Both the position numbers and the translations under genes were made by a program. From assembly GCF_036346855.1 (NCBI RefSeq), contig NZ_CP107841.1, positions 9,366,001 through 9,430,000 on the forward strand: a stretch of 64,000 nt of DNA, written 5' to 3'. Position 1 is the first letter of the stretch; every line of letters starts with the position of its first letter. Shown in pieces: positions 1-64,000 of this stretch. The notes beneath the pieces were generated by a model. The model saw nothing but the letters and a program-made list of their open reading frames with translations, did no database searches and had not been told where the DNA came from. Origin of the DNA: Streptomyces europaeiscabiei. GTDB lineage: Bacteria > Actinomycetota > Actinomycetes > Streptomycetales > Streptomycetaceae.

Positions 1-350
1 CTTTGGACTCCGGCGGATGTAGTGCCCTTCTTCAGGAACCCGGTGTCGTCGATGATCAGTACACCGTCGGGGCGGCCGAGGTGTTCGGCGACGTAGGTCT
101 GCAGGTCGTCGCGGATGTCGTCGGGGTTCCAGCGGGCTCGGGAGAGCAGGTGCTGCAGTCCGTCCGGGGTGGCGTGGCCGGCGTGTTCGGCAAGTTGCCA
201 GCTGTTTTTTCGGGCCACCGGGGCGAGCAGTGCGCGCACGTAGTCCCGCATGCGGCGGCGTGGTTCGACACGGCCGAAGTGGCGCCCGATGGTGGTGAAG
301 AGGTGGTCCAGGTCGCGGTCCCAGGTCTCGGCTGCCTGTTCGGTGATCAC
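1..350 (-). mobile_element. IS701-family transposase, N-terminal part, cut by window edge
   Basis: The minus-strand translation reads from a GTG at 350 to the left edge. It contains the order typical of Streptomyces IS701 transposases: an acidic start, the phrase APVARKNSWQLAEHAG near residue 50, a segment matching DGLQHLLSRARWNPDDIRDDL, and near the edge VLIIDDTGFLKKGTTSAGVQ, which carries the first catalytic aspartate region. The C-terminal two thirds lie outside the window. No good ribosome site precedes the GTG, and the frame stays open back to a TAG near 450, so the start is uncertain. The element appears to have inserted into the PP-loop gene that starts just to its right. Confidence 0.85.
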
Positions 351-477
351 GACCCGAGGCTTCCCAGGCCCGGGGCGACCTTGCCATCGGGGGCACTCCT
401 TCGAGGGGCGTGCGGGCAGAAGCCGTCCGTGACGACTTCCCGCCCGCTACACTCCCACCGCTCGACGTTTCCCCAGG

Positions 478-1095
478 TCAAGCCACGAAGTACTGCTGGA
501 GTACTAGACCCGCTCGATTCCACATAAGGCAACCGAGGCAGCTCGATTTCGGAGTGTCGGCCAAGCCGATAGAGGTCAAATAGCGGATGCAGTCTGCACG
601 TGACCAGCCGAGGTCTATGAGTGGATGCCGGTTGCGCATGCACTTGACGTCGGAGTCCTTGGCCCGGTGGAATTCATCCGTCGAGATGTCGACCCACTGT
701 TCGACGAATATGTCCTTGGGGATGCGCTGGGGGTAGGAGTATCCGAGAAGTTCTCGGACCTTCTTCTTGATCGGTTTTATTTTATATTCCCCGGTGCACT
801 GGCGCCTGGTCATGCCCTGTTTTCCGTCCTGGTTGAGGATGTACAGCGGCATGGATGCGAAGCGGTGCTCGGGATCTAGGGCGTCCTCTCGAATGTTTCC
901 CGCGGTGACGCGCAGAACGGGTATGCCTGCAGGGACGGCGATTTCCTGTTCGAGGCGGTCGAGGTGGGAATAGACGGCTTTGGGTTCCCAGCCGGTGTCG
1001 GCGAAAATGGCGTAGTCGACCTTGGGGAGGATGCCTTCGGCGGACAGGGCGAGCATGGTGCTGGATTGAATTCCGGCGCCTAGTGAAATCGAATG
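478..1095 (-). pseudogene. PP-loop (PAPS reductase / adenine nucleotide alpha-hydrolase) protein, truncated at both ends
   Basis: The frame carries the ATP-binding PP-loop SLGAGIQSST, then AIFADTGWEP, a central RRQCTGEYKIKP segment and the start of a C-terminal cysteine motif, SSCLGC. In the family that motif continues CPF/Y-H-G and a further 60 or so residues; here it is replaced by an unrelated tail ending at 478, next to the IS701 element. At the other end the PP-loop frame has no ATG, GTG or TTG upstream; the first ATG (1056) lies after the PP-loop and would delete it. The DNA is less GC-rich than its neighbours and uses rarer codons such as ATA, which suggests transfer. Relatives occur in phage, plasmid and DNA-modification islands. 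Probably non-functional. Confidence 0.75.
489..505. repeat. inverted repeat near the presumed IS end
   Basis: AGTACT, a five-base spacer (GCTGG), then AGTACT again form a small palindrome. It lies between the transposase start and the point (about 511-530) where the PP-loop gene stops resembling its family. This is where the terminal inverted repeat of the IS would be expected, but the other end is outside the window, so it cannot be matched. Confidence 0.35.
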
Positions 1096-2038
1096 GAAAG
1101 CGGGGAGCTTGGAAATGACTGGTCCTGGGGGTGATGGGGCTGGCCCGGTTCGGCGGCGAGGCGGGCGATGCGGGCGCTGATGAGGGCGGCGTGGCGGATG
1201 GGCAAGGCGTGTGTGGTGCGGGGGAGGACGTCCAGTGCGGCGGCGGGAGGTGGGCGGCCAGCTGCTTGGTGTGGGCGGCGGGGATGTGCCGGTCGTCGGC
1301 TCCCGCCATGAGCAGCAGCCGGTCGCCGAGCTGGCTCAGGACGGTGAGGTCGCGCGGCTTGTAGTCGCGCAGGGACTGCCACAGGGCGGCGAGATCACCG
1401 GTCGCGGTGTGGCGGACGCCGTGGCGGCACGGCGGTGGCCTGTCGGCCGACCGGTTGGGGCGTGGGGCGAGGCGGTGGGGGTGCGTGGCGGGCAGCCGTC
1501 GGCGCAGGAGATCCACCGCGCGAGGTGTGTGGGCGCAGGTCAGGGCAGCGAGGCTGCGTCCGGCGGCCAACAGCCAGGCGCACGGGCCGCGGCCGGGCAG
1601 CACCGTCGCACCCCGTGCGGTGGGAGACAGCAGTACCATGCCCCGTACGCGGGTCAGGTGTTGGGGGTGCAGGGCGGTGAGTTCCTGCAGGACCAGGGTG
1701 CCCAGGGAGTGGCCGGCGAGCACGAGCGGTCCGGTGGGGGCGAGGCGGGTCAGGATCTGGTGCGGGTCGTCGGCGAGTTGTTCGACCGTCAGCGGTGCCT
1801 GGCCTCGGGAGGTGTGGCCGTGCGCGCGCTGGTCGTAGCGCAGGACGCCCAGGCCCAGACCGGTCAGGTGCCGGGTGTGCAGACGCCACAAGTCGGCGGT
1901 GACGGACGCGCCGTGCACGAGGACGACCGTCGCGCCGTCGCGACGCGGGCGCACAGGCGTATCGCGGTAGACGGACAGGGGTGTGCCGTCCGCGGCGGAG
2001 ACGGACAACACCCCCGTGACAGAAGGCGGATGGGACAT
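1080..2038 (-). pseudogene. alpha/beta hydrolase with a C-terminal frameshift
   Basis: From an ATG at 2038 the protein shows an alpha/beta hydrolase: VVLVHGASV (oxyanion strand), RYDQRAHGHT, and the nucleophile elbow LAGHSLGTL. Near 1237-1249 the match jumps frame. The first frame gives AAHLPPPHW and then nonsense, while the next frame gives ALDVLP followed by THALPIRHAALIS, which holds the expected catalytic histidine region, and ends at 1080. One base in a CCG-rich run appears gained or lost. A sequencing error cannot be excluded. The 3' end runs straight into the truncated PP-loop gene, so this whole block looks rearranged. Confidence 0.7.
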
Positions 2039-2299
2039 GGGCGTGGACTCCGGAGGGTGGGATCGCTGGAGGGGCAGCCGTGCGCTGGGGCGGCGGAGAC
2101 AGCTGTTGGCCACCGCACTGCGCTTGTCGCTGTGAGTGGGGTGTAGGCAGGTACCGGGGCCCCGAGACTCCGAGAGGGCCGGGCGTTCAGCCCCGTACCG
2201 CTGGCCTTTGGGCGTCGAGACGATTAGGGGTGGCGTGCCCAGGGGCGGCGTAGCAGCGGGCGAGGCGGCGATGGCTGGAGCTTGGTCTTGCGCCGGTAC

Positions 2300-2470
2300 C
2301 GATGAGGGCAAAGATCCGTCGGCACGCGGCTGGTCGCTGAAGGCGTCGTGCGTGTAGTTCCAGCCGTACATGTGGATCAACGGACCGAGCACGTCGCCGA
2401 TCCGGTCCAGTCCGCCGCCGGCCAGGTGGCGCGGGGAGGCCAGGACGCGGTCCGTCGGGGTGAAGCTCAC
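2300..2470 (-). pseudogene. DUF317-like domain fragment
   Basis: A GTG at 2470 overlaps the TGA of the upstream winged-helix gene (GTGA), which implies translational coupling. The first 50 or so residues read PTDRVLASPRHLAGGG, then DRIGDVLGPLIHMYGW, resembling the start of DUF317 proteins common in Streptomyces plasmids and integrative elements. After about residue 55 the resemblance stops, and the frame runs open through unrelated sequence into the hydrolase gene. I read this as a gene cut by recombination; the right limit of the remnant is approximate. Confidence 0.5.
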
Positions 2471-3237
2471 CGTCTGCGGCCCGCTCCCTGCTTCGTTGCA
2501 GGAGGCGTCACGGCCGCTGCTCGGGCGGCAACCGTGGTGGGCTTGTGCTGGGCGAGGGCACGCCGGCCTTCGGCGGTGACGTCGAGGCGCTGGCCCTGGT
2601 GCAGGGGTGTCGTGGTGTCCACCTCGACGAGTCCTCGCTTGATCAGGGCGTTGAGGGTGGCGACGTTCACGGTGGCCCGGTCCTTGTCGATGGCCTTGAG
2701 CACGCCGTGCCGGCTGATTACGTAACGGATGCCGCCTCCTGCGGACAGCCGGGCGAGGACGGCGTACTGGCTGGCCGTGATCTCCGGCACGGGTGTCGCC
2801 TGCTGCTGTTCGGCGTGCTGTTTCAGGTCCCGGGAGATACCACTGGCGAGGTAGCAGCAGCCGGTGTGAGCCAGGTCGAGCTGGTGGGCGGCGTCCGCGA
2901 GGTGCTCCGCCATGGCGGGGACGGCCTCCGCGTGCCGTGCCGTGCGCACGGCTGCTTCATCGGCCGGCGGGCCGGGGAACGCGGCGCCCTCCAGAGGGTT
3001 GGCCTCCAGCGCGCCGGCCAAGTCGGATGCGGCGATACTGGCGGCGAAGACGACGGAGGCGAGCGCTTCCAGGGACGGGCGGCTGCCGGGTACGGCGGCG
3101 TACTGGCTGCCGTCGAGGGCGGCCAGGCGTTCCATGGCCCGTTGGACCAGCTCGTTCGTGGACAGGATCTTCGACGCGAGCTGCTGCCGGGCGTCGGTGC
3201 CGGGTGAGAGGGTGAGTGAGCGGACTTCGCTGTGCAA
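2467..3237 (-). CDS. winged-helix / MarR-like C-terminal domain protein, hypothetical
   Basis: About 256 residues from a TTG at 3237. The N-terminal half is helical and alanine/leucine rich with an acidic central region. The last 90 residues (ASQYAVLARLSAGG, ATVNVATLNALIKRGLVEV, RLDVTAEGRRAL) look like a winged-helix DNA-binding domain. Upstream of the TTG the same frame stays open and encodes a heptad-like segment (DLQAEIAQLRQL), with no ATG, GTG or TTG, so the true start may be a rarer codon or the 5' end may be lost. It is coupled to the DUF317 fragment, an arrangement seen in Streptomyces accessory elements. No specific function is claimed. Confidence 0.6.
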   Translation of the reverse strand: MHSEVRSLTLSPGTDARQQLASKILSTNELVQRAMERLAALDGSQYAAVPGSRPSLEALASVVFAASIAASDLAGALEANPLEGAAFPGPPADEAAVRTARHAEAVPAMAEHLADAAHQLDLAHTGCCYLASGISRDLKQHAEQQQATPVPEITASQYAVLARLSAGGGIRYVISRHGVLKAIDKDRATVNVATLNALIKRGLVEVDTTTPLHQGQRLDVTAEGRRALAQHKPTTVAARAAAVTPPATKQGAGRRR

Positions 3238-3884
3238 GTCCTCGAAAGCGCTGCCGAGTTGCCGCAGTTGGGCGATCTCGGCTTGCAGGTCGATCTGGTC
3301 AATGGTGCTGCTCCGGGTGAGGGCCGGGGGCTTGGTGGTCAGCGGCTGCGTCGGTGGGCCTGGTCCGGGGAGAGTGTCACGGGCGTAGCTGGACGGCGGG
3401 CGGGCGCGGGCGGGATGTCCTGGAGGGTCGGGATCCCGAGGTCGACGCGCACGCTGGCGCCGAGCGTGTAGAGGTGGGATTCGGCATAGACCACCGCACC
3501 CAGGGCGTCGGATTCACCGAACTCGGAAGGGACACGATTCGGCGAGGTGAAGGGGTACGACGGGGATCCGCTGCCGGCCCCCGAGCTGCCGCCGACACCT
3601 CAGACACCTCTGAAACCACGGGGAAGGTCCCGTTGACCTGCGGAAATCGCTGACGCGTTGGTGATGGGTGGGTGAGCTGTCCTGTGGTGCCACCTCCCGC
3701 GCTCCGACCGATCGCGGGAGGGGCAGCGCTGGCCGCAGGCCCGCAGTGGAGGGCTGGGTGAGTCCACAGTCCGGCCGTGTGTGGGCAGCTGTGGCAGGGC
3801 GCTGTATGCCCTCGTTGGCCAGACCTGGGGTGAAATGAGGCAGGCGGGCGGGGGTCGGCGGAGGACCGGCCCACGTGCGCGGGG
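3238..3884. other. intergenic stretch, no supported gene
   Basis: Six frames give only short, compositionally biased reading frames. Apart from the open coiled-coil-like frame continuing upstream of 3237 and the terminator hairpin at its right end, nothing recognisable is seen. Confidence 0.5.
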
Positions 3885-3917
3885 TGCGGCCGGGCCGTCG
3901 GCCATGCCCGGCCCGCA
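3885..3917 (-). terminator. hairpin after the response regulator
   Basis: TGCGGCCGGGC pairs with GCCCGGCCCGCA with one bulged base and a ten-base loop. It starts immediately past the stop of the response regulator and has no T-tract, typical of actinobacterial terminators. Confidence 0.6.
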
Positions 3918-3919
3918 CC

Positions 3920-4597
3920 TCAGCCCTGTCGTTCTCCCGCGCGCACCAAGCCGGTCTCGTACGCGATGACGACCAGCTGAGCCCGGTCGCGGGCGCCGAG
4001 CTTGGCCATGGCCCGGTTGGCGTGGGTCTTGACGGTGACCGGGGTGACGAAGAGGCGTTCGGCGATCTCGTCGTTGGCCAGGCCGGAGCCCACCAGGGTC
4101 AGCACTTCCTGTTCCCGGGGAGTCAGAGTGGCCAGCCTGCGGGGGTCGACGAGGTCACCGGGGGAGGGCTGGGTGAGAACCCGGGCGATGAGGCCCCTGG
4201 TGGCTGCCGGGGAGAGCAACGCCTCGCCGGAGGCCACGAGCCGGACGGCGTCGAGAAGCTGCGCCGGTTCGACCCCCTTGCCCAGGAAGCCGCCGGCGCC
4301 GGCCCGGAGGGCCTCTACGACGAGGTCGTCCTCCTCGAAGGTGGTCAGGACGAGGACCTTGACTCCAGCCAGGTCCTCGTCCTGAGCGATCAGCCGGGTG
4401 GCCTCGATGCCGTCCAGTTCGGGCATCCGGATGTCCATGACCACGACGTCGGCACGCTCGGACCGGGCCAGCCGCACCGCCTCCCGCCCGTTGGAGGCCT
4501 CCCCGACGACCTCCATGTCCGGCTGTGCGTCGATGAGGAGCCGGAACGTGCCCCGGAGCAGGGCCTGGTCGTCGGCGAGCAGGACGCGAATGGCCAT
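3920..4597 (-). CDS. NarL/FixJ-family response regulator
   Basis: 225 residues. The receiver domain (1-120) has the acidic pair D9/D10, phospho-acceptor D55 in VVVMDIRMPELDG, a conserved T in LVLTTFEED and the lysine in GFLGKGV. A LuxR-type helix-turn-helix follows (about 155-220; LTPREQEVLTLVGSGLANDEIA and VTVKTHANRAMAKL). The ATG at 4597 is 23 bases after the kinase gene, so the two are co-transcribed. It is the output partner of the adjacent kinase and probably controls the MMPL pump gene just upstream on the same strand, though the target is inferred only from position. Confidence 0.95.
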   Translation of the reverse strand: MAIRVLLADDQALLRGTFRLLIDAQPDMEVVGEASNGREAVRLARSERADVVVMDIRMPELDGIEATRLIAQDEDLAGVKVLVLTTFEEDDLVVEALRAGAGGFLGKGVEPAQLLDAVRLVASGEALLSPAATRGLIARVLTQPSPGDLVDPRRLATLTPREQEVLTLVGSGLANDEIAERLFVTPVTVKTHANRAMAKLGARDRAQLVVIAYETGLVRAGERQG

Positions 4598-4620
4598 GGG
4601 TGATCTTTTCTCACGTGAGG

Positions 4621-5802
4621 TCAGACAGTGGTGGGGGCGAGCGCGAGCGGCAGGTCGGCGACGACCTGGAAGCCCCCCTCGGGCCGCGGCCCAGCGATCA
4701 CGGTACCGCCGATGGCGGTGGCCCGTTCGCGCATCCCGATCAGCCCGTGGCCGGTTCCCGCGCCCTTGGGCACGCCCGGCCGTCCGTCGTCGGTGACGGT
4801 GATCCGGAGCGAGTGCATCCCGTAGTCCAGCACCACCGCGGTCCGGGTCGCGGAGGCGTGCTTGTGCGTGTTGGTGAGTGCTTCCTGGATGATCCGGTAG
4901 GCGGTCAGCTCGGTCGCGGGTGCCACTGGCGACGGATCGCCGGCGCGGGCCACCGACACGGGCATGCCGCTCGCCCGGAACCCGCTGACCAGGGCGTCGA
5001 GATCGGCCAGGGTCGCGATGGGGGCACGAGAGCCGGGCGCGTCGTCGGGCTGACGCAGCAGACCGACGGTGGCGCGCAGTTCGTCGAGCGCGGCGCGGCT
5101 GTTGTCCTTGATGTGGGCCAGTGCCGCGTAGGCCTGTTCCGGGTTGGCGCGCATGAGGTGGTGGGCCACCCCCGCCTGGGCGTTGACCAGGGTGATGTGG
5201 TGGGCCACCACGTCGTGCAGGTCGCGCGCGATGCGCACGCGTTCCTCGGTGACCCGGCGCCGGGCCTCTTCCTCCCGCGTGCGTTCGGCGTGTTCCACGC
5301 GTTCCCTGGCCGCCGCGAGGTTCTGGCGGCGGTTGAGGACGGTACGGCCGAGCGCGGTGGCCGCGATCGCGAGGTCGAACCGCAGCAGGCCGGGACCCCC
5401 TGTCACGGACTGCGCGTGGGTCGCGGCGTAGACACCGGTGATCGCCACGGCCGCCACGGAGCCGACGATCCAAGCGGTGCGCCGGCTGCCGTGGAGGGCG
5501 AGGGCGTACAGGGCGACGAAAACCGCCGCCGGGGTCGGCGAGATGTGCGAGGCGACGGCCATGAGTGTGAGGTCGCCGGCCAGGGTGAAGAGGGCGACGC
5601 CCAGGGGCCAGAGACTCCGGAAGGCCAGCGGCACGCACGACAGCGCCGTCCACACCACCTCGTCCCACCGCGGCTCATGCCAGTGGGACGGGCCGACGGC
5701 GGTCGCCGCCGCGGCGATCACGATCAGCGGAACGGCGGGCAGCGCGTCTCTGATCCGGTCATGACGAGCCAGCCACTGTCGCCACACCATGGGCAGTTCC
5801 AT
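4621..5802 (-). CDS. NarL-type sensor histidine kinase (HisKA_3)
   Basis: 393 residues. The N-terminal 150 residues hold several hydrophobic segments (about 20-38, 50-75, 90-105, 110-130), so the sensor part is membrane-embedded with short loops. The dimerisation and phospho-acceptor motif is RIARDLHDVVAHH with H196; the ATPase domain shows ALTNTHKHA (N box), TDDGRPG and GHGLIGMRERA (G boxes). It autophosphorylates and hands the phosphate to D55 of the regulator encoded 23 bases downstream. The stimulus cannot be told; kinases with this topology often sense cell-envelope stress. The ATG at 5802 follows a purine-rich stretch. Confidence 0.94.
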   Translation of the reverse strand: MELPMVWRQWLARHDRIRDALPAVPLIVIAAAATAVGPSHWHEPRWDEVVWTALSCVPLAFRSLWPLGVALFTLAGDLTLMAVASHISPTPAAVFVALYALALHGSRRTAWIVGSVAAVAITGVYAATHAQSVTGGPGLLRFDLAIAATALGRTVLNRRQNLAAARERVEHAERTREEEARRRVTEERVRIARDLHDVVAHHITLVNAQAGVAHHLMRANPEQAYAALAHIKDNSRAALDELRATVGLLRQPDDAPGSRAPIATLADLDALVSGFRASGMPVSVARAGDPSPVAPATELTAYRIIQEALTNTHKHASATRTAVVLDYGMHSLRITVTDDGRPGVPKGAGTGHGLIGMRERATAIGGTVIAGPRPEGGFQVVADLPLALAPTTV

Positions 5803-5893
5803 TTCCTCACTCTATGAAGCGCGGGCCGGCGGAATCCGGGGCCATCCCGTTTTCCGTCGGCCCGTGCGGGAAATCGGTCCGTCGTGCCGACCG

Positions 5894-8089
5894 TCAGTCG
5901 GCCAGGTCGGCGGTCTCCCGCTCCGGCACCGCGTGCAGCGGCTGCGCCGGCTGGTCGGCAGGGCCTTCCACGGACACGTTGGGCAGCGCCCTGTCCAGAC
6001 TGCGGGGCAGCCACCAGTTCGCCTTCCCGCACAGGTGCATGAGGGCGGGGACGACCATCATGCGGATCAGCAGGGCGTCCGCGGCGACCGCCACCGCGAG
6101 GCTGACCCCGAACTCGGAGATCACTCGCATGCCGCCGAACACGAAGGAGCCGAAGACGCAGACCATGATGGTGGCGGCCACGGCGATGACCTTGCCGGTC
6201 TCGGCCTGCCCGACCCGGACCGCGCGGTGACTGTCACCGGTGTGGGACCACTCCTCGCGCATCCGGCTGACGAGGAAGACCTGGTAGTCCATGGACAGGC
6301 CGAACATGATGCCGACGACCAGGATCGGCACGAACGACTCGATCGGTCCGCCGGCGCCGAGTCCGAGCAGTCCGGCGCCGAACCCGTACTGGAAGACGAC
6401 CACGATCGCGCCGAACGCCACTCCGATGCTGAGGATGTTGAGCACGGCGCCGACCGCCGGGATGAGCAGGCTGCGGAAGGCAACGGTCAGCAGCAGGAAG
6501 CCGAGCGCGGCGATCACCAGCACGAAGACGGGCAGCTTGCCCATCAGGACCGACGCGAAGTCGTCGTTGCTCGCGGTGACACCGCCCACGTAGACCTTCA
6601 TCGACGTGCCCTGCTCGGCCTCGGGGATCACGTCGTCACGCAGGTGGTGGATCAGGTCGGAGGTGGCTTCCGACTGCGGGGAGGTCGTCGGGACGACGGA
6701 GACCACCCCGACGGTCTGCCCGTCCTTCATGGGCACGGCGTCGGCACTGGCGACACCGTCGACCTTTCCGAGCGCGGTGACCAGCTTCGCCTCGGCCGCC
6801 TTGTCGGCGGCGGTGGGTGCCTGGACGGCCAGGACGAGCGGGCCGTTGAAGCCGGGGCCGAAGCCGTCGGCGATCATCTCGTACGCCTGACGGTTCGTCG
6901 AGGACGTGGGCAGGTTGCCGTCGTCGGACGCGCCGAGGCGCAGGGAGAGCGTCGGGAACGCGAGCGCCGTCAACACGGCCAGGGCGACGAGACCCAGAGT
7001 CCCGGGCCTGGCCTGCACCCGCTCGGCCCACCGGCCCCACACGCCGGTGCGGCCCGAAGAGCGCGGCTGTGTCCAGGCGGCCATCTCGCGGCGCTCCTTG
7101 CGGCTGAGGACGCGCGGACCGATCATCCCGAGCAGCGCAGGCAGCAGGGTGATGGCGGCCAGGACGGTCAGCACCACGGTGACGGCGGCGCCGATCGCCA
7201 TGCCGTTGATGATGCCGACGTTCAGGGTGAGCATGCCGAGCAGCGCGACGACGACGGTGAGCCCGGCGAAGACCACGGCCCGCCCGGAGGTGTCGAGAGA
7301 CTTGGCGACCGCCTCGGTGACGCTCATACCGGCCATCAGGTTGGCGCGGTGCCGGTTGACGATGAACAGCGCGTAGTCGATGCCCACGCCCAGGCCGATC
7401 AGCGAGCCGAGGGTCAGCGTCGTGTCGGAGAGGATGATGACGTGGCTGAGCAGCATCACCGTGACCGCTGAGGTGCCGACGCCGATGACGGCCGTGATGA
7501 TGGGCAGCGCCGCCACCCAGACCGCCCGGAAGACGAACAGCAGCACGATGAAGGCGAGGACGATGCCCATGGCGTCGGCGACCGCGTTCGGCTCCGGGTT
7601 GACGGTGAACGCCTGCCCGTTGAGGGCGATGTGCAGGCTCCCCGTCTCCGGTTCGGTGGCGAGTGCCTTCACGTGGTCGATCTGGGCGTCCGAGACGTCC
7701 TGGTCGAACGCGACCGTCGCGTAGGCCGTCCTGCCGTCCTTGCTGATCTGTCCCTTGCCGACGGGTGTGTAGGGGCTGGTCACCGCGGCGACGCCCGGCG
7801 CGTCGGCAATGCCCTTGAGCCTGCCGGTCATCGCCTTCTCGGCGGCGGGCTCGGTGACCTCGCCGCCGTTCAGCTGCCAGACCACACGGCCGCTCTTGCC
7901 CGCGGCGCTGTCGGAGGCCTGCTGCAGCAAGGCCGTGGCCTTGGCCGAGTCGGTGTCCTGTGAGGTCGGGCTGTTGCCGAAGGCGCTGCCGGTGGCGCCG
8001 ACCCCGGCTCCCAGGGCGAGCAACAGGCCCACCCAGACCAGGACGACGGCGAGCCGGTGCCTATGACACCAGCGGGCGAGAGGGGACAT
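5894..8089 (-). CDS. MMPL / RND-type membrane transporter
   Basis: 731 residues with the MMPL layout: one N-terminal helix, a large extracytoplasmic loop, six-helix block (about 190-360), a second loop and a second six-helix block (about 540-700). LGSLIGLGVGIDYALFIVNR and the mirrored PILVVGIMFGLSMDYQVFLVSR carry the paired GxxxDY motifs that form the proton relay in this superfamily. Relatives include ActII-3 and lipid or antibiotic exporters of actinobacteria. The open frame extends 15 codons upstream, but the ATG at 8089 (MSPLARWCHRH) is the natural start. The two-component genes follow 91 bases downstream on the same strand, suggesting a regulator-pump module. Confidence 0.93.
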   Translation of the reverse strand: MSPLARWCHRHRLAVVLVWVGLLLALGAGVGATGSAFGNSPTSQDTDSAKATALLQQASDSAAGKSGRVVWQLNGGEVTEPAAEKAMTGRLKGIADAPGVAAVTSPYTPVGKGQISKDGRTAYATVAFDQDVSDAQIDHVKALATEPETGSLHIALNGQAFTVNPEPNAVADAMGIVLAFIVLLFVFRAVWVAALPIITAVIGVGTSAVTVMLLSHVIILSDTTLTLGSLIGLGVGIDYALFIVNRHRANLMAGMSVTEAVAKSLDTSGRAVVFAGLTVVVALLGMLTLNVGIINGMAIGAAVTVVLTVLAAITLLPALLGMIGPRVLSRKERREMAAWTQPRSSGRTGVWGRWAERVQARPGTLGLVALAVLTALAFPTLSLRLGASDDGNLPTSSTNRQAYEMIADGFGPGFNGPLVLAVQAPTAADKAAEAKLVTALGKVDGVASADAVPMKDGQTVGVVSVVPTTSPQSEATSDLIHHLRDDVIPEAEQGTSMKVYVGGVTASNDDFASVLMGKLPVFVLVIAALGFLLLTVAFRSLLIPAVGAVLNILSIGVAFGAIVVVFQYGFGAGLLGLGAGGPIESFVPILVVGIMFGLSMDYQVFLVSRMREEWSHTGDSHRAVRVGQAETGKVIAVAATIMVCVFGSFVFGGMRVISEFGVSLAVAVAADALLIRMMVVPALMHLCGKANWWLPRSLDRALPNVSVEGPADQPAQPLHAVPERETADLAD

Positions 8090-8907
8090 CGACGTGCCTT
8101 TCCAGAAATGCCATGCGACGGAGCCGGTGATCACGGCCCACCCTCACGCTCGCAGTTCTCCGGCCTCTCGTCATTGGCCGTTCGCAGACACTTGCGCCTA
8201 CTGCGATCGCAGCAGACGCGGTGGCGAAGAACGGGGTGCCCCCTGTGGGCGGAGCGGAAACCGCTGGTCCAGACGTGATGAGCAGGCCTGAGGCGCGAGC
8301 CGAGGCGGTGAGATCGTCGACACCGGGAGCCGCCGGGCAGGCGACCGCCACGCCCCTACACCCCAAGGCCGTTGTCGGTTGCCGCGCCCGTCCCCGACCC
8401 GGTGGCACAGCGCGAGCACCGGGAGGGGCGGCGCGGGCTCCTGGCGCGTGAGCGGGCGGAACAGGGCGCGGCTCAACGCGCCGACCACTGCAGCGACCCG
8501 GGACAGTTCGGCTCATGAGCAGGGACATCGGTGACGACTGACGCATCCTGCGGACATCTCCGCGAGGTGCCCGGCGCGGGTATCCCCAGCCAGGACGGCG
8601 CCTGCCTTGCCCGCCGCCATGTCGCTGCCGCGGCAGTCCCACACCTCGCCCCCTCGAACCGGGCTACCGGCGCGTGCTCGTGGCGCCCAGTAGCCGCACG
8701 GCGGGCGATCACGGAACCGAACAACTGGGCGTCTCGTTGGAGTGGCCAATCATGCCGACCGGGTTCCGTACCGAACCGGCATGGTGTCAGTTTCACCATG
8801 CGCGCGTCCGGGGCGGGGCAACGGACCTGTGGGCGAGCCTCCGGTCCGGACGCGGCAGTACTCCCTGAGCCGATGGCTCCCGCGAGACGGCCTGCCTCAC
8901 ATCGAGT
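8090..8907. other. intergenic stretch, no supported gene
   Basis: No reading frame with family-like composition was found on either strand. An imperfect inverted repeat, CATGCC (8752-8757) with GGCATG (8777-8782) and an inner GGTTC/GAACC pair, lies about 130 bases past the oxidoreductase gene and may help terminate it. Otherwise nothing is recognised. Confidence 0.45.
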
Positions 8908-11900
8908 TCAACGGCCCTGCCCGGCTTCCGTCGGGACGGGGTCCGCGCTCTCCCGCAACTCGCCGAGCATGCGCGCCTGCTCGGCCTGGTAGCGCTCAAT
9001 GGCCGCGAGTTTGACGCCTTCGTATCCACGGACCGCATCGGCCAGTTCCGCGAGCCGGAGAACCTCGGCCAGGTTCTCCTCGTTCAGGAGCGCGAGCGCG
9101 GTCCTGATCGACTCCCGGTACTCGGCGACGAGATCACGCTCGATGCGTCGCATGTGCTGGAGTCCGAACACGTCGAGGCGGGTTCCTCGAACGCGCCGCA
9201 GCCCATGCAGCAGTCTGAGGACCGGGCGGAACCAGCTTCCGAGAGCGACCTTCCTTTTCATGCCCAGGGCTCGCAGGACGGGCGGATGCAGGCGGTAGGA
9301 GCGTCGGCTCGCGCTTCCGAATGCCGCGGTGATGTGGTCGTTCACGGCTGGGTCAATGGCGAGTCGTGCGACCTCGTACTCGTCCTTGTACGCCATGAGC
9401 TTGTGGAGACAGCGGGCGACAGCCTCGGTCAACTCGGTCGAGCCGTCGGCGGCAGTGCGCTCCGTGGCCGCCACCGTCTGGACGAAGTCGACGTAGGCGC
9501 GGGCGTAGCGCCTGTCCTGGTAGTCGATGAGGTCGGCCACACGCACGGTGAGGAGGCGATGCAGCTCCGATTCCTCATCATCGGCGACCAACGCCACGAG
9601 CTCGGTGGTCCCGGCGGGCAGCCGCGGTTCCACGTCCGGGAGCGTCGGGTCGGCAAGCGCGGCACTCAGCGCCTCGGGGTCGGCGACCGCCTGGCGGCCT
9701 CGCCGGAAGGCCTGCACGTTGCAGTCGACGGCGACTGCGTTCAGGGTGATGGCCTCTTCGATCGCCGAAGCCGACATCGGCAGCAGCCCGGTCTGGTAAG
9801 CGGCACCCACCAGGAGCATGTTGGCGTACTGCTCGTCGTCGAAGAGCTGTGTGGCCAGCGGGCCGGAGTCCAGAGCGATGAGCCGGCGCGTTGCGTCGTG
9901 GACGGCATGACGTACGACATCGGGAGCCGGGAAGCCGACGGTCGTGTCGACCACCATCTGCCCGGTGGGTATCTCGGTCGTGGTCATGACGGCGACGGTG
10001 CGATCCGCGGAGGCGACGGAGAGGTACTTCGGGTCGGTCGCGACGAGCGGATCGCACGCGAGGTAGAGGTCGCACTGCCCCTCGGCGATTTTGGCGCCCT
10101 GTTCGACGACATCCTCAGTGATCTTGATGTCGGAGACGACCGCGCCGCCCTTCTGGGCCAGTCCGGTCTGGTCGAGGCTGCGGGCGTGGCGGCCGTCGAT
10201 GACGGCCGCGGTCGCCAGCACCTGCGAGATGGTGATGATGCCGGTTCCCCCGATACCGGTGATCCGCATGCCGAAGGAGTCGGCGCCGGCCGTGCGGGCC
10301 GGCTCGGCGATGTCGGCGGCCCCCAGGGCGGGAAGGCCGGCGTGGTTCGGCTTGCCGACGGGCGTGATGGTCATGAACGCCGGACAGTCGCCGTCGAGAC
10401 ACGAATAGTCCAGGTTGCACGAGGACTGGTCGATCCTGGTCTTGCGGCCGAACTCGGTCGAGACCGGGTGTACCGACAGACAGTTCGACTTGCGGCCGCA
10501 GTCACCGCAGCCCTCGCAGATGCGCTCGTTGATCCACACTCGCGTCGTCGGCGCCTCGGCCTTGCCGCGCCGACGCGCACGCCGTTTCTCGGCGGCGCAT
10601 TCCTGGTCATGGATGAGGACCGTGACACCGGCAGTGGCCTTCAGTTCCGCCAGCGCTCCCTCGATCTCGCCCCGGTCCAGAACCTTCACCGACTTCGGAA
10701 GCCGGGCCCGCGGGATGCGGGCCCTGTCCTCTGTCGTGATGACCACTTTGGCGACGCCTTCGTGCAGCAGCATGGCGGCGAGCCGGTCGACCGGCAGGGC
10801 ACCGACGGCGTCCTGGCCGCCGGTCATGGCGACCGTTCCGTTGTAGAGCAGCTTGAACGTGACGTTCACTCCCGCGGCGATCGCTGCCCGGACGGCCAGA
10901 CTGCCCGAATGCATGAAGGTGCCGTCACCGATGTTCTGCACGAAATGGTCGGCGTCGACGAACGGCTCCAATCCGATCCACTGAGCACCTTCCCCGCCCA
11001 TCTGGGTCATGCCGACGACCGGGCCGACCTGTTCGGGATCCATGAACACGACCATGGAGTGGCAGCCGATCCCAGCGCCGACCGGTGAGTCCCCGCCGGA
11101 GGTGGTCGAGGTGTTGTGCGGACACCCCGAGCAGTAGTACGGGCTGCGAGCCAGAAGCGGCAGTGCCAACGTCGTACGCGCTCTGGGCCGCTGACGCCAT
11201 GCGCGGGCGGCTTCGATGCCGAGCGGAGCGAGCACCCTGGACAGTCCGGTGGCGATGCTGTCCACGTCGAGCTCTCCAGAGCGACTGAACAGCGATCGCC
11301 CGCCCTCGTCCTGTTTGCCGTGGACGACCGGGGCGTTGGCGCGGCCGTAGAGGATTTCCTTGACGGCGGTTTCGAGGAACGGCCGTTTCTCCTCGACGAC
11401 GACCAGCTGGTCGAGACCGTCCGCGAACTCGATGACGGCGTCGCGTTCGAGGGGGAAGACCATGCCGAGCTTGAGGATCCTGATGCCGTACCGTGCGAGG
11501 TCCGTGTCGGTGAGGCCGATGATGCGGAGGCCCTCGCGGACGTCGAGGTAGGTCTTGCCGGATGCCAGGATGCCGATTGTGTCCGACGGCCCGCGCTGGA
11601 CCAAGCGGTTGAGGCGGTTGAGGCGGGCGTACGCCACGGCACGAGGGAGGCGGATGTCGTGCAGGCTGCGTTCGAGTGCCATGAGGTTGGCACCCAGGAG
11701 CATGGAGCTCGGCTTGTGCGGGCTGGGGCTCCCGTCGCCCTCGGTGCCCGTGATCCGATCGCGTGCCACGACGGCCGTGGACGCTGAGTCCGCCACGGCG
11801 GTGGTGATCTTCAGGCCCGACCACAGGCCGCTGAACCGGGAGAGGAACTGCGCGTGGAGCCCGAAGTCGAGAATGTCCTGGGCATCGGCCGGGTACAGCG

Positions 11901-12438
11901 TCGGGATCGCCAGGTCCGCGAGCGTCGCCTCGCTGGCACACGGCACGCTGGACGACTTGGCTCCCGGGTCGTCGCCGACCAGCGCGACGGCACCGCCGGA
12001 AGGGCCGGTTCCCACCAGGTTCGCGTGGCGGAGGGCGTCGGAGGCGCGATCGAGGCCGGGGGACTTGCCGTACCAGATGCCCACGACGCCGTCGCACCGC
12101 GAAGCGCCGACCTGGCCGGCCAACTGGCTGCCCATGACGGCGGTCGCGGCGAGCTCCTCGTTCAGCCCCGGTTTGTGGACGATGTCGTGCTCGTGCAACA
12201 ACGCCCCGCGTCGGCCCAACTCGATGTCGTAGCCGGCGAGTGGCGATCCCTCGTATCCCGAGACGAATGTCGCGGTATGCAGTCCGTTCGTGTTGTCACG
12301 CCGGGAGCGGTCCAGCAGAACGCGGACGAGAGCCTGGATCCCGGAGAGGTGCACGACGCCTTCCTCGCGGCGGTAGCGGTCATCCAGACGGAAGCGACGG
12401 CCGCCCGGGTGCTCGGCCTCGGTGATGGATGCAGTCAT
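8908..12438 (-). CDS. indolepyruvate:ferredoxin oxidoreductase family protein (fused alpha/beta)
   Basis: 1176 residues. The layout is that of one-chain 2-oxoacid:ferredoxin oxidoreductases: a pyrimidine-binding region (about 30-240; FVSGYEGSPLAGYDIE), a swivel region (290-400), a thiamine-diphosphate domain with CSGCPHNTST near 436-445 and GDGTFMHSG near 504-512, two iron-sulfur cysteine clusters (C641 to C653; C674 to C685) and a C-terminal gamma domain starting at MRITGIGGTGI (about 724). The family decarboxylates aryl-pyruvates to aryl-acyl-CoA with reduced ferredoxin, in the cytoplasm. The ATG at 12438 has AGGAAGAGG upstream; an ATG five codons earlier is possible. It is the last gene of a long operon. 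The actual substrate is not fixed by sequence. Confidence 0.92.
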   Translation of the reverse strand: MTASITEAEHPGGRRFRLDDRYRREEGVVHLSGIQALVRVLLDRSRRDNTNGLHTATFVSGYEGSPLAGYDIELGRRGALLHEHDIVHKPGLNEELAATAVMGSQLAGQVGASRCDGVVGIWYGKSPGLDRASDALRHANLVGTGPSGGAVALVGDDPGAKSSSVPCASEATLADLAIPTLYPADAQDILDFGLHAQFLSRFSGLWSGLKITTAVADSASTAVVARDRITGTEGDGSPSPHKPSSMLLGANLMALERSLHDIRLPRAVAYARLNRLNRLVQRGPSDTIGILASGKTYLDVREGLRIIGLTDTDLARYGIRILKLGMVFPLERDAVIEFADGLDQLVVVEEKRPFLETAVKEILYGRANAPVVHGKQDEGGRSLFSRSGELDVDSIATGLSRVLAPLGIEAARAWRQRPRARTTLALPLLARSPYYCSGCPHNTSTTSGGDSPVGAGIGCHSMVVFMDPEQVGPVVGMTQMGGEGAQWIGLEPFVDADHFVQNIGDGTFMHSGSLAVRAAIAAGVNVTFKLLYNGTVAMTGGQDAVGALPVDRLAAMLLHEGVAKVVITTEDRARIPRARLPKSVKVLDRGEIEGALAELKATAGVTVLIHDQECAAEKRRARRRGKAEAPTTRVWINERICEGCGDCGRKSNCLSVHPVSTEFGRKTRIDQSSCNLDYSCLDGDCPAFMTITPVGKPNHAGLPALGAADIAEPARTAGADSFGMRITGIGGTGIITISQVLATAAVIDGRHARSLDQTGLAQKGGAVVSDIKITEDVVEQGAKIAEGQCDLYLACDPLVATDPKYLSVASADRTVAVMTTTEIPTGQMVVDTTVGFPAPDVVRHAVHDATRRLIALDSGPLATQLFDDEQYANMLLVGAAYQTGLLPMSASAIEEAITLNAVAVDCNVQAFRRGRQAVADPEALSAALADPTLPDVEPRLPAGTTELVALVADDEESELHRLLTVRVADLIDYQDRRYARAYVDFVQTVAATERTAADGSTELTEAVARCLHKLMAYKDEYEVARLAIDPAVNDHITAAFGSASRRSYRLHPPVLRALGMKRKVALGSWFRPVLRLLHGLRRVRGTRLDVFGLQHMRRIERDLVAEYRESIRTALALLNEENLAEVLRLAELADAVRGYEGVKLAAIERYQAEQARMLGELRESADPVPTEAGQGR

Positions 12439-12516
12439 CGTCCTCTTCCTCACTACAATCTGGGGCCGCTGAAGGTCCCGCCCGTCTGCGCGTGCGGAGA
12501 GACGGCTTCCTCGCGG

Positions 12517-13131
12517 TCAGGCTGGTTCGCCCAGCCGAGCAGTCGCCCAGCCGAGCAGTGCGCCGCGGAACGCCGATACCAGTCGGCGCGTGATCTGAGC
12601 GGGCGGCAGCGAGAGCGTGTCACGCAGGTCGAAGATCTCCCGAGGGTCGAAGAGGACGTTCCACAGGAAGGCGGCCTCGTCCTCGACGCCGACGAGCTCG
12701 CCCACCCCGAGAATCGCCACGAGTTCGCGGACGGGGCGGGCGAGGGCCTCCGCCTGGCCTTCCAAGTACGGCTCCTGGGCCTTGTATCGCGCGAGGAACC
12801 CTTCCGAGGACCGGCGGTGCACCAGCGCCGCGCCTTCGGCGAGGATGAGGTCCACCCAGAAGCCGCAGACACTCTCGAGCAGGGCCAGACCGTTGCTCGA
12901 CTGCTCGAGACTGTGATCGCGGAACTTGCTCACGATGTCCCGTCGGTAGGCGCTGAGGGCGTCGTCCGCGGACTCGAAGTGCCGGTAAGCCGTCGCGACC
13001 GACACATCCGCCTGCCGAGCGATGTCGGCGAGACTGATCGGCTGCTCGCAACGCTCGAAAAGCTCTGCGGCGGCCTGGATCAGCTTGGCGTTGTTCAACC
13101 GCTGATCCCTGCGCATGCGCGCCCTCTTCAT
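12517..13131 (-). CDS. TetR-family regulator
   Basis: 204 residues. The N-terminal helix-turn-helix (about 15-60) reads ISLADIARQADVSVATAYRHFES; the rest is an all-helical ligand domain ending ALLGWATARL. It lies nine bases after the RraA-like gene and 78 before the oxidoreductase in the same direction, so it is embedded in the catabolic operon, where such regulators often respond to an acyl-CoA or aromatic intermediate. Its ligand domain resembles the TetR at 24456 in its ending (FDPREI, GALxGWA), suggesting the two are paralogues. Confidence 0.92.
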   Translation of the reverse strand: MKRARMRRDQRLNNAKLIQAAAELFERCEQPISLADIARQADVSVATAYRHFESADDALSAYRRDIVSKFRDHSLEQSSNGLALLESVCGFWVDLILAEGAALVHRRSSEGFLARYKAQEPYLEGQAEALARPVRELVAILGVGELVGVEDEAAFLWNVLFDPREIFDLRDTLSLPPAQITRRLVSAFRGALLGWATARLGEPA

Positions 13132-13140
13132 GTACGCGGC

Positions 13141-13791
13141 TCATTTCGTGGGCGCTTGCTTGGCCTGCGTGCGCATGCCCTGCTCGGATTCCGCGATCCG
13201 CGCCAGCTCGGCGGCGATGTCGTGCGCCTTCTTCAGGGGCACTGCGACGATGCCGTCGGCGTCGGCCACCATCACGTCACCGGGGTTGATGACGACACCG
13301 CCGATGGCGACGGGCGTCCCGACGGCTCCTGGGCCGTGTTTCCACGGCCCTGCCGGCGTGACCGAACGCGACCACACGGGGAATTGCTGCTGCCGGATCT
13401 CGTCGCGGTCCCTGACCGCTCCGTCGACGATCGCTCCCACGGCACCTCGCGAGGAGAAGTACTGGGTGAGGATGTCGCCCATAACGGCCCGGCCCGGGTA
13501 AGCGAATCCGTTGATGACGAGGAAGTCGCCGGGTTCGATGTGCGCGACGGCGTCGATCACGGCCAGATCGTCTCCGGCGACCGTCAGCACCGTCAGGGCG
13601 CTGCCCACGGCACGGCAGCCGTCCCAGAGGGGTGTGATGCCACCGTCGGGCATGCCGAGGCGCCCGAGTGCGTCTCCGATGTTCGCGACCGAGTGCCGCT
13701 GGAACTGCGCGAGCAACTCCCCGTCAGGACGCTGCCACTTCGGGCCGACCTCGATGTTGGGCGAGCCGGCCGATGTCGGCGCGTAGGTCAT
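13141..13791 (-). CDS. RraA-like protein, possible 4-carboxy-4-hydroxy-2-oxoadipate aldolase
   Basis: 216 residues, RraA fold. The pattern GAIVDGAVRDRDEI holds the Arg-Asp pair that binds substrate and metal in class II pyruvate aldolases of this family (HMG/CHA aldolase), and GDFLVINGF and NPGDVMVADADGIVAVP are typical. The gene starts inside the last codons of the GH2 gene (ATGA overlap). In 4,5-cleavage pathways for protocatechuate and gallate the last step is catalysed by such an aldolase (LigK type), and LigA/LigB subunits are encoded about 15 kb away, so that role is possible. A non-aldolase RraA-like role remains open. Confidence 0.85.
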   Translation of the reverse strand: MTYAPTSAGSPNIEVGPKWQRPDGELLAQFQRHSVANIGDALGRLGMPDGGITPLWDGCRAVGSALTVLTVAGDDLAVIDAVAHIEPGDFLVINGFAYPGRAVMGDILTQYFSSRGAVGAIVDGAVRDRDEIRQQQFPVWSRSVTPAGPWKHGPGAVGTPVAIGGVVINPGDVMVADADGIVAVPLKKAHDIAAELARIAESEQGMRTQAKQAPTK

Positions 13792-16259
13792 TTCTGTCCT
13801 TCCTCTGTCACGTGATGAGTGGGTGCCCGTACGACGTCGATCTCGACGGAGGCGTCCGGGAGTCCGTGCGCCCGGGCGGTGACGGTGATCCGTCCCGTTT
13901 CCCCGGTGGCCCGGACGATCGCCAGGGCATGTCCCTTGAACGACGTGGCGGCATCGTCGAGGAAGCTCTCCTCGGTGGCAGGGGCTCCCGTACCGAATCC
14001 TTGAAGGACCCCGGGACCGTCGACCTGGATCGTGATGTTCGTGTCCCGGTTCGGGTTGAGCACACCGTGGTCGTCGATCAGGGTGACGTCGATGTGGACC
14101 AACCGCTGCGGATCGGCGCCGAGTTCGGTGCGGTCCGTCTCCAGGCTCAGGCGCGTGGGTTCGCCGGCGGTGCGCAGCGCCGAGCGTCCCACTTCCGCTC
14201 CGTCGCGGTACGCCACGACTTCCAGGACGCCGGGCTCGTAGGGCACGTCGGCTTCGGCGACGAAGTTCCGCTCGGTGCCGACGGGCACGGTCGCGACGGT
14301 GGTGCCGTTGAGCCGGAACTCGACCTCCTCGGCCGCCGCGTAGGCCTCGACATGGAGCGGCGAGCCGACGGGAACGTCGAAGGTCCAGCTGGGGGAGACA
14401 TCGGTCCAGGTCCACGCCCTGGGCTTGATGACATAGCCGTCCTCGCGGGGGCGTCGCACGGCGAGGTAGGGCGTCTGCGTGAGCCCGTAGACGATCTCGC
14501 GGTAGTACGAGATCGGGTGACGCTGCCCGATGATGTCGATGTCCCCGCACTCGGCGGTGAGCCACGGGTAGGGGGCGCGGTGTACCTGCTGGTCCTCGGG
14601 ATAGACGTGGCGGCCGGTTCCGACCTCGCCGAGGAAGTCCCATGCGGTCCAGGTGAAGTCGCCGATGACGTGGGAGTTCTCGGTGACGAGCTGCCACAGC
14701 CGGTCGATCTTCGTCGGGAACGTCTCCGAGCCCACGACCACGCGGTTGGGGTATGCCTCCTTGTCCAGCACGTATCGGCTCTCGCCGTAGTTGAGCCCCA
14801 CGACGTCGAGAACGGAGGCGGGTTCGGCGAGTCGTTCTCCGACGACCGGCGAGGCCATGAGGGCGTCGATCAGATGTGTCACCTGGCCCAGGTAGTCGTT
14901 CAGGCCCCGGACAGGGGCGGCGTCCTGACCCAGTTCGGCCTTCAGCGCGGGGATCTTGTCGCGGGCGATGTACATGCCCTGGAGGGCGTGGGTGACCAGG
15001 CGGGTGGAATCCTGCTCGCGTACCCGGTCGGCGATGCGGCGGCCCAGGCGCGTGCCGTGCGGGGTTCCGGCCTCGATGATCTCGTTGCCGATCGAGTACA
15101 TGATCACGCTGGGGTGGTTGAAGTCCTTCGCCACGAGCGAGTCGACGTCGCGTTCCCACCACTGCGGGAATCTGCGCGAGTAGTCGTCACCGGACTTCGC
15201 GACCGTCCACACGTCGAACAGCTCGTCCATGACGAGCATGCCGAGACGGTCGCACGCGTCGAGGAGGGCAATGCTCATCGGGTTGTGCGCGGAGCGTACG
15301 GCGTTGAAGCCCGCGGCCTTCAGCATCCGCACCCGCCGCTCGGCGGCGTCGGCGAAGTCGGCGGCGCCGAGGATGCCGTTGTCGTGGTGGATCGCACCGC
15401 CGCGGAGCTTGACGATCTCGCCGTTGATCCGCAGGCCGCGGATCGGGTCGGCGGTGACGGTGCGGACACCGAAGTGCGTGGAAGCCTCGTCGAGCGGGCC
15501 GCTGTCGTCAAAGAGGCGCACGGACGCGTGGTAGAGGTGGGGCGACTCGACGCTCCACAGCGACGGCCGTTGGACGTACGTCCGCTGATGGGTGGTGATC
15601 TTTTCGCCCGCCAGGAGTGTGACCCGGGCCAGGTCGGACGCCGCGACCTCGCCCCCGGCGTCCAGGATCTCTAGAAGCACTTCGACGATACGAGTGGAGA
15701 CGTCCTCGTTGACGATCTCGGTCGCCGCCACCACGGTGGCGAGATCGGCGTCGATGTCCGGTGTGGTGAGTCGCAGTCCGGTCGGGGTGACGTGGACGAG
15801 GTCGCCGACGAGGACGCTGACGGGACGGTGGAGGCCGCCCCCCGAGTACCAGCGGGAGTCCTGGTGTGCCTGTGCGTCCACCCGGACGGTGTTGGCCCTG
15901 CCGTAGTGCAGGAAGGGGTCCGCGCTGATGTGGAAGCGGGAGTATCCGCCCGCCCACTGACCGGCGAGAGCACCGTTGATGTAGACCATCGCGTCGCGGT
16001 AGACACCTTCGAACTCGAAGGTGACTCGCTTCGTCGCCCATTCCTCCGGAACGTCGAACTGCTTCTCGTAGGTCCACTTTCCGTCGCGGAAGTAGCCCGT
16101 CTGCGGTCCACCGGAGTTCTCCGCGGACCGCCCTCCCCCCAGCATGGCGTCGTGCGGCAGGGTGACTTCTTCCTCACCGGCACCGGCGACCACGATCGCC
16201 TCGTGAACGGACACGAGAGGACCGAAGCGCCACGCGTCGTTGAACGGGATGCGGATCAT
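13788..16259 (-). CDS. glycoside hydrolase family 2 (beta-galactosidase-like)
   Basis: 823 residues without a signal peptide, so cytoplasmic. Order: sugar-binding jelly roll (about 1-150), immunoglobulin-like domain (160-265), TIM barrel (270-560) and further beta domains. The acid/base is E393 in SIGNEI and the likely nucleophile E512 in GSETFPTKI; a DUF4982-like segment and an Ig-like tail follow. Family members cleave beta-galactosides, beta-glucuronides or related terminal sugars. Twenty-two bases separate it from the Gfo/Idh gene, and it overlaps the RraA gene by four. The operon context suggests it cleaves a sugar-linked substrate after uptake by the ABC transporter. Confidence 0.92.
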   Translation of the reverse strand: MIRIPFNDAWRFGPLVSVHEAIVVAGAGEEEVTLPHDAMLGGGRSAENSGGPQTGYFRDGKWTYEKQFDVPEEWATKRVTFEFEGVYRDAMVYINGALAGQWAGGYSRFHISADPFLHYGRANTVRVDAQAHQDSRWYSGGGLHRPVSVLVGDLVHVTPTGLRLTTPDIDADLATVVAATEIVNEDVSTRIVEVLLEILDAGGEVAASDLARVTLLAGEKITTHQRTYVQRPSLWSVESPHLYHASVRLFDDSGPLDEASTHFGVRTVTADPIRGLRINGEIVKLRGGAIHHDNGILGAADFADAAERRVRMLKAAGFNAVRSAHNPMSIALLDACDRLGMLVMDELFDVWTVAKSGDDYSRRFPQWWERDVDSLVAKDFNHPSVIMYSIGNEIIEAGTPHGTRLGRRIADRVREQDSTRLVTHALQGMYIARDKIPALKAELGQDAAPVRGLNDYLGQVTHLIDALMASPVVGERLAEPASVLDVVGLNYGESRYVLDKEAYPNRVVVGSETFPTKIDRLWQLVTENSHVIGDFTWTAWDFLGEVGTGRHVYPEDQQVHRAPYPWLTAECGDIDIIGQRHPISYYREIVYGLTQTPYLAVRRPREDGYVIKPRAWTWTDVSPSWTFDVPVGSPLHVEAYAAAEEVEFRLNGTTVATVPVGTERNFVAEADVPYEPGVLEVVAYRDGAEVGRSALRTAGEPTRLSLETDRTELGADPQRLVHIDVTLIDDHGVLNPNRDTNITIQVDGPGVLQGFGTGAPATEESFLDDAATSFKGHALAIVRATGETGRITVTARAHGLPDASVEIDVVRAPTHHVTEEGQK

Positions 16260-16281
16260 TGAACTTCCTTGCTCGATCGTT

Positions 16282-17376
16282 CTAGAGGGTCGCGGCCGTG
16301 GGGTCCCAGTTCTCGTCCAGGGGGGCCGGCGATGCCACGGTGGATTCGAGGGTCAGCGGTGTCCCGGCCCGTGCCGCCTCCTCGATGGCGAGAAGCACGT
16401 CGAGAACGTGGCAGGCGAGAGCGCCGGAGGCGCGTTCCGGTACGTCGTCGCGTATCGAGCGAGCGAGGTCCAGCACTCCCACTCCCCGGCCCCACGTGGA
16501 CCCGACAGCGGGTACGTCCTCCGGTTCCGCATGGAGAGGGACGAACCTGCCCGTTCCGGCGAAGCGGTTGGGGTCGGGGACCTCGAGTGAGGCTTCCGTG
16601 CCGTGCAGTTCGAGGAGGTCGCGGCGGATCCCCGAATCGAAGCTCGTGACGAGGGTCGCCCGAGCGCCGGAGACGAACTCGAGCAGTGCCATGTGCTGAC
16701 TCGGTACGCGCACGTCGAACTCGGTCCCTGCGCCCGCGCCGACGAGAACCTGCCTGACCGCTCGTGCGGTGGAGGAAACCGAGCTCACGCGCCGGACGGC
16801 ACCCAAGGTCTGCACGAGCGCGGTGACGTGGTACGGCCCCATGTCCAGCAGCGGGCCGGCTCCCTGGTCGTAGTAGAAGGCGGGATTCGGGTGGGTGCCT
16901 TCCGGCCCCGGGGACTGCATGATCGCCAGCGCGCTCCTCGGTTCGCCGATGCGGCCCGCGAGGACCGCTCGTTGTGCCGTTTGCAGGGCACCACCGAGGA
17001 ACGTGTCGGGTGCGCAGGCCACGCGAAGTCCTCTCCGACCGGCCTTGTCCAGCAGCGACCGTGCTTCGCGGCGGCTGATGGCGAGGGGCTTCTCGCTCCA
17101 GACGTGCTTGCCGCTCGCGAGGATCCGGGCCGACACGTCGAAGTGGGCGGAGGGGACGGTGAGGTTCAGCACGATCTCGATGTCGTCGTGGGCCAGGAGC
17201 TCGTGGACGAGCAGGGGCCGCAACCCGAACTCGCGCGCACGAGCACGGGCGCGCTCCTGGTCGAGGTCCGCTATCGCGACCACGTTCAGATCAGGGAACC
17301 GCGTCAGGTTCTCGAGGTAGTGGCTGCTGATGACGCCGGCGCCGATGACGCCGACCCCCACTCGCTTGGAGTTCAC
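16282..17376 (-). CDS. Gfo/Idh/MocA family oxidoreductase
   Basis: 364 residues. NAD(P)-binding Rossmann motif VGVIGAGVISSHY near the start, the EKP signature in VWSEKPLAIS (about residue 95) and a histidine region in DMGPYHVTALVQ (about 175), all normal for sugar dehydrogenases of this family. It overlaps the isomerase gene by four bases (ATGA). Together with that TIM-barrel isomerase it would oxidise and rearrange a sugar released by the GH2 enzyme. Exact sugar unknown. Confidence 0.93.
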   Translation of the reverse strand: MNSKRVGVGVIGAGVISSHYLENLTRFPDLNVVAIADLDQERARARAREFGLRPLLVHELLAHDDIEIVLNLTVPSAHFDVSARILASGKHVWSEKPLAISRREARSLLDKAGRRGLRVACAPDTFLGGALQTAQRAVLAGRIGEPRSALAIMQSPGPEGTHPNPAFYYDQGAGPLLDMGPYHVTALVQTLGAVRRVSSVSSTARAVRQVLVGAGAGTEFDVRVPSQHMALLEFVSGARATLVTSFDSGIRRDLLELHGTEASLEVPDPNRFAGTGRFVPLHAEPEDVPAVGSTWGRGVGVLDLARSIRDDVPERASGALACHVLDVLLAIEEAARAGTPLTLESTVASPAPLDENWDPTAATL

Positions 17377-18113
17377 CGGTCGACCTCCACCAGATGACGC
17401 AGGCTCTGCTGCACGGCTTCGAACGGGTCGCCCGCGTAGTCGTCCAGTTCCACGATGCGGACCGCGTCCGGTGCGGCCTTCAGGATGTCCGCCACCGGCA
17501 TCGCACCCTGGCCGACCGGCTGCTGCTCCAGGAGGGTTGTGGTGTAGGGGCCGTCCTTGAGGTGAAGGAACCTGACGCGCGCCCCGAGCCGGGAGATCAA
17601 CTCCACGGCGGAAGCGCCACCGACCTCGGCCCAGAAGGTGTCGAGTTCCAGGACGACGTCCTCGTCCAGCGCCTCCGCGAAGACTTCGAGGCCGGTCCTG
17701 CCGCCGAAGTCCTGACGGACCTCGTGGTCGTGGTTGTGGTACCCGATGGTGACGCCCTCATCCCGGGCAAGCCTCGCGACGGCGTTCAGACTCGCGGCCG
17801 CCGCTTCGATCTCCGCCCGCGTGGTCCAGCGCCGAGCGATGATGTGCGGTTCGATGAGCGTGCCGATTCCGAACTCTGCTGCCACGCGGACAGCCGCGGA
17901 AGCGTTTCCGTCGACAAGGCGCGCGTGTGCGCTGAGCGGGCACAGAGATGTCTCGGCCAGCGCACGCCGGTACGCGTTGCGGTACTGCTCGAACCTCCAC
18001 AGCTCCACGTTCTCGAATCCCATCGCGGCAACACGCGCGAGTGTCCCCGGGAGATCGGTCTCGATGGCGTTGCGCAGCGTATGGAGCTGCACCGAGTACA
18101 GGTGCTCCGTCAT
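17373..18113 (-). CDS. sugar phosphate isomerase/epimerase family (AP endonuclease 2 fold)
   Basis: 246 residues, xylose-isomerase-like TIM barrel. Metal ligands are visible in VTIGYHNHDHEV, VLELDTFWAEVGG and VRFLHLKDG, plus the final glutamate in VRIVELDDYAGDP. The start ATG at 18113 overlaps the stop of the esterase gene (ATGA), and its stop overlaps the Gfo/Idh start, so these genes are translationally coupled. Likely interconverts a keto sugar in partnership with the neighbouring dehydrogenase. Confidence 0.92.
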   Translation of the reverse strand: MTEHLYSVQLHTLRNAIETDLPGTLARVAAMGFENVELWRFEQYRNAYRRALAETSLCPLSAHARLVDGNASAAVRVAAEFGIGTLIEPHIIARRWTTRAEIEAAAASLNAVARLARDEGVTIGYHNHDHEVRQDFGGRTGLEVFAEALDEDVVLELDTFWAEVGGASAVELISRLGARVRFLHLKDGPYTTTLLEQQPVGQGAMPVADILKAAPDAVRIVELDDYAGDPFEAVQQSLRHLVEVDR

Positions 18114-19099
18114 CCGCGTTCTCCCTGGTCCAGTGCGAGTTCTCCCGCATGAGCCGTTGCCACCGTCTCGGCTAGGACGGCGAGCGCCTGGTCCACCGGT
18201 TCGACCGAAGAGGGCAGGTTGAGGAAGCCGTGCAGTACGCCGGGCACCGTGACATGCCGCACAGGTACGCCCGACTTCACGAGTGCGGCCGCGAATGCAT
18301 CGCTGCTGGCGCGCAGATCGTCGTACTCGGCGTCGAGTACCAGGGTGGGGCAGAGTCCGTCCAGGACGGCGCCCGCGGGGAAGGCGTAGCCGTGCGGATC
18401 CGGCGTGCCGCCCAGGTAGTGGGCCGTCATCTCCGCCACGTCCCCCGGCAGGATCCGGACCATGCGCGGCAACGGCGCGAACGCCTCGGCCAGCGGCGGC
18501 GCGAGGGGCGGCGAGACGGAGTGCATGGTCGCATAGGCCAGTACCAGGGTGGCGGGCAGCCAGTTGTCGTCGTCCCGCAGGCGGAGTGCGGCTCCCGCGG
18601 CGAGGTTCGCCCCCGCGCTCGCGCCGCCGACGGTGAGCCGCGCCGGTTCGATGCCGAGCACCGCGGCGTTCTCGCGCACCCATCGGACGCCCGCCACGAC
18701 GTCGTCGTGCGGCACCGGATACGTCACGCCGTCGACCGCGAGCCGGTAGTCCACGCTCACGACCACGGCGTCGGCCCTGGCGCAGACCTCGCGGGCGGTC
18801 CAGTCGGCCTCGTGCATGTCGAGATCGCCGAAGACCCATCCGCCGCCGTGCACCCAGACCAGGCCAGGGCGAGGCCGCTGCGGTGCTGACGGCGGCCGGT
18901 AGACACGAACCGTTATCGGGCCGTGCGGGCCGGGAACGCTCTCGTCGCTGGTGACGACGGAGGGCAGTGCCGGTGCCGCCTTCCAGGTCCGGTATTCCTG
19001 CAGGCGCGGTTGCACAGCCGGATCGGCGAGTGCCTCGCGCCAGGACGGGAGGTCCTCGATCAGGCTGAGCCGGGCGGAGATGCTGGGATGCAGGGCCAT
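18110..19099 (-). CDS. alpha/beta hydrolase of the hormone-sensitive-lipase family (esterase)
   Basis: 329 residues, no signal peptide. Oxyanion motif WVHGGGWVFGD near residue 85, nucleophile motif VGGASAGANLA (about 158), catalytic Asp in LDAEYDDLRAS and His in GVLHGFLNLPS. Such enzymes hydrolyse short-chain or aryl esters. Sitting in an operon for sugar import and glycoside cleavage, it may remove an acyl or aromatic ester from the imported compound. Confidence 0.92.
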   Translation of the reverse strand: MALHPSISARLSLIEDLPSWREALADPAVQPRLQEYRTWKAAPALPSVVTSDESVPGPHGPITVRVYRPPSAPQRPRPGLVWVHGGGWVFGDLDMHEADWTAREVCARADAVVVSVDYRLAVDGVTYPVPHDDVVAGVRWVRENAAVLGIEPARLTVGGASAGANLAAGAALRLRDDDNWLPATLVLAYATMHSVSPPLAPPLAEAFAPLPRMVRILPGDVAEMTAHYLGGTPDPHGYAFPAGAVLDGLCPTLVLDAEYDDLRASSDAFAAALVKSGVPVRHVTVPGVLHGFLNLPSSVEPVDQALAVLAETVATAHAGELALDQGERG

Positions 19100-19209
19100 C
19101 AGGTCAGGTCTCCAGGGGTGAGGGGAAGCGGGTTGCGCGCGCGTAGGCGGGAGGCGGCGGGGGACGTCCGCTCAGCCGCGTGGCCGGCCGGAATGCCCGG
19201 CGGGCAGGC

Positions 19210-20103
19210 CTACTTCACGCTCCCGGCGGCCAGTCCGGAGCGCCAGAACCGCTGCAGGACGAGAAACGCGACGATCAAGGGGATCACCGAGAGGAACGCG
19301 CCGGTGATGGTGATGTTGTAGGGGATGCCTTGGTTCACCCCTTCCCTCCAGTTGGCCAGCCCGACGGTGACCGGCTGAAGTTCGTCGCTGTTGAGCATGA
19401 GCAGGGGCAGCAGGTAGTTGTTCCAGATGCTGACGAACTGGAACAGGAAGATGGTGACCAGTGCGGGGGACATGATCGGCATGGCGACCCGCCAGAAGAT
19501 CCGGGCCTCGCCGGCACCGTCCAGTCGCGCGGCTTCGATCAGTTCGTCCGGTACCGACGCTCCGGCGTAGATGCGCGACAGGTAGACCCCGAACGGGCTG
19601 ACGATGCTGGGCAGGAAGACGGCCCAGTAGGTGTTGACGAGGTGGACCTGGCTGAACATCAGGTACAGGGGCAGCGCGAACATGACGTCCGGGATCAGGA
19701 CGGCTCCGAGAATGACGTTGAAGGTCAGGTCGCGACCGCGGAAGGCGTACTTGGCCAGCGCGTACCCGGCCATGGCCGACAGCGTCGTGCTCACCGCGGC
19801 GCCGCCGATGCTGTAGAGGGCGCTGTTCAGCAGCCAGCGGGCGAAGATGCCGTCCTGTTCGTGGAAGACGTCACGGATGTTGGTCCACAGGTCGAAGTGG
19901 GAGAACCACAGCCCGTTCGTGGTGAACAGGTAGCCCTTGTTCTTCGTCGCGGTGACCAGCAGCCACCAGACCGGGATGAGCGTGTACAGGGCGAAGAGCG
20001 CCATGACCGCGAACACGCCCACCCGGCCGGTCAGCGATGACGTACGCGGTCGCCCGGGAGGCCCGGCGGCGGCACGTGCTGCTGAGGGAGTGACGGTCGT
20101 CAT
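19210..20103 (-). CDS. carbohydrate ABC transporter permease (MalG type)
   Basis: 297 residues, six predicted transmembrane helices starting at about 27. The cytoplasmic EAA loop reads DELIEAARLDGAGEARIFWRVAMP, and the C-terminus ends AAGSVK, both standard for CUT1 MalG proteins. The ATG at 20103 overlaps the stop of the partner permease (ATGA). No ATPase gene is present; a shared MsiK-type ATPase encoded elsewhere is usual in Streptomyces. Confidence 0.95.
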   Translation of the reverse strand: MTTVTPSAARAAAGPPGRPRTSSLTGRVGVFAVMALFALYTLIPVWWLLVTATKNKGYLFTTNGLWFSHFDLWTNIRDVFHEQDGIFARWLLNSALYSIGGAAVSTTLSAMAGYALAKYAFRGRDLTFNVILGAVLIPDVMFALPLYLMFSQVHLVNTYWAVFLPSIVSPFGVYLSRIYAGASVPDELIEAARLDGAGEARIFWRVAMPIMSPALVTIFLFQFVSIWNNYLLPLLMLNSDELQPVTVGLANWREGVNQGIPYNITITGAFLSVIPLIVAFLVLQRFWRSGLAAGSVK

Positions 20104-21050
20104 GCGAAGGTGCCCTTCCGCTGGGTGAACTTGAGGAAGCCGAACGACAGCACGAAGGTCAGCAGGGCGAGAATGACCGACTGGGTGGCCGCGTAGTGGT
20201 AGTTGTTGATGTCCGCCGACTGCTGTGTGGCCAGGATCGGCGTGTAGGTCGGGGAGACGGTCGGGGCGACCTGACTCAGCACCGCGGGCTCGTTGAACAG
20301 CTGGGCGGTGCCGATGATGGAGAACACCGTGGTGAGGATCAGCGCCGGCCGTACCGCGGGAATCTTCACGTGCCAGGCGACCCGCCACCCGGAACAGCCG
20401 TCCATCACAGCGGCTTCGGTGAGTTCGCCGGGGATCGCCTGCAGGGCCGAGTAGATGATCAGCATGTTGAAGCCGGTCCAGGCCCACGTCATCATGTTGC
20501 CGATCGAGCCGAGCACGAGGTCGTCGGACAGGAAGTTCACTTCGAGCCCGACGTGCCGCAGGGCAGCGGTGAACGGGCTGACGCTCGGTGCGTACAGGAA
20601 CGACCACATGATCGCGGCGATCACGCCCGGCAGCGCGTAGGGCAGGAAGTAGATCTGCCGGAAGACCTTCTTGAACACGGCGCCACGCGAGTCCAGCAGC
20701 AGCGCCAGAAGGAGCGCCAGACCCAGCATCACCGGCACCTGCACGATGCCGAGCATGAACACCCGCAGGAACGACGACATGAACCGGCTGTCGTGCAGAG
20801 CCGTCACGTAGTTGTCGAACCCGGCGAAGACAGTCGTCGACGGTCCCAGTCCGAGGCCGCTGCGGTTCGTCCTGAAGAAGCTCTGGTACACCGCGTAGCC
20901 GATCGGTGCCAGCAACATCGCCGTGAACAACAGCCCGAACGGTGCCAGGAAGAGCACCGCGGAACGAGTCTGGCCACGGCTGGGGGACAGCTTCGCTGCC
21001 GAGCCGGCGATGGGGTGGGCGAGAGCGTCGCCAGGCGTTCTTGTCGCCAT
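20100..21050 (-). CDS. carbohydrate ABC transporter permease (MalF type)
   Basis: 316 residues with six helices. EAA loop GELTEAAVMDGCSGWRVAWHVKIP near residue 215. The first helix begins about residue 30 (SAVLFLAPFGLLFTAM). It pairs with the MalG-type permease downstream and follows the solute-binding lipoprotein gene after a 209-base gap that contains two hairpins. The open frame extends further upstream, but the ATG at 21050 with AGGAGCA-type sequence before it is the sensible start. Confidence 0.94.
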   Translation of the reverse strand: MATRTPGDALAHPIAGSAAKLSPSRGQTRSAVLFLAPFGLLFTAMLLAPIGYAVYQSFFRTNRSGLGLGPSTTVFAGFDNYVTALHDSRFMSSFLRVFMLGIVQVPVMLGLALLLALLLDSRGAVFKKVFRQIYFLPYALPGVIAAIMWSFLYAPSVSPFTAALRHVGLEVNFLSDDLVLGSIGNMMTWAWTGFNMLIIYSALQAIPGELTEAAVMDGCSGWRVAWHVKIPAVRPALILTTVFSIIGTAQLFNEPAVLSQVAPTVSPTYTPILATQQSADINNYHYAATQSVILALLTFVLSFGFLKFTQRKGTFA

Positions 21051-21164
21051 GCCTGCTCCTTGCTCGTGAAGTGGTCCCGTGAAGTGGGGGACCGGCTGGT
21101 CATTGGTGCTGGTCGGGCTGGTCGTCGCCCTGCGGGGGCGGTGGTGGCACGGGCGAGGACGGTC

Positions 21165-21235
21165 CCCCCGCATGTCGGGGGCGAGGGCGTGAAGCCGCGG
21201 CGCCGACGCCCGGCAGGTCAGGAATGCCGCCGGGC
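21165..21235 (-). terminator. two hairpins between binding-protein and permease genes
   Basis: CCCCCG-catgt-CGGGGG (21165-21181) and GCCCGGC...GCCGGGC (21208-21235) lie in the 209-base gap. Such hairpins commonly protect or attenuate so that the lipoprotein message exceeds that of the permeases. Confidence 0.55.
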
Positions 21236-21259
21236 GCCCGCCGTCGTTCTCCGTGCGCG

Positions 21260-22567
21260 TCACTTCCCGACGCTCAGCCCCTGGCTCTTCATGGTCGCGA
21301 CGGTGCTGTCCTGGACGGAGGTCACGGTCTGCGGGATGGTGCCCTGCCCGGCTCCGGCCTTCTTGAGCCCGTCCTTCATGTCGGACTGAACCTGGCTCAT
21401 CGTCGGGCCCCACACCCAGCCCGTGCTCGTGTTCGCGGCCGCTGTCTTGAACACGTCGTAGATGTTCTGTCCGCCGAAGTACTTCGACGGCTGGTCCACG
21501 GCAGGCAGCTGCTGTCCGCTCGTAGCGGCCGGGTAGATGCCCGTGTTCTTGATCAGACTGGTGACGCTGTCGCTGTCGGTGCTCAACCAGGTCGCGAACT
21601 CCGTGGCTTCCTTCGGGTGTTCGCAGCCCTTGAGTACGACGGTCGCCGAGCCTCCGCGGTTACCGGCCGCCTTCTGCCCGGCGGACCACTGGGGCATGGG
21701 CGCCACGGCCCACTTGCCGGACAGCTCGGGCAGGTTCTTGGAGATCAGCGGAGCCGCCCACACGGCGCTGACGAGCGACAGCAGCTGCCCGTCCTGCACC
21801 TTCTTGAACCAGGCCGTGTCCAGCATCGGGTCACTGGTGACCAGCTTCTTGTCCAGCAGGCCCTGCCAGTACTGCGCGACCTTGCTCGTCTGCGGGTTGT
21901 CGATGGTCACCTGCCACCGGTCGTTCGCGGTACCGAACCACTTGCCTCCGGCCTGCCAGGTCAGCGCCCCCAGGTCATAGGCGTCCTGCGGCGTGGTCGT
22001 CAGGTAGGCCGAGGGGTTGGCTCTGTGCACCTTCTCCGCGGCCGCGGCGAAATCGTCCCAGGTCTTCGGTGGCGAGATCTTGTACTTCTTGAACAGGTCG
22101 GTGCGGTAGTACATCGCCATGGGCCCGGTGTCGACCGGGACCCCGAACACCATGTCGCCGACGCTGGACATCTGCCAGGTCCACGGCACGAACTTGTCCT
22201 TGCTGGCATCGGCGTACTCGTGGATGTCCTCCAACGCGCCGGTGGCGATGAAGTTCGACAGGGTGTCGTAGCCCACCTGTCCGAGACAGGGTGCGTTGCC
22301 GGCCTTCACCGCGTTCTGCATCTTGGCGTAGCCGCCGATGCTGCCCGCCGGGATCTGGCTGTACTTGACCTTGATGTCGGGGTGGGACTTGTTCCACAGC
22401 GCCACGGACTTGTCGAGGCCGACCGCCGCCCCCCAGAACTCCACCGTCACCGGCTTGCCGCCGGAACCCGAACCGCCCGAGTCGCCGGAACCGCTACAGG
22501 CGCTGAGCGTGACGAGCGAGGCAACGGTCAACATGACCCCAGCCCCCTTCACCCACCGTGAAGCCAT
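21260..22567 (-). CDS. sugar ABC transporter substrate-binding lipoprotein
   Basis: 435 residues. Lipoprotein signal peptide with lipobox LSAC (cysteine near residue 24), then a Gly/Ser linker and an SBP_bac_1-type body: VEFWGAAVGLDKSVALWN at the N-terminus, FGVPVDTGPMAMYYRTDLF in the hinge and WLSTDSDS late. It is anchored outside the membrane and hands an oligosaccharide or glycoside to the two permeases. First gene of the ten-gene leftward operon; ATG at 22567 with a GGAAGGAGT-type ribosome site. Confidence 0.95.
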   Translation of the reverse strand: MASRWVKGAGVMLTVASLVTLSACSGSGDSGGSGSGGKPVTVEFWGAAVGLDKSVALWNKSHPDIKVKYSQIPAGSIGGYAKMQNAVKAGNAPCLGQVGYDTLSNFIATGALEDIHEYADASKDKFVPWTWQMSSVGDMVFGVPVDTGPMAMYYRTDLFKKYKISPPKTWDDFAAAAEKVHRANPSAYLTTTPQDAYDLGALTWQAGGKWFGTANDRWQVTIDNPQTSKVAQYWQGLLDKKLVTSDPMLDTAWFKKVQDGQLLSLVSAVWAAPLISKNLPELSGKWAVAPMPQWSAGQKAAGNRGGSATVVLKGCEHPKEATEFATWLSTDSDSVTSLIKNTGIYPAATSGQQLPAVDQPSKYFGGQNIYDVFKTAAANTSTGWVWGPTMSQVQSDMKDGLKKAGAGQGTIPQTVTSVQDSTVATMKSQGLSVGK

Positions 22568-23043
22568 GGGAACTCCTTCCGTCGGCCGTCCGCCTTGCGG
22601 AGCCTGCCGGTTGATCTGCGAGCGGCGTGTCGCGCACGGAGTCGTTGAGAGCTTCCCGTCATCGGGGACTCATCCCTACGAACACTGCCGAACGGCTTGC
22701 GATTGGGGTTTGACTTGAGGTGTGCGCCAGCCCTTGTTGGCTCGTCTGGCCTACGTGAGGCGCCGGCCCTGCGGAGCAGCGTCCGAGGCTCGGAGTGCTT
22801 GCGTTCGAACCGAGCGGCTCACTCTGAAGTGCGAAGCGAATCTCAGTTGCGTCGACTATGGGGCCGGGTGTGCTGCCTGTCAACGCTTCTCGTCGACTTT
22901 TGGTAAAGGGCTTGGCTCTTCGCTGAAAGGGTTGCTGGGCAGCACTGACTTCGGGACCTCTGTGACGCACTCGAGATCTCCGGGGTCTGTGTGTATGCGT
23001 GCTGTCGGCCGAGCCGATATGTGATCGAAATCGAGGGGCAGTG
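22568..23043. other. intergenic region upstream of the sugar operon
   Basis: Contains the candidate promoter and GTCGAC pair described separately, and the 3' end region of the aminotransferase transcript. No supported gene. Confidence 0.5.
22855..22883 (-). promoter_or_regulatory. candidate vegetative promoter for the binding-protein operon
   Basis: On the minus strand TTGACA (22883-22878) and CATAGT (22860-22855) are separated by exactly 17 bases, a near-consensus housekeeping promoter. It points to the binding-protein gene with a leader of about 280 bases. GTCGAC occurs on either side, at 22851-22856 and 22892-22897, possible half-sites for a regulator. Confidence 0.6.
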
Positions 23044-24201
23044 CTAAAGCGCGTTGATGACGTGCGTAAAGCGGCGCAGACCCTCTTCGAGTGCAGCCTC
23101 GTCCGTGGCGAAGGACAGGCGTACGTGTCCCTCGCCCGACGGGCCGAATTCGGACCCGGCGCGTACGAGCACGCCTCCGTCGGCGAGCCGTTGCACGAGT
23201 TCGACGGAGGACAGGGTGCTGTCGATATGGGGGAATGCGTAGAACGCTCCGAGAGGCCGGACGACGCTCACCGCATCGAGACCGTCCAGGTGCTGCATGA
23301 CCAGATCTCGGCGGCGCTGGAAGCGCGCCGAGAGTACGTGCAGATCCTTGTCGGGAATACGTAGCGCCTCGACGGCTGCGTCCTGGACGAAGGTGTTCAG
23401 GGGCCCGTTGATCGTCCGGTGAACGAGGTTGATCTTTTCGGCGACAGTGGCGGCGGCGCAGATGAAACCGATGCGCCAGCCGGTCATCGAATACGACTTG
23501 GAGAACGTGCCGGAGATCACCACCCGGTCCCGCACGGAGATCAGTTCAGATGCCGAGGTGAACGCGATCTCATCGAAGACGATGTCGCTGTATGCCTCGT
23601 CCGACAGGAGGTAGAGGTCGGGGTGATCGCGGAGAATGGCGCCGACTCCTTCGATATCGGCCTCGGAGAACACCATTCCGGTGGGGTTCACGGGATTGCA
23701 CACGATGAGCATGCGGGCTCCCGGTGCGGCCGCCGCGAGTCTGTGCAGGTCGATCGAGCCGTCAGGTCGAGTGGAGATCCACTCGACCTTGGCTCCTGCC
23801 ATGGCCGCATGGTCCGCGTACAGGGAGTAGGTCGGTTCGGGGAGCAGTACTCGATCGCCCGGGTTCAGCAGAGCGAGGACGGTGGCTGCGAGGCCGGCGC
23901 TGCCTCCGTGCGTGACGACGACATTCGCCGGGTCGACCCCGAGGCCCCGGAAGCGCGCCAGGTGGGAGGCGATCTCCTGCCGGAGATCCGGCGACCCTGT
24001 GATCTGCGAGTAACGAGTGCGACCGGCGCGCAGCGCCCGGACGGCAGCCTCCACCACTGGCTGCGGCGTATCGCTGTCTGGTTCACCCATGGCCAGAGAG
24101 ACGGCGCCCGGCACCGCACCGCCCAGTGTTTTGGGCCGCCTCGACGCTGCTCTGATGCGTTCCGGGAGGGAACTGGCCGGTCGGGAGGGGGAGGCGCTCA
24201 T
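23044..24201 (-). CDS. class I/II PLP-dependent aminotransferase
   Basis: 385 residues, fold type I. PLP-binding lysine K235 in SGTFSKSYSMTGWRIG, the aspartate in LLSDEAYSDIVF, the asparagine in VCNPVNPTG, and a C-terminal arginine in HVRLSFA that binds the alpha-carboxylate. Aspartate/aromatic aminotransferase subgroup; it would turn an amino acid into its 2-oxoacid, which fits the indolepyruvate oxidoreductase gene at the end of the next operon. It has its own promoter with a palindromic operator. ATG at 24201, CTGGAG ribosome site five bases upstream. Confidence 0.93.
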   Translation of the reverse strand: MSASPSRPASSLPERIRAASRRPKTLGGAVPGAVSLAMGEPDSDTPQPVVEAAVRALRAGRTRYSQITGSPDLRQEIASHLARFRGLGVDPANVVVTHGGSAGLAATVLALLNPGDRVLLPEPTYSLYADHAAMAGAKVEWISTRPDGSIDLHRLAAAAPGARMLIVCNPVNPTGMVFSEADIEGVGAILRDHPDLYLLSDEAYSDIVFDEIAFTSASELISVRDRVVISGTFSKSYSMTGWRIGFICAAATVAEKINLVHRTINGPLNTFVQDAAVEALRIPDKDLHVLSARFQRRRDLVMQHLDGLDAVSVVRPLGAFYAFPHIDSTLSSVELVQRLADGGVLVRAGSEFGPSGEGHVRLSFATDEAALEEGLRRFTHVINAL

Positions 24202-24236
24202 CCGATCTCCAGGGGATCACGATGGATATAAAGTGA

Positions 24237-24248
24237 GAGAACGTTCTC
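24237..24248. promoter_or_regulatory. palindromic operator upstream of the aminotransferase gene
   Basis: GAGAACGTTCTC is a perfect 12-base palindrome inside the wider GTGAGAGAACGTTCTCAC. It lies 36 bases upstream of the aminotransferase start, just before a TTATAT-like -10 on the minus strand, so a bound repressor would cover the promoter. The TetR gene 208 bases further right is the obvious candidate. Confidence 0.65.
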
Positions 24249-24455
24249 ACATTGTGGTGAGCGCTTCAAGGATGGGGACGCGGCTGTATCGGCCGGAGGC
24301 AGGTGGTTGCACATGCCCGAGCGGGTGCGCGGTGGGCGCGCCGTGGTCCGGTGGGCATGCCTGAAGCCCACCGCAGACGCCGTGGGTGGTTGGTTCCCGG
24401 TGTGAGCTACGGCCCCCGCGGGGAGCCGCCCCTCACCGGCTGCCGATCGTGCGCC

Positions 24456-25091
24456 TCAGGCGCCGGCCCAGCCCTGGAGAGCCCCGTAGTAGGCCGCAGT
24501 CAAACGGCGGATCGCTTCTTCCTCCGGGAGCCCGGTGCCGATCAGGTCCAGGATCTCGCGCGGATCGAACATGGCGTTGTACAGGAACAACGCGTGATCA
24601 AAATGATCGTCCGGCACGTCCAGGTGCCGCATCACACTGCGAATGGGGCGCTCCCAGGCGTCCCGGACCGGGGTGATCACCTCGTCGTTGTCGCGCAGGC
24701 GGGTGAGGAACCCCGTGCGCGATCGGATCTGGACCATGGCGGGGCCGTAGCTGCGGACCAGACGAGACCATTCCCGCACCACGTCCTCGAACAGGGCCGG
24801 GCCGGTCTTGGGGCAGTCGTGGCTGTAGTTGCGCAGCTGGACGATCACGCCGAGCAGATAGGCCTTGAGGAGCTCCTCGATCGACGGGAAGTACCGGTAG
24901 GCCGTGGCCAGCGACAGGTTGGCCCGCTCCGCGATGACCGCCATGGTCATCGCGGAGGGCTCGGTCCTGAGCGCTTCTCCCACGGCCTCCAGGAGCTTGC
25001 GCCGGTTGCGGACCGCGTCGCGGCGCATGCCGCGCCCAGCACCCTGTTCCTCATTCTTGACCGTCAGGGGGAGCCTCCCGGGATGCCTCAT
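24456..25091 (-). CDS. TetR-family regulator
   Basis: 211 residues from the ATG at 25091 (MRHPGRLPLTV); the open frame runs 55 codons further upstream without family likeness. The helix-turn-helix (about 30-75) reads MTMAVIAERANLSLATAYRYFPS, and the ligand domain ends TAAYYGALQGWAGA. A 17-base inverted repeat directly upstream suggests autoregulation, and a second palindrome lies upstream of the aminotransferase. It resembles the TetR at 12517 in length and C-terminal sequence. Confidence 0.9.
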   Translation of the reverse strand: MRHPGRLPLTVKNEEQGAGRGMRRDAVRNRRKLLEAVGEALRTEPSAMTMAVIAERANLSLATAYRYFPSIEELLKAYLLGVIVQLRNYSHDCPKTGPALFEDVVREWSRLVRSYGPAMVQIRSRTGFLTRLRDNDEVITPVRDAWERPIRSVMRHLDVPDDHFDHALFLYNAMFDPREILDLIGTGLPEEEAIRRLTAAYYGALQGWAGA

Positions 25092-25096
25092 CGCAG

Positions 25097-25113
25097 AGAG
25101 GTGTCTCACCTCT
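25097..25113. promoter_or_regulatory. inverted repeat upstream of TetR gene (autoregulatory operator candidate)
   Basis: AGAGGTG, TCT, CACCTCT: perfect seven-base arms around a three-base spacer, starting six bases upstream of the TetR start codon. Position and symmetry suit an autorepression site. Confidence 0.6.
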
Positions 25114-25691
25114 GGGCAAGACGATAGTGACGTCCGTCCGAGTCGCTCAAGCGGCGGGGCCTCGCCCGGTGCCGGGAGGTGCATGAATGGCACTGCTGAT
25201 ATTCCCCGGTGCCCCCCGGGGCCTCTGACCCGGAGGGCTGGGCGAGCGGATCTCAACGCGGGACGATCGTCACCTCGACCCGGTTGAAGCGGGAGCTGTC
25301 ACCCCTGGTGTGGAACGGCACGTCGTCAGGGCTGGGGCCCGTACTCGACGCCCCGGCCTGCGGCGAGTACTGCTGGTGCGGGTTGCAGGGGCCCGGTGCG
25401 GCACGTTCGCGAGGACCTTCGGCCTGGTGTCGACCTTCAGGCGTCCGCGACCGCGCAACTCGGTGAAGATCCGGTCAGGGCGCACGAATGCCTCCACGCA
25501 GGTCGAGGATCTTCTGTCGCAGCTCCGCGGTCTTCGCGTAGGGCCCCCGAGAGCCGCGGGCCCCGCTGTTCCTGTCTTCGCCTGCTGTGTCACGGGTCGA
25601 GCACAGAGCAGAACCTCGCCCTGACTCAATGTGCCAACGTGGCTTCTGTTCCAGCATGGCGAGGCGGCGAGGTCGCCGTCCGGACGACCTC
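25114..25691. other. intergenic stretch with an unassigned short frame
   Basis: No complete gene. On the minus strand a frame ending at 25257 closes with the protein-like tail DDVPFHTRGDSSRFNRVEVT; a neighbouring frame further upstream contains RPDRIFTELRGRGRLKVDT. Both look like pieces of one decayed coding region running leftward at 25257-25500, but the family was not recognised. Confidence 0.35.
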
Positions 25692-26717
25692 CTAGTAGGT
25701 GACCACCGCGCGGAAGCGGACGGCGCCCTCGGCGACCTTGTCGACCACCGTGGCCACCTCCTCCTTCGGGAACGTCTCGACCATGGGGGTGACCTTTCCC
25801 GCGGCGGCGAGGTCGAGGGCCTCCCGGAGGTACTGCGGCCCGTTGTGGGTGGAACCGATCACCTGCATTCGCGTGCCGATGAACGGAAGGCCCCGGCCGG
25901 CGGGCGGGACGGTGAAGGGGGCGGTGGGGTCGATGCCCGACAGGACCAGTCGCCCGCCGGGCCGCAGGCCCGTCAGCGCCTCCGCCGCGGCCGGATACGA
26001 CTTGCCGGTCGCCAAGATGACGTCGGCGCCACCCGCTGCGCGCAATTCGGCGCCGTTCGCCACGACCTCGTCCGCGCCCAGCCGCCGTACCACGTCGTGT
26101 TTGTCCGCCGAGCTTGTCATCGCGATCGTCTCGAGGCCGCAGGCGTGCGCGAACTGCACCGCCAGATGGCCCACCGCGCCGATGCCTAGCACGGCGACCC
26201 GCTCGTGCGGCTGAGGATCCCCGGCGCGCAGGGCGGACCAGCCCGTGTAGCCCGCGCACAGCATGGGCGCGGCCAACTCGAAGGGGAGCCCGTCGGGCAG
26301 GAGTACGGTCTCGTCGGCGCCCACGACCATGTACTCGGCATGTCCGCCCTGCACGCTGAAACCGGTCGTGGTGGGTGCCGCGCACGCGAAGGCGGCCTGC
26401 CCGGTCACCGGCAGACCCGCACGGCAGTAGTCGCACCGTCCGCAGGCGGCCCGTACCCAGTGGGTTCCCACCCGGTCACCGACGCGGCGCGTGGTGACCC
26501 CCGGCCCGACCGCGACGACCTCGCCCGCCGGCTCGTGTCCGGTGATCGCCGGGTCGACCGAGGGGAACCGGATCGCCCCGGTGGTGGCCAGGACGTCGTT
26601 GACGCATACGCCGGAGGCGCGCACCCGCATCAGCACCTCGCCGGGCCCCGGCTGTGGAGTAGGCACCTCGCGCAGTTCCCACCTGCCGTTGACCTCGGGT
26701 ATCACGGCTGCCTTCAC
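25692..26717 (-). CDS. zinc-dependent alcohol dehydrogenase (MDR superfamily)
   Basis: 341 residues from a GTG at 26717, chosen because AAAGG lies eight bases before it; a GTG three codons earlier would overlap the ribosome site. Catalytic-zinc ligands are in SGVCVND, GHEPAGEV and the later cysteine; the structural zinc loop reads CGRCDYCRAG with a fourth cysteine in AFAC. NAD(P)-binding motif LGIGAVGHLAVQFA near residue 180. Last gene of the leftward ligB-ligA-demethylase group. It may oxidise an aldehyde or alcohol made in aromatic breakdown; substrate unknown. Confidence 0.92.
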   Translation of the reverse strand: MKAAVIPEVNGRWELREVPTPQPGPGEVLMRVRASGVCVNDVLATTGAIRFPSVDPAITGHEPAGEVVAVGPGVTTRRVGDRVGTHWVRAACGRCDYCRAGLPVTGQAAFACAAPTTTGFSVQGGHAEYMVVGADETVLLPDGLPFELAAPMLCAGYTGWSALRAGDPQPHERVAVLGIGAVGHLAVQFAHACGLETIAMTSSADKHDVVRRLGADEVVANGAELRAAGGADVILATGKSYPAAAEALTGLRPGGRLVLSGIDPTAPFTVPPAGRGLPFIGTRMQVIGSTHNGPQYLREALDLAAAGKVTPMVETFPKEEVATVVDKVAEGAVRFRAVVTY

Positions 26718-26809
26718 GAAGTTCACCTTTCTTGTGCGACGGAGGAAGGGAGGGCGCGGATGTCGGCGACCACCGACGGCGCAGGAGGTACCCGCGCGTC
26801 ACGACAGGG

Positions 26810-28171
26810 TCACAGCGTGCCGACGTCGGTGCGACGGCGGTCCTCCTTCATGGGCAGGGAGGTGACGGTGGCGCGGAGTTCGCGCTGGGCGGTGCCGGGG
26901 TTCCCCCACAGCACCGTCACCTCGGTGCCCGGTGCCGCCAGGTCGCGATCGATGACGCAGAGGGAGATGGTGCGGCGCAGGTGCGTGCTGTACGTGCGGG
27001 AGGTCGAGACGCCTACCGGGTGTCCGTCGACCAGCACCTGGTCGAGGCTGGCGCCGATCTTGCGCGGCATCTCCATGGGATCGGGCAACGGGCCGTCGCC
27101 GAACTGGGAGGCGAACAGGGCGATCACGTCCTCGTTGTTCCAGTGCAGGCCTGCCAGGTGGCGCGCCGGACCGCCTTCGGCCGCCTCCGCGGCCAGCGCG
27201 TCGCGTCCGATGAAGTCGTGGGAGGTGAGAGCTCCGCGACGGCCCCAGCCGAGCTCACCGGGACGGCGGAAGTACTCCGTCACGTCGGTCGGGACGAAAC
27301 TGCCGTCCGGCATCCCGCGGGGAAAGAGCTTGGGTGCCCCCGGCGTGATGATCGACGAAGGCAGGTAGTCGATGCCGACGGTCGCGATGCCCGCCTCGAT
27401 GTGGGCCACGAGTTGGGAGCGCATCCCCAGTTGGCGGATGCCGTGCTCGGTCCCGGCCTCGACGACCGCCGTCCAGATCGCGTTGGCGTCGTCGGCGGAC
27501 CCGTGCAGTTCGTACCCCAGCTCTCCGGAGATCCCCGAGCGCAGAATCCGCACGGGGATACCGCTGATACTGGTCATGCGGCTCCGGTTGAAGCCGATGT
27601 CCCGCAGGCTCTCGCCGGTCGCGGCTTCGAGTGCGAACAGCGACGTCGGACCCTGGATCTCGAAGATGAACAGCTCAGGGCTGATCACCTCGCTCTTGGC
27701 GTCCCAGCCGCCCTGGTCGATCTGCCAGGCGGTCCAGTCGACGCCGCCGCCGCTGTAGACGAACTCCTCCTCGGCCACCCGGTACAGCAGGCCCTCGGAG
27801 GCGATGTGGCCGCGTTCGTCGAGCTGGACGTGATGCTTGATCTGGCCGGGCTCGAAGCGTGACAGGTTGTTCATGCCGATGCGGGTGAGCGCGGTCAGGG
27901 CCTCGCTCCCGCGGACGCGGAGCTTGCCGATGGCCGACCAGTCGCCGATATAGCACGACCGCACATGGGCCAGGCTCTCCTCGCCCCAGTTGGTGTACTC
28001 GTAGGGGATGAAAACGGGCGTCCACCGGAAGAGCAGACCCTTGACGTTCGCCTCGTCCTGCGCGGCGGCCGCCGGGCTGAACACCGCCGGCCGCTCCACG
28101 TCGAAGGGGCGGTCGGCCAGTTCCAGCAAAGCCTGGTAGCGGGCGCGCTGCCGATCGGTCAGATGCTCCAT
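26810..28171 (-). CDS. GcvT-fold tetrahydrofolate-dependent methyltransferase, LigM/DesA-like O-demethylase
   Basis: 453 residues. The fold is that of glycine-cleavage T protein: a folate-binding GcvT domain (about 40-330) and a C-terminal beta-barrel (about 370-450; VSTSRTYSTHLRRTISLCVID). It is longer than GcvT and shares the LigM/DesA layout, including SGGGVDWTAW and GELGYELHG. In Sphingobium such enzymes move the methoxyl methyl of vanillate, 3-O-methylgallate or syringate to tetrahydrofolate. Placement directly after the ligA/ligB-like pair supports an aromatic substrate. DMSP-demethylase-like or other methyl donors remain possible. ATG at 28171 with GGAGG upstream. Confidence 0.82.
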   Translation of the reverse strand: MEHLTDRQRARYQALLELADRPFDVERPAVFSPAAAAQDEANVKGLLFRWTPVFIPYEYTNWGEESLAHVRSCYIGDWSAIGKLRVRGSEALTALTRIGMNNLSRFEPGQIKHHVQLDERGHIASEGLLYRVAEEEFVYSGGGVDWTAWQIDQGGWDAKSEVISPELFIFEIQGPTSLFALEAATGESLRDIGFNRSRMTSISGIPVRILRSGISGELGYELHGSADDANAIWTAVVEAGTEHGIRQLGMRSQLVAHIEAGIATVGIDYLPSSIITPGAPKLFPRGMPDGSFVPTDVTEYFRRPGELGWGRRGALTSHDFIGRDALAAEAAEGGPARHLAGLHWNNEDVIALFASQFGDGPLPDPMEMPRKIGASLDQVLVDGHPVGVSTSRTYSTHLRRTISLCVIDRDLAAPGTEVTVLWGNPGTAQRELRATVTSLPMKEDRRRTDVGTL

Positions 28172-28332
28172 GGAATTCCTCCGCGGTGATGGTGGTGCGG
28201 CATCTCTGACCCGGAGGTGTTTCGCCGGGAAGCCGTCATTTCGCCGAGCCGCATACGCACGAGACAAATGGACGGGGTGGTCTGGGCCGCTGATTCGGCA
28301 GGCGACGAACATACGCCGCCCTGGTCACGCGG

Positions 28333-28620
28333 TCACGTCGTCACGTCGCCGACTTCCAGACCCTTCAGCTGCTCCAGGTAGAACGCCATCCATTCCATGG
28401 AGAAGCCGCCGTTCAGCCGGAGGGCGAAGTTGTAGAGCAGGAAGGGGTGGACACCGAGCTGGAACAACTCGCGGAGGTCGGTCCTGGCCAGCGCCTCCCG
28501 CTCCTGATCGGTCAGGTCGCGGCCGGCGAGGACGGCCTCCGGGGCTCCCTTGAGCTGCTTCGCCAGGTCGCCGTCGGCGGCGACCTCCCACAGCACCCGG
28601 TTGGTGGCGTACCGGCTCAT
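28333..28620 (-). CDS. ligA: extradiol dioxygenase small subunit (LigA family)
   Basis: 95 residues, helical: LTDQEREALARTDLRELFQLGVHPFLL and FALRLNGG match the LigA subunit, which packs on LigB and closes its active site. It is shorter than LigA of Sphingobium (about 139). The ATG at 28620 overlaps the stop of the catalytic-subunit gene (ATGA), so the two are made in equal amounts. Confidence 0.85.
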   Translation of the reverse strand: MSRYATNRVLWEVAADGDLAKQLKGAPEAVLAGRDLTDQEREALARTDLRELFQLGVHPFLLYNFALRLNGGFSMEWMAFYLEQLKGLEVGDVTT

Positions 28621-29501
28621 GGGGCCACCACCTCCGATACGGGGACGGACCCATGGTCACCCCAGGCCAGGAAACCGGTCGGCGGGGCGAAGGTGCAGGC
28701 GACCTTCTCGGCGTAGTCCGGGGTGGCTCCCCCCACAGCGCCGAGTGCGAAGAGGAAGTCGAGGAATCCCGGGGTGCCGCTGCCGATCGCCGCGAGCGAC
28801 TCGTAGGTGGTCTCCTTGATCAGCGACGCCGTGTCACCGGCGGTGATCTGCGCCCATACCCGCTTGTCCCACGCCGTCTCCGGCTCGGTCTGGAACCGTG
28901 CCATGGCCGGGTTCCCGATCGCGTTGGACAGGTGGCCGCTGGCGATGATCGCCACCCGCAGGTCGGCCGGGTGCGCCTCCACCATCTCGACGATGGCGGC
29001 GCCGAGGTCGTAGAAGCGACGTCCGGTGGCCACCGGGGGAGCCATCACGTTGGTGAAGATCGGAACGACCGGTAGGTCCTGCTCGGGCCTGAGGAAGCTC
29101 AACGGGACGGTGAACCCGTGGTCGAGCAGGAAGTCATCGCTGTAGGAGAAGTCGATCCCGCGCTGGAGGCCGCCGCGCAGCAGGTGCCGCGCGATGTCCC
29201 CTTCCAGGGCGGTGTCGTAGGGGCCGATACCGAACAGCTCCTGCTCGTGCGGGAACGGGCCACGCGCCCGGACCGCCTTGCCGATAAGGAAGGTCGGCAT
29301 GTTGTCGTAGAACCACTGGTTGAAGTGGTCCCCGGAGACCACCACCAGCACGTCGGGCCGCGCTGCGGCGAGCCGCGCGCGCAGTTCCGCGAAATGGGCC
29401 ACTGATCGCTGCAGCGGCTCGGGAGCCGCCGACCCGCCGGCGGCAACGCCGGGGAGCAGCGGGTCGTGGGGAGTGCACAGCACTTGGACGACGCTGGCCA
29501 T
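28617..29501 (-). CDS. ligB: extradiol ring-cleavage dioxygenase catalytic subunit (LigB family)
   Basis: 294 residues. Class III extradiol fold with Fe(II) ligands H12 (VLCTPHDP) and H59 (VVSGDHFNQW), and further conserved H128 (LLDHGFTVPL) and H190 in IASGHLSN, which matches the general base of LigB. The glutamate ligand is probably one of E230/E234. LigAB-type enzymes open protocatechuate, gallate or 3-O-methylgallate at the 4,5 position using O2. Coupled to ligA and followed by the demethylase gene. ATG at 29501, AAAGGTGAT ribosome site. The natural substrate is inferred only. Confidence 0.9.
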   Translation of the reverse strand: MASVVQVLCTPHDPLLPGVAAGGSAAPEPLQRSVAHFAELRARLAAARPDVLVVVSGDHFNQWFYDNMPTFLIGKAVRARGPFPHEQELFGIGPYDTALEGDIARHLLRGGLQRGIDFSYSDDFLLDHGFTVPLSFLRPEQDLPVVPIFTNVMAPPVATGRRFYDLGAAIVEMVEAHPADLRVAIIASGHLSNAIGNPAMARFQTEPETAWDKRVWAQITAGDTASLIKETTYESLAAIGSGTPGFLDFLFALGAVGGATPDYAEKVACTFAPPTGFLAWGDHGSVPVSEVVAP

Positions 29502-29988
29502 CGATCACCTTTCACCATGGAACCCTCCAGGCAGACCGGCCCTACAGAGGGGATCTCCACATTCGGTGGTAACAGCGTGAGCGGTGCGAGGTCGTTGTGG
29601 AATAGCGGAACCTGTATGCGCACTATCCACGGAGCGAATGGTCCGACGACGTTCGTCGTGTGGCGTTCCGTTCCCCGGAGCAGTGCCACCAGCATGGGAG
29701 GGGGCGCCAGATCCTTGTATTCCGCCCCGCGGTGCGAGCCGTCCCGAAGCGCAGACACGGCGTGCGCTCGGGTATTCAACTGGTCCATGCCTGCGATATG
29801 AAACCGGGTATTGGACGCGGCTCGGGCTACCCACAAGATGGTTCTGCACCACGGGAGTTCGGGGTTTCCACAGCGGAGCCGCCGGGCTTCCCGGTGCTCA
29901 CCGACGCTCGTTGGCATTCGGCCCGGACGTCTCTCATCGCCCTGCACCGATCTCCTCAACCTGCCCTGACGCACCCGGGAGTCCTGCC
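29502..29988. other. divergent promoter region of the ligB and monooxygenase genes
   Basis: The 487 bases between the two outward-facing genes must hold both promoters. No near-consensus -35/-10 pair or clear palindrome was found. The frame of the monooxygenase stays open upstream of its TTG, but the composition is not coding-like. Confidence 0.5.
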
Positions 29989-31116
29989 TTGTCCAGCATC
30001 CAGAACGCGCTCATCGTCGGCGGGGGCATCGCCGGCCTGACCGCCGCGACGGCCCTGTCCCGTACCGGAATCTCCTGCGACGTCGTCGACCTGGCGGACG
30101 GTCCGGCCGGGGCCGCCATCTCACTGCTCAACCGGGCCGTCGACGGTCTCGCCGAGATCGGAGTCCTGGATCAGTGCCTGGACGAGGGGCTGGCGGTGTC
30201 CCCGCAGGACATCTTCGCCTACTTCGACGCGGCGGGGAAACCGGTGTCCACGCCGCCCATGCCTCCCGCACCGACGTCCGCTCTGCCGCACGGCATCCTC
30301 ATCTACCGGCCGGCCCTGGCGAACATCCTCAGGCGAGCCGCGGAGGGGGCCGGCGCGAGCGTGCGCAACGGTGTGGGTCTCGCCGGGCTGCGGCAGACGG
30401 AGGACTCCGTCACCGCCACCCTCACCGACGGGTCGGAGCGGGCGTACGACCTGGTCATCGGCGCGGACGGCATCCGGTCGACGACGCGTTCGCTCATTCT
30501 GGGGGACCAGGTGACCCCGGCCTACTCCGGCCTCACGATGTTCCGATGGGTCGCCGACGGGGTGCCGGACGTCGGCCCGATCGGGCACTACGAGTCGGAG
30601 CACCTCTGCGTGACCCGGCGGCAGCGGGACGGCGGCCTCTACCTCGCGACCGGCCGCGAATTCCCGGAGCGCCCGCGGATCGATGCGGCACAGGCCAGGC
30701 AGATCGTCCGGGAGAACCTCCGCTCGTTCACCGCGCCGCTGATGCGCGCGCTGGAGGAGCGGCTCACGGACGACACGAGGATCATCGTCAACGACTACGA
30801 CTGGCTGCTCGTGTCCGAGCCCTGGTCCCGGGGCCGGGTCCTGCTGATCGGCGACGCCGCGCACGCCACCACTGCCCACCTCGGCGCGGGCGGGGGCATG
30901 GCGATCGAGGACGGAGTGGTCCTCGGTCAGGAGTGCGCGGCCGGAGGCCCGCACCAGGACGTGTTCAAGCGCTTCATGACACGGCGCTTCGAGCGGGCTC
31001 GTCTGGTCGTGCAGACCAGCGTCGAACTGGACCGCATGCAGCAGCGGGGCGAGCCGATCGCCGCCCAGAACAAGGTGCGGGGGCGGGCGATGGAGGCTCT
31101 GTCCAGCCCCTACTGA
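29989..31116 (+). CDS. FAD-dependent aromatic monooxygenase
   Basis: 375 residues from a TTG at 29989 preceded by CGGGAG; the frame is open further upstream but without family likeness. FAD-binding GXGXXG variant LIVGGGIAGLTAATAL at the N-terminus, the DG motif DLVIGADGIRSTTR (about 160) and the second FAD motif GRVLLIGDAAHATTAHLGAG (about 280). This PHBH/UbiH-type group hydroxylates phenolic rings using NAD(P)H and O2. Divergent from ligB; it may add the hydroxyl needed before ring cleavage. Confidence 0.92.
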   Translation: MSSIQNALIVGGGIAGLTAATALSRTGISCDVVDLADGPAGAAISLLNRAVDGLAEIGVLDQCLDEGLAVSPQDIFAYFDAAGKPVSTPPMPPAPTSALPHGILIYRPALANILRRAAEGAGASVRNGVGLAGLRQTEDSVTATLTDGSERAYDLVIGADGIRSTTRSLILGDQVTPAYSGLTMFRWVADGVPDVGPIGHYESEHLCVTRRQRDGGLYLATGREFPERPRIDAAQARQIVRENLRSFTAPLMRALEERLTDDTRIIVNDYDWLLVSEPWSRGRVLLIGDAAHATTAHLGAGGGMAIEDGVVLGQECAAGGPHQDVFKRFMTRRFERARLVVQTSVELDRMQQRGEPIAAQNKVRGRAMEALSSPY

Positions 31117-31185
31117 GCGCCCCGTGCCCAGGCGCGTGCGGACCGCAGGCCCACGCGGGCCGGCGAGCATGGCGACGCACGACCG

Positions 31186-31226
31186 CCGGACCGGGCGTCG
31201 CCCCTGACGGACGGCGCCCGGTCCGG
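31186..31226 (+). terminator. strong hairpin after the monooxygenase gene
   Basis: CCGGACCGGGCG (31186-31197) and CGCCCGGTCCGG (31215-31226) form a perfect 12-pair stem with a 17-base loop, 70 bases past the stop. Confidence 0.75.
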
Positions 31227-31302
31227 TGCGCTCATCGAGGCGCGCCTGCGCGCTCACCGGACTTCGACCCCCGTCGAAGCACCACGCTCACGTCACCGCC
31301 CG

Positions 31303-31707
31303 CTCACGAGCCGGAGGCCGGGGACGATCCGGTCAGGAAGCCCTCGTCGTCCCGGTACGGCTCCAGTTCGTCGGCGGTGACCAGCCATGGGCCCGGGGTG
31401 CCGGCGAAGTCCTGCCCTCGGCCGGGCCCAGGCCGACCCTCAGCTCCCGGCGCTGCAGGTCGCGCGCGGACCAGTCGTTGAGCACCGTGCAGCCGAAGAC
31501 GGCATCACGGGCCTGCTCCGGAATCGGCGACCCGCCGCGCCTGCCGACGACTGCGGCGACCTCGAGCGCGAAGTCGAGCAACTCCGAGCCGGGCGGGACG
31601 GCGACGTCGTCACGGGCGCCGACGAGCGCGTAGGGGTTGGCGAAGCAGAAGGTGGGTGCCTCGTGCCACTCCGGCATCACTCCGCCGTCGGTCATGCTCC
31701 GTACCAT
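31303..31707 (-). pseudogene. fumarylacetoacetate hydrolase family protein, decayed
   Basis: From 31707 the minus strand reads FCFANPYALVG, DFALEVAAVVGRRG and CTVLNDWSARDLQRRE, the core of an FAH-family enzyme including metal-site glutamates. After GLGPAEG (about 31412) one base is missing; the next frame continues GQDFAGTPGPWLVTADELEP and ends at 31303. The N-terminal third is absent or scrambled, and the C-terminal third is missing. Not functional. Confidence 0.8.
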
Positions 31708-31920
31708 CCCCCGTACGAGGTCGAGACTGCCCTTCCCCCGGGAGGGCGTGCAGCCCTACCTCGGAGGGGACACCCGAAGACGTCCTGCCCTGGGACTCCC
31801 AGGTCGTGAACTTTCATCGACCCGGACCGGCGAGGTGGAGGGGCGGCGGAGCGAGCGTGTTCGACGGACGTCGGTCGACGATGACGTCGTGCACCACGGG
31901 CACGATGGGCTCCTTGCCCG

Positions 31921-32907
31921 TCATTTGACGGCGAGGGGGTTGACCGGTGCGCCGACGGCGCCGGTCACGGGCAGGGGGGCGGCCACGAGAAGGAACTCGT
32001 AGACGCCGTCGGCGGCGCAGTCGACGGCCAGGGTGTCGAGGTCCCACAGCTCCCCGATGAACAGGCCGATGTGCGGGATGGCGACCTGATGCAGCGGCTG
32101 GAAGGCGACATCGAACTCGTTCGGGCGCACCTCGAAGCCCCAGGTGTCGGTGGCGATCCCGGCGATCTCGGAGGAGTGCAGCCAGTCGGCCGTGGCGAAC
32201 GACAGACCGGGGGCGGGACCGCCCGCGTAATCGCCCCAGCCGTCGCCCGCGGCGATGCCGCGCCGGGCCCGGGTGAGCTGGCCGGTGCGCACCAGCAGCA
32301 GGTCGCCGCGCCCGACCCGGGCGGTCTCACCTTGCGCGGCGATGGTCGCATCGAGGTGTTCGGCGGTGATGGCGAAGCCGTCCGGCAGTTCGCCCTCGGC
32401 TCCGATCGTCCTGCCGACGTCGAGCAGCACGCCCCGGCCGGCGATCCTGTCGGCCACGGTCTCGATGCCGGTGAGCCTGTCTCCCTCGCCGGTCACCACC
32501 TGTGAGGCGCGGCGTCCGTTGTAGGCCGTGCCGTGGTCGAAGATGTGGCCGAGGCCGTCCCACTGGGTGGAGGCCTGCAGCGGCATGAACACCACGTCGT
32601 CCGCGCCGCCGAGCCCGTGCGGGAACTCGGCCGGGCCGAACTCGGCGTCCAGGCCGGAAGAGAGCATGGTGTGCACCGGGTTGGTGCGCCGCCGCCACCC
32701 CTTCTGCGGACCTTCCGCGTCGAAGCGCTGGGCCAGCGAGAAGCTCACGCCGCGGCGGGCCAGCCCCGCTCCCTGTGCCCGTTTGGCCTCGTCGAGGAAG
32801 TTCAGCGTGCCGAGGACGTCATCGGCGCCCCAGCGGCCCCAGTTGGAGACGCGCGCGGCCGCGGCGGCGATGGCCCCTTCGGGATCGGAGCGGTCGAACG
32901 TGGTCAC
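31921..32907 (-). CDS. cyclase-family protein (kynurenine-formamidase-like, PF04199)
   Basis: 328 residues. The family metal-binding pattern is represented by STQWDGLGHIFDHGTAYNG (about 115-135), where H/D residues normally bind Zn or Mn, with later LLLVRTGQL and HQVAIPHIGLFIGEL. Members hydrolyse amides or esters and occur often in aromatic-degradation clusters. It may act on a ring-cleavage product or lactone. ATG at 32907, GGAGGAAGACC ribosome site. Confidence 0.88.
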   Translation of the reverse strand: MTTFDRSDPEGAIAAAAARVSNWGRWGADDVLGTLNFLDEAKRAQGAGLARRGVSFSLAQRFDAEGPQKGWRRRTNPVHTMLSSGLDAEFGPAEFPHGLGGADDVVFMPLQASTQWDGLGHIFDHGTAYNGRRASQVVTGEGDRLTGIETVADRIAGRGVLLDVGRTIGAEGELPDGFAITAEHLDATIAAQGETARVGRGDLLLVRTGQLTRARRGIAAGDGWGDYAGGPAPGLSFATADWLHSSEIAGIATDTWGFEVRPNEFDVAFQPLHQVAIPHIGLFIGELWDLDTLAVDCAADGVYEFLLVAAPLPVTGAVGAPVNPLAVK

Positions 32908-33024
32908 AGGTCTTCCTCCGTGGAGTTCCGATCAGGGATCGGCGGCAAAATCATCGGGACTTCGTCATGGGTGCGGTTCCCACCGCGGGATCGGACCGAG
33001 GAGGCGGGCGGCGTTGCCACCGCG

Positions 33025-33545
33025 GGATGGCGTCGGGAGTAGGCGTTCAGCCGCTCGCCGAGGGTGCAGCCCAGGGGTGGATGAACACGGCCGTGCCCAG
33101 TTCCTCGGCGGCGGCCCAGAAGTCGGCCGGCGACGGGTCGTCGAGTTCCCGGCCCGGGCCGGCGGAGGTCGTGATCTGTACTTCCCGCGTACCGAGATCG
33201 CGGACCGCTGTCACCCGCTGGCCGACGGCCAGGTCGGAGTACCGCAGCGTCACGGCTCCGATCGGAAGCAGCCGAGCCGGTTCCTTCGCGCACCACGCGG
33301 CGACGCCCTCGTTGCCCACCGCGACGATGCGGGTGGCCGCTTCCGGTCGGCCCACGCACGCGGCAGCGGTACTGCGCTGACCGCCTGCACCTGCACCTGC
33401 ACCTGCACGCGCGCGGCGTCCATCGCGGCCAGCCGCAGGTCGAGGTCGACCAGCTTGGGCCCGGGCTCGGCCATCTGCTTCAGGTTCACCGCCAGGGACG
33501 CCCGGCCGAGGGTGGCCGCGTCGGTCTCCCGCCGGTCGTACTCGG
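33025..33545 (-). pseudogene. amidohydrolase-2 family protein, decayed
   Basis: Fragments in different frames join into one amidohydrolase of the ACMSD / 4-oxalomesaconate-hydratase type. They are VDLDLRLAAMDAARVQVQ (about 33460-33400), then after a shift EGVAAWCAKEPARLLPIGAV and EELGTAVFIHPW (to about 33075), then after another shift GCTLGERLNAY (about 33030). The first break lies in a CTGCAC repeat. N- and C-terminal parts are lost. A lost LigJ-type or decarboxylase step of 4,5-cleavage metabolism is possible. Confidence 0.75.
33385..33408. repeat. hexanucleotide repeat, (CTGCAC)x4
   Basis: Four perfect tandem copies. On the coding (minus) strand they give a VQVQVQ run in the amidohydrolase remnant, at the point where its frame breaks, consistent with replication slippage. 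Confidence 0.85.
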
Positions 33546-33559
33546 TCGGCCGGCCGTAC

Positions 33560-34618
33560 TCAGTCGGTCGGGAAACGGCCGAAGTGGGGCTTGCGGCCCT
33601 GCAAGTCCTCGGCGACGCAGCGGTTGCGCTGCCGTCCGAGGTAGGTGATCTCACTGTCGATGACGTCGCCGTCGTGCAGGAAGCGACCGTGGTGCTTGCC
33701 GTTCCCGGGCGGAGAGCCCATGAAGACGATGTCCCCGGGGGTCAGCCGGACGTGCTCGGAGGCGTACGCCACGAACTGCGCCGGGTCGAAGATCATGTCG
33801 CCGGTCGGCCAGTCCTGCATGACCTGGCCGTTGACCTTCAGTGTGGTCCGGATGGTGTCGTCGAGAGTGAAGAACTGTGCGGGCACGACGAACGGCCCCG
33901 CCGGCTTGAACGTCGGCTGGTGCTTGCCCATCCAGTCGAAGCCCCACGGGATGTCGGTGCGGCGGAACTGGTCGACCGTGCCGAGGTCGTTGACGATCGT
34001 GTAGCCGGCGATCAGCGCTGTCGCCTCGTCCGGGGTGAGGAACCGACCGGAGCCGCCGACGACGACCCCGAGTTCGAGCTCCCAGTCGGGCTCGTCGCCC
34101 AGGGCCGGCAGCACGACGTCGTCGGTCGCCCCCACGAGCGAGGAGTGCATCCCGACCCAGGCGAAGGGAATCCCCTCTCGCGACCGGCGCTCCATGAACG
34201 CGAGATTGCGCTGGAAGAACTCCTCGTCGGTCTCGCCCGGCCGACGGTTGTGCTGGTTGAAGGCGTTCTTCGTCAGCATCTGCGCCGAATGCGTCTTGTA
34301 GTTGGCGCCGGCGCCCAGCAGGTTGGGATGGCTGAGCGGCGGCAGCGAACGCAGCTCCGCCAAGGGCCGGGTCGGTCGGGAGGAGTCGGTCCAGACCTCC
34401 TCGAGGAACTGGAAATTCCTGGTCCAGTCGGCGAAGACCTCGTGCAGATCGTGGAACCGGTCGGACAGGTCGGTGACCAGGCCGTCGGCGGTCACGAGGG
34501 CCGGGAAGGCACGTGTCTCGCCGGCGAAGGTACCGAGCGCGAAGGTTCCCGCGCGCAGCCCGGTCGCCGGGTCGATCGGATGTTCCGGAGCGCGCGTGAC
34601 AGGGGTGGTCTCATTCAT
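33560..34618 (-). CDS. fumarylacetoacetate hydrolase family protein
   Basis: 352 residues. Divalent-metal site in DWELELGVVVGGSG (two glutamates), later GYTIVNDLGTVDQ (aspartate), and the family ending GDIVFMGSPPGNG. The family includes acylpyruvate hydrolases, 2-oxo-hepta-dienedioate hydratases/isomerases and oxaloacetate decarboxylases, all acting on C-C bonds of ring-cleavage products. It is divergent from the LysR gene, so is its likely target. Two decayed relatives lie nearby. ATG at 34618; GTGACCCAT upstream gives only a weak ribosome site. Confidence 0.9.
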   Translation of the reverse strand: MNETTPVTRAPEHPIDPATGLRAGTFALGTFAGETRAFPALVTADGLVTDLSDRFHDLHEVFADWTRNFQFLEEVWTDSSRPTRPLAELRSLPPLSHPNLLGAGANYKTHSAQMLTKNAFNQHNRRPGETDEEFFQRNLAFMERRSREGIPFAWVGMHSSLVGATDDVVLPALGDEPDWELELGVVVGGSGRFLTPDEATALIAGYTIVNDLGTVDQFRRTDIPWGFDWMGKHQPTFKPAGPFVVPAQFFTLDDTIRTTLKVNGQVMQDWPTGDMIFDPAQFVAYASEHVRLTPGDIVFMGSPPGNGKHHGRFLHDGDVIDSEITYLGRQRNRCVAEDLQGRKPHFGRFPTD

Positions 34619-34953
34619 GGGTCACGTTTCCGTTTCGGTGACACTGGGTCGTGCGGGAGGCACGACACCTGGACGGCGGAAAGTCATGGATCACCTTTCG
34701 CCCTGGGCCTGGCCGACCGTTCCGGCGGACGACGAGGAGCCCGGACGACGGGCCGGCGGGAGGATGATCTGATTGTGACCCGGGCCACGAGGCCTGGGAT
34801 ATGCTCAGCCTTGTATGCGACCCATCGACGGAACGGATGCTCAGGCATCGACCGGCCGGTGCGGGTCGTTCGGCGAAGGTTGCCGAGCCGCACCGCTGTG
34901 CTGGTGGGATCGCCGGACCGCGCCTGGAACAGAAGCCGGGGGAGGACACCGCG
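34619..34953. promoter_or_regulatory. divergent FAH / LysR control region
   Basis: Between outward-facing genes, the usual place for LysR binding. ATGCTCAG occurs twice as a direct repeat (34801-34808 and 34837-34844), and GATGC-TCAG-GCATC (34836-34849) is a short palindrome around the second copy. These are the best candidates for the regulator's site, but no consensus was available to test them. Confidence 0.45.
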
Positions 34954-35919
34954 GTGACGTACAACTCGACTCCAAGCCCACCGGCAGGTGGCCGCACCTC
35001 AGAGCCGTCAGCCCGGATACTGCGCAACCAGGACGTGGCGACCCTGCCCGTCCTGCGTGCCCTGCTGGTCGAGCGCAACGTCACCCGGGCCGGCGAGTCC
35101 GTCGGCCTGAGCCAGCCCGCCACCAGCGCGGTGCTGGCCCGCCTTCGTCGCCGGTTCGGCGACCAGCTGCTGATCCGGGTGGGCCGGGACTACGAGCTCA
35201 CGCCGCTGGCCGCCGGCCTGCTGTCACGGATCGAGTCGGCCACCGAGGCGCTGGAGCGCGTGTTCGGCGACGACTTCGACCCCGCGACGACCAACCGGCA
35301 GTTCTCCCTCGCGCTCTCCGACTACACCGTCGCCATCCTGTTCGAGGAACTCAACCGGATTCTCGCCGAGGAGGCCCCCGGGGCCGGACTCGTCCTTCGC
35401 CCCCTCACCACCAGCTCCCACCTCGACGCCGACGCCCTGATCCGGCACACCGACGGGGTGGTCCTGCCGCATGAGCTGGTGCAGGGCTATCCCGGTCGGC
35501 TCCTGCTGCGCGACCGCTGGGTGTGCGTCGTGGCCGACAGCAACACGGCGATCGGCAGCGAGCCGACCCTCGCCGAACTTGCCGTCCTGCCGTGGGTGAG
35601 CCAGTTCACCCACTCCGATCCGGCCAGCTTCCCGGCGCTGCGCCACTTGCGGTCGAACGGCATGGAGCCGCACGTGGAGGTGGTGACCGACAGCTTCCTC
35701 TCGGTCCCGTTCCTGCTCGCCGGCAGCAACCGTGTCGCCTTCCTCCAGGAGAGACTCGCGCGACGCCTGGCACCCGTGGCGCCCGTGCGGATCGTGCCCA
35801 GCCCGGTGGACATCGGGCCGCTCAACCTGTCGCTGCGATGGCACCCGACCGTGAGCGACGATCCCGGCCACCGATGGTTCCGTGACGCGCTGGGGCGTGC
35901 GGCGGAACGCGTCGCCTAG
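34954..35919 (+). CDS. LysR-family regulator (NodD/NahR type)
   Basis: 321 residues from a GTG at 34954 with GGGGGAGG upstream. Winged helix-turn-helix about 25-85 (LPVLRALLVERNVTRAGESV and LSQPATSAVLARLRRRFGD), followed by a two-lobed ligand domain ending about 315. The DVATLPVLRALL start is characteristic of the NodD/NahR/LinR group, which responds to aromatic inducers. Divergent from the FAH gene; likely the activator of the island. Confidence 0.92.
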   Translation: MTYNSTPSPPAGGRTSEPSARILRNQDVATLPVLRALLVERNVTRAGESVGLSQPATSAVLARLRRRFGDQLLIRVGRDYELTPLAAGLLSRIESATEALERVFGDDFDPATTNRQFSLALSDYTVAILFEELNRILAEEAPGAGLVLRPLTTSSHLDADALIRHTDGVVLPHELVQGYPGRLLLRDRWVCVVADSNTAIGSEPTLAELAVLPWVSQFTHSDPASFPALRHLRSNGMEPHVEVVTDSFLSVPFLLAGSNRVAFLQERLARRLAPVAPVRIVPSPVDIGPLNLSLRWHPTVSDDPGHRWFRDALGRAAERVA

Positions 35920-36884
35920 CTGTATTGCCCTGTGAGGTCGGGGACGCGGCTGGCGGGTGGCCGACCTTTCAAGCGCGGAGTTTCCGCGGTGGTGATTGTT
36001 GGTGTGCGGCCAGTCGGGGAACGCCGCGCGTCGCCGTCCACCGCTCCTCGCGGCGCACCAGCGCCGTGGCGCAGGGGCTCTCACCTCCACGCACCTCGTC
36101 ACCGCCTCACGGTGCACGTGGACCGAGGCGTGGACCCGGCCCGGCGGCCGGGGGTCCGGTCGACGACCCAGCAGGAGGACGTCGGTGGCCCGCCATCCGT
36201 GCCGTGGATTGGTGGCATACCAGTTCGACCATTCCGCATCGGTGCGGCTGTTGTCACTATCGACGATGTCGGCGGGACGAGCAGGCACCGAAAGCCCGGC
36301 TCCTCGTCGCAGACGCACTCCACCCCCTGTCGCCCGGCCGAGAGTCGGACGGCAGCCGCCCCAGGAGACGACGACGATGGTGGTATCCGATGGGACCCCT
36401 GTGCCTTCCGCGCAGGCCGCCGCTGACGCAAGCCGAGCACAACGACCGCGCAGCCGCTTTTCGCCGCGCAGCCGGCCCGCCGGGGCGGCCGCTGGGACCT
36501 GGACCGCCCGGCGACCTTCAGCCCGCCCCCGGAGGGGGCCTGCACCGGACCGGGGGCGACAGCTACGACGCCGACACCGTCCGGGCCGCCCCGACGGCCG
36601 CCTCCGCCGGGCACGGGATGCGGAACCACCCCGGCGAGCCGCCGCCGCGGACCGCCGTCAGCCGCATGAGTGAGAGAGGCGTATCGGCCGAGGAAGTCGT
36701 GGCCGTGCAGGTCGACGCCACGGGACCGGCACAGTACCCCGGGGGTGCGGAACAGGTCGCTGATGCCGTCGATGGGGATGAAGCCGCCTCCCGGCCTCGT
36801 CGCCGGGAACAGCGCTCACGTCGCTGTTCGCCGCTCCGTCCGGCGATGGACCGACGCGTGGAGCGCTTGCCCGCCGTGAGCCGT
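35920..36884. other. long region without an intact gene
   Basis: Reading frames here are biased and unlike any family I recognise. Because the FAH remnant begins at its right end, the right half may hold more of that gene's decayed 5' part, but no segment could be aligned by eye. Confidence 0.4.
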
Positions 36885-37226
36885 TCGGACCGTTCGTCGT
36901 GCCGGCGCCCTTCACCGACCGCGACGCCGTACGCATCGTCCTGCAGGTCATCGGACAGGTGATGCAGGAGCGGCCGCAGCCGACGCGGTCCTCGACGTCC
37001 CCCGGCTGATCCCCCACTCCCGCGAGCGGGTGCGGCTGCGGCCCGGGACCTCGTCCTCGACGAGGATCCCCGGCCGGGAAACGGCGCCCACCAAGGCGGC
37101 CGTCTCCTCTCTGCCGGCGACCTCGTCGACAGCTCCTTCACCGGCCCGGCCCGCCGGCGCAACCGCCGCGTGAACGAGGACCTCGGCGGCCGGCGACCCG
37201 TCATCGTGCTCGCCCCGAGCATGTGA
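36885..37226 (+). pseudogene. second decayed fumarylacetoacetate hydrolase family copy (C-terminal half)
   Basis: Three frames join into the C-terminal half of an FAH protein. They are GPFVVPAPF and VIGQVMQE (about 36888-36972), then DVPRLIPHSRERVRLRPG (to about 37050), then DLVLDEDPRPGNGAHQGGRL, AGDLVDSSFTGPARRRN and VNEDLGGRRP, ending in TGA at 37224. The last block lines up residue by residue with the end of the intact FAH protein at 33560 (GNGKHHGRF, GDVIDSEI, VAEDLQGRKP). At least two frameshifts; non-functional. Confidence 0.8.
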
Positions 37227-37329
37227 GGCCCCGGCGGTGCCCTCTCCGCGCGCGTCGGCGCGACGCACTGCCCGACATCTCGCAGCAGTGACCCGGCGCC
37301 CCCGCCGACCACAACCCAGGAGGCACCCC

Positions 37330-38706
37330 ATGACCGACCAACCGCACCTCGAGACCCTGCAGCAGCGCATCGACCGCAGCGGAGGCGCGCTGGCGATGCT
37401 GCGGACCAATCCCGCCACGCACTACCCGTTCACCTACGCCCAGGAGTACACGACCTGGCACAACGAGCAGTGGGCCTGGAAGAACGCTTGCGTCCTGTTC
37501 GACCAGTCCCACCACATGACCGAGGTGCACGTCACCGGGCCCGACGTGAAGCGCTTGATCAGCGACACCGGCGTCAACAGCCCGGCGACCCTCGGCCGTG
37601 ACCGTGCCAAGCAGTTCGTCGCCGTCGGGCCGGACGGGCGTTACATCGGCGACTGCATCCTGTTCGGCCTCGAGGAGGACCACCTGAGCTTGGTCGGTGT
37701 ACCCCAGGCGGCCAACTGGGTGCAGTTCCAAGCTCAACAGGGCGACTACGACGTCGAGTTCAGCGTGGACCCGGCGTCGGTCCACAACCCGCTGGGCCGT
37801 CGACAGCACTACCGGTACCAGCTCAACGGCCCTCGCACCCAGGAGATCCTGGAACGCGCCGTCGGCGGCCCGATCGACCGCATCCCGTTCTTCCGCATGG
37901 GCTCCTTCGAGATCGCGGGGACCCCGGTTCGCGCCCTGAACCACACGATGGCGGGCGTGCCGGGCGAGGAGTACACCGGCCTGGAGCTCTTCGGCCCGGT
38001 GGAGCACGGCCCCCGCGTCCTGGAGACGCTGTTGTACGCCGGCGCGCAGAGCGGCCTGCGCCAGGGCGGGGCCGTGTCCTACCTGTCCTCGACGGTCGAG
38101 TCCGGGTGGATCCCCGCAGTCCCGGCCGCCGTCTACAGCTCCCCGGAGACGGCCGCCTACCGGCAGCACCTGCCCGGTTTCGGCATGGAGGGCATGATCA
38201 CCATCGAGGGCAGCTACGTCTCGGACGACATCCAGGACTACTACTTCTACCCCTGGGAGCTGGGCTACGGCTCCATCGTCAAGCTCGACCACGACTTCGT
38301 CGGCCGCACCGCACTCGAGCAGGCCGCGCAGGGACCCAAGCGTCTCAAGCGCTGGCTGGAGTGGGACACCGACGACGTCATGGAGGTGGTCCGGGCCGGC
38401 TTCTTCGGAGACGGTCCCCGGCCCAAACTGCTCAGCCTGCCCAACCTCAACCCCGCCACGATCTACCTGGACAGCGTGATGCAGGGCGATCGCCTCGTGG
38501 GCCTGTCCACGTGGGGTGGCTACACCGTCAACGTCGGGCGCGTGGTGACCATCGCCATCCTCGACGAGTCCCTGACCGACGGCGACCGCGTCGAGGTCCT
38601 GTGGGGCGAGCCCGACGGCGGAACCGGCCGGCCGCTCGGCGAACCCCACCACATACAGACCACCATCCGGGCCACGGTACGGACCCGGCCGCCGGCTCAG
38701 CACTGA
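37330..38706 (+). CDS. ligM: LigM-type vanillate/3-O-methylgallate O-demethylase (tetrahydrofolate-dependent)
   Basis: 458 residues. Signature regions of LigM are all present: NEQWAWKNACVLFDQSHHM (about 40-60), IGDCILFGLEEDHLSLVG, GPRTQEILER, VESGWIPAVPAAVYSS (about 257-272), DDIQDYYFYPWELGYG and DHDFVGRTAL, and a barrel tail with VEVLWGEPDGGTGRP. The enzyme transfers an aryl methoxyl methyl group to tetrahydrofolate, giving 5-methyl-THF and a phenol. The next genes (metF-like, purU, folD) process that methyl group, as ligM-metF do in Sphingobium. ATG at 37330, AGGAGG seven bases upstream. It is closer to LigM than the paralogue at 26810. Confidence 0.88.
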   Translation: MTDQPHLETLQQRIDRSGGALAMLRTNPATHYPFTYAQEYTTWHNEQWAWKNACVLFDQSHHMTEVHVTGPDVKRLISDTGVNSPATLGRDRAKQFVAVGPDGRYIGDCILFGLEEDHLSLVGVPQAANWVQFQAQQGDYDVEFSVDPASVHNPLGRRQHYRYQLNGPRTQEILERAVGGPIDRIPFFRMGSFEIAGTPVRALNHTMAGVPGEEYTGLELFGPVEHGPRVLETLLYAGAQSGLRQGGAVSYLSSTVESGWIPAVPAAVYSSPETAAYRQHLPGFGMEGMITIEGSYVSDDIQDYYFYPWELGYGSIVKLDHDFVGRTALEQAAQGPKRLKRWLEWDTDDVMEVVRAGFFGDGPRPKLLSLPNLNPATIYLDSVMQGDRLVGLSTWGGYTVNVGRVVTIAILDESLTDGDRVEVLWGEPDGGTGRPLGEPHHIQTTIRATVRTRPPAQH

Positions 38707-38746
38707 CGTGCCGGACCACTCGACCCACCCATCCGAGAGGCCGACC

Positions 38747-39610
38747 GTGAACCGACTCCCCTCCCAGCACGACGTGATCGTGCGCGCTGACCTCGTCCGG
38801 GCCGTGAGGGGTCTCGGCTACGAGGTCATCCCGTTCGCCAGGACCGAGCAGGCGGTCCGCGACCATGTCCCGACCGACGTCCCGCTCACCGTGACCGCCT
38901 CACCGGCCAAGGGGCAGGACGCGACCATCGACCTGGCCGTCGCGCTCGCGGGCCACGGTTATGCCGTGTCACCGCACCTGTCCGCCCGGCAAGTGAGGGA
39001 CCACCAGCACTTGGCCGGGCTCGTCGGCAGGTGCCGCGACGCCGGTATCACCGGCGTGTTCGTGGTCGGAGGCGACCGTACCGCCGCGACGACGGCGTTC
39101 CCCGACGCTCTGGCACTGCTCCGGGCGGTGCACGAGCTGGACCACGGCTTCACCGACATCGGGATCGGCGGTCATCCCGAGGGCCATCCGGACGTCTCGG
39201 AGCAGGTGCTGATGCAGGCGCTGGCGGACAAGGCGCCGTTGGCCACGCACATCACGACACAGATCGTCTTCGATCCCCGAGCCATCCTGGCGTGGATCCT
39301 CCGGGTTCGCGCCCACGGCATCGACCTGCCGGTCCACGTCGGCCTCCCCGGTGCCGTCCACCGGCAGAAGCTGTTGCGCGTCGCAGGCGGACTTGGCCTC
39401 GGGGAGTCGGCGAAGTTCCTGAAGAAGCAGCAGACCCTGCTCCGGCGCTTCTTCCTCCCCGGCGGCTACCGGCCGGACGCCTTGCTCGCGGGGCTCGCGC
39501 CCCATCTCGGGGAGGCCGACGACACCGTCGCCGGGTTCCACGTCTTCACCTTCAACGATCTCGCGCCGACCGAGGCGTGGCGCCGGCGCCTTCTGTCGAA
39601 CCTGACATGA
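38747..39610 (+). CDS. metF: methylenetetrahydrofolate reductase-like protein (MetF family)
   Basis: 287 residues from a GTG at 38747 (GAGAGG upstream); a GTG at 38708, one base after the ligM-like stop, is an alternative that adds 13 residues. TIM-barrel MetF features: DATIDLAVALAGHGYAVSPH (start of barrel), GVFVVGGDR, DIGIGGHPEGHPD, and ATHITTQIVFDPRAILAWI (substrate and FAD side). Next to the demethylase it would oxidise 5-methyl-THF to 5,10-methylene-THF, the reverse of its usual biosynthetic direction. The sequence is divergent from housekeeping MetF. Confidence 0.85.
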   Translation: MNRLPSQHDVIVRADLVRAVRGLGYEVIPFARTEQAVRDHVPTDVPLTVTASPAKGQDATIDLAVALAGHGYAVSPHLSARQVRDHQHLAGLVGRCRDAGITGVFVVGGDRTAATTAFPDALALLRAVHELDHGFTDIGIGGHPEGHPDVSEQVLMQALADKAPLATHITTQIVFDPRAILAWILRVRAHGIDLPVHVGLPGAVHRQKLLRVAGGLGLGESAKFLKKQQTLLRRFFLPGGYRPDALLAGLAPHLGEADDTVAGFHVFTFNDLAPTEAWRRRLLSNLT

Positions 39611-39672
39611 CCGGCGCCACGCGCAGCACCGTGCCGGCGCGTACCCACCCCGCCCATCCCACCGGAGTCGCC

Positions 39673-40617
39673 ATGTCCGCAGCCACCACGTCCGAACGAA
39701 CCGCGTCCGCGCCCACCACGTCCACGGGGAGCACTTCGCGTGAGGGCGGGATCCCCGACGACCGAGCCGACCACGGGCGTCTGCTGATCCAGTGCCCCGA
39801 CCGGCCGGGCGTGGTCTCGGCGGTGAGCACGTTCCTCGCCGAGGCCGGCGCGAACATCACAAGCCTGGACCAGTTCTCGACGACCGCGGTCGACGGCACC
39901 TTTTTCCAGCGCACCGGGTTCCACCTCCCCGGCCTGTCCGCGGCCCGGGACGAATTGGACCGTGCGTTCGAAACCGGCGTCGCTCAGCGCTGGGGCATGA
40001 CTCACCGCCTCACCGAGGCCGCCCGGCCCAAACGGGTGGCCATCATGGTGTCCAAGACCGACCACTGCGTGCTCGACCTGCTCTGGCGTCACCGTCGCGG
40101 CCAACTGGACATGAATGTGGTCATGGTCGTGTCCAACCACCCCGACCTCGCCGACGAGGTCCGGCCCTTCGGGGTGCCTTACATCCATGTCCCCGCCTCG
40201 CGGGACAACCGCGCCGAAGCCGAGAGCCGCATCCTCGACCTGCTGCGCGGCAACGTCGACCTCGTCGTGCTGGCGCGGTACATGCAGATCATCACGCCCT
40301 CCTTCCTCGAAGCGGTCGGCTGTCCGCTGATCAACATCCACCACAGCTTCCTGCCCGCCTTCATCGGGGCCGGCCCGTACCAGAAGGCCAAGGACCGCGG
40401 CGTGAAGCTGGTCGGTGCGACCGCCCACTACGTCACCGCCGATCTGGACGAGGGCCCGATCATCGACCAGGACGTCGTCCGGGTCGACCACCGGCACACC
40501 ACCGCCGACCTCGTACGCCTCGGCGCCGACGTCGAGCGCGCCGTTCTCTCGCGCGCCGTGCGCGCGCACCTGGAGGACCGGCTCGCCGTCCACGGCAACT
40601 CCACCATCGTCTTCTGA
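39673..40617 (+). CDS. purU: formyltetrahydrofolate deformylase
   Basis: 314 residues from the ATG at 39673 (CGGAG upstream); an ATG at 39607 overlapping the metF-like stop would add 22 residues. N-terminal ACT domain (LIQCPDRPGVVSAVSTFL, about 40-120) and a formyltransferase-fold catalytic domain with VVMVVSNHPD, LARYMQIITPSF, INIHHSFLPAFIGAGPY (catalytic Asn/His) and ADLDEGPIIDQD (catalytic Asp). It hydrolyses 10-formyl-THF to formate and THF, freeing folate for another demethylation. Coupled to its neighbours, which points to a catabolic role rather than purine synthesis. Confidence 0.93.
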   Translation: MSAATTSERTASAPTTSTGSTSREGGIPDDRADHGRLLIQCPDRPGVVSAVSTFLAEAGANITSLDQFSTTAVDGTFFQRTGFHLPGLSAARDELDRAFETGVAQRWGMTHRLTEAARPKRVAIMVSKTDHCVLDLLWRHRRGQLDMNVVMVVSNHPDLADEVRPFGVPYIHVPASRDNRAEAESRILDLLRGNVDLVVLARYMQIITPSFLEAVGCPLINIHHSFLPAFIGAGPYQKAKDRGVKLVGATAHYVTADLDEGPIIDQDVVRVDHRHTTADLVRLGADVERAVLSRAVRAHLEDRLAVHGNSTIVF

Positions 40618-40638
40618 ACCGTCTTCCAAGGGACTACC

Positions 40639-41571
40639 GTGACCGCGCAGCTCATCGACGGCACCACCGTCGCCCGGCAGGTTCGTTCCGACGTCGCCTC
40701 CGGCGTCGCCGCACTCATGGACGCCGGGGGGAACGCACCCGGCCTGGCCACCGTCCTCATAGGCGACGACCCGGCGAGCGGGGTGTACGTCCGGAACAAG
40801 CGCCGCGCCTGCACCGCGGCCGGCATGACCGACCTGCACCGCCATCTTCCAGCCGAGACGACCCAGGATGACGCTGCCGCGCTCATCGACGAACTGGCGG
40901 CCGACCCGGCGGTCTCCGGGATCCTCCTGCAGTTGCCGACACCGGCCCACCTGGACGCCGCCGCCCTGCTCGCGCGCATCCCGGCGCACAAGGACGTCGA
41001 CGGCCTGACCTCGGTGAACGCCGGACTGCTCGCCCAAGGCAGCCCCGGCCTGCGACCCTGCACTCCCTCGGGGGTGATGGCCCTGCTCGACGCCCACAGG
41101 ATTCCTCTGGAGGGTGCCGAAGCCGTCGTCGTCGGCCGCAGCACCTTGGTCGGGAAGCCGATGGGCCAACTGCTGCTGGAGAGGAACGCGACCGTCACGA
41201 TCTGCCACTCCCGCACCCGCGACCTGGCCGGTGTGTGCCGCCGCGCCGACGTCCTGGTCGTGGCGGCCGGGATTCCGGGTCTCATCGGCATCGACGCGGT
41301 CAAGCCCGGTGCCACCGTGATCGACGTCGGCATCCACCGCTCCCCGGCGGGTCTGCGCGGGGACGTGGACACCGACGCCGTCGTCGGCACCGCGGCCTTC
41401 GTCACCCCCGTCCCCGGTGGCGTGGGCCCGATGACCATCGCCATGCTCCTGGCCAACACACTCATCGCCGCGCGAGCACAGCAGGCGGATCGGTGTGGCC
41501 CTCCTGGGGCCGGCTCTCTCCGCGGCCGGCGAGCGGTCGTCCTCGGCGACGGCGCCGGCACGACGCCGTGA
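40639..41571 (+). CDS. folD: bifunctional methylene-THF dehydrogenase / methenyl-THF cyclohydrolase
   Basis: 310 residues from a GTG at 40639. Catalytic lysine region SGVYVRNKRRACTAAGM (about 50-66), ILLQLPTPAHLD, KDVDGLTSVN, and the NADP motif VVVGRSTLVGKPMGQLLL; VTPVPGGVGPMT closes the fold. The last 30 residues after ANTLIAARAQQ are low-complexity and probably not conserved. It converts 5,10-methylene-THF to 10-formyl-THF, linking the MetF-like and PurU steps. Probably a second, pathway-dedicated folD, since housekeeping copies are normally elsewhere. Confidence 0.95.
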   Translation: MTAQLIDGTTVARQVRSDVASGVAALMDAGGNAPGLATVLIGDDPASGVYVRNKRRACTAAGMTDLHRHLPAETTQDDAAALIDELAADPAVSGILLQLPTPAHLDAAALLARIPAHKDVDGLTSVNAGLLAQGSPGLRPCTPSGVMALLDAHRIPLEGAEAVVVGRSTLVGKPMGQLLLERNATVTICHSRTRDLAGVCRRADVLVVAAGIPGLIGIDAVKPGATVIDVGIHRSPAGLRGDVDTDAVVGTAAFVTPVPGGVGPMTIAMLLANTLIAARAQQADRCGPPGAGSLRGRRAVVLGDGAGTTP

Positions 41572-41590
41572 CGAGAGATGGCGCGACAGG

Positions 41591-41616
41591 ACGGCCCCGG
41601 CCACGAGACGGGCCGT
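41591..41616 (+). terminator. hairpin after folD
   Basis: ACGGCCC and GGGCCGT pair with a 12-base loop, 19 bases past the stop. Modest stem; could end the ligM-folD transcript. Confidence 0.4.
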
Positions 41617-42095
41617 GGGGGCACCGCCGACGGTGCCACCGTTCTCGCCGCGTACGATCACCGGTACTTCGGCCGGTGGCCGCCGCCACCAGGCGCCAGG
41701 TCGACGCCGGTCACCTCGGGAGCGGGCCCTCGCGCGGTTGCCCGCAGTACCGAGGGGCGTAGCCGGCTCTGGGCGGGGCACGCGGCTGGGGACGAGTTGG
41801 AACTCCGCCCCTGGGACGTACGGGTGCTCGCCGAAGGCACGGCCGTCACCCTGGGTGAGGCGACGGCGCCCCGACACCCGATGCCTGACGGCCCGGTCCT
41901 CGCCTCTTCGGCCCAGCCGCGGGTCGACATGGACCTCGGGTCCCGATCCGAATCCGATGGGAGCGACGCGACGACATCCACGAGGCCTTCCTCGGACTCG
42001 CTGTTCGCCTGATCAGGCGTTGGCACGTTCGTGGGCATGGCCAGGGCCGTTTGGCCAGGGCCGGTTGGCCAAGTCGCGAAGACCATCGGCGCCAT
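41617..42095. other. intergenic stretch, no intact gene
   Basis: One plus-strand frame (to 42012) includes DELELRPWDVRVLAEG, reminiscent of the C-terminal beta domain of glycosidases, but the rest is unlike a gene. At 42037-42071 GGCCAGGGCCG-type units repeat (GTTTGGCCA, GGTTGGCCA). Confidence 0.35.
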
Positions 42096-42137
42096 GTCGG
42101 GGCACCGCCCGCCCTGTTGCCCGAGCGGTGCCCCGAC
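42096..42137 (-). terminator. strong hairpin after the exported lectin-hydrolase
   Basis: GTCGGGGCACCG (42096-42107) pairs perfectly with CGGTGCCCCGAC (42126-42137) around an 18-base loop; the stem extends one more pair. It lies ten bases past the stop and ends the leftward pectin operon. Confidence 0.8.
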
Positions 42138-42146
42138 ACGTTCCGG

Positions 42147-43460
42147 TCAGACGCGGCGGCGGGTGAAGCGCTGGTTGGGGTTGCCGCTGTAGGTGTACTG
42201 GGCGATGCGGGCGCCGTCGGCGGTCGAGTACTGCCAGACATCCATCGCCAGGCCGGACTCCCGGTTGACGAGGCTGATCACACCGCCACCGTGATCGACC
42301 ACGCGCCACTGCTGGCTGGTGGCGCCGGTGTCGGCCTGCTGGACGATGTCCGCGCCGGTCGCGGTGCCCGTGGGCTGGAGGAACAGGCCACTGTGCAGTG
42401 CCTTGACGCGAACGTGGCCGTCGCCGGCGTCGACGAACTCGAATTGCTGGTTGGGGCGACCGCTGGTGGTCCGCTGGACGAGTGGTGCCCCGGCGGCGGT
42501 GGAGGCCCCGTTGATCTCGGTGGCCCTGCCGCTGTGCTGGGCCAGCAGGGTGTAGAGGCCGGGGCCGCCGGGGGAGTTGCCGAGCTGCGCTTCCCACCTG
42601 GTGTTGGACCCGGACGCGTCGGCCGGGAGGCGGTCCCGTGCGGCGGTGTCGCCATACATGGTCCAGCGGGCCCAGTCGACGACGGTCCTCGGGAAGCGCT
42701 GGTCGCTCCAGAAGCTGGTGTGGCTGCCGCCGACGAAGGTGAGGAACGCCTTGGGCCAGGTGATCTCCGAGTACGCCTGCCGGGCCGAGGAGTACTGCGT
42801 GGTCGAGTCCCGGTCGCCGTGGACGAACAGGACCTTGGCCGAGACCGAGCTGGACGGGTTGCCCATGTCCACGCAGGACTGGGGGTTGGCGGAGATGATC
42901 CGGCTGTCGGGCCAGGAGGTCAGCAGCCCGTGGGTGACCATGCCGCCCAGGGAATGGCCCGAGACGCCGACGCCGATGCCGGTGTTGATGTGCCCGGCCA
43001 GCGGTCCGCTCGCGTTGAGCGCGAGGGTGTTGGTGAGGATCTGCGAGACGTCCTTGGAGGTGTTGCCGTTGTTGACGTCGGTGAAGTTGTGGTTGAAGTG
43101 CGGGGCGGGGACGACGAAGCCCGCCGAGGCCAGGGCACGGATGATGAACAGGGAGTTCTGCGGGCTGCTTCCGTAGCCGTGGGTCATGTTGTAGACGGGG
43201 AAGACCCCGCTTGCGACCGGGGCGTCCGTCACCGGGCTGCCGCCGGCGGTGCCGGTGGCCGGGTAGTAGACGTAGGTGGTGCACGGGCGGCTGCCGCGGG
43301 TCCAGTTGTACCGGCGCACGCCGACCGCGAACGGCGTGGTCGGCGCGGTGTCCAGAGGCCCGGCGGCGGCCGGTGCCTGTCCTGCGCCGAGCAGGGACAG
43401 GCCCACGCCCGCCGCTCCGGCCGCGCTCATGCTGAGGAAGGTCCGTCGTCGCAGGGTCAT
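42147..43460 (-). CDS. Tat-exported alpha/beta hydrolase with C-terminal ricin-B (CBM13) lectin
   Basis: 437 residues. Twin-arginine signal RRRTFLSMSAAG at the N-terminus. Hydrolase domain (about 40-300) with VYNMTHGYGSS, nucleophile S170 in VSGHSLGGM, acidic VLFVHGDRD and His in VGGSHTSFW; this is the dienelactone/chlorophyllase-like group. A ricin-B domain (about 310-437) shows repeated Q-x-W/F units (NQQFEF, SQQWRV, NQRFTR). The lectin suggests action on polysaccharide-bound esters. The true start is the ATG at 43460 with AAGGAGT upstream. Last gene of the operon; a truncated paralogue lies at 57564. Confidence 0.9.
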   Translation of the reverse strand: MTLRRRTFLSMSAAGAAGVGLSLLGAGQAPAAAGPLDTAPTTPFAVGVRRYNWTRGSRPCTTYVYYPATGTAGGSPVTDAPVASGVFPVYNMTHGYGSSPQNSLFIIRALASAGFVVPAPHFNHNFTDVNNGNTSKDVSQILTNTLALNASGPLAGHINTGIGVGVSGHSLGGMVTHGLLTSWPDSRIISANPQSCVDMGNPSSSVSAKVLFVHGDRDSTTQYSSARQAYSEITWPKAFLTFVGGSHTSFWSDQRFPRTVVDWARWTMYGDTAARDRLPADASGSNTRWEAQLGNSPGGPGLYTLLAQHSGRATEINGASTAAGAPLVQRTTSGRPNQQFEFVDAGDGHVRVKALHSGLFLQPTGTATGADIVQQADTGATSQQWRVVDHGGGVISLVNRESGLAMDVWQYSTADGARIAQYTYSGNPNQRFTRRRV

Positions 43461-43608
43461 GGTGACTCCTTGGGTACGGGGATGGGTGGGAGGGTTCGGT
43501 GTTCGGCTGGGCGGCAGGAGCGGCGTTTGGTCGGCCGGGCGCACCGGAGGCAGGGATGAAGTCGCCGGTGCCGTCGTGGTCCAGGCGGTACGACGTCGAT
43601 GACGTCGG

Positions 43609-45540
43609 CTATGAGGTGGTCGCGTCGTGTTCGCCGTGTCCGGGCATGACGTCGATGACCGCCGTGACCGGTCCTGCGCCGGTCGTCCCGGTGACTGTCA
43701 CCTCACCTGGCTTCTCGGTCGAGCCGGGTGGCAACGGCTGCCAGCGGACGGGGACATGGGTGATCTCGTTGTCGGCGGTGGTGAGCATGCGGATGGAGGA
43801 GGGCAGCTTCGGGGCGGCTCCCACCACGGTGGCGGTGTGGACGGTGTCCTGGAGGATGTGCTTGGCGCGGCTGGCGTTGAAGACGTTGACGGACGCGTGC
43901 GGCTCCCATGTGTTCGCCAGTCCGGGCACGGCCCGGAACATCGGCTGGTAGCCCGCCGGCTCCCACACCAGCGCTCCTGAACCTCGGTTGTCGACCACGT
44001 CGTTGGCGGCCTGGAACACCCTCCGGAGCGCGTCCGCCTGCCCCTGAACGGTCCGCGGGTAGGGCGAGTTGGGCAACGGCGAGCCGTCGCCGCCCGACGC
44101 GGGGTAGGCGGTTTCGGCGATGTCGATCTCGTAGCCGGGGTACGCGGTCGCCATGGTGTTCAGGTTGAGATCCAGTGCCTCGGGCGTACCGTGCCATTCC
44201 GGGTAGTACGAGATGGCCAGCACATCGGGGTTCTGACCCTTCGCCTTCACCCGGGTGAGGAACTGGTGCCAGAACTCCATGGTCTTGGCGAGCTTGTCCC
44301 TGTCGACGATCACGTGTATCTCGACCTTGGACGTCGGTGACGCGTCACGGACCGCCTTGATCCCGGCCGCGGCCAGGGTGGTGAACCGGTCCCACGACTG
44401 GTCGTAGAGCTGACGCTCCACCGGGTCGGCCGACCGCCAGTACTTCCACAGCAGGCCACCGCCGGGCTGGGACTGGTAGACATCGGCCTGGTCGACGAAG
44501 TACGGCGGATTCGTCGTGCCGATGCCTGCCGCCTCGCTGCCGTACATGAAGCCATTGATGATCTCGTTGCCGACGGCCACCTTCTCCGGTGTGGTGCCCT
44601 GCCGGATCAACCGTTTCAGATAGTCGGCGGTGAAGTCGTACACCGCATCGGACAGGTCCGCGAACTCCAGCTCGGCCCAGGCGCGTGGTTTTGGCTGCTT
44701 GCTCGGGTCCGCCCACGAGTCCGCGTAGTGGAAGTCGATCCCCAGGCCCATGCCCCGCTGCTTGATCCACTTGGCGGAGACCAGTGAGCGCTCCGGGCCC
44801 TGGCGCGGTACCGGCGTCGGTCGGCCGGTGCTCTCGCTGCGCGGCTCGTTGAATATCCGCAGCCGGCTGTACTCGATGCCACGGTCCTTGGCCACGTCGA
44901 GCAGGTGTGGCCCGGCGCCGCGGTTCCCGGCCAAGGGGTCGACCCAGTACTGCCGGTCCTGGACGTCGTCCATCCAGGACAGATCGGCGCCGAGGGTGAG
45001 GCCCTCGCGCAGGTAGTTGAAGACCTGGAGTTCGCTGACACCTGCCCGGGTCCGGCCCGGCCCACCTGTGAAGGTCAGCCGGACGAACCGTGTTGCCGGC
45101 CGGGTGAACAGGTGCACCTCCCCTCGCGACACGGCTCGGTTGTGGGACCTGTCGGCGATGGTCTTCCACCGGCGACCGTCGGACGAGGCCTCGACGACGT
45201 ACCGGTGGGCCATGCCACGGTCCGGGAAGAGCACCTTGACCTTGCGCAGGTTGTCGTAGGTTCCACCGAGGTCGACGGTGAGCCACTGACGGGCGTCGGC
45301 ACGGTCCGGATGCCAGGACGTCGCCGGGTCGCCGTCGGTGGCCAGACGGGCGCCGGACGAGCCGGTGGCGGCCGTCGCCGAGGCCCAGGGCTTGGCGGCG
45401 ATATTGCTTTCGATCGGCTTGATGTCCGCGGTTCCGAAGGTCGCGTGGGCCGGCTCGGGCACCATGAGTAGATTCGCGGACACCATGGTGACCAACGTCG
45501 TCGTGACCGCGATGGCGCGGGGGAGACGCGTTCTGCTCAT
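43609..45540 (-). CDS. GH53 endo-beta-1,4-galactanase with N-terminal F5/8-type carbohydrate module
   Basis: 643 residues. Signal peptide (about 1-33), a discoidin/CBM32-like module (about 40-175; SWHPDRADARQWLTVDLGG), then a GH53 TIM barrel (180-555) with acid/base E326 in VAVGNEIINGF and nucleophile E476 in DIAETAYP. The C-terminal 80 residues form another beta domain. It cuts galactan side chains of rhamnogalacturonan-I or arabinogalactan outside the cell. Follows the GH43 gene after 90 bases with a hairpin; a second GH53 gene starts the operon. Confidence 0.92.
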   Translation of the reverse strand: MSRTRLPRAIAVTTTLVTMVSANLLMVPEPAHATFGTADIKPIESNIAAKPWASATAATGSSGARLATDGDPATSWHPDRADARQWLTVDLGGTYDNLRKVKVLFPDRGMAHRYVVEASSDGRRWKTIADRSHNRAVSRGEVHLFTRPATRFVRLTFTGGPGRTRAGVSELQVFNYLREGLTLGADLSWMDDVQDRQYWVDPLAGNRGAGPHLLDVAKDRGIEYSRLRIFNEPRSESTGRPTPVPRQGPERSLVSAKWIKQRGMGLGIDFHYADSWADPSKQPKPRAWAELEFADLSDAVYDFTADYLKRLIRQGTTPEKVAVGNEIINGFMYGSEAAGIGTTNPPYFVDQADVYQSQPGGGLLWKYWRSADPVERQLYDQSWDRFTTLAAAGIKAVRDASPTSKVEIHVIVDRDKLAKTMEFWHQFLTRVKAKGQNPDVLAISYYPEWHGTPEALDLNLNTMATAYPGYEIDIAETAYPASGGDGSPLPNSPYPRTVQGQADALRRVFQAANDVVDNRGSGALVWEPAGYQPMFRAVPGLANTWEPHASVNVFNASRAKHILQDTVHTATVVGAAPKLPSSIRMLTTADNEITHVPVRWQPLPPGSTEKPGEVTVTGTTGAGPVTAVIDVMPGHGEHDATTS

Positions 45541-45589
45541 GTCCTTCTCCTGACGATGTCACGTAGGGGCGGCATGGGCTGTTCCGTAC

Positions 45590-45618
45590 GCTCCGCCGGT
45601 CGCTAAGACCGGCAGAGC
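45590..45618 (-). terminator. intra-operon hairpin between GH43 and GH53 genes
   Basis: GCCGGTC-gctaa-GACCGGC (45595-45613), with flanking GCTC/GAGC adding four more pairs. Probably modulates read-through rather than ending the operon. Confidence 0.55.
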
Positions 45619-45630
45619 ACGGAAGGTCAG

Positions 45631-47814
45631 TCAGCCGACATCGAGGTAGTCGACGTTGGGCAGTCCGGCTGCCGTGGTCGGATCCCACCGGATGGTGTTG
45701 CTGCCGGCGTTCAGCGAGACGGTGACGGTCTTGGTCGTCCACGTCGTCCACGCACCGGTGGACTCGAACGACACCGTCCCCACCGTGGATCCGTTGACGA
45801 CCAGGTTCGCCGGCCTCGCACCGCTGGTGGCGCCGTTGGCGAACCGGATCCCCAGGGTCGCCGTACGGGCGGTCGCGGAGTTCACGGTGAACTCCGCGAA
45901 GGCCCCCGCTGCGGCATTGCCGTTGCAGAACCCGCTACCGGAATAGCCCGCTTGGTTCGAGTCGATCGTGCCCCGGCACTGCGCCGGAGCGGTCTCTGCC
46001 TCGTGACGCCCCGGAGGCGCTGGTGTGCCGGCCAAGGTCTTGACGAGTGAGAGCTGGTCGACGGTGACGCCGCCCGAACCCGACGCCCGCACGGTGACGG
46101 TGGCGGCTCCGCCGGGCAGCTCGATGCCGGTGAGCTCGCGTTTGACCCAGCCGCTCGACGACGGGATGCCGAGGGTGCGTGGGCTGCCGTCGGCGCCGGT
46201 GATCACGACCTGTCCGGCGCTACCCCGAGCGTGCAGGGACAGGGTGTAGGTGCCTGCGGGCACCGACTCGATCCGCTGCTCGACGCCGCCGCTGTTGCTC
46301 ACCTGGAGGGCGAAGCGAGACCCGTTCACACCACCGTTGACGTTGGTCACCGAACCGCCGAGGTTCCGCCATCCCCGAACGCTGGAGACGATGACGCGGT
46401 CGGCCTGGATGTCGGGGTTGAGGAGGTAGTTGTTCGCCGGTCCGGCACGCCACTCCCCGGTCGTGGCGTTGAACTGCCACTGGCTCACCGAGTGGAACTG
46501 CGGCCTCGCGCCGGTCTTGGTCACCGGCATCCACTGGTTGTACCCGATGCCGTTCCAGGCGAAGTCGGCCCAGCGGTCGCCGGCGAAGATCACCGTGTTC
46601 TGCTTGGTGCCCTTGACCGTCACGAAGAACCCGGTCTGCGTCACGTGGCTGTAGTCCATCTCGGTGCCGGCGAGTGTGTACTCGCTGGTGTAGGCCCCCT
46701 GGATGTTGCTGCTGGTCGACTCCAGGACGTGCGCGACCGAACTGTTCCAGCCGTGCAGGTCCGACGCCGCGTGGTAGTACTTGCCGTCGAGTTTGAACAT
46801 GGCGTTGCCCTCGCGGCCGGAGGAGTTCTGACCGATCTGCACGCCGGGCTCCGCCCGCAGCGAGTCCGACTCCCTGAGCTTGCTGACGAAGGCGCGCCCG
46901 CGGCCTTCCCGGTTGGAGAAGATCAGGTAGTCCTTGCCGTCGTCGTCGGTGAAGACGGTCTGATCTCCGGTGCCGGTCGTGGGGGAATTGGTGATCTGGG
47001 TCTGGAAGTAGCCGTGGTCGAAGGTGTCGGTGGGAGAGTCGCCCTGGAGGAACAGGACCCCGTGCCCGCCTCCGACATAAGCCTGGGTGGCGAGCACGTA
47101 CTTTCCGGTGTTCTCGTTGTACGCGGCCCCGAGGCGCCCGACCCACCCTGCCTGACCGAGGGTGGCGCCGTTCTGGATCGTGGTCGAGCGCGTCGCGACC
47201 CGGTTCTCGAACTTCCAGTTCACCAGGTCCTTGGACGAGTACACGGGGATCGAGACGAAGCTGACGTTCCCGTCGTACTTCCTCGTCGGATTGGCCCGGT
47301 AGAGCTCGGCGCCGCTGTAGTGCACGCCGTACCAGTAGTAGGTGTCACCGAACTTGAAGACCCCGCCACCCTGCGAATAAATGGGGTTGCCGCTGGTGTC
47401 GTTCCAGAAGGTGTTGTTCGTGATGGTCTGGAACGTGCCTTCGTCGGCGGCCTTCAGATCGGCGGCGGCGGTCATCAGCGCCGTCTTCGCGTCGGCGACG
47501 TCCGACGTGGTGGCCGAAGTGTCGTCGGCGACCTCGGCCGCGGCGGTCAACGCCTTGGCGAAGGGCTTCCAGGAGTCAGCCGTGTACTTCGCCGGAGTGC
47601 GCGTCCGGTAGTCGGACACCAGGTACTCGAGGCCGCGATCCACCACCGGCCCAGCAGTCGCCCCCTGGTCCTGGAGCTCCGTTGCCTGTCTCTGCGGCGC
47701 GGGTGTCTCCGCCGCGGCGGTGCTCGCCGAGAGTGGTGCCGATAACGCGACGGACAACAGCGCGGCGGCAGCCAACTTCCAGTACTTCGTGACGACATGC
47801 GATCTCTGCTTCAC
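45631..47814 (-). CDS. exported GH43 family glycosidase with C-terminal carbohydrate-binding modules
   Basis: 727 residues from a GTG at 47814 with AAGG eight bases upstream inside the end of the PL9 gene. Signal peptide ends near AAAE; a helical FIVAR-like segment (about 55-125) precedes a five-bladed beta-propeller (130-480; GGGVFKFGDTYYWYG, TVFTDDDGKDYLIFSN, REGNAMFKLDGKYYHAAS with the acidic residues of GH43). A beta-sandwich (about 490-595) and a CBM6/35-like module (605-727) follow. GH43 members of this kind act on galactan or arabinan. Stop-to-start distance from PL9 is four bases. Confidence 0.9.
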   Translation of the reverse strand: MKQRSHVVTKYWKLAAAALLSVALSAPLSASTAAAETPAPQRQATELQDQGATAGPVVDRGLEYLVSDYRTRTPAKYTADSWKPFAKALTAAAEVADDTSATTSDVADAKTALMTAAADLKAADEGTFQTITNNTFWNDTSGNPIYSQGGGVFKFGDTYYWYGVHYSGAELYRANPTRKYDGNVSFVSIPVYSSKDLVNWKFENRVATRSTTIQNGATLGQAGWVGRLGAAYNENTGKYVLATQAYVGGGHGVLFLQGDSPTDTFDHGYFQTQITNSPTTGTGDQTVFTDDDGKDYLIFSNREGRGRAFVSKLRESDSLRAEPGVQIGQNSSGREGNAMFKLDGKYYHAASDLHGWNSSVAHVLESTSSNIQGAYTSEYTLAGTEMDYSHVTQTGFFVTVKGTKQNTVIFAGDRWADFAWNGIGYNQWMPVTKTGARPQFHSVSQWQFNATTGEWRAGPANNYLLNPDIQADRVIVSSVRGWRNLGGSVTNVNGGVNGSRFALQVSNSGGVEQRIESVPAGTYTLSLHARGSAGQVVITGADGSPRTLGIPSSSGWVKRELTGIELPGGAATVTVRASGSGGVTVDQLSLVKTLAGTPAPPGRHEAETAPAQCRGTIDSNQAGYSGSGFCNGNAAAGAFAEFTVNSATARTATLGIRFANGATSGARPANLVVNGSTVGTVSFESTGAWTTWTTKTVTVSLNAGSNTIRWDPTTAAGLPNVDYLDVG

Positions 47815-47818
47815 GGGG

Positions 47819-49168
47819 TCACCTTCCATCGTTCTCAAAGGCGCCGAGATCCGGCGCACTTCCGCTGAAGGGCAGTCCCACGTCCGTGCCCTTGTCGATC
47901 AGGGCACTGTTCGCCGCGAGACGGAGGTGGGGCAGCACGGGCAGGGTCCCGTCGGTCCGGCGGGGCGCGTCCCAGCCGGACGTCGACACACTGCGGAACT
48001 GGGAGTCCGACAGGGGGACGCCGAGGTTCCAGGAGTTGTACGCGGCGTTCGTGCCGCTCATGTTCGACGTCGCCGTTGCGGTGTAGGCGATGTTGTTGCG
48101 CAGGTTGCCCCGGCCGACGGCGGCGCCGCGCGAGTCGATTCCCAGCATGTTGAAGTTGGGGTGGTTTCCGTAGCCGGTGTTGTTGAAGAAGTCGTTGGCC
48201 ACCGGGTGGTGGTTGGCGTAGAAGCCGGCCGCCTTGTTGAGGAACGCCACCGAGGAGCGGACGGTGTGCTTGGGCGCGTTGGCCTCGTAGTCGCCCCCGT
48301 AGCCGCCGGACTTGAAGCCGGCTCCGTTGCCGGAGGGCGTCGTCGTCCCCGGCACGTACCCGTTGCGCCAGGCCCACGAGTTCTCGATGATCACGGGCGA
48401 GTAGGTGGAGATGAGGTCGAACCCGTCATCGGCGTTCCACCACGCGCGGCAACCCCGGAACACGTTCGCGGGGCGGCCGGCCGGCGTGTAGTGCGAACCG
48501 AACCCGTCGGCGTTCTCGCCGGGCCCGTCGACGCTGCGCGGGTCGTAGTTGTCGTGCGCGTCCGAGTTGAGGACGAGGTTGCCGGCTCCGCCGCTGATGA
48601 ACAGGCCGGTGCCCATGTGGTGGTGGGTGTTGATCTGCTCGAAGACGTCGTTGCTGCCGGAGACCCAGATCCCCCAGGACTCGGCGTTGCGGTTGTTGTT
48701 CTGGGGAACGCCCTTGACTTCCAGTCCTTTGAGGTGGATCCAGTTGCCGGTGACGTCGAAGCCCTTGATGCGGCAGTTGTCCGTCATCCGCGAGAAGTCG
48801 AAGACCGGTTTCTCGCCCGGCTGGGCCCAGTACCGGATCGGGTTGCCCGAGCTGCCGCTCTTGTTGAGGGTGATCGCGTCGACCTTGGCGGTCTGACTCG
48901 AACAGGTACTGTTCGCGCGGGTGTAGGCGTAGGTGCCGCCCCGGAAGTAGACCGTGTCGCCCGCCGTGGCTACGGCCTGTGCACGGGCGATCGATGCCCA
49001 CGGAGCGGCCTGCGTACCTGCTGCTCCGTTGTTTCCGTTCGGGGCGACGTAGTAGGTGTTTCCGGCCGCCGCGGTGCTCGCGGACGCCGAGCCGGGGGTC
49101 ATGGCGACGGAACTCGCCGTGACCACCGAGAGCAGGAGGGCAGGGGTGCCGAACTTCGCGGTTCTCAC
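47819..49168 (-). CDS. PL9 pectate / rhamnogalacturonan lyase (right-handed beta-helix)
   Basis: 449 residues from a GTG at 49168 with GGGAG eight bases upstream. An ATG at 49210 gives a longer frame, but that codon sits in an ABC-permease remnant, and the GTG gives a normal signal peptide (RTAKFGTPALLLSVV). The mature protein is a parallel beta-helix: TYYVAPNGN, GDTVYFRGGTY, NSDAHDNYD and ENADGFGSH (calcium aspartates), NADDGFDLIS and GNGAGFKSGG, where K286 is the expected PL9 catalytic base. It cleaves pectic chains by beta-elimination outside the cell. Confidence 0.9.
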   Translation of the reverse strand: MRTAKFGTPALLLSVVTASSVAMTPGSASASTAAAGNTYYVAPNGNNGAAGTQAAPWASIARAQAVATAGDTVYFRGGTYAYTRANSTCSSQTAKVDAITLNKSGSSGNPIRYWAQPGEKPVFDFSRMTDNCRIKGFDVTGNWIHLKGLEVKGVPQNNNRNAESWGIWVSGSNDVFEQINTHHHMGTGLFISGGAGNLVLNSDAHDNYDPRSVDGPGENADGFGSHYTPAGRPANVFRGCRAWWNADDGFDLISTYSPVIIENSWAWRNGYVPGTTTPSGNGAGFKSGGYGGDYEANAPKHTVRSSVAFLNKAAGFYANHHPVANDFFNNTGYGNHPNFNMLGIDSRGAAVGRGNLRNNIAYTATATSNMSGTNAAYNSWNLGVPLSDSQFRSVSTSGWDAPRRTDGTLPVLPHLRLAANSALIDKGTDVGLPFSGSAPDLGAFENDGR

Positions 49169-49207
49169 AGCGTCATCTCCCGAGTCAGGTGCGTGTTTCT
49201 TCAGCTT

Positions 49208-49406
49208 CATGGCGCCGGCGGCCAGGCGACGATGGAGTGGCGCGAGCCGATCAGGAAGATCCCGATCAGTGGGATCACCGGCATGAGCGCGGTCGATGAG
49301 CCTCACAGTTGATGATGGAGAACACTGTGATCAGGAGGAACATCGTCCGGCCGACGGCCGCGACGTAGCCGAACCCGCCCTGATCTCCCGGGTCGTGGCC
49401 GAACGT
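49208..49406 (-). pseudogene. remnants of a sugar ABC permease pair (MalF tail, then MalG tail)
   Basis: At 49406-49308 the minus strand reads TFGHDPGDQGGFGYVAAVG then MFLLITVFSIIN, the last cytoplasmic loop and helix of a MalF-type permease. At 49290-49208, in other frames, ALMPVIPLIGIFLIGSRH and LAAGAMK match the last helix and the terminal GLxAGAxKG signature of a MalG-type permease. Everything between is missing. This points to an importer for pectic oligosaccharides that once sat within the operon. Confidence 0.65.
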
Positions 49407-49986
49407 ACATCGCGAACAACCGGTCCGGTCGAACGGGGCTGCGTGCTTCAGCAGGCTCGGCACTGCCGCCGACATGCCGCCGACACGCCGCACTCGCCGC
49501 CCACGAGCGGCGGTGCGGACCTCATGGCCCACAGGACGAAGTGGCCGCGTGACTCCGTGGCGGTGGGCCTCCGGCATGCCCCGGCTGTCGATTTCGGATA
49601 TCCACGCGAACGCGGCGACTGGAACACGGCACGCACGTCGTGTCCACAACACCGCGCCGATGCCAAACTCCATCTCCCCGCTGTGCAGTTGGGCGCTGAC
49701 GCCCCACTCGCACGCCGGTCCGGAACCACCGCAACTGTCGAGCGGACCAGTCGTGACTCACCCATGGAGAGTCCTTCTGTCACCACCGATGCGGATCTCG
49801 CCTCGCCGGTCGTACCCTCGCCCCGGCCCCGGCCTCTGCCTTCGTCGCACGCCGCGGCCCGGTCGGAGTCGAGCCGCTGGCGCACGCCATCGTCAGACGG
49901 GGACGACTGCGACCTCGGGCTGCGGCCCGCCGTCATCGAGGCCACCCGCGAACCGACCGGCCCCGGTTCGCGCCCACTGCCGCGTG
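49407..49986. other. intergenic stretch inside the pectin operon
   Basis: No intact gene; probably further decayed transporter DNA, but no segment is recognisable. Confidence 0.4.
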
Positions 49987-50850
49987 CTACCTGAGATACG
50001 CGGCGAGCGGGAGGTTCTGGCGGCGCACATCAGCGGCGACGAGCCCTGCGACCCGCTGGGCGCCGTAGGTGTCGAAGTGGGTGTGGTCGTTGCAGAAGAA
50101 GGTGCCCAGGGGACCACTGCCTCCGTAGTCGCCGTTGTTCGGGCAGAAGCGCAGACTGTTGTAGAGCGAGACGCTGAGCGTCTGCAGGTCGATGACGGGC
50201 GCCCTGGTGGCGGATCCGGCGGCGAAGGTCTCGCCCACGAAGCCGCGGTTCTTGGTCGCCGTGGCGCCGGAGCAGGTGATGGCGGCCACCGGGGTGAGCA
50301 GCACCGGGTGCGCGCCCCGGGCCAGGGCGGCCTGCGCCATCGTGGTCATCAGCTGCTGGTACCGGGCCGGGCCGACGTGCCGGGGGCAGGTCGAGGAGGA
50401 GTCGTTGATGCCGAACTGGATGAACAGGTAGTCACCTGCCTTCATTCCGGTGCTCGAGTTCAGCATCGCTTGCCAGCGGGACGAGTACGTGGTGGAGGTG
50501 AGGCGGCACTCACCGTCCGAGCCCTTGGTGCTGCTCACGTTCCCCTCGTACAGCCAGGTCTGGATGCTGCGGCCTCCGACGGCCTGGTTCTTGACGGTCA
50601 CGTCGCTGTTGAACAGGGCGTCGAACTGGCTGCCCCAGCCGACCGGACAACGGCCGGAACTCGGGTTGGCCATGGTGGAGTCGCCGGCCAGCCACACGGT
50701 GACCGGCGCGGCGGCCGCCCGTGCGGCCGGGGCCTGGGAGGCACTGGTGCAGTTCGTGGCGACGCGGTCCGCCGCGGATGCGGCGCTGACACCGAGGCTC
50801 GACAAGGCGATCACGAGCGCGGTCGTGATGAGAATCCGTAAGTTCCTCAA
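49987..50850 (-). CDS. CE12-type SGNH esterase (rhamnogalacturonan acetylesterase-like)
   Basis: 287 residues from a TTG at 50850 with AAGGAGGG upstream; the longer open frame has no family likeness. Signal peptide about 1-27. SGNH blocks: WLAGDSTMANPS (Ser), VGGRSIQTW (Gly), FIQFGINDSS (Asn), and DHTHFDTYGA (Asp-x-x-His). The early GDST and late HF pattern is that of CE12 rhamnogalacturonan acetylesterases, which remove acetyl groups so lyases can reach the backbone. 34 bases after the related esterase gene. Confidence 0.9.
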   Translation of the reverse strand: MRNLRILITTALVIALSSLGVSAASAADRVATNCTSASQAPAARAAAAPVTVWLAGDSTMANPSSGRCPVGWGSQFDALFNSDVTVKNQAVGGRSIQTWLYEGNVSSTKGSDGECRLTSTTYSSRWQAMLNSSTGMKAGDYLFIQFGINDSSSTCPRHVGPARYQQLMTTMAQAALARGAHPVLLTPVAAITCSGATATKNRGFVGETFAAGSATRAPVIDLQTLSVSLYNSLRFCPNNGDYGGSGPLGTFFCNDHTHFDTYGAQRVAGLVAADVRRQNLPLAAYLR

Positions 50851-50884
50851 CGGGTCCCTCCTTGGGACGGGCGCCGGGCGTCGG

Positions 50885-51961
50885 TCAGCGCAGGTACGCG
50901 GCCAGGGGCAGGCGCTGCTCGCGGATGCTCCGGAGCACCAGCCCGCCCATCTGGCTCGCGCCGTACTGCGAGAAGTGGGTGTTGTCCGTGACACCGTCGA
51001 CGGATGAGCGCAGGAAGAGCTGTGCGGAGGCGGACGGGCCGAGGGACTCGACCAGCGTCCTGCTCTTGGTGGTGAGATCGATCACCGGCACGTTCTGCGC
51101 CGTGCCGACAGAGCGCATCTCGGCGGGCAGGTTCACGCCGACGCCGTTGACGTGCAGTGCTGTGGGCGTGAGCCGGTTGCCGTCGAACAGCCGGCGGACC
51201 GGCGGCGTCACCAGGACGGGGACGCCGCCCTTCGCACGGACCTGCGTGATCATGGAGGTGAGATTGCTCCGGAAGGCTGACGCGCTGGTCTGTTTGTCGT
51301 TGTGGCCGAACTGGATGAAGACCGCGTCGTTCGCCCTGATCTTGGGCAGCAACGCCGGGAAGAGCGCCGAGTTCCTCAGGAAACTGCCCGAACTCTCCCC
51401 CGAATCGGCATAGTTGGCGACGGATGCACCGGGGCCCACCGCCGGTGTGATCATCTGGCCCCAGCCCGTGTACGGGGCCACGGGCTGGTCGCACACGGTC
51501 GAATCACCGGCCAGGTAGGCGACCAGCGGTCGGCTCGCCGGTTTCACTGAGACGGCCGACACCTGCGGGGCGGCCCCCGCGAACCGGATGTCCAGACCGG
51601 GGTTTCCGGTGCCGCCCTGGCCGGTCGGCTGCCCTTCCAACTGCCGCACGTCGACCGTGAACGAGTACGTGGTGGCGGCACCGGCCGCCGTCTTCGTCGC
51701 CGGAAGCATCAGGCGCCGGGCCTCCACCCACATGTCGGTCTCGGCGGCGGCGGCACCACCGAGGGAGACCGTCACGTCGTAGGTGCCGGGTGAGACCGCG
51801 TAGTGACACTTGATCGGCGCAGTGCCGGAACAACCGGCCGGCAGCGCCCGTGTGGTGGCACTGGTATGCCCCGCACCGGTGCCGACCAGCGTCGCAAGGG
51901 TCAGCAGACCGACCACTCCCAGCCTGGGCCCGTGCCCTTCGAAATAAGATGTCATGTTCAT
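50885..51961 (-). CDS. CE12-type SGNH esterase with N-terminal beta domain
   Basis: 358 residues. Signal peptide about 1-35, a beta-sandwich (about 45-145; GTYDVTVSLGG, SFTVDVRQLEGQ) common in CE12 proteins, then the SGNH domain with YLAGDSTVCDQ, NYADSGESSGSF, FIQFGHNDK and DNTHFSQYGA. The usual block II GxS appears as SGESSGSF. The ATG at 51961 has only a weak purine stretch upstream; a nearby in-frame ATG two codons later is possible. Likely removes acetyl esters from rhamnogalacturonan. Confidence 0.9.
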   Translation of the reverse strand: MNMTSYFEGHGPRLGVVGLLTLATLVGTGAGHTSATTRALPAGCSGTAPIKCHYAVSPGTYDVTVSLGGAAAAETDMWVEARRLMLPATKTAAGAATTYSFTVDVRQLEGQPTGQGGTGNPGLDIRFAGAAPQVSAVSVKPASRPLVAYLAGDSTVCDQPVAPYTGWGQMITPAVGPGASVANYADSGESSGSFLRNSALFPALLPKIRANDAVFIQFGHNDKQTSASAFRSNLTSMITQVRAKGGVPVLVTPPVRRLFDGNRLTPTALHVNGVGVNLPAEMRSVGTAQNVPVIDLTTKSRTLVESLGPSASAQLFLRSSVDGVTDNTHFSQYGASQMGGLVLRSIREQRLPLAAYLR

Positions 51962-52043
51962 TACAATCACCAATCCCCATTCCTGACCGGAGAGTTGCCC
52001 GGGTGAGGTCCATGGCCCGTCGCTCAGGCCTGGGTGAAGCCGT

Positions 52044-53081
52044 TCATGATCGCTGTGGGCCGTTTGCTGGAGGAGTCCCAGGCCCCATGTTGTAGCCGGT
52101 GAACGGGGACATGCACTCCGGCTCCCAGTAGAAGATGCCCTGCCCGCCGTTGGTCTTGAGGGCCTTGATGTAGGCGACCAGCGAGGCCTGGGTGGCGGAG
52201 ACCCGGTCCACCCGGCCACCGAACTCGCTCTGCAGGAACGGTTTGCCGTAGGCGTCGGAGATCTTCTTCATGTTCGCCACGATCCCGGGGGCGAGGTCGG
52301 CACTGCCGTAGGACGAGAACACCGACATGTCCCACTTGCCGCCGCTCGCGGCGAAGCGGCTGAAGAACGTCGTCATCACGTCGTACTTCTGCGGCTGGGC
52401 CAGGTGGATGCACACCGTCGAGTTCGGTGACACCGCCTTGACCTGGTCGTATGCGGCGTTGAGTAGCCCCGTCATCTGCGCCCCGTTGGAGACGCTGCCG
52501 ACCGGGCGGCAGATTCCGCTGTTGATCTCGTTGCCGATCTGCACCCAGGTGGGGAGCACGTCGTTGTTCCTCATGACCGCCATGGTCTGGTTCACGTACG
52601 TGCCCAGCGCGGTGCGCATCTGGCTGTAGCTCATGTTCCGCCAGGCCGCGGGCGGGTTCTGCACGCCGACGGAGTTCCAGGTGTCGCCGAACATGTAGTC
52701 GAGCATGATCGACATGCCGGCGGCCTTGACCCGCTTGGCGAAGGCGGCGACCTCGTTGATGCCGCAGTGCCCGTTGGCCGGGTCGTTCGACGGGTTGACG
52801 AAGGTGCGCAGCCGTACGGCGGTGATGCCGTAGCCCTTGAGGATCGTCAGCAGATCCTGGGTCTGCCCGCTCGCGTTCTTCCAGGAGTGGCCGCGCGCCT
52901 CCATCTGAGGTGCCCAGCTGATGTCGACGCCCTTGACGAAACTCGCCGCGGCCTCGGCAGGTGTCTCGAGTTCGGCGAACGCGACCGCGGTGGCGAGCGC
53001 TCCGGCGGTGGCGGTGGTGGCCTTGAGCAGTGTTCGCCGGCTGATGCGCCCGGCAACTGGTGTGGGGGGTTGCGGGGACAT
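52044..53081 (-). CDS. GH53 arabinogalactan endo-beta-1,4-galactanase, frameshifted at the C-terminus
   Basis: 345 residues. Tat signal SRRTLLKATTATAG; mature GH53 barrel from VKGVDISWAPQME, acid/base E185 in QIGNEINSG, nucleophile E286 in FLQSEFGGR, and IFYWEPEC near the end. After GYNMG the frame changes to PGTPPANG and stops at 52044; one base later the +1 frame reads AWDSSSKRPTAIMNGF and ends at 52024, the normal GH53 ending. A run of four Gs (about 52089-52092) appears to have lost one. Only the last helix is affected. ATG at 53081, AAAGGACC upstream. First gene of the leftward operon. Confidence 0.9.
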   Translation of the reverse strand: MSPQPPTPVAGRISRRTLLKATTATAGALATAVAFAELETPAEAAASFVKGVDISWAPQMEARGHSWKNASGQTQDLLTILKGYGITAVRLRTFVNPSNDPANGHCGINEVAAFAKRVKAAGMSIMLDYMFGDTWNSVGVQNPPAAWRNMSYSQMRTALGTYVNQTMAVMRNNDVLPTWVQIGNEINSGICRPVGSVSNGAQMTGLLNAAYDQVKAVSPNSTVCIHLAQPQKYDVMTTFFSRFAASGGKWDMSVFSSYGSADLAPGIVANMKKISDAYGKPFLQSEFGGRVDRVSATQASLVAYIKALKTNGGQGIFYWEPECMSPFTGYNMGPGTPPANGPQRS

Positions 53082-53212
53082 GGTGGGTCCTTTGCTTCCG
53101 CCGGCCGCGAGTGAGCCGTCACGGTCGGCGGAGAGGGAGGGGTGAGAAGGAGATTTCGAGGAGCGAGGCGGACGGGTTGAGCAACTGACTCTCGGACGAG
53201 GGGAGTTGGTGT

Positions 53213-53226
53213 GATCGCATGCGATC
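53213..53226. promoter_or_regulatory. perfect 14-base palindrome in the divergent pectin control region
   Basis: GATCGCATGCGATC, perfectly symmetric, 132 bases upstream of the GH53 start. Lies in the leader of the putative operon transcript; possible regulator site. Confidence 0.5.
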
Positions 53227-53336
53227 CGGCCGATGCGTCTCCCGTGGTGGGGTGACAACTACGGCAGGAGTGCGTGCGCGTGGCAGCTGTCGAAGGGGGC
53301 GGCCTGGGCGTGCCAGGGACGCTCCATGAGGTCGGA

Positions 53337-53354
53337 CCTGTGAGCGATCACAGG
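53337..53354. promoter_or_regulatory. lac-operator-like palindrome
   Basis: CCTGTGA-GCGA-TCACAGG: seven-base perfect arms; the core TGTGAGCGATCACA differs at one position from the symmetric lac operator. It sits about 50-67 bases downstream of the start point predicted for the leftward operon promoter, a roadblock position for a LacI-family repressor. Confidence 0.6.
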
Positions 53355-53410
53355 GAGTGTGCCGATGGAAGTGCGCAATCGCATCACAACGAACTTGACG
53401 TACATCACGC

Positions 53411-53439
53411 AGCTTCTCGATCGGGCACGAAGCTGTCAA
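53411..53439 (-). promoter_or_regulatory. candidate promoter of the leftward pectin operon
   Basis: Minus strand: TTGACA (53439-53434), 17-base spacer, GAAGCT (53416-53411). The -35 and spacer with CCCGATCG closely match the region at 58190-58218, supporting a shared promoter design. Confidence 0.55.
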
Positions 53440-53646
53440 CCATTGCACAGCAATTCATGGAAGAAGCAGTGTGATCCTGTGGACGGGCGCTCGCGGTGTC
53501 TCGGTCGTGAGCTGTCTGGAACGGTGGAAGTCGGCCCAGTTCAAGTGCCCATTCGAAGGAATGCGGCTCCGGGGGCGAGGCTGCGCGCGGGACATCTCGT
53601 CGGCTCGCATCCGAACATGCTCGAACAGAAGGGGTCAACGGAATGC

Positions 53647-53675
53647 TTGACGGGCTATCACCGAATTTCTACCCT
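53647..53675 (+). promoter_or_regulatory. candidate promoter of the PL11 gene
   Basis: TTGACG (53647-53652), 17 bases, TACCCT (53670-53675). Predicted start near 53682, giving a leader of about 78 bases to the GTG at 53760. Confidence 0.6.
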
Positions 53676-53684
53676 CGCAGCGAC

Positions 53685-53698
53685 TGGGAACGTTCCCA
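53685..53698. promoter_or_regulatory. LacI-family operator at the PL11 promoter
   Basis: TGGGAACGTTCCCA, a perfect 14-base palindrome with the central CG of LacI/GalR operators and the TGGGA half-site seen in Streptomyces sugar repressors such as CebR. It starts ten bases after the -10, so a bound repressor would block initiation. Confidence 0.8.
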
Positions 53699-53759
53699 TA
53701 CCGGTGGTGAGACCGCCGTCTCCGCGATCTTCATACCATCCCCCACATCGGAGGTCATC

Positions 53760-55664
53760 GTGACCGACCCGCACCGGCATCCGCGCACCGCAGCGCTCCC
53801 CAGGCGATTCCCACGCCGGTCGAGCAAGCGGCTGTTCCGCGGCCTGACGGCCGCCACCGCACTGGCCCTCTCCGCACTCACCGGACTGCCGCAGACCGCG
53901 CACGCCGCGACCGCGCGGCAGGTGGAACGCCTGGATCGGGGCCTGACCAGCGTCCACACCGGCAGCGGGAACCTGGTGTCGTGGCGGTGGCTGGCCACTG
54001 ACCCGAACGATGTTGCCTTCAACGTCTACCGTGGCGGCACCAGGCTCAATTCCTCGCCGCTGACCACCTCGACGAACTACGTGGACGCCGGCGCCCCGGA
54101 CTCGGCCGACTACACGGTGCGCGCGGTGGTGAACGGCGTCGAGCAGGCGCCGTCCGAGCACGCGCTCCAGTTCCGCACCGGGTACAAGGACGTGCCGATC
54201 TCCCCGCCGCCCGGGGGCACTTCACCGGGCAACTCGCCGTACACCTACGAGGCCAACGACGCCTCCGTGGGCGACCTCGACGGCGACGGCACCCTGGACA
54301 TCGTTCTGAAGTGGCAGCCGACGAACGCCAAGGACAACTCCCAGTCCGGCTACACCGGCAACACGGTCGTCGACGGCATCAGGCTCGACGGCACCCGCCT
54401 GTGGCGGATCGACCTGGGCCGCAACATCCGCTCCGGCGCGCACTACACACAGTTCCAGGTGTACGACTACGACGGCGACGGCCGGGCCGAGATCGCCATG
54501 AAGACCGCCGACGGCACCAAGGACGGAACCGGCGCGGTCATCGGCAGTTCCTCGGCAGACCACCGCAACTCCTCGGGCTATGTGCTGTCCGGCCCCGAGT
54601 ACCTGACGATGTTCAACGGGCAGACGGGCAAGGCGATGCAGTCCGTCGACTACGTCCCGGCCCGAGGCACGGTGTCGTCCTGGGGGGACTCCTACGGCAA
54701 CCGCGTGGACCGGTTCCTGGCGGGCACGGCCTACCTGGACGGCTCACGCCCCTCGGTGATCATGGCTCGTGGCTACTACACCCGTGCGGTGATCGCGGCC
54801 TGGGACTGGCGGAACGGACAGTTCACCCGCCGGTGGACCTTCGACTCCAACGCCAACAGCGGCTACGCCGGCCAGGGCAACCACCAGTTGTCGGTCGCGG
54901 ACGTGGACGGGGACGGCAAGGACGAGGTCGTCTACGGCGCGATGGCCGTCGACGACAACGGCAACGGCCTGTGGACGACGCGGAACGGCCACGGGGACGC
55001 GATGCACGTGGGCGACCTCGACCCGTCCCGGCCGGGTCTGGAGGAGTTCAAGGTCGACGAGGACGGCTCCAAGCCGTCCTCCTGGATGGCGGACGCGAGG
55101 ACCGGCCAGATCCTCTGGTCCACCCCGGCCGGCGGTGACAACGGCCGGGGTGTGTCCGGTGACATCTGGTCCGGCAGCGCGGGCGCCGAGTCGTGGTCGT
55201 CGCTCGTGAGCGGCGTCCGCAATCCCAAGGGCGCGGTGGTCGCCGGCCGCAAGCCCGGGTCCAGCAACTTCCTCGCGTGGTGGGACGGCGACACCACGCG
55301 CGAACTCCTCGACGGCACCCACATCGACAAGTACGGCACCTCCGGTGACACCCGCCTGCTCACCGGCTCCGGGGTCCACTCCAACAACGGCACCAAGTCG
55401 ACGCCGTCCTTGTCCGGCGACATCCTCGGCGACTGGCGCGAGGAGGTCATCTGGCCGACGTCCAGCAACACGGCCCTGCGGATCTACTCCACGCCGCACC
55501 AGACCACTACGCGGATCACGACCCTCCTCCACGACACCCAGTACCGCACGGCCCTGGCCTGGCAGAACACTGCCTACAACCAGCCCCCGCACCCCAGCTT
55601 CTTCATCGGCGCCAGCATGCCCACGCCACCCCGCCCCACCGTCGCGGCGCCGAACGGCCGCTGA
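53760..55664 (+). CDS. PL11 rhamnogalacturonan lyase
   Basis: 634 residues from a GTG at 53760 with GGAGGT five bases upstream. Signal peptide to about residue 50 (TAHAA). Then an eight-bladed propeller rich in calcium-binding DxDxDG loops: GDLDGDGTLDIVLKW, YDYDGDGRAEIAMKTADG, VADVDGDGKDEVVYG; also the conserved ADHRNSSGYVLSGPEYLTMF and LGDWREEVIW. PL11 enzymes cut the rhamnogalacturonan-I backbone by beta-elimination. Divergent from the GH53 operon, sharing its control region; ended by a perfect hairpin. Confidence 0.95.
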   Translation: MTDPHRHPRTAALPRRFPRRSSKRLFRGLTAATALALSALTGLPQTAHAATARQVERLDRGLTSVHTGSGNLVSWRWLATDPNDVAFNVYRGGTRLNSSPLTTSTNYVDAGAPDSADYTVRAVVNGVEQAPSEHALQFRTGYKDVPISPPPGGTSPGNSPYTYEANDASVGDLDGDGTLDIVLKWQPTNAKDNSQSGYTGNTVVDGIRLDGTRLWRIDLGRNIRSGAHYTQFQVYDYDGDGRAEIAMKTADGTKDGTGAVIGSSSADHRNSSGYVLSGPEYLTMFNGQTGKAMQSVDYVPARGTVSSWGDSYGNRVDRFLAGTAYLDGSRPSVIMARGYYTRAVIAAWDWRNGQFTRRWTFDSNANSGYAGQGNHQLSVADVDGDGKDEVVYGAMAVDDNGNGLWTTRNGHGDAMHVGDLDPSRPGLEEFKVDEDGSKPSSWMADARTGQILWSTPAGGDNGRGVSGDIWSGSAGAESWSSLVSGVRNPKGAVVAGRKPGSSNFLAWWDGDTTRELLDGTHIDKYGTSGDTRLLTGSGVHSNNGTKSTPSLSGDILGDWREEVIWPTSSNTALRIYSTPHQTTTRITTLLHDTQYRTALAWQNTAYNQPPHPSFFIGASMPTPPRPTVAAPNGR

Positions 55665-55677
55665 GCCGGACAGCCGA

Positions 55678-55715
55678 CTCCCCTGATGCTCGAGCGAGTT
55701 CAAGCATCAGGGGAG
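55678..55715 (+). terminator. terminator of the PL11 gene
   Basis: CTCCCCTGATGCT (55678-55690) pairs perfectly with AGCATCAGGGGAG (55703-55715) around a 12-base loop, 13 bases after the stop. Confidence 0.85.
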
Positions 55716-56082
55716 AGGTGTTCGTCGTCCGCCTCACCGGCAGGGTCAGGACGTACGGACCGTGAAGCAAGGACTGCTCACCCGCAGCAGTCGTCCGCGC
55801 ATCGGCCAACGTGATCCCTCATCGTCGCGCCGCCTTTCTGTCGTCCACTCGGCAGTCACCGCACCAGCGCAGACACCGATTTGCTCGCGGGGTGGGCCGA
55901 GGCACCGCTGCCCGTCGGCATCGAGCAGCGGTGCATCTCACTTCCCGGGCATCGGCTCCCCGACTTCGGCACCTCGCGACACCGCACGCCGCTCGGCCCG
56001 TCCCCGTGGCACAGGTGACCGACGGGACACGGCACCTTCTCGGCCGCACCTGGTAGGCACCCGTCGCCGGGAGGCGGTCCCG
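55716..56082. other. intergenic stretch between PL11 and GH5 genes
   Basis: Convergent gene ends. No supported gene or strong hairpin for the GH5 transcript was found. Confidence 0.5.
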
Positions 56083-57321
56083 CTACGCGCCGGACGGAAG
56101 GCCGGAGCCGGGGACGCTGCTGCCGACGCCGGTCATGATGGCGTTGATGATGCCCTGCTGGGTGACCGTGAGGGAGCGCCGGTTGAACAGCCCGAACCCG
56201 TACCGATCGGTGGCACCGTTGTCCCAGTAGACGGGGGCCGCGCCGTATTTCTTGGCGGTGGCCGTGACGGCCCGAGCGAAGTCCGCGCGGTACCTGTTGT
56301 TCGACGAATCGAAGGATGACTTGTCGATGGCACCGTATTCGCCCAGCACGACCGGATACCCCTTGGTGACGAACACGTCGCGCATCGTCTTGAGCTGCGC
56401 GTCCAGGTAGTCCTCCTGTCCCCAGGTCGACGTCCTCGATGGGTTGGTCGCCGCCCGGCCCCATTGAGTGATGGTGCCGCTTTCCTCTCCGGCGAAGTCC
56501 CACGGGCTGTAGTGGTGAACGGAGATCATGATCCGTCGCTCATTTGCGGGAATGGAGGGGGAGCGGTACTGGTCGGACGGAAGCGCGAATCCGTAGTTCC
56601 CCGCGGTGTAATCGATGTTCGTGTTCCATCCGGTCACGAGCAGCCACCTCGAACTGTTGTTTCCACCCGTTTTCCGCACGGTGTCCACGAAGATCTGGTT
56701 ATAGCTGTTGATGTTCGAGTAGCACGGTTGGGTCGGGCGGCCGTACTGCCCGTCGAACTCCTCGTTCATGGACTCCAGGATCAGGCGCTGGTCGTAGTTC
56801 TTGAACCTGTTCGCGATCTGCTGCCAAGCTTTCTCGTACTTGGCTTTGATCGTCGCCTGGGAGGGTGAATCGCAGATCAGCCAGGAGCCGTTGACGGTCT
56901 TGTACCCGTCGCCGTGCATGTTGATCAGCACATGCAGGCCCCTGTTGTAGGCGTAGTTGACGACTTCCTGGACTCTGTTCAGCCAGGAGGCGTTGATCGT
57001 GTAATTCGGGCCGGCCCCTATGTATCCCAGGTAGGAGACCGGGATCCGGATCGTCCTGAACCCTGCCGCCCTCACCTTGTCGATGAGGGCCTGCGTGACC
57101 GTCGGCTGGCCCCACGCTGTTTCGCTGGGGATTCCGTTGGTGGTGGCTTCGAGTTGGTTCCCCAGATTCCACCCCGCGCCCATGTCGGCCACGATCTGCG
57201 AAGCGCTCGACTGTGCCACGGTGTCGGCCGATGCCTGATGCGCCGCGCCGTACACGGATGCGGCAACTGCCAACAGGACGGCAAGGAAAACGATTCTGAT
57301 CTTCCCTGCTAGTGAAACCAT
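56083..57321 (-). CDS. exported GH5 family glycoside hydrolase (cellulase-like)
   Basis: 412 residues from the ATG at 57321 (GGAAAG upstream); the open frame extends further without signal. Signal peptide about 1-32. GH5 barrel: MGAGWNLGNQLEAT, IRIPVSYLGYI, LINMHGDGY, acid/base E187 in LESMNEEFD, VHHYSPWDFAGEE, nucleophile E328 in VVLGEYGAI. No binding module. Subfamily not determinable by eye; beta-1,4-glucan, mannan or galactan are possible. Lies 242 bases downstream of the truncated lectin-hydrolase paralogue and may be read from the LacI-type-operator promoter there. Confidence 0.92.
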   Translation of the reverse strand: MVSLAGKIRIVFLAVLLAVAASVYGAAHQASADTVAQSSASQIVADMGAGWNLGNQLEATTNGIPSETAWGQPTVTQALIDKVRAAGFRTIRIPVSYLGYIGAGPNYTINASWLNRVQEVVNYAYNRGLHVLINMHGDGYKTVNGSWLICDSPSQATIKAKYEKAWQQIANRFKNYDQRLILESMNEEFDGQYGRPTQPCYSNINSYNQIFVDTVRKTGGNNSSRWLLVTGWNTNIDYTAGNYGFALPSDQYRSPSIPANERRIMISVHHYSPWDFAGEESGTITQWGRAATNPSRTSTWGQEDYLDAQLKTMRDVFVTKGYPVVLGEYGAIDKSSFDSSNNRYRADFARAVTATAKKYGAAPVYWDNGATDRYGFGLFNRRSLTVTQQGIINAIMTGVGSSVPGSGLPSGA

Positions 57322-57563
57322 GAGCTTTCCTTTCTTTGCGTCCTCGGGGGTGTCGGGCCCCCAAGTGGATCTGTCTGCACGAGTGGGAGCGGCCGGAGCC
57401 GCCCGCTGTCCGGGCGGTGTGTCCACGTCGGCCGGGAAACGAACACAGCCGATGGCGCGACGGCTGGCCTTGCGGGCGTGGTGGGCGGCCACGCACCCCG
57501 CACGGCCCGGATGCGCGGCGATCACGGCGGACGCGCGCACCCCCGGCCGTGCGTGGTTGCTCC

Positions 57564-57782
57564 TCAGCTCAGGGCGGATTCCCAGGTGGTCGTACGGGAG
57601 GTGGCGTCGGCGCGAAGGCGGTCGCGGCTCCAGGCGTACTGGCGCACGCCGGCCGCGAACCGCAGGGTCGGAGCTCCCGCCCGCGCGGTGGCTTCTGCCT
57701 GGCCCGAGCCGAGCAGGGACATGCCCACGCCCGCGGCTCCGGCCGTGCTCAGGGTCAGGAAACTGCGCCGTTGCATGGTCAT
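57564..57782 (-). pseudogene. truncated paralogue of the Tat-exported lectin-hydrolase
   Basis: 72 residues with a good ribosome site (AGGAG). The Tat signal RRSFLTLSTAGAAGVGMSLL and the start of the mature protein (LRFAAGVRQYAWSRD) line up with the gene at 42147 (RRTFLSMSAAGAAGVGLSLL, TPFAVGVRRYNWTRG). Then it stops. Only the export signal and about 20 further related residues remain. Confidence 0.75.
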
Positions 57783-57945
57783 GAAGACTCCTGGTGTGGG
57801 GGGTGTGCGGAGCGCTGCTCGGTCAGGAGCCGGGAAGAGGCGTCGGTGATGCCGCGGCGGTGAGACTGACCTGGATGGTGGGGGGGGAAGTGGTCGTGGA
57901 GGTGATCAGGCAGGCGCATCGCGCACGGTGCAGGACGTTCCGCTC

Positions 57946-57969
57946 GTGCCGGTGCCGGTGCCGGTGCCG
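57946..57969. repeat. hexanucleotide repeat, (GTGCCG)x4
   Basis: Four perfect tandem copies followed by a degenerate fifth (GTGGCG), in the leader upstream of the truncated paralogue. A run of eight Gs lies 70 bases to the left. Confidence 0.8.
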
Positions 57970-58158
57970 GTGGCGGTCATCGGGGTGGTGTGGCCTCGCC
58001 GGCAGAGACGCGGCGAGTCGCTGAACACCGCCCGTACCGTGACGCATGGAGGGAGCAGCCCTTCGCACCCACCTGCCCGCCCGTCTGATGGGGAGGTGTT
58101 GATTCTGCGGAAGTGGCGTAGGGGTGCCTCTCCTTCCACTCGTCGTGTGCCGCACCTC

Positions 58159-58172
58159 TGGGAGCGTTCCCA
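58159..58172. promoter_or_regulatory. LacI-family operator, near copy of the PL11 operator
   Basis: TGGGAGCGTTCCCA differs at one base from the perfect palindrome at the PL11 promoter. It lies 18 bases after the -10 of the leftward promoter below, a repression position like that at PL11. Same repressor expected. Confidence 0.75.
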
Positions 58173-58189
58173 CATGTCTTGCAACAGGT

Positions 58190-58218
58190 ACATTCCCGAT
58201 CGGGTGCCGATCTGTCAA
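58190..58218 (-). promoter_or_regulatory. candidate leftward promoter toward truncated paralogue and GH5
   Basis: Minus strand: TTGACA (58218-58213), 17 bases, GAATGT (58195-58190). Spacer contains CCCGATCG as in the promoter at 53411-53439. Leader of about 400 bases to the first start codon. Confidence 0.55.
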
Positions 58219-58328
58219 TCATTGGCGCCCAACTCTGTTGTCTTCGACGCGCATTCGACAGATCGCAGGCGCAGGAGGCACGGTGTGACGTCTTCGGAGC
58301 CGTCCGATCACATCGCGGCGGCCCGCCG

Positions 58329-59402
58329 TCAGCCGTAGCCGATACCCGCACTCATGCCGGCGATCGTATGGGCCCTGATGTCGGGGTGCGGTCCCTGCGC
58401 GAATCGGGTCACTACGGAGCGGACATGGTCCTGGGCCGGCTGGAGCAGTCCGTCGTACACCGCGACGCACACTTCCCGCGCCCGCGACCGGGGCCAGCCG
58501 GGCGGCAGCAGCCCGACGGGGAGCAGCGGGTCCAGGATGGGGAAGTGCCGGTAGGCGTGCATGACCTCGGTCCGGGCGCGCACCGCGTCGGCACCGGTGA
58601 CGCGGTCGGTGCTGATGAGCGGAAGCAGGCCGCTCCAACGGTCGATGAAAGCCCGGTAGTGCTCGGCGATGCCGGGCAGGTCCCACGCCTCGACCGGATT
58701 GCGGTCGACCTCCGTGTCCAGTTCCTCCTGCCGCGCGCGGAACACGGTAACCGCTCCCCGCGCCAGGTCGGCCACCTCGATCCGCCCCTTGGGGGTCAGG
58801 GGATGCGGCGACACCCAGAGCGCGTCGTACAGCGGCGCGAATCCGCGCCAGCGCAGCGCGGTGCGCAGTGCGCGCCGCCGCGTGCTCTCCTGCTCCGGGA
58901 CGGAGAAGGCGATCAGTGTCCACCGACCGTCCCATGAGTCGGGTTGGGTGGTGAAGGTGGCGATCGAGCTGGCGCCGCTCCATAGATCGACGGCGGCCTG
59001 CGACGTCAGTCGGTAGGAGCTGTACCGCCCGCGCCGGCTGCCCTCCAGCACCCCACGGCGCATCAGCCTGCTGATCGTCGTGCGGGCGGCGCCCGCGGTC
59101 ACCTGGAACTCTCCGAGCAGTGCCACGATCGCCGCCGACGGCAACCACGCCCGGACGGGGAACGTGTAGTCGGCGATCAATGTCACCGTGAGTCCCTGCG
59201 GCGATACGCCGCTCTGCCAACCGGGCGACCGCACGGGGCCGGCGGCGCCGTCACCCTCGTCGGAGAAGATCTCCTCGAGGTGGGACAGGTTCGGCAAGAT
59301 CGGCTCCGGCGCGGTGGACAGGATCGGCACCACTTTAACCGTTGGGAGATCGTCGGGTGGGGCTCCGCCGGAATCGGCCCACCCGGCGGGACCGCCGCGC
59401 AC
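58329..59402 (-). CDS. PaaX-family transcriptional regulator
   Basis: Up to 357 residues from a GTG at 59402; a GTG pair near 59333 is an alternative, and no clear ribosome site decides. PaaX layout: an N-terminal winged helix (about 75-125; PSAAIVALLGEFQVTAGAART and ISRLMRRGVLEG), the central domain starting with WDGRWTLIAFSVPE, and the C-terminal domain (LRWRGFAPLYDALWVSPH, AYRHFPILDPLLPVGLLPPGWP). PaaX represses phenylacetate genes by sensing phenylacetyl-CoA; PaaX-like proteins also control other acyl-CoA pathways. No paa genes are in the window. Confidence 0.88.
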   Translation of the reverse strand: MRGGPAGWADSGGAPPDDLPTVKVVPILSTAPEPILPNLSHLEEIFSDEGDGAAGPVRSPGWQSGVSPQGLTVTLIADYTFPVRAWLPSAAIVALLGEFQVTAGAARTTISRLMRRGVLEGSRRGRYSSYRLTSQAAVDLWSGASSIATFTTQPDSWDGRWTLIAFSVPEQESTRRRALRTALRWRGFAPLYDALWVSPHPLTPKGRIEVADLARGAVTVFRARQEELDTEVDRNPVEAWDLPGIAEHYRAFIDRWSGLLPLISTDRVTGADAVRARTEVMHAYRHFPILDPLLPVGLLPPGWPRSRAREVCVAVYDGLLQPAQDHVRSVVTRFAQGPHPDIRAHTIAGMSAGIGYG

Positions 59403-59669
59403 CGGTGAAGTGAAGGTGCCCGGACGGTGCCCAGGTGAGCCACACCGGCGTACTCCGAGGGGTGGCAGCGAACCGTCATCCTGACCCGACGATGACCTGG
59501 CGGCGCAGGAAGAGGTTCATGGCCGCTCATGGCCGGGCACCGTCCGGCCGTGCTGGTTGATCACGCCGGGAGTCCGTCCGGAGGGCGGAGGCGACGGAGT
59601 GCTACGGCCTCAGCGAAGCCGGCCATGGATGGGAAAGGGGTGGCATCGCATGGCCGGCGGGAGCATCCG
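59403..59669. other. intergenic
   Basis: No supported gene; region upstream of the PaaX-type gene and downstream of the kinase gene. Confidence 0.5.
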
Positions 59670-61211
59670 TCACCGCCGGGTGAGAGTGGACGGCGCCCCG
59701 GCGGACGGGTCACCCTCGTCGCTCAGGCTCAGGGTGTCTCGGCCGGTCTTCGTGACGACGTAGACATTGCCGCGGGGACAGCCCACTTCGGCCGAGGGGT
59801 CGGTGGGTTGGCTGGTGACAGCCGTGAGGACCATTGAAGCCTTGCGTACTTCCCGCAACTTCAGGGTCTCGGTGCATCCCAGCTCGAGTTTGGTGTTCAC
59901 TTCGGTCACGTTGCTGACTTGCTTGCCCGCCCCCTCACCCTGTTGTGCCGGGTGGAGAGTCAAAGTGACGGTGAACCGGTTGGTCCGGGGCTTACTGAAA
60001 CTGTCAGGGGTGGGATTGCCCGGCCCGGTACCGACCCATGTACCTGCCCAGGCCGCGGGAAGCGATGTGGCCGAAGGCGTTCCGCCGGACCCGTCATCGC
60101 CGGAGGAATGCTGCACGACGAACGTGCCTGCCGTCGCCATCAAGGCCGCGGCCGTGGTCCCGGCCACCACCCGGCCGGTACGGCTTGACAGCCACCGTCG
60201 CACGGCGTCGGAAGGCGGCAGGACGGCGGTCCCCGCGTCGGCCGGGGCCGGGCCGTCTTCGGGCTCACGTGACACAGCCGGCACAGATGGCGATCGCACT
60301 GTCGTGGAGACCAACGTGTCCGCCTCCTCCTCGCGCACGGCGAGATCCTTCTCCAGCGCCTCGGGCAGCAGCTGCGGCCAGGTACCGCACCGGCCGCCCA
60401 GACGTTCCAGCAGAACGCTCACATCGGCGGGCGTGGGCCGCTGCTCGGGGTTCTTGGCCAGACAGGACCGCAGGAACGGGATCAGGGCCGCCGGAACGCC
60501 GTCGAGGTTCGGCTCCTGATGCACGATGCGGTAGAGCAGCACCGCAGGCGAGAACTCCTCGTTGGGGCGGGAAAACGGGCCCCGGCCCGTTGCCGCGTAC
60601 ACCAGCACCGAAGCCAGCGAGAACACATCACCAGGCGCACCCGATTCCCCGGCGCTCGCCTGCTCCGGCGCCAGGTAGCCGGGGGTACCGATCACACCGC
60701 CGGTCCTCGTATGACGCGTGTCCTCCCTCGCGCGCGCGATCCCGAAGTCGATGAGCAACGGACTGCGGCGGCCCAGCAGCACATTGGACGGCTTGACATC
60801 CCGGTGGGCCAGCCCGGCCCCGTGTACCGCTCCCAGCGCCCCGAAAAGCTCGGCCGCCAGTGCCCGGACGTTCTGCTCGGGCAGCGGGCCGTACTGTCGC
60901 ACCCACTCCGCCAGGGACGGCGCGGCCACGTACTCGGTGGCGAGCCACTGCGGGCGTTGCCCCACCGGGCTGTAGTCCACCACCGCAGGCGTCCAGGGGG
61001 AGCGCACCTGGTCGCTGTTGCGGATCTCCCGCGCGAACCGCTCCTCGAACCCCGGCTCCCGTCCGAGCTCGGCGCGCACCGTCTTCAGCGCCAGCGGACG
61101 ACCCGACACCGTCCGGGACAGGTACACCCGCCCCATGCCACCTTCACCGAGCCGCGCCAGCAGGGGATAACCCCCCACAGCCCCCGGATCGGACTCGTCC
61201 AGCAATTTCAC
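59670..61211 (-). CDS. membrane Ser/Thr protein kinase with extracytoplasmic domain
   Basis: 513 residues from a GTG at 61211. Kinase domain about 12-275: LGEGGMGRVYL loop, ATP lysine K43, HRDVKPSN with catalytic D138, DFGIA with D155, GTPGYLAPEQ activation segment. A proline-rich linker leads to one transmembrane helix (about 355-375; VVAGTTAAALMATAGTFVV). The outer domain (about 400-513) has the pattern WAGTWVGTG...RFTVTLTLHP with a cysteine pair (GCTET, GCPRG), lipocalin-like in feel and shared by other Streptomyces kinases. Ligand unknown. Confidence 0.93.
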   Translation of the reverse strand: MKLLDESDPGAVGGYPLLARLGEGGMGRVYLSRTVSGRPLALKTVRAELGREPGFEERFAREIRNSDQVRSPWTPAVVDYSPVGQRPQWLATEYVAAPSLAEWVRQYGPLPEQNVRALAAELFGALGAVHGAGLAHRDVKPSNVLLGRRSPLLIDFGIARAREDTRHTRTGGVIGTPGYLAPEQASAGESGAPGDVFSLASVLVYAATGRGPFSRPNEEFSPAVLLYRIVHQEPNLDGVPAALIPFLRSCLAKNPEQRPTPADVSVLLERLGGRCGTWPQLLPEALEKDLAVREEEADTLVSTTVRSPSVPAVSREPEDGPAPADAGTAVLPPSDAVRRWLSSRTGRVVAGTTAAALMATAGTFVVQHSSGDDGSGGTPSATSLPAAWAGTWVGTGPGNPTPDSFSKPRTNRFTVTLTLHPAQQGEGAGKQVSNVTEVNTKLELGCTETLKLREVRKASMVLTAVTSQPTDPSAEVGCPRGNVYVVTKTGRDTLSLSDEGDPSAGAPSTLTRR

Positions 61212-61798
61212 GCCCCGCGCCCTCTCCTCCGTGCACTGCCGATCAGGTTCGGCCCCCGGAACCGGCACAACCGAGCACCGCATCCGTGGCGTCCGCGCCA
61301 GGCATCACCGTTTACACCCACAACACACTATTCTCAGCGAAACTCCTGGCAGCCCGAGCCCCCCTCACCGGCCGAAAGGCCAAGTGGACGGTCTGGAGGG
61401 AAGATCCGGGCCGGGGAGGTGCCCGGGCAGGGTGGACGGTCTTCCAGCGAATGTGCCGGAAGTCACGGCGGACGCGGGCGGGGACGAGTCCACCCGGGAA
61501 ATCGGCCTTGCACCAGGCTCGTGAATGTCACCCACTCGGGCCCGACCCGGCGACCTGGGCCGCGTCGCGAACCGTGTGCGCAGGCGCGGAGGCGGACGCA
61601 CGACGTCTGGAAGAGCTACGGCCGGTGCGGGCCCCGGGGAACCGAGGAAGTGCACCGCACAGCTCCACGCGAACTCGTCCACGGCCACCTCGTCCGGTTC
61701 GAGGAGAGCGGGTTCGGAGCAGCGTCAGGGCGCCGGCCGCCCCACGGTTCGTCGAGCAGGAGCCGGGACGTTGCGATGTCAGCCGGGGTGGCGACGAA
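61212..61798. other. intergenic stretch, no supported gene
   Basis: Only short biased frames. Holds the promoter of the kinase gene and possibly a weak CACTATTCT-rich segment near 61320, less GC-rich than the surroundings. Confidence 0.45.
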
Positions 61799-61832
61799 GG
61801 CGTGCACTCCCTGGTGAGGGGGAGTGCACGCC
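61799..61832 (-). terminator. strong hairpin after the DUF6807 gene
   Basis: GGCGTGCACTCCC (61799-61811) and GGGAGTGCACGCC (61820-61832) form a perfect 13-pair stem with an eight-base loop, 28 bases past the stop. Confidence 0.85.
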
Positions 61833-61859
61833 GGGGGTTGCACAGCGGGCGAGGTCGGA

Positions 61860-62831
61860 TCACTCCGTCGCGAAGCGTCCTGAAGAGGATTCCGTGGATT
61901 CTGCGGCACGTGCGGACGGCGTGTCCGACCGTGTGAGCACCCGGCGTACCGCGTCGGCGAGTGCGGGAGCCGCGTTCGCGTCGGCATCGGCGATCCCGAC
62001 GCCGTAGCGGAACCGCACGGTCGCGCCGTCCTCGACGGTCAGCTCCTCGCTGAAGAACGGTGCCGGGTTGAGGCAGGCGAACTCCTCGGTCCGGGCGAAC
62101 CACTGCGGCGGGTGACTCGGGTTGGCCGCGTCGTCGACCATGAGCACGAGCGACTGCGCGTCCGTCTCGTCGTGGCGGCCCGCGAAGCCCATCCACTCCA
62201 TGCGCTGCCCGCGGACCTCGTCGCCACCCAGGCCCTTCTCGGTCACGAACTGTCCGCCGGTGAACGACCGAGGGCCACGCCAGAACAGGCCGCCGTAGCC
62301 GGCGTTCTCCCGTCCCTTGGTGGTCGGGGAGCCCATGGCGACGTCCGTTCCGGAGACGTTGGTCATCTGCGTCTCGAAAGTCAATGCCCAGGCGTGCGGG
62401 GAGATCAGGCTCGCCCGCAGCGTCCGGCGCTCGGTGAAGAACAGCGTGCCGGACTGGGTGGTCCAGTCCAGGTCGTGGGCGAACGTCGCCGTTCCGTCGG
62501 CCCTGTCCAGGTCGACGACCCGGCGGTGGCCCTGGGTTCCGTTGTTCTGCAGTTGGACGTAGAAGCGTCCGTGGACGTACGTGGGACCGCCCCAGAAGTT
62601 CTCCTCGCCCACGTGGGGCAGGGACCACGCGATGCCCTTGTGCCACACGTGGTCGTGGGGACGGAACAGGCTGACCACCTTGCCGGCCCGGGTGCGCAGG
62701 GGGTGGATGTAGGGCTTGGGAGATTCCAGTTGGACGGTGTCCGGCCGGTACACGTAGCGGAACAGCTCGGTGCCGCCGTCGCGGACCGTGACCGAGGTAC
62801 CCAGGTCGTGGCGGATCTCAAGAGCGTTCAT
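61860..62831 (-). CDS. DUF6807 (PmoA-like) family protein
   Basis: 323 residues, cytoplasmic. Features of the family: PKPYIHPLRT near 38, HDHVWHKGIAWSLPHV (about 58-73), FWGGPTYVHG, GYGGLFWRGPRSFTGG (about 200-215) and a late EEFACLNPAPFFSEEL. Function unproven; such genes usually sit with Gfo/Idh dehydrogenases in plant-sugar loci, as here. Its ATG overlaps the stop of the oxidoreductase gene by four bases (ATGA). Ends with a low-complexity tail. Confidence 0.85.
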   Translation of the reverse strand: MNALEIRHDLGTSVTVRDGGTELFRYVYRPDTVQLESPKPYIHPLRTRAGKVVSLFRPHDHVWHKGIAWSLPHVGEENFWGGPTYVHGRFYVQLQNNGTQGHRRVVDLDRADGTATFAHDLDWTTQSGTLFFTERRTLRASLISPHAWALTFETQMTNVSGTDVAMGSPTTKGRENAGYGGLFWRGPRSFTGGQFVTEKGLGGDEVRGQRMEWMGFAGRHDETDAQSLVLMVDDAANPSHPPQWFARTEEFACLNPAPFFSEELTVEDGATVRFRYGVGIADADANAAPALADAVRRVLTRSDTPSARAAESTESSSGRFATE

Positions 62832-63943
62832 ACGAGGGCCTCCTTGACCCGTGCCCACGGCACGGCGCCGCCGTCCATGCTGAGCGCGAACGGGTCGTCG
62901 TCGGTCAGTTCGCCCGCTGCGACGCGGACACCGCGGAAGGCGGAGGCGTACGTCGCCGCCGCGAACTCCAGCGTGCGGCGCGCCTCTTGCAGGCAGACGC
63001 CGGGTTCCTGTCCGGCCTCCCAGGCGTCGAACACGGCCTCGATCTGGAGCCTGTGGCCGCTCGTGATGTCCGGCTCGGCACCGTCGGTCCAGAGGTCCGA
63101 GAGACCCTCGTGGCCGGGGGCCGGGGTGAACCGCCAGTGTTCCTCGCGGTAGCCGTAGAGGTGTTCGAGTTCGACCGTGGCGTATTCGAAGTCGAAGCGC
63201 AGGCGCGAGGTCTCCCGGGGGGACAGCAGGGAGTTGACCACCGTGGCGAGGGCTCCGCTGTCGAATCGGACGGCGGCGATCGAGACGTCCTCGGTGTCCG
63301 TGGGGCGGGCCTGGCGCTCGGCGAGTGCGGCGATCTGGGACCAGGGGCCGAGGACCGACAGCAAGAGGTCGAACTGGTGGATGCCGTGTCCCATCGTGGG
63401 GCCGCCGCCCTCGACGTCCCAGCGTCCCCGCCACGGCACCTCGAAGTACGCGTCGGGCCGGTACCAGAGGGTCTCGCAGGTGGCGACCAGTGGCCGGCCC
63501 AGTGCGCCGGATCGGGCCAGCCGGCGCAGGCGTACCGCCGCGGCGCCGTAGCGGTGCTGGAAGACGGTCAGGACCTTGGAGCCGGTCTGTTCCTGCACCG
63601 CGGCCAGTCGGTCCATCTCACGCAGGCTGAGTGCCGTCGGCTTCTCCACCAGGGCGGTGACGCCGGCCAGCATCACCATGGATGCCAGCGGTACGTGGGT
63701 CTGCGGGGGCGTACAGATGTGTACGAGATCGAGGTCCTCGCTCTCCAGCAGAGCCTGCGGGTCGTCGAAGACGTGCGGCACGGAGAACCGGTCGGCGAAC
63801 TCGGCGGCACGGCCGGTGTCGAGGTCGGCGACGGCGACCAGCCGGGCGCGTTCGGAGAGTTCGGTGAGGGCTTCGGCATGAGCGTGGGCGATACCGCCGG
63901 TGCCGATGATGGCCACGCGGTACGGCGGCCGGGGGCTGGGCAT
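62828..63943 (-). CDS. Gfo/Idh/MocA family oxidoreductase
   Basis: 371 residues. Rossmann motif VAIIGTGGIAHAHAEAL at the start, CTPPQTHVPLA, the EKP signature in ALVEKPTALS (about 95) and the H region GGGPTMGHGIHQFDLL (about 185). Converts a sugar or inositol-like alcohol with NAD(P). Coupled to the DUF6807 gene downstream. The ATG at 63943 has GAGAGAGAAAA upstream. Distinct from the oxidoreductase at 16282. Confidence 0.93.
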   Translation of the reverse strand: MPSPRPPYRVAIIGTGGIAHAHAEALTELSERARLVAVADLDTGRAAEFADRFSVPHVFDDPQALLESEDLDLVHICTPPQTHVPLASMVMLAGVTALVEKPTALSLREMDRLAAVQEQTGSKVLTVFQHRYGAAAVRLRRLARSGALGRPLVATCETLWYRPDAYFEVPWRGRWDVEGGGPTMGHGIHQFDLLLSVLGPWSQIAALAERQARPTDTEDVSIAAVRFDSGALATVVNSLLSPRETSRLRFDFEYATVELEHLYGYREEHWRFTPAPGHEGLSDLWTDGAEPDITSGHRLQIEAVFDAWEAGQEPGVCLQEARRTLEFAAATYASAFRGVRVAAGELTDDDPFALSMDGGAVPWARVKEALV

Positions 63944-64000
63944 GGGTGTTTTCTCTCTCTTGGTTCCTGACCCACGTCTCGTGGGGCTGCCGGGGGCCGT

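Follow-up and report, generated by a model that had tools for sequence, protein, structure and literature searches.

A candidate aromatic-catabolism island of Streptomyces europaeiscabiei with a LigM/DesA-family C1 module and a divergent, partly decayed LigAB-like cluster

Introduction

Do the GcvT-fold and LigAB-like genes that lie close together in the chromosome of Streptomyces europaeiscabiei form one route for methoxylated aromatics? We analyzed the window, a stretch of 64,000 nt (GCF_036346855.1, NZ_CP107841.1, 9,366,001-9,430,000, forward strand), to which the positions below refer. An initial annotation had proposed that two LigM/DesA-like demethylases and a LigAB-type dioxygenase jointly demethylate and 4,5-cleave vanillate, syringate or 3-O-methylgallate, a chemistry presented as new to actinobacteria. 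This premise of novelty is too strong, since BrdA (Rhodococcus sp. BD7100, Arthrobacter sp. GBD-1) and SesA (Sinomonas sp. no. 22) are described in PMC5547118 as actinobacterial THF-dependent GcvT-fold enzymes that open methylenedioxy rings; the identity of BrdA is given there as 26.7% with both LigM and DesA, and as 27% with SesA.

Results

GcvT2 and the C1 genes

Profile searches found two PF01571 GcvT-fold proteins, GcvT1 (130.3 bits) and GcvT2 (103.5 bits), and confirmed the LigB, FAD hydroxylase, FAA-hydrolase, PF04199 cyclase, LysR, MetF-like, PurU and FolD families at or inside their annotated positions. GcvT2 heads the following row:

37330..38706, + strand: GcvT2, 458 aa, probable THF-dependent aryl O-demethylase of the LigM/DesA family (profiles, alignment)
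38708..39610, + strand: divergent methylene-THF reductase, MetF-like (PF02219, 38 bits; best PDB match 7xg9, 112 bits)
39757..40617, + strand: PurU, formyl-THF deformylase (TIGR00655, 383 bits, cut-off 286)
40639..41571, + strand: FolD, methylene-THF dehydrogenase/cyclohydrolase (PF02882, 210.5 bits; PF00763, 118 bits)

The PurU reading frame opens at 39031, and the start at 39757 is a rough reading from homology; this over-long frame is also the exception (0.74) to a third-position GC of 0.82-0.93 across the island genes. The best solved relative of the MetF-like protein, 7xg9, is a stand-alone 5,10-methylene-THF reductase.

GcvT2 scored 432 bits with the DesA model and 428 with the LigM model, against at most 51 for GcvT, DmdA and SoxA among the models listed, and stayed below both equivalog cut-offs (800 and 580, respectively); by these scores it is a member of the LigM/DesA family and an equivalog of neither. 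It did not group with sarcosine, DMSP or glycine-cleavage enzymes (the tree of GcvT1 and GcvT2 comprised PF01571 proteins of the source genome, with no named DMSP or sarcosine enzyme among them). In the alignment with LigM (39% identity over 448 positions), GcvT2 keeps His60, Glu215, Trp256 and Tyr247, which we take to be the number of the methyl-transferring catalytic tyrosine. Tyr31 and Arg122, the latter presumably the carboxylate-binding residue, are not kept; the Arg122 position is Val, and 7 of the 12 GcvT2-like relatives aligned retain the arginine. With Arg122 absent from GcvT2 and both GcvT proteins below the DesA and LigM equivalog cut-offs, any substrate is putative.

Across Streptomycetaceae, a MetF homologue lies within 5 kb of 19 of the 20 GcvT2-like places outside the source genome (two pairs of places each share one MetF), and PurU lies within 6 kb of 17 of them; for G091c, with neither gene, and G240, with MetF alone, the available flank was only about 1.5 kb, and in G103a PurU is 13.8 kb away. 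The row thus bears out the annotation of a complete C1 branch beside a demethylase, and its composition supports a module for folate-dependent demethylation and methyl oxidation of the LigM/DesA kind. With tetrahydrofolate as methyl acceptor, GcvT2 would demethylate a methoxylated aromatic, MetF would oxidise methyl-THF to methylene-THF, FolD would convert methylene-THF to formyl-THF, and PurU would release formate and free THF. GcvT2 therefore fits an enzyme that probably demethylates methoxylated, plant-type aromatics with folate, the C1 unit ending as formate.

A module that carries methyl via tetrahydrofolate to formate is of a kind already known. A methyl-transferring tyrosine is stated in PMC9296663, LigM is reported to be coupled to an MTHFR that runs in reverse (PMC12585457), and the ligM-metF-ligH operon of Sphingobium sp. 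SYK-6 is described in PMC6888825, which considers use of FolD likely. GcvT2 resembles the SYK-6 enzymes LigM and DesA (with metF, ligH and FolD) in its GcvT fold, its catalytic tyrosine position and the directly adjoining metF; it differs in its 39% identity to LigM and the lack of an Arg122 equivalent, its row has PurU and FolD in place of LigH, and, unlike in SYK-6, no protocatechuate 4,5 route gene was recognised near it. The cmu system of chloromethane-degrading Methylobacterium, whose methyl donor system is corrinoid-dependent, shares with the island metF-folD-purU, genes that there oxidise methyl-THF to formate in three steps, as predicted here. GcvT2 and its C1 row suggest that folate-dependent aryl demethylation recurs as a module in Streptomycetaceae, and offer an enzyme set testable for the use of lignin or plant phenols.

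GcvT1 and the LigAB-like cluster

The second group of genes is as follows:

25692..26726, - strand: zinc-type alcohol dehydrogenase, final gene of the LigB-LigA-GcvT1 row (PF08240/PF00107)
26810..28171, - strand: GcvT1, GcvT-fold protein, probable folate-dependent C1 transferase, 453 aa (PF01571, 130 bits)
28333..28620, - strand: LigA-like small subunit, 95 aa (PF07746, 24.3 bits, just below the cut-off of 25.3)
28617..29501, - strand: LigB-like subunit, altered active site (PF02900, 120 bits)
29584..31116, + strand: FAD monooxygenase (hydroxylase) (PF01494, 97 bits; PRK06847 model, 311 bits, cut-off 372)
31921..32907, - strand: PF04199 cyclase-family protein (Pfam; sole solved relative listed, the uncharacterised 5ibz)
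33560..34618, - strand: FAA-hydrolase family protein, intact (PF01557, 159.5 bits)
34801..35919, + strand: LysR-family regulator (PF00126/PF03466; 95-96% identity in relatives)

The start of GcvT1 was picked from homologue lengths, and that of the FAD monooxygenase frame at 29584 is uncertain, with homology beginning only at about 29998. LigB, LigA and GcvT1 share a single orientation, with a 4-base overlap between the first two and a 161-base gap, an arrangement kept in four relatives; the alcohol dehydrogenase continues this row beyond the 26810-41571 span and holds the same position in the four relatives (93-98% identity).

Profile scores favored DesA and LigM for GcvT1 as well, at 195 bits (cut-off 800) and 172 bits (cut-off 580). 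Both proteins score best on these models and both stay under the equivalog cut-offs. The annotation as a LigM/DesA-like demethylase holds for GcvT2; GcvT1 is only about 30% identical to LigM. In the alignment, the position of the catalytic tyrosine is Gln in GcvT1 and in 4 out of 4 relatives examined, and His60 and Trp256 of LigM are also absent. GcvT1 forms a separate clade in the tree, joined with another PF01571 protein from the same genome whose branch is very long; long-branch attraction is likely. Its ~30% identity to LigM and its length (453 versus 457 aa) resemble those of BrdA, a likeness in these two features. We regard GcvT1 as a probable folate-dependent C1 transferase.

Relatives of GcvT1 (E <= 1e-100) occur in 5 out of 297 Streptomycetaceae genomes, all among the 14 with GcvT2-like genes (E <= 1e-30). 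With the source genome excluded, all 4 fall within the 13 out of 296 genomes that carry GcvT2-like genes (hypergeometric 2.3e-6, uncorrected for large catabolic genomes), and this co-presence could reflect such genomes. No LigAB was found near the GcvT1 relatives in 20 kb stretches of G103, G178, G091 and G095.

The ligA-like and ligB reading frames overlap by 4 bases, and in genome G984 homologues of the LigA-like protein (59% and 48% identity) adjoin LigB, as does a LysR homologue (68%). Structural alignment placed LigB in the LigAB/DesB fold at 22-23% identity. We take the iron site of LigAB to be formed by His12, His61 and Glu242, and His195 to be catalytic. Both histidine ligands are kept in the window's LigB (His12, His59), but Glu242 is replaced by Gly in all 73 aligned sequences, including the window (Gly245), and the His195 position is never His in these 73 (N 53, I 11, V 5, L 4; Asn193 in the window). 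His190 and Glu86 are invariant in the aligned sequences of this LigB subfamily. LigB also scored 98 bits against a cut-off of 290 bits for the protocatechuate/gallate type. The annotation of LigA/LigB-type subunits therefore stands at family level, with the LigA-like protein supported by its G984 neighbours, whereas the protocatechuate/gallate type does not. As judged from these residues, the window's LigAB is a subfamily separate from protocatechuate 4,5-dioxygenase LigAB and gallate dioxygenase DesB.

Gene order and gene loss

In four relatives (WC-3645, G876, S. caniscabiei and G774), gene order within each module is identical and proteins are 92-99% identical (FolD of G774 lies outside the compared stretch); given this conserved order, the grouping of the island genes is not by chance. 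The distance between the modules varies from about 2.7 kb in WC-3645 and 7 kb in G876 to 13-14 kb in S. caniscabiei and G774, in both of which the interval contains a benzoyl-CoA (box) gene set. In comparison with WC-3645, six stretches are missing in the window, affecting the P450, DoxX, amidohydrolase, FAH2, TetR and esterase genes. The P450 and DoxX genes of close relatives are absent, TetR and esterase are left as short pieces, and further traces are as follows:

31333..31707, - strand: FAH2, broken second FAA-hydrolase (PF01557, 69.7 bits), with stretches near both ends gone; the intact counterpart has 327 aa (L045:12729-13712)
33047..33355, - strand: broken ACMSD-like amidohydrolase piece (PF04909, 34.8 bits); the intact protein has 340 aa (L045:14860-15882; best PDB match ACMSD entry 4ign, 155 bits)
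33532..33541, no strand: breakpoint (blastn against L045) at which about 2.0 kb of WC-3645 is absent
36627..37199: decayed remnants of another GcvT1-like gene (36627-36812, - strand) and of an FAA-hydrolase (36878-37199, + strand) (tblastn)

Both broken pieces sit between the FAD hydroxylase and LysR genes. In WC-3645, the absent 2.0 kb carries DoxX, the P450 and the start of the amidohydrolase gene, and the breakpoint also bounds the matches to L094/L093 and to L097. The P450 is broken in G774, little of it is left in G876, and in WC-3645 the longest frame called for it has only 270 aa. We infer that the direction of change was loss rather than later gain.

Discussion

The gene set is real and is a variant of already known parts. 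We give about an even chance to the reading that it is an aromatic-catabolism island of patchy distribution, which in this strain has partly decayed and consists of two linked modules: the GcvT2 C1 module, and a ring-opening module of LigB-LigA-GcvT1-alcohol dehydrogenase with the FAD hydroxylase, cyclase, FAA-hydrolase and LysR. In the second module, GcvT1 would uncover a ring hydroxyl, by demethylation or by demethylenation as in BrdA/SesA, and the divergent LigAB-fold enzyme would open the same ring. In relatives, the route would continue through an ACMSD-like decarboxylase and a second FAA-hydrolase, in some cases also through a P450; because these genes are broken or missing here, the strain probably no longer completes it.

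Less probable, though the strongest competitor, is that the modules are independent neighbours, with GcvT2, its C1 genes and GcvT1 serving one methoxylated substrate and the LigAB, FAH, cyclase and FAD-hydroxylase genes an unrelated ring. Homologues of LigB, LigA, the cyclase, the amidohydrolase and the FAD hydroxylase were all absent from the stretches covered at the 20 other GcvT2-like places (16 of 18-20 kb and 4 of about 4.3 kb), and adjacency may be all that connects the two modules. G984 carries LigB-LigA-FAH-P450 without any GcvT gene within the 80 kb examined, and GcvT1 is therefore not needed for that LigAB. The 13-14 kb separation in S. caniscabiei and G774 points the same way. However, GcvT1 stands in a tight row with LigB-LigA that is kept in four relatives, and the decayed remnants of a GcvT1-like gene and an FAH gene immediately upstream of GcvT2 suggest former intermixing of the two modules.

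A bolder extension of the linked-module reading, which we consider improbable, is that this LigB subfamily dropped the Glu ligand and His195 and uses His190 and/or Glu86 with His12 and His59, and that a GcvT-fold enzyme without the tyrosine supplies its substrate by uncovering a ring hydroxyl with folate; two altered enzyme classes would then act on a substrate beyond the vanillate/gallate group. If active, the subfamily would mean that the class III ring-opening fold works without the textbook carboxylate ligand.

Vanillate or gallate is an unlikely target of the ring-opening cluster as judged from its sequences, and the full route first proposed, with demethylation of vanillate, syringate or 3-O-methylgallate by GcvT2 and GcvT1 and 4,5-cleavage of protocatechuate or gallate by LigAB, is very improbable. 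The high scores of GcvT2 with the DesA model as well as the LigM model, the LigAB/DesB fold and the complete C1 branch are what it would predict, but LigB lacks Glu242 and His195, Arg122 is lost in GcvT2 and Tyr247 in GcvT1, cluster genes are missing, and Pfam/NCBIfam named no LigC, LigI, LigJ, LigK or LigU among the genes scanned at 25-42 kb. LigI and LigJ are amidohydrolases; the island does hold an amidohydrolase piece, which is ACMSD-like when intact. Elsewhere, the source genome encodes a textbook protocatechuate 4,5-dioxygenase LigAB adjoining a VanA_C-family oxygenase, one of three such oxygenases, as well as PcaG and an oxalomesaconate tautomerase (C1:9061.7 kb). With that dioxygenase elsewhere and some steps wanting in the island, the gene list alone had misled on the substrate. 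Equally improbable is a dead or dying island, in which too many genes are lost for any pathway to work and the rest are relics not yet decayed: the missing stretches, the pieces at 36.6-37.2 kb and the P450 damage in relatives would fit, but the twelve remaining genes are open at full length, with 92-99% protein identity to relatives.

Gene organization and proposed function of the island

The main interest of the island lies in its altered LigB site (Glu242 to Gly, His195 to Asn) and in a C1 module that recurs in other genomes. The window spans positions 9,366,001-9,430,000 of the main contig (10.76 Mb; whole genome 10.95 Mb), and the genes are arranged as follows:

25.7-29.5 kb, minus strand: LigB, LigA, GcvT1 and alcohol dehydrogenase (LigB and LigA overlap by 4 bases; the LigA-GcvT1 gap is 161 bases)
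Next after LigB, plus strand: FAD monooxygenase
Between FAD monooxygenase and LysR, minus strand: broken FAA-hydrolase, PF04199 cyclase, amidohydrolase piece and intact FAA-hydrolase, in that order
After the intact FAA-hydrolase, plus strand: LysR regulator
Between LysR and GcvT2: decayed stretch
After the decayed stretch, plus strand: GcvT2-MetF-PurU-FolD

Adjoining the island on the minus strand are a ricin-B-lectin-domain protein and a GH53 family glycosyl hydrolase (window 42147-45540).

GcvT2 would most likely transfer the methyl group of a methoxylated aromatic to THF, the MetF/PurU/FolD row would then most likely oxidize this methyl group to formate, and GcvT1 would most likely free a hydroxyl on the ring, to be opened by the divergent LigAB. 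Every one of these reactions is inferred. The initial annotation had read the region as an apparent O-demethylation and 4,5-cleavage island for methoxylated aromatics; the gene families it named are indeed present, while the joint pathway was not confirmed.

GcvT2 and its C1 module

GcvT2 scored 432 bits against the DesA model and 428 bits against the LigM model, both under the equivalog cut-offs and far above its scores against the GcvT, DmdA and SoxA models. It is 39% identical to LigM and groups with it in the tree (support 89). With residue numbers and roles as in the LigM structure work, GcvT2 keeps His60, Glu215, Tyr247 and Trp256, with Arg122 replaced by Val and Tyr31 by Phe. A methyl-transferring tyrosine is described in PMC9296663.

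GcvT2-like genes (E <= 1e-30) occur in 14 out of 297 Streptomycetaceae genomes, including that of the window. The other genomes contain 20 such places. At 19 of them, MetF homologues occur no more than 5 kb away (in two cases, a single MetF is shared by two places), and at 17, PurU occurs no more than 6 kb away. The misses comprise one place with neither MetF nor PurU in its ~1.5 kb of flanking sequence, one with no PurU in a flank of similar length, and one where PurU is 13.8 kb away. Homologues of LigB, LigA, the cyclase, the amidohydrolase and the FAD hydroxylase were found at none of the 20 places (16 stretches of 18-20 kb and four of ~4.3 kb). Among solved structures, the best match to the divergent island MetF is 7xg9, presumably the SYK-6 enzyme. 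Because SYK-6 carries an operon of ligM, metF and ligH (PMC6888825) and many other bacteria are said to have LigM-MTHFR-like gene sets (PMC12585457), the C1 module of GcvT2 belongs to a known kind. In two of the compared stretches, a dihydropteroate-synthase-like ORF, recognized by eye from its N-terminal motif, lies beside LigM-like genes and the C1 row (L049:3082-4053 and L053:9120-10118).

GcvT1 and folate-dependent enzymes in actinobacteria

GcvT1 is 30% identical to LigM and lacks His60 and Trp256, with Gln in place of Tyr247, as do all four relatives examined. In the tree it falls, provisionally, into a clade of its own next to a control; the controls have very long branches. Relatives of GcvT1 (E <= 1e-100) were found in 5 of the 297 genomes, each of which also carries GcvT2-like genes. 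Leaving out the window genome, all four fall among the 13 of 296 genomes with GcvT2-like genes (chance 2.3e-6, genome size ignored), and this co-occurrence argues for a folate-linked function of GcvT1. In one sampled genome (G103), the GcvT1 relative lies less than 2 kb from a LigM-like gene.

The nearest precedents for GcvT1 known to us are BrdA and SesA, actinobacterial THF-dependent demethylenases. LigM and BrdA are 26.7% identical (PMC5547118). An Actinomadura protein shares 100% identity with Dmt06 (PMC9404685), and reports of DesA-like genes cover Solirubrobacterales, Rubrobacter and other MAGs (PMC9296663). Given these precedents, actinobacteria already have folate-dependent GcvT-fold chemistry, which is not new there.

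In G103 and G178, the gene next to the GcvT1 relative encodes a Tat-signal-like protein, and such a protein is also encoded near LigM-like genes in G095 (all sampled genomes). The Tat-signal-like proteins (L047:12752-13939, L048:13301-14467 and L052:2157-3302) have a motif in common by eye; the one scanned, from L047, has an RNase Z-like MBL fold by profile.

Probable decay of the island compared with its relatives

The named loci found were those of Streptomyces griseus subsp. griseus NRRL WC-3645 and S. caniscabiei NE06-02D, in which the intact island proteins are 93-99% identical; clusters of proteins sharing 97% identity with GcvT1 and GcvT2 bear the names S. canus and S. acidiscabies. Gene order within each module is common to the window, to these two loci and to two sampled genomes, G774 and G876. 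The second FAA-hydrolase and the amidohydrolase are intact in all four and broken in the window. DoxX occupies the same place in S. caniscabiei, WC-3645 and G774 and is nearly gone in G876. Among the four, S. caniscabiei alone has a full-length copy of the adjacent P450; the longest frame called for this gene in WC-3645 is 270 aa, the G774 copy is broken, and almost nothing of it is left in G876. TetR and esterase homologues lie beyond the alcohol dehydrogenase in WC-3645, G774 and G876, the three compared for these genes.

Compared to WC-3645, the window lacks ~2.0 kb (P450, DoxX and the amidohydrolase start) and a further ~0.4 kb within the amidohydrolase. The second FAA-hydrolase has lost ~0.35 kb and ~0.14 kb, in each case at one of its ends or close to it. 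From the esterase/TetR stretch, ~2.2 kb and ~0.3 kb are absent, leaving short pieces of it. We read these absences as probable losses rather than later gains in the relatives, given the remaining pieces and the state of the relatives. With P450 and DoxX absent and the amidohydrolase and second FAA-hydrolase broken, the proposal of a compact, complete pathway fails for the window strain.

The intact amidohydrolase of the relatives best matches ACMSD (155 bits), a decarboxylase acting on a ring-cleavage product; a LigW/LigY-like identity was rejected on its lower scores (LigW entry 76 bits, LigY entry 26 bits).

A benzoyl-CoA (box) set lies between LysR and GcvT2 in S. caniscabiei (L043:1439-6577) and G774 (L093:11275-15960), and none was seen there in the window. 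In S. caniscabiei, it includes BoxB, BoxC and a benzoate-CoA ligase, all above NCBIfam cut-offs.

Other aromatic genes and alternative substrates

A textbook protocatechuate 4,5-dioxygenase lies ~110 kb from the island (LigB 345 bits to 1b4u_B; LigA above the TIGR02792 cut-off). These LigA and LigB genes lie in the stretch L119 of the source genome (G000:C1:9507001-9527000, ~11.2-17.8 kb) together with genes for a VanA_C-family oxygenase, a BshB1-like protein and, by eye, a reductase-like product; this stretch is more likely than the window island to be the genome's 4,5-cleavage island. Elsewhere we found two more VanA_C proteins, PcaG (above TIGR02423) and oxalomesaconate tautomerase (above NF033377). 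The two VanA_C proteins scanned with NCBIfam gave sub-cut-off matches only, the best to a 4beta-methylsterol monooxygenase model. Because of the textbook LigAB, the VanA_C proteins, PcaG and the tautomerase, protocatechuate, and possibly vanillate, have other likely routes in this genome.

Flavonoid or isoflavonoid catabolism (fde, ifc) was suggested by the LysR, FAD monooxygenase and FAA-hydrolase genes. The relatives also carry an esterase-family gene (PF00756), of which the window retains a piece. PMC11069340 describes an FdeC-like glyoxalase-type dioxygenase, an alpha/beta hydrolase and cupins. We set this reading aside provisionally since no cupin or glyoxalase Pfam match is listed among the scanned window genes at 25.7-41.6 kb. 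In another sampled genome (G984:C1:9386-9426 kb; L100 and L101), two clusters combine homologues of LysR, FAA-hydrolase-family proteins, the cyclase, the FAD monooxygenase and the amidohydrolase with a VOC-type protein (by eye), pairing the same helper genes with another kind of ring-opening candidate.
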